Below, in pieces: positions 1 through 42,415 of a stretch of 42,415 nucleotides of DNA. This DNA is from a virus. Positions within the stretch are counted from its first letter, which is position 1. Every line of letters begins with the position of its first letter. The stretch lies in the IMG/VR virus record IMGVR_UViG_3300020438_000082, positions 1 to 42,415 of that record; one strand, 5' to 3'. The notes beneath the pieces were generated by a model, which was not told the DNA's origin, did not search any database, and saw nothing but the letters and a program-made list of their open reading frames with translations. The position numbers were made by a program, and so were the translations under genes.

Positions 1-3000
1 ACAAATTATGAGCAAATTACTGCAACTGTAACTAGACATTTAGCAACTGCCAATCTAACTGAAGAGCATGGATTGACAAATGGGGATAATGTAGTAGTTA
101 GTGTAAATCCTGGTGTTGCTTCAACATATGTTGTCAAATATAATGATTTTAATAGAAAACTAATTCTTAACGAATTATCATTTACAGAGGTTAATGTTGA
201 TATAGCAAATGATTCAATTAGAATAGACAATCATGGACTTGTAACTGGTCAAAAGGTTGTTTATACTGCTATTTCACCTTCTGGTGGATTGCAAAATAAT
301 AGAATATATTACATCTATGTTCAAGATCATAATATTATTAAATTATGTACAACTCTTTGGGAAACTGAACAATTTAAACCCAATTTTGCTAATATTACTA
401 GTGCTTCTGATGGAAACTTGGGACCAGTAAACCCACCAATTTCTGCGTTTAAAGATTCTACAGTTGTATTTAATGTAGGTGATGCTAGTTTAGCATTTAT
501 AAGAGATTCACAACCATACTCAGCATTTGAACTTGATTTCTATACTGATACTAACTTTACAGAACCTTGGAACAATAGAGTTAGTGATATTGTTAGAAAT
601 GGTCTTGCTGGTATAAATTCTACTGCTACTGTTAGTATAACAATAGACAGACATGCTCCCGATTCACTTTTCTATAACTTATCTCCGTTATATGAAACTG
701 ATCTTCCTCCAGTTAAAGAACAAGTTGCTTTTGATACTGAAGTATTTGATAATAATAAAATAGCAGTTACTGAAAGTGAATTTAGTGGAAGTAGAATAGT
801 TGCTATTGGTGATACTAATAAATTCGACTTTACTGTTGCTCAATTACCTGAATCTACTTCATATAAGAATGGAAATCCAGCATTAAGTTATAAAACATCA
901 TCAAGAAGTGCTAATGGTTCTATTTGCAGTATCAGTATTGTAAATGGTGGGGCAAATTACTACTCATTACCAGGTATTACTTCTGTTGCTTCATTTACTG
1001 GTAAAGATGCAATTGTTAAACCTTTTAGTACTTCAGTTGGATGTATCAAAAATACTAAAATCAATGATATTGGATTTGATTTCCCTTCAGACCCAACATT
1101 AAGACCAACTACAAATTTACCTCAAGTATTAACCTTAGATGCTCTTTCTAGATTAGATTCTGTTGGTATTTCATCTGCAGGTCGTGGATACATTAAAGCA
1201 CCGACTTTACTTGTCTTTGATGGAAGAACTAAGAAGAGAATTGATGGTATTGAGATAAAGTATAAGTTAGGTGATGATCAAGTATCAATAATCAAGAATA
1301 AGGAGAATTTAAATTCTATTATTCCTACAATTTTACCAGTTAATAATACTAATGGAATTGGTATTGCTACGATAGGATTTACTACAGCAACTAAAGAAGT
1401 AGTAATTGGATTTAACACTGGATTCAGTCAAGAATTCCCATTAAGTATTGGTGATAAGTTCTTAGTTGAAAACGTTAGTGTTGGAGTTGGTTCCACTGGA
1501 TTTGGATTCAATTCATCAGAATATGAGTATAAGATGTTTGTTGTTAGTAAGACAACTCCTAATCTTGGTGGTATTGGTTCTATATTCTACAATCTTGATG
1601 GATATTTACCATCTGGTGAACAACCTGGTGAATATGATGTAGTTAATTCTGTTGGTAGAGTAATACCTGAAAGAGATTTCCCAATATTTGATATTTCTTT
1701 AAAAAATAATATTTTTGCTACAAAAGAAACTATAGTATCTAATAGTGCAACTGGTGTTGTGCAATCTTGGAATCCAGTTACTGGTGAATTAAAAGTTATT
1801 TCTAATGATAACTTTATAGTTAATGAGCAAATTATTGGATCATCTTCTGCAGCTAGTGGAATAACTTCTTCTATAAAAACCTTTGATTCTAATATGGTAT
1901 TAGATGTATCATCGAAGGTATCTAGTGGATGGGAAACAAATTCTGGTTTCTTAGATGATAATCAGCAAAGAATACAAGATAGTCTCTATTATCAAAACTT
2001 CTCATATGCACTTAAGTCTAGAATTGCATATGATACTTGGCAAGATGTTGTATCTACCTTAAACCATACTCTAGGATTTAAGAAATACTCTGATTATGAT
2101 TTAGTTTCCGATTCTTCACTTCCTGAAGGTGGTTCTGGTTATTATATCAAAGGTGGTGGTACAGGTGTTGAAAACCATGTACCTGCATCTATGGTAGTTG
2201 GTGTTACTACTTCTTTAACATTCTCTGATGTTGTATCTGAGAATATTGGTGTAGGTAATCTTAATTGTGTTGCTGACTTTGATTTGGTTAGTGAAAATGC
2301 ATTACAGATTGGTAATAACACTCTATCAAACGAAATAAGATTTACAAGTAAGACACTTACTGACTATTTTGAGTCTATTGGTAACAGGGTTCTTTCTATT
2401 GATGATATAAGTCCAACATTCAACAGTAATCCTAGACCTACTCCATTCAGTGTAGTAAGTAACTTTACATTAGCAGATGTAAGAGCTCAGAAGTACATTA
2501 CTTACGTTAGAGATAAGAGATATCTTGGTGAAAGACAGATTATGATTGTTGATATTATCAACGACAACTACAATGCTTATATCAGTCAATATGCAAGAGT
2601 AGAAACTGAATATGATCTTGGAACATTTGATTTCACAGTACAAGGAACTGATGGACAGTTATTATTCTATCCAACAAGAAGTACTGTAAATGATTTTGAT
2701 ATTACATGCTTATCTTACAATATCGATGATAATTTAGCAGGAATTGGTACAACAACTATCGGTAGTACTACTATCAATACTGGTAGTTTTGATATTTCTG
2801 GTGGAACTACTACTATTGCTGAGTTTCATGCTAATTATACTCTGGGTGGAAAGGTTCTTGTAGAAATTACAGGATCGAGTAATGAATATGAAATGGATGA
2901 ACTCAATTTCATAGTTGATGCATTTGGTAAAATTGATATAATAGAATATCCTCAGATAACCACTGATGTTGGGGAAGTTGCTAGTGCTGGTATGGGAACA

Positions 3001-6000
3001 TATCATGCTTATAATGACGGTGTTAAAGTTAAGATTGATTTTATTCCATATCCTGCAACTAATAGATTATTTACAGTAGAACCTTCTGAGGTTAATGATA
3101 CTGATGACACCATTACTATGGTAAATCATAAGTTATCAACTGGATCTGGATTAAAGTATACAGAAGGTGCATTACCGATTGGTGGTCTTACTGACGGTAC
3201 AACTTATTATGTTATCAATGTAAGTGCGGATATTATTCAATTAGCAACAACTGAAGAAAATGCAAAAGAAAATATTGCAATAGATCTTACAACTTCAGGA
3301 ACAGGGCAGCAGTTCTTTAGAGTACTTACAGTAATTAACTGCATCTATAAGGAACTTAATGAAAGTCTTGTTGGTTTTGGAACACAAGTTAATATGAAAC
3401 ATGCTCGTTTAGAGAGCGATGCAGTTCAGATATCTGCATCAGGTATGCCAACTCCACAAGTGATTATGAGGTATCCAACTCAATTGGATGCAACTACTGA
3501 TGGTTTTGATGGTGCATACTTCATAGCATTTGTTGAAACTGGTGCTCAAGGTACTGCTAGTGCCATAAGATACTTCAGTGAACATATGATTATTGATGAT
3601 TATAATGAAGGATTACAAACTGGTGAAGTATACGAAGCAGAATGGGGAGTTCTAAGTCATAATAATGTTGCTGGATTAGGTACATTTGGTTATGAACTTG
3701 TTAAGAATCCAGGCGGAACTTCATTTGTAGAAGTAACATTTACTGCTCCTGCTAATAAAGCATCGAGAGTAACATATTTCATGAATGCCCTTAAGGTTCA
3801 GGATGATTTACAAGATCAAATTACTTTTGATAATGCACTAATTCAATCTGAATCTGGTACTTATGAAGGTACTCATAGTGATATTAAGAGAGCATTTAAT
3901 TTAACACATAACAACTATCCTATTTTTGATAGAGAATTTGATGGAAGTGATACTGAAATTATTAGTATTTTAGATAATACAATTAAGTTACCAAACCATT
4001 ACTTTGTTACTGGTGAAAAACTTACATACGAACCAATAGGATTAGGAAGTAGCACTAATATTGGTATTGTTACTACAACTATTTCAGGTATTGGTCAGAC
4101 TGACAAACTTCCTCGTACAGTTTATGCTGTTAAAGTTGATGAGGAGAAGATTAAACTTGCAGGATCTGCAGAAGATGCATTATTAGGAACACCTGAAATC
4201 CTAGACATTTCTAGTGTTGGTATTGGTACAACAATGAGATTTGTTGCCGATAGACAGAATACAAAGGTTATTGTTGCTCTTGATAATATTATTCAGTCTC
4301 CAGTTGTATCTACAGCACTAACAACTCATCTAGATCAACAATTATTCACTACAGACAACTTAGTACAAGTTGGAAGTATTACTTCTATATTTGGTGGAGA
4401 TTTGATTAAGATTGGTGATGAGATAATGAAGGTTGAAGGAGTTGGTATTGGAACCGCTAATGGAATAAGAGTACGTAGACCTTGGTTAGGTACTAAAGTT
4501 GGATATGCTGCAACTAGTGCATTAGTTACTAAAGTTCAAGGTAATTATAATATTGTTGATAACGTTCTTAACTTTGTAGAAGCACCTTATGGTAATGTAC
4601 CATTCAGTTCTACAACAAATGAACCTGATGAGAGAGATTGGGTAGGTATCGAGACTGGATCAAGTTTCCAAGGAAGATCCTTTATGCGTTCAGGTATTCC
4701 CGATACATCAACAGAAGCTTATAGCAACAACTATATCTTTGATGACATTTCTTCTGAATTTGATGCGATTAACAGCACATTTACATTAAAAACAGAAGGC
4801 GGTAACTTTACTGGTGTTGAACAAGATAATGCAGTTGTTTTAATTAACGACATCTTCCAAGAACCAGGATTAGTTGGTGATTACTTCTTAGAGCAGAGTG
4901 CTGGTATTACATCTGTTACTTTTGTTGGTACTGCAAGAACAATTACTAATGATGTTGGTATTTCTTCTTTCCCAAGAGGTGGTGTAATTGTTTCCGTTGG
5001 ATCTGAAGAAGGTTTAGGATATCAACCATTAGTTGATGCTGGTGGATCCCCTAATGTTTCTATTGCAGGAACAATTGGTTCAGTTAGTGTTGGTAATAGT
5101 GGATCTGGATATAGATCTGGAGTTCAGACAGTTGTTAATGTAGGAGTTAGAACAACACCTAACATTACAAGTAAAGTTGTTGATATTGGTACTGCATCAG
5201 TATCTGGTGGACATGTTACAGGAATCGCTGTTACTAATCCTCAAGTATTCAATGCACCAAGTGAGATTCAGCATGTAGATTATACAAGAACTAATGGTAT
5301 TACTACAATAACCACAATCAATCCTCACGGGTTGTCAGAAACTGAAATGGTTATTCTTTCTGGAATAGCATTCACTTGTGATTATGCTCCTGCTGTTAGC
5401 ATATATGATGCACAATATGACAATGTATCTGGTATAATGACTGTAATGACTTCCACTTCTCATGGAATTGGAAGCGATAAGCAAGTTATATTTACTGGAC
5501 TTGCAATGACATGTGGATTGGATAATGGTGCTACAACACACGTATATCCAAGAGGAAAAGATATTGCATATGATAGACCAATCAATATCCTAGATGATGG
5601 AGCACATTATACAGTAACTAATGCTGTTTATGATCCATATGAAGGTGTGATGACTATCACTATCAACAATCATGGATTTGGTAATGGAAAATTTGTTAAA
5701 CTACTAGAAGATTCAATATCATTTACATGTGATAAGGATAATTATGAAACAGTTCATGCATATCCAAGAAAAGGTGATCATTCAATTGATAGATGGTTGA
5801 AAGTTTATGATGTAACAGTCAATACATTCAAAGTTAATGTTTTAGATTTCACTCAAAGACCTTCATCAAATACTACTATTCATGCATTCCATTCTGCACT
5901 TCAAAATGGATTAGTTTACAATAATGGCAAAATAACAGTTGATGTTGGTGCTGCTGGTCCTTCAGATCAATATACACATACTTGGGCTGGAGGAACATCT

Positions 6001-9000
6001 GCTGATGCGTTATTAACTGGTGGAGATCACACACATAGATTCGTTAGTGCATCAACTGGTGCGGTAGTTACTGGCGGTGATTATAATCATACATTTGCAA
6101 GTGCTGTTGATGGTGGAGTTAGTGTAACAGGAATAGGAACCACAACACCAATTGACGCAACTTATGATGCTGCAAAAGGTGAATTAGTACTTACTATTCC
6201 AAATCATCCTTATACAGTTGATGATACTGCTACAGTTAATGCAAATGCAGTAACATTTACATGTAAGCAGGATGGTAATACAACCAACCACTCATATCCA
6301 AGAGCAACAGATCCAGTAGCAGGAATAGCAACTGCAATTGTAGGAACAAGTCAGAATACTATTACACTTCTTGTAGGTAAATCACCTCTAGTTAAGTATG
6401 ATGTTACTGATGCATCTTACTTAGGATCTACTGGTAAGTTAGTATTGACAATTGGAGATCATGCATTACGTGGATCATCTACATTCAGTGTCAATAATGT
6501 AACTTATGATGGTGTATCTGGTATCATGACCATGACAACTGCATCTGCTCATAACATGTCAGATGGTGATAAGATTAAGATTGCAGATAATGCTATAGTA
6601 TTCACATGCGGTCAAGATGGTAATAATTCAAACCACTCATATCCAAGAGCAGCAGTTCATAAAGGTAATGGTGTTGTAGAACCAGATCCTGCAAGTAATA
6701 AGTGGTTACCAATCAGTAAGGTAACAGCAAATACCTTTACTGTTAGAGTTGTAGATAGAATTCCTTCTACTAACGTAACTCCACATACATTTGTATCAGC
6801 AACTGCTAATGGACTAACCAAAGCAGGTGAATCTATCAGAATTTCAGATGATAGTTTGACATTCACTTGTTCAATGGATGATTATGTAAGTCCTCATACT
6901 TATCCAAGAGGAACTGATCCAATCTATCAGACATCAGTATCAGTTGCTGCAACAACCAACAATACAATTACATTAGATGTTGGTTTAAGTACTTCTGTTA
7001 ATTACAGTGTAACTAATGCAGATTATACTGCTTCTACTGGTATTATGACCATGACTCTTAGTGAACCTCATTCACTAGTTGCTGGTAGAAACATTAAGAT
7101 AGCAAAAGAGTCCTTAACATTCACATGTACTAAGGATGGAAATGCTACACAACATAAGTATCCAAGAAAACCAGATAAGAATTACAATGGTGTAGATGTT
7201 ATCGGTATTGGAACTTTAGTTCAACATAACGTCACTAATGCAACTTACATACCATCTAATGGTAACTTAGTTTTAACAATTGGTGCTAATCATGGATTAA
7301 AAATAGATGATTCGGTCAAGATTAAAACTAATTCATTAGTATTCACTTGTGCGATGGATAGTAATGCTACTAACCATCCTTATCCAAGACTAACTGATCC
7401 TATACATGATAAGTTTGTTAAAATTAGTAGTTCTAATCAATCTGCTGGTACAATTACATTAAATGTTGGAACAACTCCAGAAGTTGCTCATAATGTGAGT
7501 GCTGCAACATATAATCCCGAATCAGGAGAAATGGAACTAACAATTGGTCTCCATACTCTAACTGCAGGTACAAGTATTAGACTTGCTGCTAATTCATTAA
7601 ACTTCTCATGCAATAATGGTGGGGTACAGAATAGAACATATCCTCGTGCATCTGGTGCTAATACTAGTAGTGGTGCTGATTACGTATACAATACTTCGAT
7701 AAAGATTCTATCAGTTACTACAACTACTATTCTAATCAATGTTAATGATCCAGTAAATCCTGGTCCTATTAGTCATAACTATCCACATACATTCATCAGT
7801 GCAACTGCTGGTGCTGTTAAGAGTGGTGGTAACTATAATCACACATATGTTGGTGGAACTGTAGCAAATGCAGTTAGTGTTGGATCAACTGTTATTTCTG
7901 TTAATATCGGAGTTTCTACAGTACCAACATTCTATAGTTCAGGTGGTAAAGTTCAGCAAGCAATTGTTGCTCCTAGAGCAAAGAACCTTTCACCTAGTGG
8001 TGCTGATCCTGCTATTGACGGTAGTGTGGTTGTTAAGGTACTTGATAGTACTACATTTGAAGTTAATAGTGGATTATCAACCAGACATCACAACTATGCA
8101 AGAGGTGGTAAGGTTGATCCATTCTTAGATGTTGTAATCGACCAACCACTTTCGTATTCTAATATTCCATTGGTTTACAGTGGATCTGCTGCTGCAGGTG
8201 TTGGAACATATGCTACTGCTGATATTATTGTCGGACAAGGTTCTAGTATTATTAGCTTCTCTATTAAAAATAGTGGATATCGCTATGGTGTTGGTGAGAA
8301 ATTGACTGTTTCCTCTGGTGGTACTTTAGGTATTCCAACAACATCTAACTTTGAAGAATTCCAACTTACTGTTCAAGATATATTCACTGACGAATTTAAT
8401 GGTTGGTCTATGGGTATGTTACAAACCTTAGACAATGTTGATCATCTATTTGATGCTAATAGAATTAACTTCCCAATAAAAGTTGGTGGTAACCTCATTG
8501 CTATTAAATCTTCAGAAGGATCTAATATCAATGTTGAAGATACACTATTAGTATTTGTCAATGATATATTACAGGTTCCTGGTAAAGGATTTAGATTTGA
8601 CGGTGGTAGTGTAATTACCTTTGGTGAAGCACCTAAGAAAGGTGATACGTCTAAGATCCTATTCTATAAGGGAAGTGGTGATGTTGATGTTGTCTTTAGA
8701 AACATAATTGATACTGTAAAACGTGGAGACACATTAGAAATTGATAACGATGTTGAAAGAGGTCAGCATTGGAGTCTAGAAGAAGACGAAAGGATTGCTA
8801 CTAACATCTTATCAATAGACACTGCTGAAACAGATCCATATACAGGTCCAGGAAACGTTAGTGATTCTAATTTACTACGTCCAGTTACTTGGTGTCGTCA
8901 AACTGCTGATATGATTATTGATGAAACTGAGGTAGGTAAGGCAAGAGAATTGTATGAACCAGTTATTTCACCAACTGCTTACATAACTAAAGCAATTTCT

Positions 9001-10047
9001 GCTGGATCTACTGAAATATATGTTGACAACTTAAGACCATTGTTTGATGGTAAGAATGAGAATAATGTTGATCCATACTTGCTATTCCAGAAGAAAGTTA
9101 CTTTCGTTGATATGGAAACTCAAGTTGGTGCAAGTGCTACAGCAACAGTTTCTGGTGATGGAATAATTTCAATTACAGTTACTGATGGTGGTGTAGGATA
9201 TACTACTGCTCCTACAGTTTCTATTCAAAATCCTATTGGAATTGGATCTACTGCTCTTGCTACTGCAACGGTAAACAACACAGGATCTATTTCTGCTGTT
9301 TCTATTACTTACAATGGTGAAGGATATACTTCTATACCACAGGTTCTTATTTCTCCACCAACATTAACTGAAGAAACAAAACCAATTAACTGGTTCGCAG
9401 GTGATTCTGGAGTAATTGTTGGATTTGGTACTACAACTATTGCTAACAGTGATACTATGTTATTTGACTTCCATATTCCATACGGTTCTGATTTACGTGA
9501 TGCATCCATAGTAGGATCTGCTATTACATTGAGTCAGATACAGCAAGGTGATTTCTTTGTTGTTAAGAACTCTACAGTTGGTGTAGCACATACTCTAATA
9601 AGATCATATGATCTTAATGATACTGTGGTTGCAATAGGAACTGAATTTGTCAATAACATCTACGTTGTAGGTAGTGTTGAGAATAAGACAGTTAATATTC
9701 CTGGTGTTGGAGTAACAATGGTAAGAAGAGTAGGTTCTAGAATTACTGGATTATCTACAATTACCTTTGACTCTACAGGAATCACATTTGATAGTGAGAT
9801 ATATACTATGGACAACTCTGTAGTTGGGTCTGGTAATTCCTATGTTGGTACTATCGAGACTCCTATAGGAATTGGTGATTATAGTTGGGGTAAGTTACAA
9901 ACCAAATCTAAATTACAAAACAGTTACAAATTCTATGGTGGCAATGGTATTGGTGTGGGAGAGACTTCTACATCTGCTACAGGTATTCACACTTCTTCTA
10001 TCGTAAGAAGATTTGAACCTTTGAGATCAATCAATTACATAGTCTAA
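1..10047 (+). CDS. Giant repeat-rich virion structural protein, probably baseplate/fibre; 5' end outside window
   Basis: The frame is open from base 1, so the gene begins upstream and 3348 residues are visible; the TTG at 73 is only an internal codon. It is the first gene before a fibre-like gene, a protease and gp8, where T4 has gp7, so a baseplate-wedge or fibre role is inferred from position and not from clear homology. The visible protein is a chain of beta-rich modules. N-H-G-L-x-T-G units lie near bases 229, 3124 and 3994, and two V-N-D-I-x-Q-x-P-G units near 4840 and 8550. An I-G-D-E-I module lies around 4410, eight FTC...YPR units fill 5410-7647, and G-x-G-Y units lie near 1170, 5095, 8265, 9180 and 9305. 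No signal peptide, membrane segment or enzyme motif was seen. Such giants are typical of pelagic T4-like phages. The reading frame and virion class are secure; the exact role is not. Confidence 0.85.
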   Translation, partial: TNYEQITATVTRHLATANLTEEHGLTNGDNVVVSVNPGVASTYVVKYNDFNRKLILNELSFTEVNVDIANDSIRIDNHGLVTGQKVVYTAISPSGGLQNNRIYYIYVQDHNIIKLCTTLWETEQFKPNFANITSASDGNLGPVNPPISAFKDSTVVFNVGDASLAFIRDSQPYSAFELDFYTDTNFTEPWNNRVSDIVRNGLAGINSTATVSITIDRHAPDSLFYNLSPLYETDLPPVKEQVAFDTEVFDNNKIAVTESEFSGSRIVAIGDTNKFDFTVAQLPESTSYKNGNPALSYKTSSRSANGSICSISIVNGGANYYSLPGITSVASFTGKDAIVKPFSTSVGCIKNTKINDIGFDFPSDPTLRPTTNLPQVLTLDALSRLDSVGISSAGRGYIKAPTLLVFDGRTKKRIDGIEIKYKLGDDQVSIIKNKENLNSIIPTILPVNNTNGIGIATIGFTTATKEVVIGFNTGFSQEFPLSIGDKFLVENVSVGVGSTGFGFNSSEYEYKMFVVSKTTPNLGGIGSIFYNLDGYLPSGEQPGEYDVVNSVGRVIPERDFPIFDISLKNNIFATKETIVSNSATGVVQSWNPVTGELKVISNDNFIVNEQIIGSSSAASGITSSIKTFDSNMVLDVSSKVSSGWETNSGFLDDNQQRIQDSLYYQNFSYALKSRIAYDTWQDVVSTLNHTLGFKKYSDYDLVSDSSLPEGGSGYYIKGGGTGVENHVPASMVVGVTTSLTFSDVVSENIGVGNLNCVADFDLVSENALQIGNNTLSNEIRFTSKTLTDYFESIGNRVLSIDDISPTFNSNPRPTPFSVVSNFTLADVRAQKYITYVRDKRYLGERQIMIVDIINDNYNAYISQYARVETEYDLGTFDFTVQGTDGQLLFYPTRSTVNDFDITCLSYNIDDNLAGIGTTTIGSTTINTGSFDISGGTTTIAEFHANYTLGGKVLVEITGSSNEYEMDELNFIVDAFGKIDIIEYPQITTDVGEVASAGMGTYHAYNDGVKVKIDFIPYPATNRLFTVEPSEVNDTDDTITMVNHKLSTGSGLKYTEGALPIGGLTDGTTYYVINVSADIIQLATTEENAKENIAIDLTTSGTGQQFFRVLTVINCIYKELNESLVGFGTQVNMKHARLESDAVQISASGMPTPQVIMRYPTQLDATTDGFDGAYFIAFVETGAQGTASAIRYFSEHMIIDDYNEGLQTGEVYEAEWGVLSHNNVAGLGTFGYELVKNPGGTSFVEVTFTAPANKASRVTYFMNALKVQDDLQDQITFDNALIQSESGTYEGTHSDIKRAFNLTHNNYPIFDREFDGSDTEIISILDNTIKLPNHYFVTGEKLTYEPIGLGSSTNIGIVTTTISGIGQTDKLPRTVYAVKVDEEKIKLAGSAEDALLGTPEILDISSVGIGTTMRFVADRQNTKVIVALDNIIQSPVVSTALTTHLDQQLFTTDNLVQVGSITSIFGGDLIKIGDEIMKVEGVGIGTANGIRVRRPWLGTKVGYAATSALVTKVQGNYNIVDNVLNFVEAPYGNVPFSSTTNEPDERDWVGIETGSSFQGRSFMRSGIPDTSTEAYSNNYIFDDISSEFDAINSTFTLKTEGGNFTGVEQDNAVVLINDIFQEPGLVGDYFLEQSAGITSVTFVGTARTITNDVGISSFPRGGVIVSVGSEEGLGYQPLVDAGGSPNVSIAGTIGSVSVGNSGSGYRSGVQTVVNVGVRTTPNITSKVVDIGTASVSGGHVTGIAVTNPQVFNAPSEIQHVDYTRTNGITTITTINPHGLSETEMVILSGIAFTCDYAPAVSIYDAQYDNVSGIMTVMTSTSHGIGSDKQVIFTGLAMTCGLDNGATTHVYPRGKDIAYDRPINILDDGAHYTVTNAVYDPYEGVMTITINNHGFGNGKFVKLLEDSISFTCDKDNYETVHAYPRKGDHSIDRWLKVYDVTVNTFKVNVLDFTQRPSSNTTIHAFHSALQNGLVYNNGKITVDVGAAGPSDQYTHTWAGGTSADALLTGGDHTHRFVSASTGAVVTGGDYNHTFASAVDGGVSVTGIGTTTPIDATYDAAKGELVLTIPNHPYTVDDTATVNANAVTFTCKQDGNTTNHSYPRATDPVAGIATAIVGTSQNTITLLVGKSPLVKYDVTDASYLGSTGKLVLTIGDHALRGSSTFSVNNVTYDGVSGIMTMTTASAHNMSDGDKIKIADNAIVFTCGQDGNNSNHSYPRAAVHKGNGVVEPDPASNKWLPISKVTANTFTVRVVDRIPSTNVTPHTFVSATANGLTKAGESIRISDDSLTFTCSMDDYVSPHTYPRGTDPIYQTSVSVAATTNNTITLDVGLSTSVNYSVTNADYTASTGIMTMTLSEPHSLVAGRNIKIAKESLTFTCTKDGNATQHKYPRKPDKNYNGVDVIGIGTLVQHNVTNATYIPSNGNLVLTIGANHGLKIDDSVKIKTNSLVFTCAMDSNATNHPYPRLTDPIHDKFVKISSSNQSAGTITLNVGTTPEVAHNVSAATYNPESGEMELTIGLHTLTAGTSIRLAANSLNFSCNNGGVQNRTYPRASGANTSSGADYVYNTSIKILSVTTTTILINVNDPVNPGPISHNYPHTFISATAGAVKSGGNYNHTYVGGTVANAVSVGSTVISVNIGVSTVPTFYSSGGKVQQAIVAPRAKNLSPSGADPAIDGSVVVKVLDSTTFEVNSGLSTRHHNYARGGKVDPFLDVVIDQPLSYSNIPLVYSGSAAAGVGTYATADIIVGQGSSIISFSIKNSGYRYGVGEKLTVSSGGTLGIPTTSNFEEFQLTVQDIFTDEFNGWSMGMLQTLDNVDHLFDANRINFPIKVGGNLIAIKSSEGSNINVEDTLLVFVNDILQVPGKGFRFDGGSVITFGEAPKKGDTSKILFYKGSGDVDVVFRNIIDTVKRGDTLEIDNDVERGQHWSLEEDERIATNILSIDTAETDPYTGPGNVSDSNLLRPVTWCRQTADMIIDETEVGKARELYEPVISPTAYITKAISAGSTEIYVDNLRPLFDGKNENNVDPYLLFQKKVTFVDMETQVGASATATVSGDGIISITVTDGGVGYTTAPTVSIQNPIGIGSTALATATVNNTGSISAVSITYNGEGYTSIPQVLISPPTLTEETKPINWFAGDSGVIVGFGTTTIANSDTMLFDFHIPYGSDLRDASIVGSAITLSQIQQGDFFVVKNSTVGVAHTLIRSYDLNDTVVAIGTEFVNNIYVVGSVENKTVNIPGVGVTMVRRVGSRITGLSTITFDSTGITFDSEIYTMDNSVVGSGNSYVGTIETPIGIGDYSWGKLQTKSKLQNSYKFYGGNGIGVGETSTSATGIHTSSIVRRFEPLRSINYIV
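5410..7647 (+). repeat. Tandem FTC...YPR protein repeats (about eight copies)
   Basis: In the giant structural protein, a unit of roughly 60-110 residues recurs. It begins like A-x-Y-x-x-x-x-G-x-M-x-x-T-I-x-x-H, continues through a D-x-I/V-K-I stretch to F-T-C-x-x-D-x-N-x-x-x-H-x-Y-P-R, and ends with a beta-rich T-I-T-L-x-V linker. The eight YPR ends carry H-V, H-A, H-S, H-S, H-T, H-K, H-P and R-T before YPR. The copies diverge at DNA level, so the array is old or under selection and not a recent slippage product. A partial ninth unit with FTC but no YPR precedes the array. Each copy keeps one Cys and most keep one His. Confidence 0.8.
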
Positions 10048-10050
10048 ATA
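10044..10050 (+). promoter_or_regulatory. Late promoter word CTAAATA
   Basis: CTAAATA spans the TAA stop of the giant gene and lies 22 bases before the next start codon. It resembles the T4 late promoter TATAAATA, which is read by the phage sigma factor gp55. Confidence 0.6.
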
Positions 10051-10072
10051 CTTTATAAACTAGGGAATAAGG

Positions 10073-11500
10073 ATGGCCAAACTAGGTATATCAACAGGAA
10101 CAAGTGCGAATGATGGTACTGGTGATACCCTGAATCAAGCTGGTACTAAATCGAATGCCAATTTTGATGAGGTTTATACCTATCTTGGCGATGGAACTAA
10201 TTTGGGTTCTACAGGAACTAGTCAGTTAGTTGCTGGTAAATTGCAGGTTGGTGCTGGAGAAAGTACGGGTGATGTTAATATTGCAACATTTAATGGATCA
10301 GTTAATGTAAATGGTGGAGATATAAGAGTTGGTGGTGGTGCGTCTATAACAGGAATTGCAACAGTTAAGTCAGATGCGGTTGTTCATGGAAACGTTTATA
10401 TTCATGCTGGTATCGTAACTGCTGGTACTGGTGTTGTTACTTACTTTGGTGATGGTTCAAGTCTTACTGGTCTAGGTGGTGCTGGTAGATGGACAGGTGA
10501 TGCTACAGGTATTAGTACATCGAAAATAGTTGGTATCAATACTATTAGTTCTTCTGCTGGTATTGCATTAACAGTTAATGGTCCTACTTATTTGGGTGGG
10601 ATAACAACTCTTTCAGATGATGTTACTTTCTTAGGTCAAGGGCGAAACATAGAATGGGATAAATCAGACAATGTTCTTTGGTTTAGAACAAATGTGGTTG
10701 GGGGAGAATCTTCCAAAGCGTGGTGGGGAGATAGTCCCAGTTTTGGCAACCTTTCGATATACATGGCTCAAGGTGGTCCAGCAATAATCGGTACTCGTCA
10801 CCAAAACCTACAAATATCAGCAGGAGACAGTAGTGATCTTAATTTGATGTCTGGTAAAGATATCAATATTAGTAATTCAGCAGGAGGAACTTCCTGGTAT
10901 TTGAGGTGTAAAGAAAATACAAATACTAGTGATCAAAATATACAACTTTATTATGGATATACTGGAAATGAGGCGAATGATGTACGATTAACAACTACTT
11001 CTGGAGGAATAGATGTTAATGGGCATGTAGGTGCTTCTGGTTCTATCACTGGTACTTCTTTCTATGGTGATGGATCAAATCTAGAAGGTGTTGCAAGTTC
11101 TGGTATTGGATTATCAACAAGAGCAACAATAAACAAACAAGTAACTGGTCTTGGTATTGGTGCAACTGTAAACACTATGTTCTTAGATGGTAGGAAATCT
11201 TGGATGTTGCAGAAAGTAGGTATTTCAAGTGCTGCATGGGTAGTCCTTTACACTGATCAAGCAGCAATGACAGCAGACGCAGATCGAAAAGTAACAACAG
11301 ACCCACTACCTGGTTCTGGTGTAATTGCAGAAGTTAATACAAGTACAGCAGGTGTTAGTACGTTCATAATGAGTCCAGGTATAATGGGATGGAACAATGA
11401 TGTATCACCATCAGACAAAATATATGTTAAGGTTTGCAATAATGAGACATCCACAGCAAACATTACAGTATCTCTAACAATCGTTCAGTTGGAGGCTTGA
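10073..11500 (+). CDS. Fibre-like virion structural protein
   Basis: This 475-residue protein has a fibre-like composition rich in Gly, Ser, Thr and Asn. Residues 6-40 hold the G-T-S-A-N-D-G-T-G-D-T-L ... N-A-N-F-D-E-V-Y motif that I know from the N-terminus of many phage fibre and baseplate-attached proteins. Two G-D-G-S-x-L-x-G-L/V units follow, typical of beta-helical fibre shafts. The last 110 residues form a separate beta-rich domain and contain I-Y-V-K-V-C-N-N-E. The ATG at 10073 follows AGGG at 10062 and a late promoter word at 10044. The gene ends three bases before the protease gene, so both probably share a transcript. A tail or baseplate fibre is the likely role. The receptor and attachment partner cannot be read from the sequence. 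Confidence 0.75.
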   Translation: MAKLGISTGTSANDGTGDTLNQAGTKSNANFDEVYTYLGDGTNLGSTGTSQLVAGKLQVGAGESTGDVNIATFNGSVNVNGGDIRVGGGASITGIATVKSDAVVHGNVYIHAGIVTAGTGVVTYFGDGSSLTGLGGAGRWTGDATGISTSKIVGINTISSSAGIALTVNGPTYLGGITTLSDDVTFLGQGRNIEWDKSDNVLWFRTNVVGGESSKAWWGDSPSFGNLSIYMAQGGPAIIGTRHQNLQISAGDSSDLNLMSGKDINISNSAGGTSWYLRCKENTNTSDQNIQLYYGYTGNEANDVRLTTTSGGIDVNGHVGASGSITGTSFYGDGSNLEGVASSGIGLSTRATINKQVTGLGIGATVNTMFLDGRKSWMLQKVGISSAAWVVLYTDQAAMTADADRKVTTDPLPGSGVIAEVNTSTAGVSTFIMSPGIMGWNNDVSPSDKIYVKVCNNETSTANITVSLTIVQLEA

Positions 11501-11503
11501 TAG

Positions 11504-14500
11504 ATGCTCAGTGATATAAAGAGAGAATATATCGTCACTGTTAGAGAGCATGGCGATTTGGGAAATTTTTATGATGAGATGGAAACTTCTGGAAGTGATG
11601 GATATTGTCCAGATAGGGAAGTAGAATGTCTTGCCAGAAGAAATGTTAGTAGAAATACACACTATAAGTTAAGTGAATTAGACGTAAGTAAATTAAAAGA
11701 TCATCCAAATGTAATCAATATAGAATTAGCACCTAATGAAAGAGGTTTAGAAGAAACTCCTCTTTGGGGTCCACAAAGTGGTGATTTCCAAAAGAACACG
11801 ACTTTTTCTAGTGGTGATCTTAACTGGGGATTAAAAAGAGTTGTTGATGGTGTCCAAACTGCCAATTGGGGAGTTGATGGGCAAATGGTTCTCAATGATA
11901 CAATACAAACAGGTTCTTCTGGAAAGAATGTTGATCTTGTAATCGTAGATAGTCATGTAAATCATGAACACCCAGAGTTTTGGGTAAATCCTCTTAGTAA
12001 TACTGGTTCTAGAATGAATCAGATCGATTGGTTTCAATATTCAGCTAATATAGGTGATAGTAACGCTGCTGGAAAAACTTATACTTACAGTGCTACTGGG
12101 TATGGTAATCCAGGTCAAAGTAATCACGGAACTCACGTTGCTGGTACTGCTGGAGGTAATACGCAAGGATGGGCAAGAGACGCTAATCTTTATAATATAG
12201 CATTTAGTACAGACCTAGTTAATAATCGATCTGGTACATCATATTCTTCTTTTGCAGTTTATCTTTTTGATTATCTAAGAGAATTTCATAAATGGAAGGG
12301 TGTTAATCCAAAAACTGGAAGAAAAAATCCAACCATAACAAATCACAGTTGGGGTTATAGTCAAGGTAGTCCAGATCTTAATAGCATTACGAATGTTGTT
12401 TATAGAGGAACTAGTACGTCAGTAAGTGGAACAGATGCTGAAAGAAAAGTTATATTAGAAGCAAATGGAGTTCCTTGTCCATATAATACTACCTTGTACA
12501 GAGTTCCTGTAAGAGTTAGTTCTGTTGGGGCTGATGTACAAGATGCTATAAATGACGGTATTATTGTTGTCAGTTCTGCTGGTAACTCTTATTGGATGTG
12601 TGATTTACCTACTGGTTCTGATTTTAACAATTATTATCAAATTGGTGCATCAACATATTATCATTCTAAAGGATCAAGTCCAGGTGCAGATGCTAATGCA
12701 ATATGTGTAGGTTCTGTTGGTGATGTTAAAGATGAATATAAATCCAGTTTTAGTAATATAGGTGCAAGAGTTGATATCTTCGCTCCAGGGTCAAATATCA
12801 TTTCTTCCGTTTTTGATACTACTGCATCTACAGAAGGATATGGAACTCTAGTAAATGATCCAAGAGATGCTAATTTTAAACTAGCAGATATTGATGGAAC
12901 TAGTATGTCTGGTCCCCAAGTTGCTGGATATCTTGCATGTCTTGCAGAACAAGAACCAAATATGACTCAGGAAGATGCAATACAACATATAAAAGATTTT
13001 GCAAAAGCAGATCAAGTTTCTTCAGATGGTTCTGCAGCAGGTTATGGTGAAGCAGAATGGACAACAGCAGGAACCTATACATGGACGTGTCCTGCTGGCG
13101 TAACTCAGGTGTCTGCTGTAGTAATTGGTGCTGGTGGAGGGGATAGAAATGCTGGTGGAGGTGGATTGGGATGGAAAAATAATATCCCAGTAACAGCAGG
13201 TCAGACATATACCGTAGAAGTTGGAGCAGGAAGTGCCAATTTATCTGGTGGAGATTCATATTTTATAAATTCGACTACTGTTAATGGTGAAGGTGGAAGA
13301 AATACTGCCAATGGTGGAACTGGTGGAACTTATGTAGGAGATGGTGGTGGTAATGGTGGTAGTGGTAACACGAATGATAATGGTGGAGGCGGTGGTGCTG
13401 GTGGATATTCAGGAAATGGTGGAATGGGTGGATATTATGGCAACACTCAGGGAGCAGATGGTACTGGAGGTGGCGGCGGTGGCGGCGGTGGATGGTCAAC
13501 TGGAGTTGCTCAAGGTGCTGGTGGTGGTGGAGTAGGAATATATGGTGAAGGAACTAATGGTGTTGGTGGTAATAGTCAAGCAGGTGGTGGCGGTGGTTCT
13601 GGTGGTACTACTCCAAGTGTTAGTGCAAGTGCTCCAAATGGTAGAGCTGGTGGATTATATGGTGGTGGAGCAGGAACATATACAGCTGGTGGTTACCAAT
13701 CTTGTAGAGGAGGTGGTGGTGCTGTTCGTATTTTATGGTGGTCTGATCCATCAACTGCAAGGACTTTCCCTTCAACCAATGTATCAAAAATGACGTTGTG
13801 GTCGCAAAATTACAAAGATCTAGCTAATAGTAATAATAGATATCTTTACTTTGAGAAAAAACGACCTGATTCTGCTATAGTATATCCACATGAAAATTGG
13901 AAGAATAGAACTAAGAATGCTAAGAATTATACTATTGGAGTAACTAATTCTGGTGCATCTGCATATGTACTTAATGGAACTGATGGTAGTGGAAATATTA
14001 GTGGAAATAATGTATCAGTACAAGCTAGAGTTGGAGATACATTAACATTCAATGTTAGTGTTACTGGACATCCATTCTGGATTAAGACAGCAAATACTAC
14101 TGGTACTGGTAGTGGTGCAGATGGTGTAACTAACAATGGTATTGAATCTGGAACTGTTACTTGGACTCCATCTTCTCCTGGAACTTATTATTATATCTGC
14201 CAATATCATGGTGGAATGGTTGGAACTATTACAATTACTGATGGAGGTCTTACATATCCAAGACCAAGAAAGGTAATAACTAAGACAGAACAATTCCCTG
14301 ATTCCTATCAGTGGAACTTTACTATTGGACATGGTGGTTCTGGTTGGTATCACGTAGAGGAAGGTTATGATAGAAATGGAACAGTACAAGAAGCAAATAA
14401 TGCAACGATTACTATAAAGACAGGAGATGTGTTGCAATTAACCATAATTGCTAGTGGTCATCCTTTCTATATTAGTAATAGGGAAGGTACTGGGCAACCA

Positions 14501-14650
14501 TCACCTTCCGAAGTTCCAAGTGGACTTACTAATAACGGCACTCAAAATGCTGTAGTAGTTTGGGATACCGCAGGTGTCACTCCAGGTACTTATTGGTATA
14601 ACTGCCAATACCATGCCTCTATGCGTGGTAACATCGTTATAACTTCCTAA
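11504..14650 (+). CDS. Virion-associated subtilisin-like serine protease with glycine-rich and two cupredoxin-like domains
   Basis: This 1048-residue multidomain protein starts 8 bases after GGAGG (11491). Residues 5-77 resemble an inhibitor I9 propeptide: Y-I-V-T-V near the start and H-P-N-V-I-N-I-E at the end. Residues about 105-510 form a peptidase S8 domain with the complete triad: Asp149 in I-V-D-S-H, His208 in N-H-G-T-H-V-A-G and Ser469 in G-T-S-M-S-G-P, plus the oxyanion Asn361 in S-A-G-N-S. Residues about 520-750 are a glycine-rich domain opening with W-T-C-P-A-G-V-T. Two related cupredoxin-like domains follow, at about 805-920 and 945-1048. Each has G-H-P-F and then C-Q-Y-H-x-x-M (His856, Cys899, His902, Met905; His986, Cys1034, His1037, Met1040). 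No secretion signal is seen, and with fibre genes on one side and gp8 on the other a tail location is likely. The substrate is unknown, and copper binding is inferred only from the ligand pattern. Confidence 0.85.
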   Translation: MLSDIKREYIVTVREHGDLGNFYDEMETSGSDGYCPDREVECLARRNVSRNTHYKLSELDVSKLKDHPNVINIELAPNERGLEETPLWGPQSGDFQKNTTFSSGDLNWGLKRVVDGVQTANWGVDGQMVLNDTIQTGSSGKNVDLVIVDSHVNHEHPEFWVNPLSNTGSRMNQIDWFQYSANIGDSNAAGKTYTYSATGYGNPGQSNHGTHVAGTAGGNTQGWARDANLYNIAFSTDLVNNRSGTSYSSFAVYLFDYLREFHKWKGVNPKTGRKNPTITNHSWGYSQGSPDLNSITNVVYRGTSTSVSGTDAERKVILEANGVPCPYNTTLYRVPVRVSSVGADVQDAINDGIIVVSSAGNSYWMCDLPTGSDFNNYYQIGASTYYHSKGSSPGADANAICVGSVGDVKDEYKSSFSNIGARVDIFAPGSNIISSVFDTTASTEGYGTLVNDPRDANFKLADIDGTSMSGPQVAGYLACLAEQEPNMTQEDAIQHIKDFAKADQVSSDGSAAGYGEAEWTTAGTYTWTCPAGVTQVSAVVIGAGGGDRNAGGGGLGWKNNIPVTAGQTYTVEVGAGSANLSGGDSYFINSTTVNGEGGRNTANGGTGGTYVGDGGGNGGSGNTNDNGGGGGAGGYSGNGGMGGYYGNTQGADGTGGGGGGGGGWSTGVAQGAGGGGVGIYGEGTNGVGGNSQAGGGGGSGGTTPSVSASAPNGRAGGLYGGGAGTYTAGGYQSCRGGGGAVRILWWSDPSTARTFPSTNVSKMTLWSQNYKDLANSNNRYLYFEKKRPDSAIVYPHENWKNRTKNAKNYTIGVTNSGASAYVLNGTDGSGNISGNNVSVQARVGDTLTFNVSVTGHPFWIKTANTTGTGSGADGVTNNGIESGTVTWTPSSPGTYYYICQYHGGMVGTITITDGGLTYPRPRKVITKTEQFPDSYQWNFTIGHGGSGWYHVEEGYDRNGTVQEANNATITIKTGDVLQLTIIASGHPFYISNREGTGQPSPSEVPSGLTNNGTQNAVVVWDTAGVTPGTYWYNCQYHASMRGNIVITS
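13120..13735 (+). repeat. Glycine-rich low-complexity coding region (GGT/GGA-rich)
   Basis: In the protease gene, about 200 codons are dominated by glycine, with runs of G-G-G-G and G-N-G-G-x-G. The DNA is accordingly GGT/GGA/GGC-rich and richer in G than its surroundings. The opening T-Y-T-W-T-C-P-A-G-V followed by V-V-I-G-A-G-G-G matches the glycine-rich domain found on many phage adhesins and bacterial surface proteins, where polyglycine-II packing is known for some members. A binding or spacer role here is inferred. Confidence 0.75.
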
Positions 14651-14653
14651 ATA
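14647..14653 (+). promoter_or_regulatory. Late promoter word CTAAATA before gp8
   Basis: CTAAATA contains the TAA stop of the protease gene and continues as a short run of AAATA repeats to about 14662, ahead of the gp8 start at 14676. The repeat gives overlapping late-promoter-like registers. Confidence 0.6.
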
Positions 14654-14675
14654 AATAAATAAAAACTCGGTCAAA

Positions 14676-16223
14676 ATGTCTGCAATTATAACCGATCAGA
14701 TTAGAATATTAAACGCAAAGAATTTTGTTGCTGGTGTAGCTAGTAGCGAAAATTCTTACTATTCTTTTATAGGTCTACCTAATCCGTCTGATGTTCAGAA
14801 TAATTGGGACACTGATCCACCTACTCCAAAAGATTCATTCGATCAAGAGAGGTCATATTATGACACTATGATTGCAATGAAGAAAATTAACAATGCAGAT
14901 ATTAGACAGGTTGTAACCAAAAGAATTTGGAAGTCTGGTACAAAATATGACATGTATCGTCATGACTATAGTAGGTCAAATACATCGGCAATATCTAAGG
15001 CAACTAATTTATATAATGCATCATATTATGTTATAAATGATGATTACCGAGTCTATATGTGTCTACAAAATGGCACAAGTCCAGACTATCCAAATGGACA
15101 AATTTCATTAGATCAACCAACATTTACTGATTTAGAACCAAGATCCGCAGGAACTAGTAATGATGGATATATTTGGAAATATCTTTTTACTATTAAACCG
15201 AATGAAATTATAAAATTTGAAACTTCTGATTTTATTCCAGTTCCACAGGAATGGAGTACTTCTGCAGATAATGCTCCTGTTAGAGACAATGCAATTGACG
15301 GTTCTGTTAAGATAGTTACTGTTCAAAATGCTGGTGTTAATGTTGGAGCAATATCAACATCATATACAAGAGTTCCTATCAATGGTGATGGAAATGGTGC
15401 AGAAGCAACAGTTGTTGTCAATAATGATTTAAAAATAGATTCTGTTACGATATCTAGTCAAGGTTCTGGATATACTTACGGTACATTAGATTTAGCAGCA
15501 GGTGGAGTTCCTATTGCGACTACTCCTGCAGAATTTAATGTTATTATTCCACCATCAGGTGGTCATGGTGCAGATATATATCGTGAACTTGGTGCATTTA
15601 ATATTTTAATGTATTCAAGACTAGAGAATGATACAGAAAACCCTGATTTCATTACTAATAACCAGTTTGCTAGAATTGGTGTAGTAGAGAATCCTCTTGC
15701 ACCTAACAGCACACTCCCTTTAACATTAGATAAAGCAAGTGCATTGAATGCAATTAGATTGACTGGTATTGGATATAGTTCTGCTACATTCACTCCAGAT
15801 GCCACCTTTATTCAAACAATAGGTACAGGTCTTACTGCTGCTGGTAGAGTAGTTAATTACGATCAAACAACAGGAGTGTTAAAGTATTGGCAGGATAGGG
15901 TTGGATTTAATACAGTTGGTTCTGCTGTAACAGATGCACCATATGGTTATGAACAACTAGAATTTACTAGCAGTCCTTCTACTGGTGGTACTCTGGTAAT
16001 AACTCCATCAACTGGATCAAATTTACAGATAGACTCCTCCTTTAGCGGTTTCAGCACCTCTATAAATAATAGGACATATAATCTTGGTCAAGATTTTACC
16101 GACGGTATTTCTGCCCCTGAAGTTAAAAGATATTCAGGAAACATTATTTACGTTGACAACAGACCATCTGTAAACAGATCTGTAAACCAAAAAGAAGATA
16201 TTAAAGTCATCTTGCAATTCTAA
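14676..16223 (+). CDS. 8: Baseplate wedge protein gp8
   Basis: This 515-residue protein matches T4 gp8 (334 aa) at recognisable points. An early stretch reads Y-S-F-I-G-L-P-N-P, a central one D-G-Y-I-W-K-Y-L-F-T-I-K-P (T4 has D-G-Y-V-W-E-Y-L-F-E-I-P-P), and the C-terminus reads I-Y-V-D-N-R-P ... Q-K-E-D-I-K-V-I-L-Q-F (T4: I-Y-M-E-N-R-P ... E-E-I-N-I-L-F-T-F). In T4, gp8 is a dimeric wedge component contacting gp7, gp10 and gp6. The extra length lies mainly in the middle and includes a G-S-G-Y module near 15465 of the type found in the neighbouring giants. The ATG at 14676 has no clear Shine-Dalgarno, so late transcription and the A-rich leader may suffice. The identity is strong. Confidence 0.9.
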   Translation: MSAIITDQIRILNAKNFVAGVASSENSYYSFIGLPNPSDVQNNWDTDPPTPKDSFDQERSYYDTMIAMKKINNADIRQVVTKRIWKSGTKYDMYRHDYSRSNTSAISKATNLYNASYYVINDDYRVYMCLQNGTSPDYPNGQISLDQPTFTDLEPRSAGTSNDGYIWKYLFTIKPNEIIKFETSDFIPVPQEWSTSADNAPVRDNAIDGSVKIVTVQNAGVNVGAISTSYTRVPINGDGNGAEATVVVNNDLKIDSVTISSQGSGYTYGTLDLAAGGVPIATTPAEFNVIIPPSGGHGADIYRELGAFNILMYSRLENDTENPDFITNNQFARIGVVENPLAPNSTLPLTLDKASALNAIRLTGIGYSSATFTPDATFIQTIGTGLTAAGRVVNYDQTTGVLKYWQDRVGFNTVGSAVTDAPYGYEQLEFTSSPSTGGTLVITPSTGSNLQIDSSFSGFSTSINNRTYNLGQDFTDGISAPEVKRYSGNIIYVDNRPSVNRSVNQKEDIKVILQF

Positions 16224-16239
16224 AGGATTATAAAGTATT

Positions 16240-19200
16240 ATGCCACAGCAAACTAACTTAAATGTAGCACCATATTTTGATGACTTTGATTCGTCTAATG
16301 ATTACCATAAGGTTTTATTTAAACCTGGGTATCCAGTACAGGCGAGAGAATTAACAACGCTACAATCTATACTTCAAAACCAAGTTGAGAAGTTTGGTCA
16401 ACACTTCTTTAAAGAAGGTCAGAAAGTAATACCTGGAAATATTTCTTATAGTAGATCCTATTACGCTGTAAAATTAAATAATACTTATCAAGGAGTACCT
16501 GTTTCTGCATTTGCAGAGCAATTAGTAGGAACACAAGTTACAGGACTTGTATCTGGTGTTAGTGCTGCGGTTGATAAGGTATTGCTTCCTGCAGATTCTG
16601 AAGAAAATACTTTAACCTTATATGTGAATTATATCGGTGCTAATACCACTAATAATTCTACTCAACAATTTAATGATGGAGAAGAGTTATTCTGCAACAC
16701 TACATTAGTATCTGGATTATTAGGTAATACTACTATTACTTCAGGAACTTCTTTTGGATTAACTCTATCCAGTAATAATGCAGCTACTGGATCATCTTTC
16801 ATGATAAATGAAGGTGTTTATTTTATTAGAGGGCAATTTATAACTGTAGATAAAGAGACTTTAATTTTAGATCAGTATTCAAATACACCTAATTATAGAA
16901 TTGGTCTAAACATAGTAGAAGAAATTGTCAATGCAGATTTAGATGAATCGCTGAATGATAATTCACAAGGATATAATAACTATGGTGCACCTGGTGCTGA
17001 TAGATTAAAGATAACTGCAAGTCTATTTAAAAAGTCATTAGATGATTTTGATGATAATAATTTCATAGAATTAGGAACTGTAAAAAATGGTGACCTTAGA
17101 AGTAAAACAAAAACAGGTTCATCTGGAGCAACTGCTTTTGATGATACTGTAGCAGAAAAGATATTTGATACTGATGGAGATTTTACTGTAAAGGATTTTG
17201 ATAGTGTTGTTGCAGAATCTCTAGATGATGGATTAGGTAACAATGGAATATTTAAAGAGGGTGAGTTTACATATGGTGGACAACCTGCTGCAGATGATAA
17301 GATAGTCTACAAGATGTCTCCTGGTAAGGCATATGTCCGTGGATATGATGTTGAGATACCAGAAAGTGTTTTCTTAGATGCTCCTAAAACACGTACTACA
17401 AAAGAAATTAAGGATGAACCTATTGAGTATAATACAGGAACAACCTTTACTTTAAATAACGTACATGGAACACCTGCAATTGGATTAGGTAATACTTATA
17501 CTGTAAGTTTAAGAGATGATAGAACTTTTGTTGTAGGAGCAGATCCAACATATAACTATGGTAAAGAAATTGGTGTTGCTAGAGTATATGATTTTAAACT
17601 AAAGTCTGGGTATGTATCTGGAACTTATTCTGGTGTATCTCAGTGGGATGTTAGTCTCTATGATATACAAACAGTAACTGAATTAAGTGTTAACCAAGCA
17701 GTTACACTTTCCACTCCAACCTATGTTAAAGGTTCTAATAGTGGTGCAACAGGATTTTTGAAAGATAGTGTTACTGATGGATCTACTCTTAATCTTTATG
17801 AAACAGAAGGTACTTTTATACCAAGTGAATCTTTAATATTCAATGGAATACCAAACGGTAGAATATCTACAGGAATCACTGCATATGGAGTATCAGATGT
17901 TAAAGGATTATTTGTAACAGGAGGTTCTTCTACTGGTTTTAGTACTTTTAGTGCGGATATAGTACAAAGACCTGTATTGAATGTTGGTATTGCTAGTATT
18001 ACTAAATCATTCTTCTGGGATGCTGATCCTAAGACAGTAGGAAGTGAACAGATTCATACTGGATTATCTACAGTTTCATTACCTGTAAAATTCCCAGTTA
18101 ATGATTTCTTTAAATCTGGAGATTTGGTTCAATTTACTAATCCAGATAAGCAAGATACTCCAGTAGTTGGTGTTGTTACTTCTGTTAATTTTGCCACAAA
18201 TGCTACTGGTGCTATTTCAACAAATGATTTACTCATTAAGAATGTAACAGTTAACCCTGGTGTTGCTGGTGCTTTACCTACAACTGATGTAGTTTCTCAA
18301 GATTTTGCAAAGATAAATTCTACATTAACAGATTCTGCTGATAATAGTCTTTATACCGTATTACCTAAAAAACATATATCTGATATTGATCTTACTGATG
18401 CATATATTACTATACGTAAGAAATTTGATATTACTCAGACAAATGGAGAAACTGCTTCTTCTACTATCCCAACAGGTGCAGAGGGTGAGTTCTTCTTACC
18501 ATTTAAATCAGAAAGATATAGTTACTTTAGTAGTACAGGTCAACAGTATGAATTGAATGAAGATAACATAGAGATTTATACTGACAATAATGGTAGAAGT
18601 GCTCTTAAGTTTAAAGGATTTAATCCAAGTGAAGATGGTACTGAAAAGCAAGTAATTGCTACATTACAAAAGAAAAATCCAAAATCAAAATTAAAAATAA
18701 GAAATGCTGTTAATAGTATTGTTGTAGATAAGTCTTCTAATGCTGAATCTGGTATAGGTGCAACTACTGCCAATGATGGATTAACATTTGGTACTTATCC
18801 ATATGGAACAAGAGTTCAGGATGATCTAATATCTCTTAATAATCCAGATATTATCAATCTATATGGTGTATTTGAATCTTCAGATACAACTGATCCATCT
18901 GCTCCTAAGTTAACTCTAACTAATATTGCTAGCCCATCAACTACAACTGCTGATTTCTTATTAGGAGAAATCTTTACTGGAGAATCAAGTGGTGCAGTTG
19001 CTATTGTTGCTGAGATAGTTGATGATTCAAAAATTTGCTTACTTTATAGGAATGATGAAATATTTAAAGAAGGTGAAAGAATATTAACTAGTGAGTCAAA
19101 CATATACTCATCTATTCAAAAACTAGAAAATCCAAGTTTTGATATTTCTGATAATTATACTTACAATAGTGGTCAACAATCCACTTTCTATGATTATGGA

Positions 19201-22200
19201 TTTATAACTAGAAAAGATGAAAATGAAGCACCTGATAGAAAAATAAAAATATATTTCTCTACAGCATCATTTAATTCCACTGATACTGGAGATATTACTA
19301 CAGTAGATTCTTATAAGAACTTTAACTTCTCTAAAGAAATTAAGTCAATAGACGGTCATAGAAACACTGATATTATTGATATCAGACCAAGAGTTGATAA
19401 TTATACAGTAACTTCTGCTGCTACTAGATCTCCTTTAGAATTTTATGGTAGAACATTTGCACAAACAGGTAATACTGCTCCAAATATTCTAGCATCTAAT
19501 GAACAACTTCTAGTATCATTCTCATATTATCTTGGTAGAATTGATAGAATATTCTTGAATAAAGATGGTACATTCCAAATAAATTATGGAGAACCTGCTG
19601 ATCTACCAGATTTTCCTAACAGAGTTGATGATTCTTTAGAAGTATGTCAAGCAACTCTTCCTCCATATGTTTATGATGTATCAGAAGTAAAAATTAACTT
19701 CTTAACACATAAAGGATATAAGAATTCTGATATAAGGAAATTAGAAAATAGAATTAACAATCTAGAATACTATACAGCACTTTCATTATTGGAATCTAAT
19801 ACCAATAATATGTTTATTGCTGATAGAGATGGTGCTAATAGGTATAAGGCAGGTTTCTTTGTTGACAATTTCAATTCATTCGATTCTCAAGAAGATAATA
19901 TTGAATTCCAAAATAGTATTGATAGAGCAAATAAGCAATTAAGACCAAAGCACTTTACCGCTTCAGTTGATATGATATTTGGTCCTGTGACCAATGTTGA
20001 TCCTAATGAAGATCTAGCGTTTGCAGAAGCTGGTGGTATTAACGTTAAGAAAACTGGTGATGCTTTAACTTTAGGATATTCTGAAGTTGAGTGGTTGAAA
20101 CAATCTTTCGGAACAAGAACTGAAAGTGTTACTCCTTTCTTAGTACCTTTCTGGCAAGGAAGTATTGAATTAACACCTGCTGGAGATACATGGGTTGATA
20201 CAGTCAATATTGAACCAAGAATTATTAACAGACAGGGTAACTTTGCTTCTACTATGGCAAATGCTCAAAGGAGGTTTAATGTAGATCCTCAATCTGGATT
20301 TGCACCTACTGTATGGAATTCTTGGCAGACAACATGGACAGGAACCGAAACTGATGTTAGCACTCGTAGAGTAACTGGAGGAGTAGAAGGAGTTACTACT
20401 CAATGGCAAGGACGTAGATTAGTTCAAAGAACAAGAAGAACAGTAAATGAAGAAACACTAAATCAGCAAATAAGTCGCACAGATTCTTCTAGAAGTGGAG
20501 TAAGAACTCTTGTTGTTGAAGATATAAACAATACTTCACAAGGTACAAGACTGATAAGTAGAGAACTTTCACCAGCAGTAAGATCTAGAAATATTACTGT
20601 TGATGGTAAGAGATTTAAACCTAAGAAGAGGTTGTATGCATTCTTCGATGGTCAGGATGTTAATAGATATGTATTCCCTAAACTACTAGAAATTAGTATG
20701 TCATCTGGGGTATTCCAAGTTGGTGAAAATGTTATTGGAGAATCACTTAGATCAGGATCTTCAGGAACTTGGCCAAGTACAACTACTCCATCAATATCTT
20801 TCAGAGTTGCTTCAGCAAATCATAGAGAAGGTGTATTCAGTTCTCCTACTGAAGTATATGGAACAAATCCATATAATGATGGTACTTTATCCTCTTCATA
20901 TACTGGAGCATCGACTATACTCAATATTGACTTATATTCATTATCAAATGAACCACAAGGAGATTACTCTGGTTGGATAGAAAGTGGAATGGTTCTTCGT
21001 GGTCAAAGCAGTGGAGCACAAGCAACAATTACTAATGTTAGATTGATTCCTGATAGACATGGTATTCTACAAGGAAGTTACTTTATTCCAAATCCAAGTG
21101 AAACAAATCATCCAAAATTTGAGGTTGGAACTAAGGTCTTTAGTCTAATAGACAATCCAAGTAACTCAGCTAAAGGTGCAGATACAAGAGGTGAAGAAGA
21201 TTATATTGCTAGAGGATTTGTTAATACTGTTCAGGAAACTATTATTTCTGTTAGAAATGCAAGAATAGAGCATAGAAGACAGCAAGAAGATAGAGTAACT
21301 AGGACAGCAATTGGTACTGCTCAAGTAGTAGGTACTCGTGCTATCGGTAGTAATACAACAGAAAGAACTCTTGCATGGAATAATAATAGTGATCCTCTTG
21401 CAGAATCTTTCATAGTTGAAGATGAAACTGGTATTTACTTAACCAGATTTGATTGCTTCTTTAAGAGTAAGGATGATATGGGTGTTCCCGTTACCTTACA
21501 AATTAGGTCAACGACCAATGGATATCCAACACAAAAGGTTATTCCTTTCTCAGAGATATCTTTAAATCCAGAAGATGTTGTTCTGTCTGATGATGGATCT
21601 GTTGCAACTTCATTCCAATTCAAGTCACCATTATATCTTGAAGGTGGAGTAGAGTATGCAGCATGTTTATTATCAAACTCTACAAAATATAGCGTATTTA
21701 TTTCTAGAGTTGGTGAAGAAGATCTAGTTACAAAAACATTCGTTTCACAGCAACCTTATCTAGGATCTCTGTTTAAGTCTCAAAATGCTTCTACATGGGA
21801 ACCAAGTCAATGGGAAGATCTTAAATTTACTCTTTACAGAGCAGATTTCGTAGAGTCTGGATCAGTTGATATTTACAGTCCTACTCTTGGAAAAGGAAAT
21901 GATCAAATTGCAAGATTGCAACCAGATTCATTATCACTCAAATCTAGACAGATAAGAGTTGGTCTTGGTACAACTACTGCAGATGCTACTATTGAATTTG
22001 GAAATACAATATCTCAACAAGGATCTCAGGCAACTGGTAACTATGTTGGATCAGCAGGAAGTGCTACTGCTTTACAGATAACAAATGCTGGTATTGGATA
22101 TACACCACTTAGTGGTTCTGCTTTAAATTATAGTAACATTTCACTAGAAACTATTACTGGACAAGGTAAGGGTGCTAAAGCAGTTGTTACTGTAAATTCT

Positions 22201-23856
22201 GGTGCTGTAACTGCTGTTACAATAAATGGTGCTGGTGCTTTAGGTGGAAATGGTTATGTGGTAGGTGATGTAATTGGTATTAGTTCTCTAGGAACACAAG
22301 GAGCTGGTAGAAACTTTAGAGCAACTATCACTACTATTGGTGCTGCTAGTCAGTTAATTGTTGATGGTGTTCAAGGAGACTTCGTAACTGGTGCAGGTAA
22401 TACTGTTATGGTTACACGTAGTAATGGAATTACTACAGGATTTAATGATTTCAATGGTGGAGATGTTCAAATCGATGCTCTTGATATTGGTGAAGATGGT
22501 TTACATGTTAAAGTTAATCATAGAAATCATGGAATGTACTTCCAAAATAACTTGGTAGGTATCAGCAATGTAACGTCTGATATTAAACCAAGTAGATTAA
22601 CAGCAGCATATGTAGTTGATTCTACAGATGGTATATCAGTAGAAGATGGAACTATATTCTCAACCTTTGAAGGAGTTGGAGTTGGAACGACTAATAGAGG
22701 ATATGCAAAAATTGGAGATGAAGTTATTGAATATACTAATGTTACTGGTAATGTAATAGGTGGATTTATTGCTAGAGGATCTAATGTAGTTAAGCAGAAC
22801 TATTCAACAGGAACAGAAATTTATAAGTATGAACTTGGTGGAGTTAATTTACATAGAATTAACAAGACACATAATTTATCTGATGTAACTAAATCAGATC
22901 CTATTACTTTTGATTCATATCATATTAAACTTGATATGTCTGAGAAGTTTAATGTAGATAATGATGATAGAAGTGATAACAATGGTTATCGTGCTCTATA
23001 CCTTGACAGAAATCAATCTGCTGGTGGATGGGAGTCATTCGCTACACAGAACATACCATTTGAAATTGTTACTCCAATGGTTCAAAACGTGACACCTGAA
23101 GGAACTGCTATTAAGTCTACAATTAGAACAGTTACTGGTCAGAGTATTGATGGTACTGAGACTCCTTGGGTTAACTTTGGTGTAGAACCAGTAACATTGA
23201 ATGAGGCAAATTACTTAGATACTCCTAGATTGATTGCATCCAAAATAAATGAAGATGCTAAATTGAATACTGTAGTTGAGGGTAACAAATCAGTTAATAT
23301 GAAACTAACTCTTAATACTGTTGATAGTAGAGTAAGTCCAATTATTGATACCCAAAGAATGAGTTTAGTTACGACTTCTAATAGAATCAATAATGCTATT
23401 AGTGATTTTGCAAATGACTTTAGAGTAAATACTTTAGGAAGTGATCCATCTGCATTTAAATATATCTCTAAAGAAGTTGCAATGACTAATTCTGCTACTT
23501 CCTTGAAAGTTATTGTTGATGGTTATCTTAATAACTTCTCTGACATAAGAGCATTCTATGCTATTAGTGAAAAAGAAGGATTTACTCCTATCTTTACACC
23601 TTTCCCTGGTTATAACAACCTAAGTGGTTCAGGTCAGATTATTGATAAAGAGAAGAGTGATGGTAGATCTGATACTTTAATTCCTAGTCAAAATGAATAC
23701 AACTTTACTCCAGATGAATCTGAGTTCAGTTCTTATTCGTTTACTATTGACAACTTACCTTCATTCAGATCATACAGACTTAAGTTTGTATTAACATCTA
23801 CCAGTCAAGTTCATGCACCTAGATTATCTAATCTAAGGGTCATCGCTTTAGCATAA
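16240..23856 (+). CDS. Large virion structural protein of the DUF4815 family
   Basis: This 2538-residue protein has an N-terminus (residues 4-80) containing N-V-A-P-Y-F-D-D-F, F-K-P-G-Y-P-V-Q-A-R-E-L-T-x-L-Q-S and F-G-x-H-F-F-K-E-G. That matches the DUF4815 proteins of T4-like cyanophages and other phages. Further landmarks are I-D-I-R-P-R-V-D-N-Y near 19370, an N-I-E-P-R plus W-x-x-W-Q-T-T-W segment near 20200-20340, a K-R-L-Y-A-F-F-D-G segment near 20625, and D-P-L-A-E-S-F-I-V near 21390. A G-I-G-Y unit (22085) and an I-G-D-E-V-I-E-Y module (22710) are shared with other virion proteins here. It lies where T4 has gp9 to gp12, so a peripheral baseplate or fibre-attachment role is a reasonable inference. 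The start follows AAGGA (16223) and no enzyme motif was seen. Confidence 0.85.
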   Translation: MPQQTNLNVAPYFDDFDSSNDYHKVLFKPGYPVQARELTTLQSILQNQVEKFGQHFFKEGQKVIPGNISYSRSYYAVKLNNTYQGVPVSAFAEQLVGTQVTGLVSGVSAAVDKVLLPADSEENTLTLYVNYIGANTTNNSTQQFNDGEELFCNTTLVSGLLGNTTITSGTSFGLTLSSNNAATGSSFMINEGVYFIRGQFITVDKETLILDQYSNTPNYRIGLNIVEEIVNADLDESLNDNSQGYNNYGAPGADRLKITASLFKKSLDDFDDNNFIELGTVKNGDLRSKTKTGSSGATAFDDTVAEKIFDTDGDFTVKDFDSVVAESLDDGLGNNGIFKEGEFTYGGQPAADDKIVYKMSPGKAYVRGYDVEIPESVFLDAPKTRTTKEIKDEPIEYNTGTTFTLNNVHGTPAIGLGNTYTVSLRDDRTFVVGADPTYNYGKEIGVARVYDFKLKSGYVSGTYSGVSQWDVSLYDIQTVTELSVNQAVTLSTPTYVKGSNSGATGFLKDSVTDGSTLNLYETEGTFIPSESLIFNGIPNGRISTGITAYGVSDVKGLFVTGGSSTGFSTFSADIVQRPVLNVGIASITKSFFWDADPKTVGSEQIHTGLSTVSLPVKFPVNDFFKSGDLVQFTNPDKQDTPVVGVVTSVNFATNATGAISTNDLLIKNVTVNPGVAGALPTTDVVSQDFAKINSTLTDSADNSLYTVLPKKHISDIDLTDAYITIRKKFDITQTNGETASSTIPTGAEGEFFLPFKSERYSYFSSTGQQYELNEDNIEIYTDNNGRSALKFKGFNPSEDGTEKQVIATLQKKNPKSKLKIRNAVNSIVVDKSSNAESGIGATTANDGLTFGTYPYGTRVQDDLISLNNPDIINLYGVFESSDTTDPSAPKLTLTNIASPSTTTADFLLGEIFTGESSGAVAIVAEIVDDSKICLLYRNDEIFKEGERILTSESNIYSSIQKLENPSFDISDNYTYNSGQQSTFYDYGFITRKDENEAPDRKIKIYFSTASFNSTDTGDITTVDSYKNFNFSKEIKSIDGHRNTDIIDIRPRVDNYTVTSAATRSPLEFYGRTFAQTGNTAPNILASNEQLLVSFSYYLGRIDRIFLNKDGTFQINYGEPADLPDFPNRVDDSLEVCQATLPPYVYDVSEVKINFLTHKGYKNSDIRKLENRINNLEYYTALSLLESNTNNMFIADRDGANRYKAGFFVDNFNSFDSQEDNIEFQNSIDRANKQLRPKHFTASVDMIFGPVTNVDPNEDLAFAEAGGINVKKTGDALTLGYSEVEWLKQSFGTRTESVTPFLVPFWQGSIELTPAGDTWVDTVNIEPRIINRQGNFASTMANAQRRFNVDPQSGFAPTVWNSWQTTWTGTETDVSTRRVTGGVEGVTTQWQGRRLVQRTRRTVNEETLNQQISRTDSSRSGVRTLVVEDINNTSQGTRLISRELSPAVRSRNITVDGKRFKPKKRLYAFFDGQDVNRYVFPKLLEISMSSGVFQVGENVIGESLRSGSSGTWPSTTTPSISFRVASANHREGVFSSPTEVYGTNPYNDGTLSSSYTGASTILNIDLYSLSNEPQGDYSGWIESGMVLRGQSSGAQATITNVRLIPDRHGILQGSYFIPNPSETNHPKFEVGTKVFSLIDNPSNSAKGADTRGEEDYIARGFVNTVQETIISVRNARIEHRRQQEDRVTRTAIGTAQVVGTRAIGSNTTERTLAWNNNSDPLAESFIVEDETGIYLTRFDCFFKSKDDMGVPVTLQIRSTTNGYPTQKVIPFSEISLNPEDVVLSDDGSVATSFQFKSPLYLEGGVEYAACLLSNSTKYSVFISRVGEEDLVTKTFVSQQPYLGSLFKSQNASTWEPSQWEDLKFTLYRADFVESGSVDIYSPTLGKGNDQIARLQPDSLSLKSRQIRVGLGTTTADATIEFGNTISQQGSQATGNYVGSAGSATALQITNAGIGYTPLSGSALNYSNISLETITGQGKGAKAVVTVNSGAVTAVTINGAGALGGNGYVVGDVIGISSLGTQGAGRNFRATITTIGAASQLIVDGVQGDFVTGAGNTVMVTRSNGITTGFNDFNGGDVQIDALDIGEDGLHVKVNHRNHGMYFQNNLVGISNVTSDIKPSRLTAAYVVDSTDGISVEDGTIFSTFEGVGVGTTNRGYAKIGDEVIEYTNVTGNVIGGFIARGSNVVKQNYSTGTEIYKYELGGVNLHRINKTHNLSDVTKSDPITFDSYHIKLDMSEKFNVDNDDRSDNNGYRALYLDRNQSAGGWESFATQNIPFEIVTPMVQNVTPEGTAIKSTIRTVTGQSIDGTETPWVNFGVEPVTLNEANYLDTPRLIASKINEDAKLNTVVEGNKSVNMKLTLNTVDSRVSPIIDTQRMSLVTTSNRINNAISDFANDFRVNTLGSDPSAFKYISKEVAMTNSATSLKVIVDGYLNNFSDIRAFYAISEKEGFTPIFTPFPGYNNLSGSGQIIDKEKSDGRSDTLIPSQNEYNFTPDESEFSSYSFTIDNLPSFRSYRLKFVLTSTSQVHAPRLSNLRVIALA

Positions 23857-24077
23857 TGTTTAAAGTAAAAGGACATGCGGATCTCTCTAGAGATCCTAAT
23901 AGCAATGCTATCATCAACACAAATACCTTAGAGTATGACAAATACATCGCTAGGCGTAGTGTTGGTGTCGAAAAAGATGAAAGAGTTGATGTTATTGAAA
24001 AGAATTTGTCAGATTTAAAAAGTGAAATTAACGAAATTAAATCACTATTAAAGGAGATAGTCATCAATGTCAAATAA
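23856..24077 (+). CDS. Small coiled-coil protein of unknown function
   Basis: This 73-residue protein overlaps the DUF4815 gene by one base (TAATG), which suggests coupled translation. The N-terminal half is polar and includes R-D-P-N-S-N-A-I-I-N and an Y-D-K-Y-I-A-R-R segment. The C-terminal half, from about residue 42, shows hydrophobic heptad spacing (I-E-K-N-L-S-D-L-K-S-E-I-N-E-I-K-S-L-L), so it should form a coiled coil. Size, position and composition suggest a small virion component or assembly helper. I do not recognise a named family. Small proteins of this kind are common between baseplate and neck genes in pelagic T4-like phages. Confidence 0.7.
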   Translation: MFKVKGHADLSRDPNSNAIINTNTLEYDKYIARRSVGVEKDERVDVIEKNLSDLKSEINEIKSLLKEIVINVK

Positions 24078-24453
24078 GAATATAACCTTTAATACTGACG
24101 CAGGTGTTCCTGCAGCAGCAAATCTAGTAATAACTACTGGTTCTAGTTTTGAAACAACATTCACTGTTGTTGATACTAGTAATACTGCTTTTGATTTTAC
24201 TGGATATACTGGAACTTCTCAAATGGCAAAGAGCGTCGCAGTGGGTGCAACGTTCGGTGCTGTTGGGACATTCACCGTTGGTGTTACCAGTGCATTGGGA
24301 GGTAAAATAAAGATCTCAATGTCTGAAGAAGATACCAGAACATTATCAGAAGGTAGGCATGTTTATGATGTAAATGTGAAAACTGGGAGTACTATTAGTA
24401 AGTTAGTCAATGGAAATATCCTGGTTTATGCAGGTATTTCTTCTACACCCTAA
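24067..24453 (+). CDS. Small beta-rich virion protein, BppU-N-like fold suspected
   Basis: This 128-residue protein overlaps the upstream gene by 11 bases, and its ATG is preceded by AAGGAG (24051) at good spacing. The pattern T-x-G-S-S-F-E-T-T-F-T-V-V-D ... D-F-T-G-Y-T, then G-K-I-K-I-S-M-S-E-E-D-T-R-T-L ... G-R-H-V-Y-D-V, resembles the immunoglobulin-like domain of phage baseplate upper proteins and related small structural proteins. There is no signal peptide or Cys. With gp13 next, a role at the baseplate or neck is likely. The fold comparison is from memory of the motif and should be treated as tentative. Confidence 0.65.
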   Translation: MSNKNITFNTDAGVPAAANLVITTGSSFETTFTVVDTSNTAFDFTGYTGTSQMAKSVAVGATFGAVGTFTVGVTSALGGKIKISMSEEDTRTLSEGRHVYDVNVKTGSTISKLVNGNILVYAGISSTP

Positions 24454-24456
24454 ATA
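24450..24456 (+). promoter_or_regulatory. Late promoter word CTAAATA before gp13
   Basis: CTAAATA contains the TAA stop of the upstream gene and lies 23 bases before the gp13 start. AAGGAG at 24463-24468 serves as the ribosome binding site. Confidence 0.6.
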
Positions 24457-24479
24457 TTATATAAGGAGCATCTGTGTAA

Positions 24480-25331
24480 ATGGCACAACCAGCAAGTAGA
24501 CAACAACTAATAGATTATTGCAAGAGGCAACTTGGTGCTCCTGTATTGGAGATTAACGTTGCTGATGAACAAGTCAATGACTTGGTTGATGATGCTGTTC
24601 AGTATTTTCAGGAAAGGCATTTTGATGGTGTATCACAATCATTTTTAAAATACAAATTAACACAGAATGATGTTGATAGGGGAAGAGCAAGAGGAGGAAT
24701 CAATGATCCAACAGCAGGTATAACAACAACTACAGCAACCGCAACTATTGACGGTGCTGCAATGCAGTTTGATTGGGAAGAAAATAGTAATTATTTACAA
24801 GTTCCACCAGAGATTATTGGTGTTACTAAGATATTCCACTACGATGGAACAAATGCCATGTCAAGTGGTATGTTCAGTATTAAGTATCAGATGTTTTTAA
24901 ATGATATTTACTATTGGGGTGCAACAGAATTATTAACTTATGCAATGACAAAGACATATTTGTCAGACATTGATTTCTTATTAACAACACAGAAACAGAT
25001 AAGATTTAATCAAAGAATGGATAGATTGTATATGGATGTTGATTGGAGTAATGTTGGAGTGGGTGATTATATTGTTATGGATTGTTATAGAGCAGCAAAT
25101 CCAAATGATTATGTACGAGTTTGGAATGATTCATTCCTAAAAAGATACTTGACTCAATTAGTGAAACGTCAATGGGGTCAAAATTTACTTAAGTTCCAAG
25201 GAGTTAAATTACCTGGTGGGGTAGAGTTGAATGGACGGCAAATCTATGATGATGCTCAGAAAGAGCTTGATAACATCAGAGAACAGATGTCCAATACATA
25301 CGAATTACCACCATTAGACATGGTAGGTTAA
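24480..25331 (+). CDS. 13: Neck protein gp13
   Basis: This 283-residue protein (T4 gp13 has 309) shares T4-like landmarks at both ends. Near the N-terminus it has R-Q-L-G-A-P-V-L-E-I-N-V then A-V-Q-Y-F-Q-E-R-H-F-D-G-V (T4: R-R-L-G-A-P-I-I-N-V ... Y-H-F-D-G-V). Near the C-terminus it has L-P-G-G-V-E-L-N-G-R-Q-I (T4: L-P-G-G-V-T-I-D-G-Q-R-L) and ends D-M-V-G. In T4, gp13 with gp14 forms the neck that closes the filled head and accepts the tail. The gene is directly followed by gp14, as in T4. A good AAGGAG and a late promoter word precede it. The identity is strong. Confidence 0.93.
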   Translation: MAQPASRQQLIDYCKRQLGAPVLEINVADEQVNDLVDDAVQYFQERHFDGVSQSFLKYKLTQNDVDRGRARGGINDPTAGITTTTATATIDGAAMQFDWEENSNYLQVPPEIIGVTKIFHYDGTNAMSSGMFSIKYQMFLNDIYYWGATELLTYAMTKTYLSDIDFLLTTQKQIRFNQRMDRLYMDVDWSNVGVGDYIVMDCYRAANPNDYVRVWNDSFLKRYLTQLVKRQWGQNLLKFQGVKLPGGVELNGRQIYDDAQKELDNIREQMSNTYELPPLDMVG

Positions 25332-25335
25332 TATA

Positions 25336-26772
25336 GTGCTTAATCCATACTTCCAACAAGGAGCTAAATCAGAGCAAAATCTGATACAGGATATAATCAA
25401 CGAACAGTTGAAGATGTATGGTGTTGACATACATTATCTTCCTAGAAAATATATGGGAGAAAAAAGTGTTATTAAAGAAGTTGTTAATTCCAAATTTGAT
25501 GATGCATATCCTATAGAAGCATATATTGATAACTTTGATGGATATGGAGATAACCCAGTTTTACTATCTAAGTTTGGTATCCAACAGACCAATGAAGTAA
25601 CTCTGATTATATCAAAGGAAAGATTTGAGACTTATATTTCTCCATTGATGAAAGGAGAGGAGAATGTAAAACTCACAACTAGACCTAAAGAAGGGGATCT
25701 AATTTACTTCCCATTGGGAGATAGATTATTTGAGATTAAGTTTGTAGAGCATGAAAAACCATTCTATCAGTTACAGAACACTTATGTTTATGAACTGCGT
25801 TGTGAACTCTTCCGTTACGAGGATGAGATTATTGCAACTGGTGTTGAGGAGATTGATAATGAATTAGTTGGAGATAATCTAGCAGATGGTGAATCGGAAG
25901 ATGGTATTTCTACAATACTTGGAGTAACACAAACACTTTCATTAGTGGGAACAGGTGCAACTGCATCTGCATTTACAGGAGTTATACCTACAGGTGGTAT
26001 CACATACATCACTCTATCTAATAGGGGAGGTGGGTATCTTGACACACCTGTTGTTGGATTATCATCTGCACCTAGTGGAGGAATAACAGGTATATTAACT
26101 GCAGCAATGATTGGTGGTATACAAGTATGCAACTTGAATGTAAATGCTAATCAGAAATCAGTACAGAGAGTAGATATAGTTAATCCAGGTTTTGGATATA
26201 CTACTGCTCCAGGTATTGCTATCACTAGCACTAGTGGTACAGGTGCTGCTGGAACAGCATATATTGGAGATGGGACTGTTGGAGTAGTTACACTTACTAC
26301 AGGCGGTTCAGGGTTCACTACAGCACCTACAATCACCTTTAGTGCTCCTATAGGCGTAGGAACCACTGCTACAGGTGTTGGTGTGCTAAATGCTGCAGGA
26401 AGTCTAATCGCTATCAATATAACTAATGCTGGTGCAGGATATACATTAGCACCAAATATTACTATTGGTGATCCATCATTAGATTCTACTGGTGACTATA
26501 ACTTCAATGAAATGGTAACAGGTGCTGTCAGTGGTGCTACTGGAAGAGTAAGATCTTGGAATACTGTTAAGAACGAATTGGAAGTTGCTTCAGTTAGTGG
26601 AACATTCTCTATTGGAGAGAAGATTGTTGGAGCAATATCAGGTGCATCTCATGCATTAAGGAGGGCAGATGATATGCCAGATAGTGATGAATTTGCAGAT
26701 AATTTCGATATAGAAACGGAAGCAGATAAGATTTTAGACTTCTCAGAAACCAATCCATTCGGTATTCCCTAA
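25336..26772 (+). CDS. 14: Neck protein gp14 with repeat insertion
   Basis: This 478-residue protein is almost twice T4 gp14 (256 aa). It starts with GTG four bases after the gp13 stop. Residues 1-160 look like gp14: N-P-Y-F-Q-Q-G early, an I-H-Y-L-P-R-K-Y segment, and R-P-K-E-G-D-L-I-Y-F-P later. The final residues, ending D-F-S-E-T-N-P-F-G-I-P, are the gp14 tail as known in cyanophages. Between them, at about residues 215-380, four G-x-G-Y/F-x-x-x-P units are inserted, followed by a segment with F-N-E-M-V-T-G-A-V-S-G-A-T-G. The inserted part probably projects from the neck as a small decoration. No separate Shine-Dalgarno is evident before the GTG, so coupling to gp13 is likely. Confidence 0.9.
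   Translation: MLNPYFQQGAKSEQNLIQDIINEQLKMYGVDIHYLPRKYMGEKSVIKEVVNSKFDDAYPIEAYIDNFDGYGDNPVLLSKFGIQQTNEVTLIISKERFETYISPLMKGEENVKLTTRPKEGDLIYFPLGDRLFEIKFVEHEKPFYQLQNTYVYELRCELFRYEDEIIATGVEEIDNELVGDNLADGESEDGISTILGVTQTLSLVGTGATASAFTGVIPTGGITYITLSNRGGGYLDTPVVGLSSAPSGGITGILTAAMIGGIQVCNLNVNANQKSVQRVDIVNPGFGYTTAPGIAITSTSGTGAAGTAYIGDGTVGVVTLTTGGSGFTTAPTITFSAPIGVGTTATGVGVLNAAGSLIAINITNAGAGYTLAPNITIGDPSLDSTGDYNFNEMVTGAVSGATGRVRSWNTVKNELEVASVSGTFSIGEKIVGAISGASHALRRADDMPDSDEFADNFDIETEADKILDFSETNPFGIP
25990..26475 (+). repeat. Four G-x-G-Y repeat units inserted in gp14
   Basis: The units read L-S-N-R-G-G-G-Y-L-D-T-P, I-V-N-P-G-F-G-Y-T-T-A-P, L-T-T-G-G-S-G-F-T-T-A-P and I-T-N-A-G-A-G-Y-T-L-A-P. Each is followed by a short V/I-rich strand. 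The same unit occurs in gp8, the DUF4815 protein and the giant structural protein of this window. Confidence 0.8.
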
Positions 26773-26775
26773 ATA
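26769..26775 (+). promoter_or_regulatory. Late promoter word CTAAATA before gp15
   Basis: CTAAATA contains the TAA stop of gp14 and lies 19 bases before the gp15 start. AGGA at 26783 is the probable ribosome binding site. Confidence 0.6.
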
Positions 26776-26794
26776 ATATACCAGGACTATAACA

Positions 26795-27796
26795 ATGTTT
26801 GAGTATTTTTATAACGAAATTCTTAGGAGGACTATTATTTCCTTTGGTACTTTGTTTAATGGGATAACCGTTAAGCAAGAAAATTCTAGTATCAAAGTGC
26901 CATTGGCATACGGTCCTACTCAAAAATTCTTGGCAAGATTAGAACAATCACCAGATCTCAATAAGTCCACTGCAATGACATTACCTAGAATGTCATTTGA
27001 GTTTACAGGTCTTACATATGATCCTGCTAGAAAGGTTACAACGACACAAAGATATACTGTAAAAGATCCGACTGATGGTAAAGAAACAACTAAAGTTTTT
27101 ATGCCTGTACCATATAATATGCAATTTGAACTTGCTATTATGTGTAAGTTGAATGATGATGCATTACAGATTACAGAACAAATATTACCTTATTTCCAAC
27201 CAGCATATAACGTATCAGTAAATTTGGTTGGTGCTATTAACGAAAAGAGAGATGTTCCGATTATATTAGAAAATATTACAATGCAGGATGATTATGAAGG
27301 AGACTTTACTCAGAGAAGAGTACTTCTTTATACTTTAAGATTTACTGCTAAGACTTATATGTTTGGTCCTGTTACATCTGCTACCAAGGATATCATCAAG
27401 AAGTCTACTGTTACATATCTATCTGGAGAGAAGAGAGGTACAGCAGCAAGAGATGTTACTTACTCTGTAAAACCAAGAGCAGTTAAGAACTATACAGGTG
27501 ATGTTGCTATCATAGCAAACCTTGCAAATGATATTTCTCTAACAGATACGATGATTACTGTTGAGGATTCTTCTAAGATAACTATCCCATCAAGTGGTAA
27601 GTTATATGCAGATCTTGGTGGTGAAGAGATATGGATTAAGTCTAAGGATGGTAATGATATAACAATAGAAAGAGGACAAGATAGTACAACTGCAGTTGGT
27701 CACTTAAGAGGAGATGCTATTAAGTCTATTACTGAGGCAGATAGCGTTCTTATCGAAGAAGGTGACGACTTCGGATTCGACGGGAATACATTCTAA
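26795..27796 (+). CDS. 15: Tail terminator / proximal sheath stabiliser gp15, with extra C-terminal module
   Basis: This 333-residue protein (T4 gp15 has 272) opens M-F-E-Y-F-Y-N, close to T4's M-F-G-Y-F-Y-N. It keeps L-P-R-M-S-F-E-F, a Y-N-M-Q-F-E-L-A-I segment and I-T-E-Q-I-L-P-Y-F-Q-P (T4: I-V-E-Q-I-L-P-Y-F-Q-P), followed by the R-R-V-L-L-Y-T-L-R-F region. In T4, gp15 caps the tail tube and sheath and joins the neck. From about residue 225 onward there is a module not in T4: I-T-V-E-D-S-S-K, then G-G-E-E-I-W-I-K, then R-G-Q-D-S-T-T-A-V-G-H. It resembles modules in the DUF4815 and giant proteins here. The start is fixed by the T4-like N-terminus. Confidence 0.92.
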   Translation: MFEYFYNEILRRTIISFGTLFNGITVKQENSSIKVPLAYGPTQKFLARLEQSPDLNKSTAMTLPRMSFEFTGLTYDPARKVTTTQRYTVKDPTDGKETTKVFMPVPYNMQFELAIMCKLNDDALQITEQILPYFQPAYNVSVNLVGAINEKRDVPIILENITMQDDYEGDFTQRRVLLYTLRFTAKTYMFGPVTSATKDIIKKSTVTYLSGEKRGTAARDVTYSVKPRAVKNYTGDVAIIANLANDISLTDTMITVEDSSKITIPSSGKLYADLGGEEIWIKSKDGNDITIERGQDSTTAVGHLRGDAIKSITEADSVLIEEGDDFGFDGNTF

Positions 27797-28194
27797 TGAA
27801 ACAATTAGATAAAGCATTTAACATCACTCCTGAAGTGGTTTCAGAAGAACCTAAACCTGTGGTTAAAGAAAAACCAGATAGGTTGACTAAGAATGATGTT
27901 GAGAAAGATTATGACTATACAAGAGGTAATCTTTATAGTATTATCGAAAAAGGTCAAGAAGCAATTGATGGTATTCTCGAACTTGCTCAAGAAACTGAGC
28001 AACCAAGAGCATATGAAGTTGCTGGTCAGTTGATTAAGAGTGTATCTGATGCAACTGATAAGTTAATGGATCTTCAGAAGAAACTGAAGGATGTTGAAGA
28101 AGAGAAGACTAAAACAACCAATGTTACTAATAATGCATTGTTTGTTGGGTCTACTTCAGACTTAGCTAAGTTAATCAAACAGCAAAATCAATGA
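27796..28194 (+). CDS. 16: Small terminase subunit gp16
   Basis: This 132-residue protein (T4 gp16 has 164) overlaps the gp15 stop by one base. A charged N-terminal section is followed by D-Y-D-Y-T-R-G-N-L-Y-S-I-I-E-K-G-Q-E-A-I-D-G-I. Next comes a central helical region with R-A-Y-E-V-A-G-Q-L-I-K and a coiled K-L-M-D-L-Q-K-K-L-K segment. The C-terminus reads N-N-A-L-F-V-G-S-T-S-D-L-A-K-L-I-K, the conserved tail of T4-family gp16. The protein forms rings that recognise DNA and stimulate the large terminase ATPase. Two small genes separate it from gp17, whereas in T4 the two are adjacent. Confidence 0.9.
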   Translation: MKQLDKAFNITPEVVSEEPKPVVKEKPDRLTKNDVEKDYDYTRGNLYSIIEKGQEAIDGILELAQETEQPRAYEVAGQLIKSVSDATDKLMDLQKKLKDVEEEKTKTTNVTNNALFVGSTSDLAKLIKQQNQ

Positions 28195-28712
28195 AGAAAT
28201 TCAGAGACTTTCTTAAAGAACAACCCACCAACGTTTCTGGTGGTGTTGCTAAATTTGATAAGTATCTGTTTCCTATTGATGATGATACATTAACTCAGGA
28301 CTATCAAACACCCTATGGGTTGAATTATAGATTGTCTAATATCTTTCCTGTAGAGAAACTAACCCTTCAGGATATAGATACTATGACAGATGCTTCTAAG
28401 AAGTATGTCAACATGCAAGACGAGAGTGCTAGGCAACGAACTATGAAGAATTATTCACAATTCATGGAAGAAACCAAGTTTAAAACTTGTCCTTCTGGTA
28501 AATATTGGTGTTTCACGGATAAAAAATGTAAACCTATTCCTCGTGGATATTATGTTGGTGCGAGAGGAAGATTAGAAAACGACTCAGAAGAAGGAGAGAC
28601 TAAAACTAATGGAAACACAACTAATGGTAATAGCGGTGTGGACGGTGGTAATGGCAGCAGCAGTAGTAATGGTGGTGGGAACGGTGGCGGCTCTAATGGG
28701 GGAGGATCATGA
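28191..28712 (+). CDS. Unknown protein with Cys motif and Gly/Asn/Ser-rich tail
   Basis: This 173-residue protein overlaps gp16 and the next gene by ATGA, so all three should be translated together. It begins M-K-K-F-R-D-F-L-K-E-Q, a short basic amphipathic start. The middle contains C-P-S-G-K-Y-W-C-F-T-D-K-K-C-K-P-I-P-R-G-Y, with three Cys in 14 residues and surrounding Lys, suggesting a small metal-bound or disulphide-linked knuckle. The last 40 residues are nearly all Gly, Asn and Ser and look disordered. The family is unknown to me beyond a vague resemblance to small proteins near the terminase genes of marine myoviruses. Position suggests a packaging or virion role, but nothing in the sequence proves it. 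Confidence 0.75.
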   Translation: MKKFRDFLKEQPTNVSGGVAKFDKYLFPIDDDTLTQDYQTPYGLNYRLSNIFPVEKLTLQDIDTMTDASKKYVNMQDESARQRTMKNYSQFMEETKFKTCPSGKYWCFTDKKCKPIPRGYYVGARGRLENDSEEGETKTNGNTTNGNSGVDGGNGSSSSNGGGNGGGSNGGGS

Positions 28713-29344
28713 AGATTAACTTACCTTTAAAAATAGAAATCCCTAATACCCAAGCAGAATTTGATTTGGGTTTGATGTTTAGGGAAAGTCTGGAACAAGA
28801 TACTGGAATGCTTTTTGCATTTGCAGAGGATGGTGAGCATTCTTTTCATATGAGACATACTACTATTCCTCTTGATATTGCATTCGTTACTGAAGAAGGA
28901 GTTATAGAAAGTATTAAACAATTAGAACCTTTAAGATCTTCTCCTGTCTATCCAGAAGGCAATATTCGTTATGCATTGGAAGTAAATAGAGGATGGTTTG
29001 TTGAGAATAATATTGATGTAGGGTATAATATTTTTGTAGATGATTGGAGAAATGACTATAAACCAACAGAGATTGAATCAATTGATCTTATTAAACCAGA
29101 ACCATTAGTAGGTGTACTTGATGAGTCTACAAGAATACCAACTGAAATAGGTAATCTTATAGATGTTTATTTGGCATGGAGAGGAAGAAACTATATGATT
29201 AAGATGTTCTTCCCTCAAGTATCAAAACCATCTAAAAAAGAAGTAATAACACAAGTGAGTAAGGTTTATCCTGGTTGTAAGGTTTGGAACTATGAACGTA
29301 CAGACTATGTTCCTGGTCAACCGTTCTTGCGAATAGGAACGTAA
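28709..29344 (+). CDS. DUF192-domain protein with extra C-terminal domain
   Basis: This 211-residue protein's start codon overlaps the previous stop (ATGA). Residues 15-110 fit DUF192: L-G-L-M-F-R-E-S-L, G-M-L-F-A-F, F-H-M-R-H-T-T-I-P-L-D-I-A-F-V and, at the end, Y-A-L-E-V-N-R-G-W. DUF192 is a small beta-barrel family of bacteria and archaea, mostly of unknown function. The family normally has W/F-M-K-N-T where this one has H-M-R-H-T. Residues about 150-211 form a second, basic domain with W-R-G-R-N-Y and V-Y-P-G-C-K-V-W-N-Y. No signal peptide is present, unlike many bacterial members, so a cytoplasmic or virion role is likely. The location between the terminase genes suggests a link to packaging, by inference only. 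Confidence 0.8.
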   Translation: MKINLPLKIEIPNTQAEFDLGLMFRESLEQDTGMLFAFAEDGEHSFHMRHTTIPLDIAFVTEEGVIESIKQLEPLRSSPVYPEGNIRYALEVNRGWFVENNIDVGYNIFVDDWRNDYKPTEIESIDLIKPEPLVGVLDESTRIPTEIGNLIDVYLAWRGRNYMIKMFFPQVSKPSKKEVITQVSKVYPGCKVWNYERTDYVPGQPFLRIGT

Positions 29345-29359
29345 TTATTATTTTTTATT

Positions 29360-31012
29360 ATGAAAAGAGACGAAATATACTTAGGTAACCCCAATCTAAA
29401 ACGGGCAAATACTACTATAGAGTTTACTCAAGAACAGATTCTTGAGTTTATGGCATGTAGGGAAGACCCCGTTTACTTTGCACAGAATCATGTCAAGATC
29501 GTTACTCTTGATAAAGGTTTGATGCCATTTGAACCTTATGACTTCCAGCAAAAGTTAATTGAGAATTTTCATGGAAATAGATTCAACATTTGTAAGATGC
29601 CTCGTCAGACAGGTAAGTCTACAACTGTTATATCTTATCTGTTGCATTATCTACTATTCAATGATAGTGTAAATATTGGTATTCTTGCTAACAAGGCAGC
29701 AACCGCAAGGGAACTTCTTGGCAGACTACAAACTGCATATGAGAATGTTCCTAAGTGGATGCAGCAAGGTGTATTAGCATGGAATAGAGGTTCACTAGAG
29801 TTAGAAAATGGTTCCAAAATCTTGGCTGCTTCAACATCTGCCTCAGCTGTTCGAGGAATGTCATTCAATATCTTGTTTTTGGATGAGTTTGCATTCGTTC
29901 CAAATCATATTGCTGATTCGTTTTTTGCCTCTGTTTATCCTACTATTACTTCTGGTAAAAGTACTAAAGTCATTATTGTCTCGACCCCCCACGGAATGAA
30001 TCACTTCTACCGTATGTGGCACGATGCGGAAAGAAGTAAAAATGAATATGTACCGACTGATGTCCACTGGTCGGAAGTGCCTGGTAGGGATGATAAATGG
30101 AAAGCACAAACAATTGCAAACACATCAGATCAACAGTTTAGAGTTGAGTTTGAATGTGAGTTCTTAGGATCTGTCGATACATTGATTGCTCCTAGTAAAT
30201 TGAGAGCATTAGTATATCAACAACCAGAAAAGACAAGTGCTGGATTAGATGTATATGTTGATCCACAGAAAGGGCATGAATATGCTATAACGGTTGATGT
30301 AGCAAGAGGAGTAGCAAAGGATTATTCTGCATTTGTAGTCATTGATATTACAGAGTTTCCTCATGCAGTAGTAGCAAAGTATAGAAATAATGAAATTAAA
30401 CCTATGCTTTTCCCAACTATTATTGAGGAAGTTGGTAGAAATTATAATAATGCATTTGTTTTATGTGAAGTAAATGATGTTGGAGATCAGGTTGCATCCA
30501 TATTAAACTTTGATATGGAGTATGAAAATCTCCTTATGTGTTCTATGAGAGGTAGAGCAGGGCAAGTTGTCGGTCAGGGATTCTCAGGTAAAAAGACTCA
30601 ACTCGGTGTTAAGATGTCAAAAACCGTCAAGAAGGTTGGTGCTCTTAACTTAAAGACATTGATAGAAGAGAATAAACTCTTATTTACTGATTATGAGATT
30701 ATGAGTGAATTGACCACATTCATTCAGAAAAACAATTCATTTGAGGCAGAAGAAGGATGTAATGATGACCTTGCTATGTGTCTTGTCATATATGCATGGT
30801 TAGTAGCTCAGGATTACTTTAAAGAACTTACAGATCAGGACGTAAGAAAAAGATTATACGAAGAACAAAAGAATCAGATTGAACAAGATATGGCTCCATT
30901 TGGGTTTATGTCTGATGGATTAGATGAAGATAGTTTTGTTGATGCAGATGGAGATCACTGGAAAAAAGCAGATGAGTATGGGGATAGGTCATTCATGTGG
31001 GAATACAGGTAA
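29360..31012 (+). CDS. 17: Large terminase subunit gp17 (ATPase and nuclease)
   Basis: This 550-residue protein (T4 gp17 has 610) pumps DNA into the prohead and cuts the concatemer. The ATPase domain shows Walker A R-Q-T-G-K-S-T at residues 82-88 and Walker B I-L-F-L-D-E-F with Asp175 and the catalytic Glu176; V-S-T-P-H-G follows as the coupling motif. The C-terminal RNase-H-like nuclease has acidic residues in the expected order: Asp313 in T-V-D-V-A-R-G, Glu370 in L-C-E-V-N-D and Asp469/470 in C-N-D-D-L-A-M. All catalytic positions are intact. No Shine-Dalgarno precedes the ATG, only a T/A-rich leader. Confidence 0.96.
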   Translation: MKRDEIYLGNPNLKRANTTIEFTQEQILEFMACREDPVYFAQNHVKIVTLDKGLMPFEPYDFQQKLIENFHGNRFNICKMPRQTGKSTTVISYLLHYLLFNDSVNIGILANKAATARELLGRLQTAYENVPKWMQQGVLAWNRGSLELENGSKILAASTSASAVRGMSFNILFLDEFAFVPNHIADSFFASVYPTITSGKSTKVIIVSTPHGMNHFYRMWHDAERSKNEYVPTDVHWSEVPGRDDKWKAQTIANTSDQQFRVEFECEFLGSVDTLIAPSKLRALVYQQPEKTSAGLDVYVDPQKGHEYAITVDVARGVAKDYSAFVVIDITEFPHAVVAKYRNNEIKPMLFPTIIEEVGRNYNNAFVLCEVNDVGDQVASILNFDMEYENLLMCSMRGRAGQVVGQGFSGKKTQLGVKMSKTVKKVGALNLKTLIEENKLLFTDYEIMSELTTFIQKNNSFEAEEGCNDDLAMCLVIYAWLVAQDYFKELTDQDVRKRLYEEQKNQIEQDMAPFGFMSDGLDEDSFVDADGDHWKKADEYGDRSFMWEYR

Positions 31013-31053
31013 ATGTTCATGCATTGTTCATAGCACACGAAAATGTTCCTTTG

Positions 31054-31061
31054 AATAAATA
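31054..31061 (+). promoter_or_regulatory. Late promoter AATAAATA before gp18
   Basis: AATAAATA in the 84-base gap after gp17 differs by one base from the T4 late promoter and lies 35 bases before the gp18 start. GGAG at 31083 is the ribosome binding site. The first half of the gap holds three ATGTTC words of unknown meaning. Confidence 0.6.
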
Positions 31062-31096
31062 TTTTCAGATTAACTGAGAATCGGAGAACAAAAAGC

Positions 31097-33286
31097 ATGG
31101 CTACTCCTCAATTATCTCCTGGAGTACTGGTAAGGGAGGTTGACTTAACAGTAGGAAGAGCTGATAATGTATTGGACAACATCGGTGCAATTGCGGGACC
31201 ATTCCCAATTGGACCAGTAAATGACCCAATTGATATAACCACAGAACAAGATCTTATCAATGTATTTGGTAAGCCCATCTCAACAGATGCTCAATATGAG
31301 TACTGGATGAGTGCAGCATCCTACCTTTCATATGGTGGAGTTTTAAAAGTAACCAGAGCAGCAGGTTCTACACTTGCAAATGCTAATGCTGGTTCTAATG
31401 CTGCCAGTGCTACTATGACTGGTGCAGCAAGAATTGACAACTATGACGATTATACAAATAATCATCAGGATACAGACAATAGTTTTACATATGCAGCGAA
31501 AAACTCAGGTACATGGGCAGACGGATTAAAAGTTTGTTTCATTGATGACGCAGCAGATCAAACTGTAACACTAAGTGCAATACCAACAGGTTCTACTGTT
31601 GGACAAGGTGTTTCAGTTTCAGTTCCAAATAATACAGTAATTCCTGGTACAGGAACTACATCCGCATTTAGTGGACATATTAAAGGTATTATTACTGGTA
31701 TTGATGCTGGTACAAAGAAAGTTGATGTCAAACTTACATCAAGAGTTGCTACTGACGGTACAGAAACAGCAATCGATTATGCAGAGGGAACAACCTATGC
31801 ATCATTAACAACTGGTGCTGGATTTAATACACTTAGTGTTATCAATGCTGCAGGTGCTCTTGTTGGAACAACAGCAACTATTAGTGCTTCTGTTGACTGG
31901 TACAATCAGCAAACATTAGGTTTAACAAACTCAACAATTTTTTGGAAGCAAATTGCTCCAAAACCAACATCTAACGTCTACGTAACAGATAGACAAGGTA
32001 AAGGTGATGGTCTACACGTTGTTGTAGTTGATGACAAAGGAACAATTAGTGGAATAAAAGGCAATCTTCTTGAGAAGCACATAAGCATCTCAAAGGCAAA
32101 AGACGCAGTTTCTTCTGTAAATGCTCCACAAAAGATCTGGTACAACCAGTTCTTAGCAGATTATTCATCAAACATCTATGCAGGTAAGAACCCATCTGCT
32201 GCTGCAGATTCTTATTGGGGTACAACTCCATTAGCAACTGGATTCTCTTCTGGGTATACTCCAGTTACAACTGGTGCAGGTGTTTGGGGACAAAATGCTC
32301 AAGGTATTAAGTACAGTGCATTAGGCAATGTAACTTATACATTTGCTGGTGGTGTTGATTATTCTGCTACTGGTGGAATGAAGGCAGACCTTGCAGATCA
32401 AATAACTGCATACAATAAGTTCAATAATAAAGACGAAACCGCAGTAGACTTCCTAATCATGGGACCAGGCTGCGATACACAGGCAGAGTCACAAGCAAAA
32501 GCAAATTCTATAATTTCTATTGCTAATCTTAGAAAAGATTGCGTGGCAACTGTTGGACCACATAGATCAGACGTTGTTGGTTTAACTAACACTGATACTC
32601 AAACTGATAACTTGGTTAAGTACTTCTCACCACTTGCATCTTCATCATATGCAGTATTTGATAGTGGTTACAAGTATACTTACGACAGATTTAACAATAA
32701 GTTCCGCTACATCCCAACAAATGGTGATGTTGCTGGTCTAATGTGTCGTACAGGAATCAATTCTTATCCTTGGTTCTCACCTGCTGGACAACAGCGTGGT
32801 ATTATCAATAATGCAATTAAACTTGCATATAATCCAAGTAAGGCACAAAGAGATCAACTCTATCCTCAAAGGATTAACTCAGTCATAACACAACCAGGAA
32901 TTGGTACTCTATTATTCGGAGACAAAACTGGATTAGGTTATGCATCTGCTTTCGATAGAATCAACGTTCGTCGTTTATTCTTAACTGTTGAGCAAGCACT
33001 TGAGAAAGCAGCAGAAGCACAACTCTTTGAACTCAACGATGAGTTAACAAGAGCAAACTTCAAGAACATCGTAGAACCTTATCTACGTGACATTCAGGCA
33101 AAGAGAGGTATTTACGGATTCCTCGTTATCTGTGATACCACAAATAACACACCTGATGTTATCGATAATAATGAATTTAGAGCAGACATCTTCCTGAAGC
33201 CTGCCAAGTCAATCAACTATGTTACTCTTACTTTCGTTGCTACCCGTACTGGTGTTAGTTTCGAGGAAGTAGCAGGTCGAGTTTAA
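31097..33286 (+). CDS. 18: Tail sheath protein gp18
   Basis: This 729-residue protein (T4 gp18 has 659) forms the contractile sheath. The N-terminus has S-P-G-V-L-V-R-E-V-D-L-T and I-G-A-I-A-G-P-F-P-I-G-P, as in T4-family sheaths. The C-terminal domain has R-A-D-I-F-L-K-P-A-K-S-I-N-Y and V-A-T-R-T-G-V-S-F-E-E, which closely follow T4. The middle, at about residues 90-300, is Gly/Ala/Thr-rich and variable, as expected for the surface-exposed domains. The gene has its own late promoter and a good ribosome binding site, in keeping with the many copies needed. It is followed by the tube gene. Confidence 0.96.
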   Translation: MATPQLSPGVLVREVDLTVGRADNVLDNIGAIAGPFPIGPVNDPIDITTEQDLINVFGKPISTDAQYEYWMSAASYLSYGGVLKVTRAAGSTLANANAGSNAASATMTGAARIDNYDDYTNNHQDTDNSFTYAAKNSGTWADGLKVCFIDDAADQTVTLSAIPTGSTVGQGVSVSVPNNTVIPGTGTTSAFSGHIKGIITGIDAGTKKVDVKLTSRVATDGTETAIDYAEGTTYASLTTGAGFNTLSVINAAGALVGTTATISASVDWYNQQTLGLTNSTIFWKQIAPKPTSNVYVTDRQGKGDGLHVVVVDDKGTISGIKGNLLEKHISISKAKDAVSSVNAPQKIWYNQFLADYSSNIYAGKNPSAAADSYWGTTPLATGFSSGYTPVTTGAGVWGQNAQGIKYSALGNVTYTFAGGVDYSATGGMKADLADQITAYNKFNNKDETAVDFLIMGPGCDTQAESQAKANSIISIANLRKDCVATVGPHRSDVVGLTNTDTQTDNLVKYFSPLASSSYAVFDSGYKYTYDRFNNKFRYIPTNGDVAGLMCRTGINSYPWFSPAGQQRGIINNAIKLAYNPSKAQRDQLYPQRINSVITQPGIGTLLFGDKTGLGYASAFDRINVRRLFLTVEQALEKAAEAQLFELNDELTRANFKNIVEPYLRDIQAKRGIYGFLVICDTTNNTPDVIDNNEFRADIFLKPAKSINYVTLTFVATRTGVSFEEVAGRV

Positions 33287-33295
33287 TCACATTAT

Positions 33296-33302
33296 CTAAA
33301 TA
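33296..33302 (+). promoter_or_regulatory. Late promoter word CTAAATA before gp19
   Basis: CTAAATA lies in the gp18-gp19 gap, followed by the strongest Shine-Dalgarno in the window, AGGAGG at 33308-33313, 10 bases before the gp19 ATG. Confidence 0.65.
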
Positions 33303-33323
33303 AACACAGGAGGATAACCAACC

Positions 33324-33911
33324 ATGGCCAAGACAAGAGAAAACAAATCTATTTCTCAATTTAAAGGTGCTCTTATTGGGGGCGGTGCAAGACCTAATCT
33401 GTTCGAGGTAGAGTTAACTACTCTACCTGCTGGAATTGAGTGGAGTGCTGATAACTTTAGATATATGTGTAAGGCAGCAGCTTTACCTGCATCTAATGTA
33501 GCAGCAATTGATGTACCATTTAGAGGTCGTATTTTTAAAGTTGCAGGAGACAGAACATTCGATACATGGACTGTAACCATTATCAATGACGAAGGATTTA
33601 TCCTTAGAACTGCAATGGAAGAGTGGATGAATCAGATTTCTAAGTTAGAAAATAACTTAGGAGCGACTAATCCTGCTTCATATATGACTAATGCTAAAGT
33701 GTATCAACTTGGTAGAGGATCTAAGACAAGCAGCGACGACAACTCTGGTGATAAGAATACAGTTCTTAGAGAGTATGAATTTGTTGATATTTTCCCAACA
33801 AATATCTCTGCTATTGACTTATCTTACGAATCAAGCGATACTATAGAAGAATTCACTGTTGAATTCCAAGTTCAATCCTTCAGTCTTGCTGGAAACGGTT
33901 CTGCCGACTAG
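33324..33911 (+). CDS. 19: Tail tube protein gp19
   Basis: This 195-residue protein (T4 gp19 has 163) forms the inner tube. It has A-R-P-N-L-F-E-V-E-L, C-K-A-A-A-L-P-A-S and V-A-G-D-R-T-F-D-T-W-T-V-T-I-I-N-D-E, all directly comparable with T4 gp19. The C-terminal half keeps E-Y-E-F-V-D-I-F-P-T-N-I-S and an E-E-F-T-V-E-F-Q-V strand. The extra length is mostly an N-terminal 20-residue basic leader and a Ser/Asp-rich loop at about residue 135. AGGAGG at 33308 suggests very strong translation, as fits the most numerous tail protein. Confidence 0.96.
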   Translation: MAKTRENKSISQFKGALIGGGARPNLFEVELTTLPAGIEWSADNFRYMCKAAALPASNVAAIDVPFRGRIFKVAGDRTFDTWTVTIINDEGFILRTAMEEWMNQISKLENNLGATNPASYMTNAKVYQLGRGSKTSSDDNSGDKNTVLREYEFVDIFPTNISAIDLSYESSDTIEEFTVEFQVQSFSLAGNGSAD

Positions 33912-33919
33912 CATAAATA
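33912..33919 (+). promoter_or_regulatory. Late promoter CATAAATA before gp20
   Basis: CATAAATA immediately follows the gp19 stop and precedes AAGGAA (33925) and the gp20 ATG at 33944. Confidence 0.6.
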
Positions 33920-33943
33920 GTAAGAAGGAAAATTAAATAAATC

Positions 33944-35617
33944 ATGTCGAAGTTATTTGGGTTCTCTATAGAGGACACAGAACCACTATCTCCCAATGCG
34001 GTCTCCCCCGTTGCTCCTAATGACGAGGACGGGGTTGATCATTATGCGAGTAGTGGTTTTTTTGGTTCTTATGTTGACATCGAAGGTGTTTACAGAACTG
34101 AGTATGAGTTAATCAAACGATATAGAGAGATGTCACTTCATCCCGAAGCGGATAGTGCTATCGAAGATATCGTAAATGAAGCAATTGTTTCAGACTCAAA
34201 CGACGTTCCTGTTCAAATTGATCTTTCCAATCTTAGTGCTAGTGATGGTATTAAGAAGAAAATTAGATCAGAATTTAAATACATTCTTGATCTTTTAGAT
34301 TTTGGTAAGAAATCCCACGAAATTTATCGTAACTGGTATATTGATGGAAGGATTTTTTATCATAAAGTCATTGATTTGAAGAATCCTCAAGCAGGTATTC
34401 AAGATCTTCGTTATATTGACGCAATGAAAATGCGTTATGTTAGACAAGAGAAGAAGCAAGAAAAAGATAAGTATTTGAATCTCAATAGTACTGGTAATTC
34501 TCAAGACCCAATGGGTTTTAAATGGCCAGAACTAGAAGAGTACTTTATATACAATCCAAAGCAACAATATCCAACAGGAAATATAAATGCAACAGGTGCA
34601 AGTCAGGGAATTAAGCTAGCAAAAGATGCAGTAACGTATTGTACATCAGGTCTGGTAGATAGAAATAAAGGAAATACCCTTTCTTACTTGCATAAATCAA
34701 TCAAATCACTCAATCAATTAAGGATGATTGAGGATTCTCTAGTAATATACAGACTATCTCGTGCTCCAGAACGTAGAATTTTCTATATTGATGTTGGTAA
34801 TCTACCGAAGGTAAAGGCAGAGCAATATCTCAGAGATGTGATGATGCGATATCGTAACAAACTTGTATACGACGCTAACACAGGAGAGATCCGTGATGAC
34901 AAAAAGTACATGGCAATGCTGGAAGATTTCTGGCTCCCTCGGAGAGAAGGAGGACGTGGTACTGAGATTTCTACTCTTCCTGGAGGTCAAAACCTGGGTG
35001 AGATCACGGACATCGAGTACTTCAAAAAGAAATTATATAGATCCCTCAACGTACCTCCATCAAGAATGGACGGAGAAGGAGGATTTAACCTCGGAAGATC
35101 CTCAGAAATCTTAAGAGATGAACTTAAGTTCACTAAATTTGTAGCACGTTTGAGAAAAAGATTCTCAAAATTGTTTGATGATATGCTTAGGACTCAATTG
35201 ATTCTTAAGAATATATGCACCCCAGAAGATTGGGAAATAATGAGTGAACATATACAATATGACTTCTTGTATGATAATCACTTCACTGAATTAAAGAATT
35301 CAGAACTATTAAATGAGAGATTGAATAGTGTTGCAACAGCAGAACCATATGTTGGAAGGTTCTTCTCTCAGGATTATGTAAGACGTAACATCCTACATCA
35401 AACAGATGATGAGATTATTGAACAGGATAAGTTAATTGAAAAGGAAATAGCAGATGGAACTATACCAGATCCTTCAATTCCAGTAGATCCAGCAACAGGA
35501 TTACCTATGGATCAAAGTGCTGCAGGAATGGATTTAGGGGCACCAGTTATGGAACCTAACCTTGATGGCACTAAGGATGGTGGTATGACAGAATTGCCCA
35601 AGGGTGGAGAGATATAA
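33944..35617 (+). CDS. 20: Portal protein gp20
   Basis: This 557-residue protein (T4 gp20 has 524) forms the 12-subunit portal through which DNA enters. Conserved T4-family landmarks are S-R-A-P-E-R-R-I-F-Y-I-D-V-G-N-L-P, followed by Y-R-N-K-L-V-Y-D-A-N-T-G and L-P-G-G-Q-N-L-G-E, the segment used as a marker for marine myoviruses. N-V-P-P-S-R-M and a long helical C-terminal part follow. The last 60 residues are Pro/Gly/Asp-rich and probably flexible. The N-terminus is acidic. The gene follows gp19 as in T4 and ends in a TATAAATA promoter for the core genes. Confidence 0.97.
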   Translation: MSKLFGFSIEDTEPLSPNAVSPVAPNDEDGVDHYASSGFFGSYVDIEGVYRTEYELIKRYREMSLHPEADSAIEDIVNEAIVSDSNDVPVQIDLSNLSASDGIKKKIRSEFKYILDLLDFGKKSHEIYRNWYIDGRIFYHKVIDLKNPQAGIQDLRYIDAMKMRYVRQEKKQEKDKYLNLNSTGNSQDPMGFKWPELEEYFIYNPKQQYPTGNINATGASQGIKLAKDAVTYCTSGLVDRNKGNTLSYLHKSIKSLNQLRMIEDSLVIYRLSRAPERRIFYIDVGNLPKVKAEQYLRDVMMRYRNKLVYDANTGEIRDDKKYMAMLEDFWLPRREGGRGTEISTLPGGQNLGEITDIEYFKKKLYRSLNVPPSRMDGEGGFNLGRSSEILRDELKFTKFVARLRKRFSKLFDDMLRTQLILKNICTPEDWEIMSEHIQYDFLYDNHFTELKNSELLNERLNSVATAEPYVGRFFSQDYVRRNILHQTDDEIIEQDKLIEKEIADGTIPDPSIPVDPATGLPMDQSAAGMDLGAPVMEPNLDGTKDGGMTELPKGGEI

Positions 35618-35620
35618 ATA
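35613..35620 (+). promoter_or_regulatory. Consensus late promoter TATAAATA
   Basis: A perfect T4 late promoter word overlaps the gp20 stop (TAA at 35615-35617) and lies before the gp67 gene. Confidence 0.75.
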
Positions 35621-35652
35621 TTAAGGATTAAACACATTTTTTGGACTTAATT

Positions 35653-35859
35653 ATGCCTGACGTTACTAATGATGATTTGATGGATATGATTATTGCTGAT
35701 GAATCACCATCTAATATAAGCGATAAGATTAAAGATATCCTATTTGCAAAGTCTGCAGAGAAGGTTGACGGACATCGACCTAGTGTTGCTGGACAAACTT
35801 TTGATACAATTGAGCCTGTAGAGGCAGAAACAGAGGTTGAAACTGAATCCGAAGAATAG
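35653..35859 (+). CDS. 67: Prohead core protein, probable gp67
   Basis: This 68-residue acidic protein is read from the ATG at 35653. A TTG at 35641 would add four residues, but the GGA at 35643 is well placed for the ATG. The N-terminal part is helical with D-D-L-M-D-M-I-I-A-D-E-S-P and I-S-D-K-I-K-D-I-L-F-A-K-S-A-E. The C-terminus is a run of Glu, Val and Thr. Size, acidity and the order gp20 / this gene / small gene / gp21 agree with T4 gp67, a scaffold-core protein destroyed by the gp21 protease. Sequence similarity alone would be too short to decide, so the call rests mainly on position. Confidence 0.7.
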   Translation: MPDVTNDDLMDMIIADESPSNISDKIKDILFAKSAEKVDGHRPSVAGQTFDTIEPVEAETEVETESEE

Positions 35860-35863
35860 TGTT

Positions 35864-35879
35864 TATAAATAACTAAATA
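35864..35879 (+). promoter_or_regulatory. Tandem late promoters TATAAATA and CTAAATA
   Basis: TATAAATA (35864-35871) and CTAAATA (35873-35879) stand side by side before the small gene upstream of gp21. AGAGG at 35889 is the ribosome binding site. Confidence 0.7.
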
Positions 35880-35900
35880 ACTGGATTTAGAGGTTAGACA

Positions 35901-36158
35901 ATGTTAATAAAGGTTTTAGCAGCAGAGGGTAATTTATCATCTGCTTCTAATGTTGACTTAGCTACTGTAGTACGGCTTTATAATGCCCATAGTGCTGCTG
36001 TTGTTATTACTAGAAAAACTTCTGGTGGTACTACAGTCGGTAGTTTAAGTGTTGGTACATTGGATACAGTCCTCTTAGAAAAAGATGCAACAGATACTCT
36101 AACTGCAGCATCTCAAGGATCTAGTATGAAGGTTGTAAAGATCGCTTACGGTAACTAA
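35901..36158 (+). CDS. Small beta-rich protein between gp67 and gp21, unknown function
   Basis: This 85-residue protein occupies the place of T4 gp68 but does not resemble that larger core protein. It looks like a small beta-sandwich: alternating strands V-V-R-L-Y-N-A-H, A-V-V-I-T-R-K, D-T-V-L-L-E-K and M-K-V-V-K-I-A-Y, with Gly/Ser/Thr turns and no Cys or Trp. Two late promoters in tandem precede it, implying high expression. It could be a head accessory or decoration protein, but that is inferred from position and composition only. The gp21 gene starts two bases after its stop. Confidence 0.75.
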   Translation: MLIKVLAAEGNLSSASNVDLATVVRLYNAHSAAVVITRKTSGGTTVGSLSVGTLDTVLLEKDATDTLTAASQGSSMKVVKIAYGN

Positions 36159-36160
36159 AA

Positions 36161-36814
36161 ATGAAACTCATCAGAGAAGAAATTGAGTCGGTAAAATTTA
36201 TTACTGAGAAATTAAAGTCTGGTAAACAGAACCTTTATATTGAAGGTATCTTTTTACAAGGTAACATTAAAAACCGTAATGGTAGAATGTATCCTATGGA
36301 AACTCTCCAGAGAGAAGTTGGTAGGTACAATGAATCAAATATAGTTACAGGTAGAGCACTTGGAGAATTGGGACATCCCGATGGTCCAACTGTTAACCTT
36401 GATAGAGTATCCCATAAGATTGTTTCACTTAAAGAGAGTGGATCTAATTTTATAGGAAAAGCAAAAATCCTTAGTACACCAATGGGTCAAATTGCATCTT
36501 CACTTATAGGAGAAGGTGTAAAACTAGGTGTATCTTCTAGAGGAATTGGTTCATTGAAACCAACCCGTGAAGGATTTAATGTTGTTGGAGATGACTTTAT
36601 GTTAGCAACAGCAGCAGATATCGTAGCAGATCCTTCTGCACCCGATGCATTTGTTGAGGGAATTATGGAAGGAAAGGAGTGGATCTGGGAGGGAAATTCC
36701 CTTAGAGAGAGACTTGCTAATGATACAAAAAACAAAATCGAGTCTTTAACAACCCAAAGAGCACTCGAAGAACACAAGTTAGGTCTTTTCAACGACTTTA
36801 TTAAGTCATTGTAA
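36161..36814 (+). CDS. 21: Prohead core protease gp21
   Basis: This 217-residue protein (T4 gp21 has 212) is the serine protease that cleaves the core and capsid proteins at (L/I)-x-E during head maturation. His72 lies in G-E-L-G-H-P-D and the Ser in G-V-S-S-R-G (Ser125/126), matching the His/Ser arrangement of the herpesvirus-assemblin-like phage proteases. The early N-R-N-G-R-M-Y-P motif is also typical of the family. A GTAAATA word overlaps its stop. The gene lies directly before the scaffold gene, its main substrate. Confidence 0.95.
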   Translation: MKLIREEIESVKFITEKLKSGKQNLYIEGIFLQGNIKNRNGRMYPMETLQREVGRYNESNIVTGRALGELGHPDGPTVNLDRVSHKIVSLKESGSNFIGKAKILSTPMGQIASSLIGEGVKLGVSSRGIGSLKPTREGFNVVGDDFMLATAADIVADPSAPDAFVEGIMEGKEWIWEGNSLRERLANDTKNKIESLTTQRALEEHKLGLFNDFIKSL

Positions 36815-36824
36815 ATACTGCACT

Positions 36825-36832
36825 TATAAATA
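36825..36832 (+). promoter_or_regulatory. Consensus late promoter TATAAATA before gp22
   Basis: A perfect TATAAATA lies 44 bases before the gp22 start. GGAG at 36863 is the ribosome binding site. This may be the main late promoter for gp22 and gp23, as no perfect copy precedes gp23. Confidence 0.75.
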
Positions 36833-36876
36833 AATATAGATTTTAACTTTTTACAGGAAATCGGAGAGAACCCCAA

Positions 36877-38052
36877 ATGTCTAGTGGCAAAGAATTACAG
36901 GAAATGGAAGTAGGCACTACACCCTCCAAAACGAAGGCTAATGCAGCTGCATCACCTGGTGATGCTTTGCCAACGGCTGGTAGTAACGCAGCAGGTGTAT
37001 CTACTCCAGGAAATTCGGCAACAGTCGAAGATCTAGGTGGCCCAACACCAGATAACTACAAACCAGATGACGATTCAGCAAAACTGAAGACTCCTGGTGG
37101 CACCCTTAAGCAAGTTAAGGATGTAGTTAACAAGAAAGCTTCTGCAGGAGATGCAGCAGCAACTAGTGCTACTAAGGTATCCGTACCTGAAGAAGTTGAA
37201 GCAACTGATGAAGTTGTCTCTGAAGAAGAAGTTACTACTGATGAAGTAGTAGCAGAAGAAGAGACTTCTACAGAAGAAGTTGTTGCAGAGGAAGAAACTA
37301 CTGAAGAACCAGTAGTTGCTGAAGCACCTGAGTACAGCATCGATGAAGACGTTGCAGCACTCATAGAAGGTGAAGAACTTTCTGAAGACTTTAAGAGTAA
37401 AGCAAAAACTATTCTTGAAGCAGCAATCAACGGAAAAGTTGCAGCAATCGAAGAAAACCTTAAGACTGAGTATGAAACAAAACTCGTCGAAGAGGCAGAA
37501 GAGTTTAAGTCTGCTCTTAATGAGCGTGTAGACTCTTACCTAGAATATGTATCTGACGAGTGGTTCAATGAGAACCAACTTGCAGTAGAGGCAGGTCTTA
37601 AAGAAGAACTCACTGAGTCCTTTATGACTGGTCTAAAAGGTCTTTTTGAAGAACATTATGTATCAATCCCTGAAGAAAAATATGATGTACTACAGAGTAT
37701 GGTAGAAAAACTAGATGATATGGAATCCAAACTCAATGAGCAAATTGAGAAGAACGTTGGACTAAACAGTAGACTCGCTGAGTCTGTTGCTGACGGTATT
37801 CTTGAATCTGTTTCTGACGGATTAGCGTCCACACAGAAAGAGAAGCTCGCTTCACTTGCTGAAAGTGTCGAGTTTGAAAGTGAATCAGAGTATCGTGAAA
37901 AGTTGGAGACCCTTAAGGAATCTTATTTCCCTAATAAAGGCGTACCAGCTGCTAAAGGAGAGAGTTTATCAGAAGGAGTCGATTCTGCACCTGAATCAGT
38001 TTCAGGTTCAATGGCTGGATATCTAAAAACACTATCTCAGTTTAGCAAGTAA
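36877..38052 (+). CDS. 22: Prohead scaffold/core protein gp22
   Basis: This 391-residue protein (T4 gp22 has 269) is the major scaffold. The first 100 residues are low-complexity Ala/Gly/Pro/Thr. Residues about 100-155 are Glu/Val/Thr repeats of the type E-E-V-V-A-E-E-E. The rest is long, acidic and helical with heptad-like spacing, as expected of a core protein. Near the C-terminus it has L-K-E-S-Y-F-P and then a Ser/Glu-rich end, as in other T4-like cyanophage gp22 proteins. Many L/I-x-E sites are available for gp21. Its place between gp21 and gp23 settles the identity. The acidic repeat section explains its larger size. Confidence 0.93.
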   Translation: MSSGKELQEMEVGTTPSKTKANAAASPGDALPTAGSNAAGVSTPGNSATVEDLGGPTPDNYKPDDDSAKLKTPGGTLKQVKDVVNKKASAGDAAATSATKVSVPEEVEATDEVVSEEEVTTDEVVAEEETSTEEVVAEEETTEEPVVAEAPEYSIDEDVAALIEGEELSEDFKSKAKTILEAAINGKVAAIEENLKTEYETKLVEEAEEFKSALNERVDSYLEYVSDEWFNENQLAVEAGLKEELTESFMTGLKGLFEEHYVSIPEEKYDVLQSMVEKLDDMESKLNEQIEKNVGLNSRLAESVADGILESVSDGLASTQKEKLASLAESVEFESESEYREKLETLKESYFPNKGVPAAKGESLSEGVDSAPESVSGSMAGYLKTLSQFSK

Positions 38053-38095
38053 CTGAATTTAAAATTAAACAAACTAAACACTTATTTTAAAGCAA

Positions 38096-39457
38096 ATGTT
38101 CCATTCAGAACAGTTGCAGGAAAAATGGGCACCAGTTCTTGAGCACGAAGGTCTTGATAAAATTCAAGATTCTCACAAGAAAGCGGTAACCGCAGTCCTG
38201 CTAGAAAACCAAGAAAAATTCCAAAGAGAACAGAATGCATTCGGCAATTCTGGTCTTTTAACAGAGCAACCTACGAACTCTACAGGTTCTAGTGTTGATA
38301 ACTTTGATCCTGTTCTAATCTCATTGATTAGAAGAGCAATGCCTAACTTGATCGCTTATGATCTTGCTGGCGTACAACCAATGTCTGGTCCTACTGGACT
38401 CATCTTTGCGATGAGATCTCGTTACAAGGATCAATCTGGTACAGAAGCATTCTACAACGAAGCAGACTCTGCATTCTCAGGACAACCTGCAGGAAGCAAT
38501 GTTGAAACTGGTTTCGTTAACGGTGCAGTTGGTTTAGGTACAACATCACAGTCTGGTTCAAATCCAGGTGCGTTGAACCCATCAACTTCTACTACTCAGA
38601 AGGCATACGACGTTGGTCAAGGTATGACCACTGCCCAGTCTGAAAAGCTTGATGGCACTGGTGCAGATGCCTTCAACGAAATGGCATTCAGCATTGAGAA
38701 AGTAACAGTTACTGCGAAATCTCGTGCGTTGAAAGCTGAGTACTCACTAGAGCTTGCTCAGGACTTGAAAGCAATCCACGGATTGAATGCTGAAGCAGAA
38801 CTTGCTAATATCCTTTCTACTGAGATCCTTGCGGAAATCAACAGAGAAGTTATTAGAACAATCTACAAGTCTGCTGAAACTGGTGCTGCTGCTAACACAG
38901 CAACTGCTGGAGAGTTCGACTTAGACATCGACAGTAATGGTCGTTGGTCAGTTGAGAAGTTCAAAGGACTTATCTTCCAGATCGAAAGAGATGCTAACGC
39001 TATCGCACAGCAAACTCGTAGAGGAAAGGGTAACGTTATCCTAACATCTGCTGACGTTGCTTCTGCGTTAACAATGGCTGGTGTTCTTGATTACACACCT
39101 GCTCTTAACGCTAACCTTAACGTTGATGACACTGGCAATACATTTGCTGGTACTCTTAACGGTAAGTACAAGGTATACATTGACCCTTATTCTGCAAACA
39201 GTGCTGCTAATCAGTACTATGTTGTTGGATACAAAGGTTCTTCACCTTACGACGCTGGTCTGTTCTACTGCCCATACGTTCCACTACAGATGGTTCGTGC
39301 AGTTGGAGAGAATAGTTTCCAACCAAAAATCGGCTTTAAGACTCGTTACGGAATCGTTGCGAACCCATTTGCCGAAGGTACAACTGCTGGTGCTGGTACT
39401 GTTGGAGTTAACAACAACAAGTACTACAGACGTGTTACAGTTAAGAACCTCATGTAA
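38096..39457 (+). CDS. 23: Major capsid protein gp23
   Basis: This 453-residue protein (T4 gp23 has 521) forms the hexamers of the head. Landmarks are V-D-N-F-D-P-V-L-I-S-L-I-R-R-A-M-P-N-L-I-A-Y-D, V-Q-P-M-S-G-P-T-G-L-I-F-A-M-R-S-R-Y and the closing G-F-K-T-R-Y-G-I-V-A-N-P-F. A gp21 cleavage site L-T-E is seen at residues 55-57, so the mature protein probably starts at Gln58, close to T4's cut after Glu65. The ATG lacks an evident Shine-Dalgarno. Only CTAAACA (38074), one base off the late word, lies in the 43-base gap. A strong terminator follows. Confidence 0.97.
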   Translation: MFHSEQLQEKWAPVLEHEGLDKIQDSHKKAVTAVLLENQEKFQREQNAFGNSGLLTEQPTNSTGSSVDNFDPVLISLIRRAMPNLIAYDLAGVQPMSGPTGLIFAMRSRYKDQSGTEAFYNEADSAFSGQPAGSNVETGFVNGAVGLGTTSQSGSNPGALNPSTSTTQKAYDVGQGMTTAQSEKLDGTGADAFNEMAFSIEKVTVTAKSRALKAEYSLELAQDLKAIHGLNAEAELANILSTEILAEINREVIRTIYKSAETGAAANTATAGEFDLDIDSNGRWSVEKFKGLIFQIERDANAIAQQTRRGKGNVILTSADVASALTMAGVLDYTPALNANLNVDDTGNTFAGTLNGKYKVYIDPYSANSAANQYYVVGYKGSSPYDAGLFYCPYVPLQMVRAVGENSFQPKIGFKTRYGIVANPFAEGTTAGAGTVGVNNNKYYRRVTVKNLM

Positions 39458-39478
39458 GCGAGACGCTTATATTTCTTC

Positions 39479-39512
39479 AAAGTCAGCTCCTTCGGGGGTT
39501 GACTTTTTTTTT
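39479..39512 (+). terminator. Intrinsic terminator after gp23
   Basis: A 12-pair stem (39479-39490 with 39495-39506, including two G-T pairs) closes on a TTCG tetraloop. A run of nine T (39504-39512) overlaps and follows its end. It is the only strong intrinsic terminator I see and ends the capsid transcript. Confidence 0.9.
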
Positions 39513-39527
39513 ATTCTAATATATAAT
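39499..39527 (+). promoter_or_regulatory. Sigma70-type promoter overlapping the gp23 terminator
   Basis: TTGACT (39499-39504) and TATAAT (39522-39527) are separated by exactly 17 bases. The -35 is formed by the descending arm of the gp23 terminator. Transcription would start near 39534 and read the 354-aa gene. Unlike the late promoters around it, this one should be read by the host sigma factor. Confidence 0.7.
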
Positions 39528-39545
39528 ATACATTATTATCTTTGA

Positions 39546-39571
39546 ACCACACCGCTTCGGCTCCGTGTAGT
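39546..39571 (+). other. Imperfect hairpin in the leader of the 354-aa gene
   Basis: ACCACAC (39546-39552) pairs with GTGTAGT (39565-39571) except at one position, and an inner GC-TTCG-GC closes the loop. It lies between the likely transcription start and the ATG, but it is weak and may be chance. Confidence 0.3.
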
Positions 39572-39604
39572 AAAAGACAATCGCTAACGCAACCGTATTT
39601 GCAA

Positions 39605-40669
39605 ATGAAAATTACTATTAACAGACAGGACATCGTAGGTCCAGTTAAACTACCAGGTTTTAACGGAGTTGGAGATATAAACTTAGAATACTTTATAGGG
39701 ATGGAAATAGAGATACCTAAAGGATATGAGTTTGAATCTTTAGGTTCTCTTGATCTAGATACTGAAGTAGATGAATTAGATGATATATGGTCGAATGATG
39801 GTGTTAGAGAAGAAGGTAACACTGAAGAAAGAATCCAAGCATTAGAAAATAACTTTTCGATAAAAGGATATATAACAAAATATACACCAGGTATGGGATC
39901 TAAAGATTCCACTGGAAAAGAAAATCCAGTAGAGGGTAGAGGTAGAGCTCTAGCAGGAAAAAGAAATAGTGAGAAAAAGCTACCTTGGATAAATCTTAAG
40001 AAGATAGAACCTGGCGAAATGGCTAGAATTAGTGGAGGAATTTTAGAAAACTTAAGGCATGATCCTGCTACTAAAGGAACTAGAGAAGATGTTATTACAG
40101 GAGGTTTAACCCTAATCAATAAGAAAGAGTTACAACCAAATGAAGTTGATATCAGAGATTGGTTAAAAAATAGATTATATATTCATAAATCCTTTACTCA
40201 AAATAATGTTACTCTTATTGTAGATGGTATAATTAAAAGACATGCTGAAGGTGATAATGCAGTTCTTATCAAAGAAAGAAAGTCATGGGTAGACATTTTA
40301 GATAAAAAGTTCCATATTAAAATTGATAACAAAACAACTTTCCTATTCTCTATGGATGCCGACACATATACATGTCGTTGTTTTTGTGAGGCAGTATTGG
40401 AGCATGGATCTAAAAATCCAGTAGATATTATACTCTACACTAAGAAAAGATTACCGTCAGAAGCAAGAAATAAAAAAGATATTTTTCTAAGAGATCTTAG
40501 TTCATATACTAGACTTATGTACAAAGCCGTTGGTAATAGAAGAGATACGGAGTTCAAGAATGTTGATCCATCTAAGCATTATATAATTAAAGGTTGCATA
40601 CCTCAGTTTATTGCGGATCATAAGGATGAGTGGAATTCAAAAGAGTTAGTTGATGTAGATGCTTACTAA
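39605..40669 (+). CDS. Unknown 354-residue protein inserted between gp23 and gp3
   Basis: I do not recognise this protein. The frame extends up to a TTG at 39542, but the ATG at 39605 is preferred because the added stretch crosses the leader hairpin and looks non-coding. The N-terminal 50 residues are mixed alpha/beta with acidic clusters (D-L-D-T-E-V-D-E-L-D-D). Residues about 95-140 are basic and Gly-rich. The C-terminal half includes W-V-D-I-L-D-K-K-F-H-I-K-I-D, Y-T-C-R-C-F-C-E-A-V (three Cys in five residues) and Y-I-I-K-G-C-I-P-Q-F. No signal peptide or membrane span is seen. It has its own sigma70-like promoter, so it may be expressed early, unlike its neighbours. It could be a moron-type cargo gene acting on the host. 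Confidence 0.8.
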   Translation: MKITINRQDIVGPVKLPGFNGVGDINLEYFIGMEIEIPKGYEFESLGSLDLDTEVDELDDIWSNDGVREEGNTEERIQALENNFSIKGYITKYTPGMGSKDSTGKENPVEGRGRALAGKRNSEKKLPWINLKKIEPGEMARISGGILENLRHDPATKGTREDVITGGLTLINKKELQPNEVDIRDWLKNRLYIHKSFTQNNVTLIVDGIIKRHAEGDNAVLIKERKSWVDILDKKFHIKIDNKTTFLFSMDADTYTCRCFCEAVLEHGSKNPVDIILYTKKRLPSEARNKKDIFLRDLSSYTRLMYKAVGNRRDTEFKNVDPSKHYIIKGCIPQFIADHKDEWNSKELVDVDAY

Positions 40670-40672
40670 ATA
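40666..40672 (+). promoter_or_regulatory. Late promoter word CTAAATA before gp3
   Basis: CTAAATA contains the stop of the 354-aa gene and lies 18 bases before the gp3 start. Confidence 0.6.
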
Positions 40673-40690
40673 TTTAAAAAGTATCTTATA

Positions 40691-41272
40691 ATGGCGATTA
40701 GAAATTCACCAGCACCAAGACCAGGAACTCCCATACAAAATAGGAATTTCTTGTCTCCAGTTGGTTTTAAATTTGCACTTAAAAGAAGTCCTAAGACTGC
40801 TTTCTTTTGTAATCAGGCAAACATTCCTGATATAACTTTAGGAATAGCAGAACAACCAACATACTTTAAGGACATACCAATACCTGGTGATAAGATTGAT
40901 TTTGGTGATCTTAATTTAAGGTTCCTTGTTGATGAGGATCTAGGTAACTATATGGAGATTCAAAACTGGATTCGTGGACTTGGTTATCCAGAAACACTTA
41001 AACAGTTTGATAAATTAGAAGAGCAGGATTATTTGTTTGGTGCTGCAAGATTTAGTAATAGAGGAGATCAAATATATTCCGATGGTACGTTACAAATTCT
41101 AAGTAGTAATCTAGTACCTAAATTTCAAGTGTTATTTGATGACCTATTTCCATATAGCTTATCTACACTATCATTTGATGCAACTGATACAGATGTAGAA
41201 TACTTTACAGCAGACGTATCTTTCAAGTATACTATATACAAACTAACTGATCTGGAAGGAAAACCTTTATGA
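40691..41272 (+). CDS. 3: Tail completion and sheath stabiliser protein gp3
   Basis: This 193-residue protein starts with a Pro-rich leader, then has F-L-S-P-V-G-F-K-F-A-L-K-R, I-P-G-D-K-I-D-F-G-D-L-N-L-R-F-L-V-D-E-D and Y-M-E-I-Q-N-W-I-R-G-L-G-Y-P. This is the tube-like fold seen in tail tube and tail completion proteins. In T4-like cyanophages the gene between gp23 and uvsY is gp3, which caps the growing tube; both position and motif agree. A gp54-like baseplate-tube initiator is the main alternative, but the gene order favours gp3. No Shine-Dalgarno is evident. Its stop overlaps the UvsY start by ATGA. Confidence 0.78.
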   Translation: MAIRNSPAPRPGTPIQNRNFLSPVGFKFALKRSPKTAFFCNQANIPDITLGIAEQPTYFKDIPIPGDKIDFGDLNLRFLVDEDLGNYMEIQNWIRGLGYPETLKQFDKLEEQDYLFGAARFSNRGDQIYSDGTLQILSSNLVPKFQVLFDDLFPYSLSTLSFDATDTDVEYFTADVSFKYTIYKLTDLEGKPL

Positions 41273-41706
41273 GTGTGACTCTTGATAAACTTCAAGAGAT
41301 GTGGGAAAAAGATGCAGCAATAGATAGAGATAATCTACATGATGAATCATTGAACATCCCCTCTCTTCATGCAAAATACTTTGAACTTTATAATACAATC
41401 TTTCTATTAAGAAAAAAAGCAGAGCAACAAAGGAAAAATATCCGTCATGAACGGTATGAGTACTTTAGTGGGAAAGCAGATCCAGACGTTTATATAGAGA
41501 ATCCCTTTCCTAAAAAGATAAGGGATAAGGATACTATGCAGAAATACTTGGATGCAGATGAGAAACTGTCCACTACTTCGTTGAAGATCGATTATTATGA
41601 TACAATGTTAGTATACCTTGAAAGCATTCTTAAGGTGATACAGAACAGAACGTTCCAAATTAAGAATGCAATTGAGTTCATGCGATTTAATTCTGGACTA
41701 GGATGA
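41269..41706 (+). CDS. uvsY: Recombination mediator UvsY
   Basis: This 145-residue protein (T4 UvsY has 137) loads the UvsX recombinase on single-stranded DNA covered by gp32. It opens with L-D-K-L-Q-E-M-W-E-K-D and keeps the central R-x-E-Y-F-S-G-K-A-D segment (T4: L-D-Y-Y-S-G-R-G-D). The later L-D-A-D-E-K-L and the ending I-Q-N-R-T-F-Q-I-K-N-A-I-E-F-M-R-F also follow T4. The helical, charged character is as expected. ATGA overlaps join it to gp3 and to the next gene. Confidence 0.95.
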   Translation: MSVTLDKLQEMWEKDAAIDRDNLHDESLNIPSLHAKYFELYNTIFLLRKKAEQQRKNIRHERYEYFSGKADPDVYIENPFPKKIRDKDTMQKYLDADEKLSTTSLKIDYYDTMLVYLESILKVIQNRTFQIKNAIEFMRFNSGLG

Positions 41707-42236
41707 ACAATTTAGTATCTTCCATTTGCAATCTAAACACACGAAAATTTGGTGATGTTGGTGAGATCTTGATGAGTAAAATCATCAAAGGTCTAGAGAA
41801 GTCTGACAACCTATCTTACGATAAAAAACTAGGTGATCAGAAAGGTGAGGTCAAAGTATCAAGAGCATACACTAGAGCAAATCCAATTACGGAACAAAAC
41901 ATCTGTGAAGTATTGATGCAGGATAACTCAGTAAGACTAATAGAAGATAAAAATAAATTAGAACAAAGGTGGGATTGTAATATACAGCAAGTAAAAACTG
42001 GTTGCTTTGATATACTCTGGTATGGTATATTCTTTAAAGATATGATTTATGTCTTTGAGATACCAAGTGAGACCATTAGTAAAGATCCCAATATACAATA
42101 CTCAGATAAACAGCATAGAGGTAATACTGGAGAGGGGCAGTTTCACTTAAAGAATTCTAATATCCAACATCATATTGATAATTATCTATATGCTAAAATG
42201 GATTATAAAAAGTTATGGGATTTATTACAAGCTTGA
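41703..42236 (+). CDS. Putative PD-(D/E)XK-type nuclease, 177 residues
   Basis: This protein is translated by ATGA overlap from uvsY. Glu21 lies in G-D-V-G-E-I-L, and a possible core Asp40 or Asp45 precedes Glu49-x-Lys51 in G-E-V-K-V-S-R. This acid-acid-x-Lys order is the signature of PD-(D/E)XK nucleases. The second half has C-F-D-I-L-W-Y-G-I-F-F and F-E-I-P-S, then Q-H-R-G-N-T-G-E-G-Q-F-H-L, which resembles segments of some type II restriction endonucleases. Two Cys are spread apart and no zinc site is obvious. A DNA repair or host-DNA-cutting role would suit its place between recombination genes, but the family is not certain. The full length appears intact. Confidence 0.6.
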   Translation: MNNLVSSICNLNTRKFGDVGEILMSKIIKGLEKSDNLSYDKKLGDQKGEVKVSRAYTRANPITEQNICEVLMQDNSVRLIEDKNKLEQRWDCNIQQVKTGCFDILWYGIFFKDMIYVFEIPSETISKDPNIQYSDKQHRGNTGEGQFHLKNSNIQHHIDNYLYAKMDYKKLWDLLQA

Positions 42237-42245
42237 CATAGGTTC

Positions 42246-42252
42246 CTAAATA
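42246..42252 (+). promoter_or_regulatory. Late-type word CTAAATA before uvsW
   Basis: CTAAATA lies in the 36-base gap, 20 bases before the uvsW GTG. UvsW is a late gene in T4, which fits. Confidence 0.55.
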
Positions 42253-42272
42253 TTCCTAGACGCATGTACTAG

Positions 42273-42415
42273 GTGATTGATACAAGTGCTAATGTCGTTA
42301 TATCTAAGTCTAACGAAGTATTTTTAAAAATTGATTCTGAACCTCATATTGAGTATGAGTTGAGAGACCACTTTACCTTTGAGGTAGAGGGTGCAAAGTT
42401 TATGCCACAATATCG
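42273..42415 (+). CDS. uvsW: ATP-dependent DNA/RNA helicase UvsW, N-terminus (3' end outside window)
   Basis: The last 143 bases encode 47 residues ending E-L-R-D-H-F-T-F-E-V-E-G-A-K-F-M-P-Q-Y-R. This matches the N-terminal domain of T4-family UvsW (T4: E-L-R-D-F-F-S-F-E-A-D-G-Y-R-F-N-P-R-F-R). UvsW is a superfamily 2 helicase that unwinds R-loops and recombination branches and switches replication to the recombination mode. A TAG directly before GTG 42273 rules out an earlier start, so the GTG or a later codon is used. There is no clear Shine-Dalgarno. The helicase motifs lie beyond the window. Confidence 0.85.
   Translation, partial: MIDTSANVVISKSNEVFLKIDSEPHIEYELRDHFTFEVEGAKFMPQY

Follow-up and report, generated by a model that had tools for sequence, protein, structure and literature searches.

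A predicted S8 protease with glycine-rich and cupredoxin modules, encoded beside a pin gene in a T4-like cyanophage, is a candidate baseplate-pin tip

The window considered here, namely the whole stretch of 42,415 nucleotides comprising IMG/VR virus record IMGVR_UViG_3300020438_000082, encodes a protein predicted to adopt the subtilase fold; we see an even chance that it forms the tip of a baseplate pin in a marine, T4-like cyanophage and that this tip, which bears the enzyme, grips the host surface and cuts protein there. To our knowledge, the passage of phages across the surface layers of picocyanobacteria in the sea is still an open question. The conserved pairing of pin and protease genes, together with deep conservation of the catalytic residues and the existence of a homologue labelled as a virion protein, renders host-surface proteolysis testable in cultured cyanophages. 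Judged by its matches to cyanophage S8 peptidases and to PHROG 9158, the enzyme is not new; rather, the puzzle lies in the recurring pairing of this known enzyme family with copper sites that tail proteins have kept intact.

ORF calling in the window revealed a single ATG-started ORF of 1048 amino acids found exactly at positions 11504-14650 of the plus strand, while the Pfam and PHROG matches of the neighboring genes place it within a tail-baseplate gene cluster. The features of this region are as follows.

1..10047 (+): gp7-like baseplate wedge protein, upstream, 5' end open; matched in local BLAST by an S-CREM1 protein annotated as baseplate wedge subunit, with no match in the Pfam scan
10073..11500 (+): pin gene, upstream, with a T4 gp9/10-type N-terminus (PF07880, E 3.9e-6; N-terminal part PHROG 677)
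11105..11497 (+): pinC, C-terminal domain encoded by the pin gene, immediately preceding the protease gene
11491..11495 (+): GGAGG, ribosome-binding-like, located in the final codons of the pin ORF (TGA stop at 11498-11500, protease ATG at 11504)
11504..14650 (+): protease CDS, 1048 aa, in the order propeptide, S8 protease, glycine-rich domain, linker bearing cupredoxin 1, YPRPR tail, cupredoxin 2
11504..11743 (+): N-terminal propeptide-like domain, residues 1-80, from the secondary structure of the model and the pro-subtilisin Foldseek match, without a Pfam I9 match
11768..13018 (+): S8 catalytic domain, proteinase K-like, residues about 89-505 (Pfam, Foldseek, VIA)
11948..11950 (+): catalytic Asp149, retained in 70/70 testable of 73 ORFs
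12125..12127 (+): catalytic His208, retained in 70/70 testable of 73 ORFs
12584..12586 (+): oxyanion-hole Asn361, retained in 72/72 testable of 73 ORFs
12902..12904 (+): catalytic Ser467, motif GTSM, retained in 72/72 testable of 73 ORFs
13049..13753 (+): glycine-rich domain, an exchangeable module, residues 516-750 (Gly_rich_2 below cut-off, PHROG 4474, drop in nucleotide identity relative to L015)
13796..13912 (+): first half of the family's conserved linker tail (NNRYLYF..RP..YP..N)
13919..14242 (+): cupredoxin 1, residues 806-913, inserted within the linker tail; GHPF His856, Cys899, His902, Met905
14255..14269 (+): YPRPR, completing the conserved linker tail as its second half
14309..14647 (+): cupredoxin 2, residues 936-1048; GHPF His986, Cys1034, His1037, Met1040
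14676..16223 (+): gp8-like baseplate wedge subunit, the next downstream gene (PF09215, E 4.3e-15; PHROG 438, E 4.4e-160)

Residues 140-515 of the protein match Pfam Peptidase_S8 (PF00082; E 8.6e-27), while the match to PHROG 9158 (E 2.3e-147) has its best stretch at residues 4-505. Structure prediction, proposed as a check in an earlier sequence-only reading of this DNA, indeed yielded a subtilase fold, with AlphaFold pLDDT values being mostly 80-94 across the S8 domain and the lowest ten-residue means about 70. Foldseek (TMt 0.80) identified pro-subtilisin 3afg as the top match of the model (E 5e-17), and VIA, applied to the whole model, aligned 273 residues with 2b6n (Z 34.4; rmsd 2.1). As the whole-model VIA list is taken up by the S8 domain, it says nothing on the other domains. 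Alignment revealed the Asp-His-Ser order of the triad and the oxyanion Asn. Asp149, His208 and Asn361 are as assigned in the sequence-only reading, whereas Ser469, the serine named there, is the second serine of GTSMSGP, with Ser467 being the catalytic residue.

These residues were considered across 73 S8 ORFs, drawn from loci fetched with the protease protein and A2 and from the S-CREM1, S-CAM4, P-SSM2 and Sf-FR1 records, with the best 80 of 421 relatives having been kept; the 73 include the window's sequence once, and L006 and L087 correspond to one IMG/VR contig, identical to the window in the protease gene. All four catalytic residues are retained in every testable member of the set, at identities to the window's sequence of down to ~30%, which argues against the S8 signature having arisen by chance. 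They are likewise retained in 10 of 11 further, mostly distant, sequences added for an S8 tree in which certain nodes are poorly supported (0.35, 0.61). In the alignment used for that tree, S-CAM1 presents Glu at the column of the catalytic Asp.

The N-terminal region had been read as an I9-like propeptide. Residues 7-75 of the model indeed follow a beta-alpha-beta-beta-alpha-beta order, as do the elements of I9 propeptides, and the top structural match is itself a pro-subtilisin. At the level of profiles this likeness was not recovered, with no Pfam I9 match being listed at E 0.01 among the 48 family members scanned. No signal peptide was seen upon inspection of the N-terminus by eye.

The notion that this gene combination is unique did not hold, since relatives combining S8 and cupredoxin domains, as well as cyanophage S8 peptidases, are already on record. 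P-SSM2_297 is annotated as containing PF00082, PHROG 9158 covers an S8 domain together with a C-terminal cupredoxin, and the S8 peptidases of cyanophages P-HM1 and P-HM2 are mentioned in the accessible text of a 2010 paper (PMC3037559). The cyanophage S8 peptidases (PHROG 9158; P-SSM2_297 and S-MbCM7_177, both labelled T4-GC_292; S-CREM1_165) have the propeptide-S8 unit in common with the window's protein. S-CREM1_165 is 54% identical to the latter and occupies the same place after a pin gene, yet comprises 559 aa and ends with the linker tail; most of the 73 S8 ORFs lack glycine-rich and cupredoxin domains. In S-CAM4_190, ACG-2014i and AG-345-P14, an S8 domain is joined to a C-terminal cupredoxin with all ligands and a pinC gene lies upstream, as in the window, but there is one cupredoxin only and no glycine-rich domain. 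The S-CAM4 S8 domain is 33% identical to that of the window, and the annotation of the surrounding 18 kb of S-CAM4 includes no gp8. As compared to proteinase K-like subtilases (2b6n, aqualysin and pro-Tk-SP 3afg), with which it shares fold and catalytic residues and, in the case of 3afg, also a propeptide, the window's protein has no visible signal peptide and is encoded within a cluster of phage tail genes.

A pinC-encoding gene is found directly upstream of the S8 sequence in 67 of the 73 ORFs, at a spacing of -10 to +3 nt as judged by the first Met. Such regularity points to a pin-plus-tip gene pair. Among the six exceptions, five are cut by the contig start, while the sixth, P-SSM2, contains a different domain, pinC2. 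When 16 loci were tested, pinC preceded eight, pinC2 six and neither of them two, these being the loci of the S-BM3 and P-HM2 S8 proteins. All six pinC2 loci fall into one S8 group, and the five present in the tree form one clade (support 0.99), although the test is a weak one, given that three of the six loci supplied the sequences for the pinC2 profile and that the other three are mutually close relatives. PF07880, detected in the upstream pin, was not found in the protease protein itself at E 1. Conversely, pinC occurs without an adjoining S8 sequence in 14 of 49 phage records among the matches listed, a count that includes RefSeq duplicates of one genome. In fold, pinC is a beta-sandwich of generic type (best VIA Z 8.2); its structural matches being equally generic, prediction of function from this fold was abandoned, and no weight was given to a match to the C-terminal domain of the subtilase Tk-SP (3afg, Z 7.8), since unrelated viral coat proteins score equally well.

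A homologue, S-SCSM1_228, contains an S8 domain at 24-550 (E 7e-98) followed by laminin-G-type lectin domains, and is 27.5% identical to the window's protein across 47% of the query; a domain scan of this protein returned no match for a glycine-rich domain or for a cupredoxin. Both S-SCSM1_228 and the gene upstream of it are labelled as virion proteins in MK867354.2. According to the accessible text of the S-SCSM1 paper, 45 proteins were identified by mass spectrometry of CsCl-purified virions (PMC9602691). As 48 virion-protein labels were counted in the record, including that of a translational repressor, labels and mass-spectrometry detections are not identical. For S-CREM1, in which the same locus is found, the accessible text of the corresponding paper puts the number of detected virion proteins at 14 and nowhere uses the word 'peptidase' (PMC9964418). 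By analogy with S-SCSM1_228, the window's protein may be carried on its virion.

Downstream of the protease, residues 520-745 match Pfam Gly_rich_2 (E 6.3e-4), albeit with a score of 20.3 bits, lower than the cut-off of 24.3; this profile was matched by 11 of 48 family members at E 0.01. The description of this region as a glycine-rich, adhesin-like domain gained support from its behavior as an exchangeable module. Relative to L015, nucleotide identity is 98% in the S8 domain, over 256 compared residues, and reaches 99% in cupredoxin 2, yet falls to 74% in the glycine-rich domain, the two flanks of which stand at 98% and 94%; owing to repetitive sequence, the alignment of this domain is less certain than that of the flanks. 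Relative to the more distant L008, the corresponding values are 78% for the S8 domain and 80% for the glycine-rich domain. A module swapped between near-identical phages behaves as an adhesin would be expected to. In Salmonella phage S16, gp38 is a glycine-rich tail adhesin. The likeness to adhesins of this type, to which any kinship would be conjectural, lies in glycine-rich composition and in exchange between close relatives; a sequence search of solved structures returned no match at E 1.

Taken as a pin tip, the protein could operate as follows. The product of the upstream gene would be seated in the baseplate via its gp9/gp10-type N-terminus and offer pinC as a C-terminal docking domain. 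The protease, translated immediately thereafter, would dock onto pinC by way of the conserved linker tail at its C-terminus (NNRYLYF...YPRPR). During folding in the host cytoplasm the enzyme would be kept off by the I9-like propeptide, which it would then remove by self-cleavage, while the glycine-rich and cupredoxin modules would provide interchangeable grips for the host surface. Upon contact, the protease would cut surface protein and so clear the way for the baseplate.

Lacking a visible secretion signal, the protease could just as well work within the cell. As such, the enzyme might cut the pin or other tail fibres during tail maturation in the infected cell and remain on the particle as a mere passenger. 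The lack of a visible signal peptide and the tight coupling to the pin gene (67/73), with the alternative partner being confined to one S8 group, as enzyme and substrate might be, speak for this unlikely course of events; the S-SCSM1_228 virion label speaks against it, while being compatible with it as well. The C-terminal modules, on the other hand, vary from glycine-rich and cupredoxin domains in the window to laminin-G-type lectins in S-SCSM1 and, in S-MbCM7_177, to an esterase-like match that is weak and falls short of the cut-off, while most of the 73 ORFs have none; such variety better fits a host-facing part than a maturation enzyme. Alternatively, activity might be limited to the propeptide. 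In animals, PCSK9 cleaves only its own propeptide and then acts as a scaffold. PCSK9 chains are among the structural matches of the model, as they would be for any subtilase, and the Glu of S-CAM1 suggests that full activity may not always be required. Still, a self-cleaving adhesin whose folded protease merely supports the grips seems quite improbable, given the invariance of the four catalytic residues in the testable part of the 73 ORFs and the fact that the best structural matches are free proteinases. Least expected of all would be a lysis or release enzyme, attacking protein at a late stage of infection and with no working part in the tail, since the gene lies between baseplate genes and is coupled to the pin gene, and a homologue bears a virion label.

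The assignment of two cupredoxin domains was borne out, with each containing the complete His and Cys-x-x-His-x-x-Met set, preceded in both by the GHPF His. Copper-bind (PF00127) matches residues 838-911; its cut-off of 21.2 bits is exceeded by the complete protein (23.9), and cupredoxin 1 alone scores 20.8, just under; at E 0.01, this profile was matched by 7 of 20 phage cupredoxin domains. A profile built from those 20 domains matches copper nitrite reductase (E 7.8e-7), plastocyanin (1.5e-6), pseudoazurin (1.7e-6) and amicyanin (3.3e-5), blue copper proteins with which all four ligands are shared. The phage cupredoxins, found on tail-type proteins, present C-x2-H-x2-M in 49 of 52 cases, which is the amicyanin spacing, whereas the plastocyanin of S-SCSM1 itself presents C-x2-H-x4-M. 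The cyanophage gp9 connector (PHROG 677) belongs to the same cupredoxin family, being matched by 20/20 phage domains, with cupredoxin 1 aligning at the profile end (310-410 of 412); named a baseplate tail-fibre connector, PHROG 677 has no protease, unlike the window's protein.

From their sequence distribution, the cupredoxins constitute a module that moves among cyanophage tail proteins. They occupy six different positions among S8 proteins, which rules out a single odd protein, with one being apparently circularly permuted, and also appear at many positions in many tail proteins, including gp9 and other fibres. A recent tandem duplication giving rise to cupredoxins 1 and 2 was rejected, since the two are 40% identical to each other, while cupredoxin 1 is 62% identical to a domain inserted in the L020 protease and is absent in close relatives (e.g., L007) that retain both flanks. 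A genome scan, made with a possible bacterial source of the cupredoxin in view, returned one Bacteroidetes locus.

We know of no purpose for an intact copper site on viral tail proteins, at many positions and once apparently permuted. The cupredoxins may be no more than beta-sandwich spacers, as are the Ig-like domains of other phages, with the metal site needed merely for fold stability, a possible if doubtful explanation in keeping with their many positions in many tail proteins. Nevertheless, a metal site is superfluous for a pure spacer, and the ligands are among the best-conserved columns (first His in 37/38, Cys, His and Met in 36/37, among domains of <70% identity gathered by an iterated profile search seeded with the window's two domains, pieces <80 aa having been removed before counting). 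The one domain without ligands, in L123, has lost all four together. As the search profiles were built from ligand-bearing domains, degenerate copies were perhaps undercounted, a point in favor of spacers. That the putative copper sites, on modules which S8 tip proteins would have acquired repeatedly, work on tails, with virion copper or its redox state taking part in host contact, is unlikely; were it so, they may, for example, grip a host surface ligand or gate the tip, and the tail would sense or use copper. In open-ocean water copper is in short supply, and to picocyanobacteria it is toxic.

Among the titles and abstract openings returned by a literature search, none described a cupredoxin on a phage tail. 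In surveys of photosynthesis genes, tail cupredoxins could be misread as plastocyanins encoded by phages. The 339 records matched by profile are not taken as a count of tail domains, as they may include true plastocyanin genes, one row being named PetE.

Three neighboring elements of the window, followed by the order of the domains in the S8 protease, are as follows.

Elements of the window (+ strand) and domains of the protease (residues)
10073-11500 (+), pin gene
11491-11495 (+), GGAGG, resembling a ribosome-binding site, within the final codons of the pin gene
11504-14650 (+), protease gene, a single ORF with an ATG start encoding 1048 residues
Residues about 1-80, propeptide-like domain
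Residues about 89-505, S8 protease
Residues 516-750, glycine-rich domain
Between the glycine-rich domain and cupredoxin 1, linker tail (a conserved C-terminal stretch of the S8 family)
Residues 806-913, cupredoxin 1
Residues 918-922, YPRPR, end of the linker tail
Residues 936-1048, cupredoxin 2

Pfam searches assigned Peptidase_S8 (E 8.6e-27) and Copper-bind (23.9 bits against a cut-off of 21.2) to the protein, together with a Gly_rich_2 match below the family cut-off. The catalytic set proposed in the sequence-only reading proved correct for Asp149, His208, and Asn361, with the serine corresponding to Ser467, found within GTSM, rather than to Ser469; the two C-x2-H-x2-M motifs and two GHPF histidines described there are present. 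The S8 fold expected in that reading was borne out in an AlphaFold model built with 47 relatives (mean pLDDT 75.6; pTM 0.53), in which pLDDT values of 80-94 prevailed over the S8 domain and low values over much of the glycine-rich domain and the linker. Foldseek returned pro-Tk-subtilisin (3afg, E 5e-17) as the top match, followed by proteinase K-like enzymes, and VIA aligned 273 residues to 2b6n (Z 34.4, rmsd 2.1). As that alignment starts at residue 89, a mature start near this position would fit the model. Residues 7-75 are modeled in beta-alpha-beta-beta-alpha-beta order, the order of I9 propeptides; no I9 match was obtained at E 0.01 among 48 family members scanned against Pfam.

Scanning IMG/VR with the protease alignment revealed 421 relatives, and the best 80 of these were retained; conservation was considered in 73 distinct S8 ORFs, including that of the window. 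The catalytic Asp and His were found in all 70 sequences reaching those columns, as were Asn and Ser in all 72 reaching theirs. When 11 further, mostly distant sequences were added for an S8 tree, all four residues were seen in 10, the exception being the S-CAM1 protein, with Glu at the Asp column. The window protein is matched by 62 public phage records, 61 of these being cyanophages or marine viruses; none of the 62 covers 80% of the protein in one place. P-SSM2_297 is annotated as containing PF00082, a passage of PMC3037559 mentions an S8 peptidase in P-HM1 and P-HM2 under cluster number 518 (in the P-HM2 record, the S8-like gene bears 519, one off), and PHROG 9158 (function unknown) covers S8 and, at the profile end, a cupredoxin. 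As such, the enzyme, and even its pairing with a cupredoxin, already exists in databases, unnamed. The window protease belongs to a known cyanophage family that, in the sources seen, is apparently uncharacterized, and its domain arrangement is a new variant.

For specialists, the surprise should lie in the ligand-complete copper-type domains that recur on tail proteins of viruses, rather than in the protease. A profile of 20 phage cupredoxins matched copper nitrite reductase (E 7.8e-7) and plastocyanins (E 1.5e-6), as well as pseudoazurin and amicyanin; scanned singly, 7 of the 20 matched Copper-bind at E 0.01. Across the loci compared, 52 ORFs (duplicates counted) bear the domain, yielding 52 distinct domain sequences. 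C-x2-H-x2-M occurs in 49, Cys and His lie further apart in one, and the two domains of L123 and S-CAM1 lack the motif in its usual place. Once pieces shorter than 80 residues were dropped and the set was thinned to below 70% identity, 38 domains remained, with the first His ligand in 37 and with Cys, His, Met, and the Tyr two before Cys in 36 of 37; all four ligands are lost together in the S8 protein of L123 (L123:2439-4427). Judging from these alignments, the metal site looks to be under selection, bearing in mind that searching with profiles of ligand-bearing domains favors the recovery of domains of this kind. On S8 proteins, the cupredoxin occupies six positions.

Positions of the cupredoxin on S8 proteins
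C-terminus: window, S-CAM4, ACG-2014i, AG-345-P14, S-MbCM7, and also P-HM2
Before the linker tail: L123
Inside the linker tail: window cupredoxin 1
Between the His and Asn blocks: L019, L020, L047, AG-345-F15, S-BM3
Before the catalytic domain: P-HM2
Between the Asp and His blocks: S-CAM1 (SXBG_00005, L163:6389-8644)

In S-CAM1, the ligand strand precedes the rest of the domain, and the natural order matched the profile in two pieces (25.1 and 77.6 bits), as opposed to one full match (112.6 bits) upon rotation. The domain therefore looks circularly permuted in sequence, with all four ligands kept. The cupredoxin also matches gp9-named and other fiber genes in many cyanophages (genes named gp9, baseplate tail-fiber connector, or tail fiber at L079:5059-6504 and in phage hits H160, H161, H166-H171, H208, H209, and H217-H229), is present on pin proteins (L100, L125, L133), and matched PHROG 677 in all 20 cases tested. 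Given these many positions and proteins, and since cupredoxin-bearing forms fall in several separate places in the S8 tree, the module is mobile among cyanophage tail-type proteins. Most of the domain was also seen at the end of an ORF in a record titled as an uncultured Bacteroidetes genome (L174:4008-5357), where the match ends before the ligand loop.

Exchange was likewise seen within the gene. Relative to L015, nucleotide identity is 98% over the 256 residues compared in S8 and 95% and 99% in cupredoxins 1 and 2, respectively, yet only 74% in the glycine-rich domain, where codons of unchanged residues differ at 0.22 against 0.02; relative to the more distant L008, S8 and the glycine-rich domain are 78% and 80% identical. 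That the glycine-rich domain is out of step with S8 in both is a mark of recombinational exchange, as is usual for host-range determinants. Cupredoxin 2 is also uneven (54% amino acid identity to L090, though S8 is 88% identical), while cupredoxin 1, 62% identical to the L020 domain, appears in the window's clade only in the window and L015.

The conserved C-terminal 131 residues of the pin protein define pinC, encoded directly upstream of S8 in 67 of the 73 ORFs, at a spacing of -10 to +3 nt between the two genes, counted from the first methionine; of the other six, five run into the start of their contig, leaving P-SSM2. In 16 loci tested with profiles, pinC preceded S8 in eight and another C-terminal pin domain, pinC2, in six (P-SSM2, S-SCSM1, AG-345-F15, L019, L020, L047), the first three of which had served to build the pinC2 profile; S-BM3 and P-HM2 had neither. 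pinC2 (e.g., L005:7171-7935, L082:3280-4827, L168:2413-5577) lies upstream of one S8 clade, comprising the five pinC2 loci present in the tree (support 0.99), with pinC accompanying the main and S-CAM4 groups and also S-CAM1, to which S-BM3 and P-HM2 are the nearest neighbors in the tree. Among the matches listed, 49 phage records contain pinC, with S8 directly downstream in 35 and absent there in 14, such as PSS2, S-CBS2, and Sf-CH1b, the last presenting pinC and then a cupredoxin protein with no detected S8 domain. Such variation downstream is in keeping with a domain onto which differing tips would dock. Modeled as a beta-sandwich (pLDDT 91), pinC had no telling relative in structure searches. 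The GGAGG is encoded by pin codons LEA, with the Glu invariant in 36 pinC sequences.

Presence on virions was considered through homologues. According to PMC9602691, mass spectrometry of S-SCSM1 virions detected 45 proteins, and in the GenBank record 48 CDS bear the mark virion protein (16, 15, 0, 12, and 5 by record part). Because these marks include the three non-structural proteins named in that paper as detected and are absent from structural genes, SSCSM1_17, 209, 211, 215, and 245 among them, they most likely record detection, the 48 versus 45 and one mark on a translational repressor notwithstanding. The marked proteins include SSCSM1_228, in which laminin-G-type lectin domains come after a complete S8 domain (E 7e-98), the product of upstream gene 227, and SSCSM1_231, carrying a cupredoxin and a pinC-like end. 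For S-CREM1, PMC9964418 reports 14 detected virion proteins, and its text does not name the peptidase.

In our best judgement, the protein would be a pin tip with a host-surface protease, possibly copper-bearing. pinC would hold the linker tail, and the C-terminal modules would grip the host surface, where the protease, having activated itself, may cut protein. An enzyme of assembly is less favored, since conservation of the catalytic residues, modules of a binding type (lectin, glycine-rich, and a weak esterase-like match in S-MbCM7), and the virion label of SSCSM1_228 argue for a host-facing enzyme. In S-MbCM7_177 (L175:4986-7910), the stretch between S8 and the cupredoxin showed weak similarity, below cut-off, to the Pfam entries for acetyl xylan esterase and BD-FAE.

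The window comes from a virus record and is 42,415 bases long. Its terminase is 89% identical to that of a marine single-cell virus and about 84% identical to those of cyanophages SynMITS9220M01 and Bellamy, so the phage is assigned as a T4-like cyanophage, with a host probably of cyanobacterial type. The genes around the protease run gp7-like, pin (with a gp9/10-type N-terminus), protease, and gp8; S-CREM1 shows the same order, but with a peptidase-only protein and one extra gene before gp8. Between the terminase subunits, two small genes (28191-28712 and 28709-29344) match different parts of the PHROG 30733 profile (function unknown).
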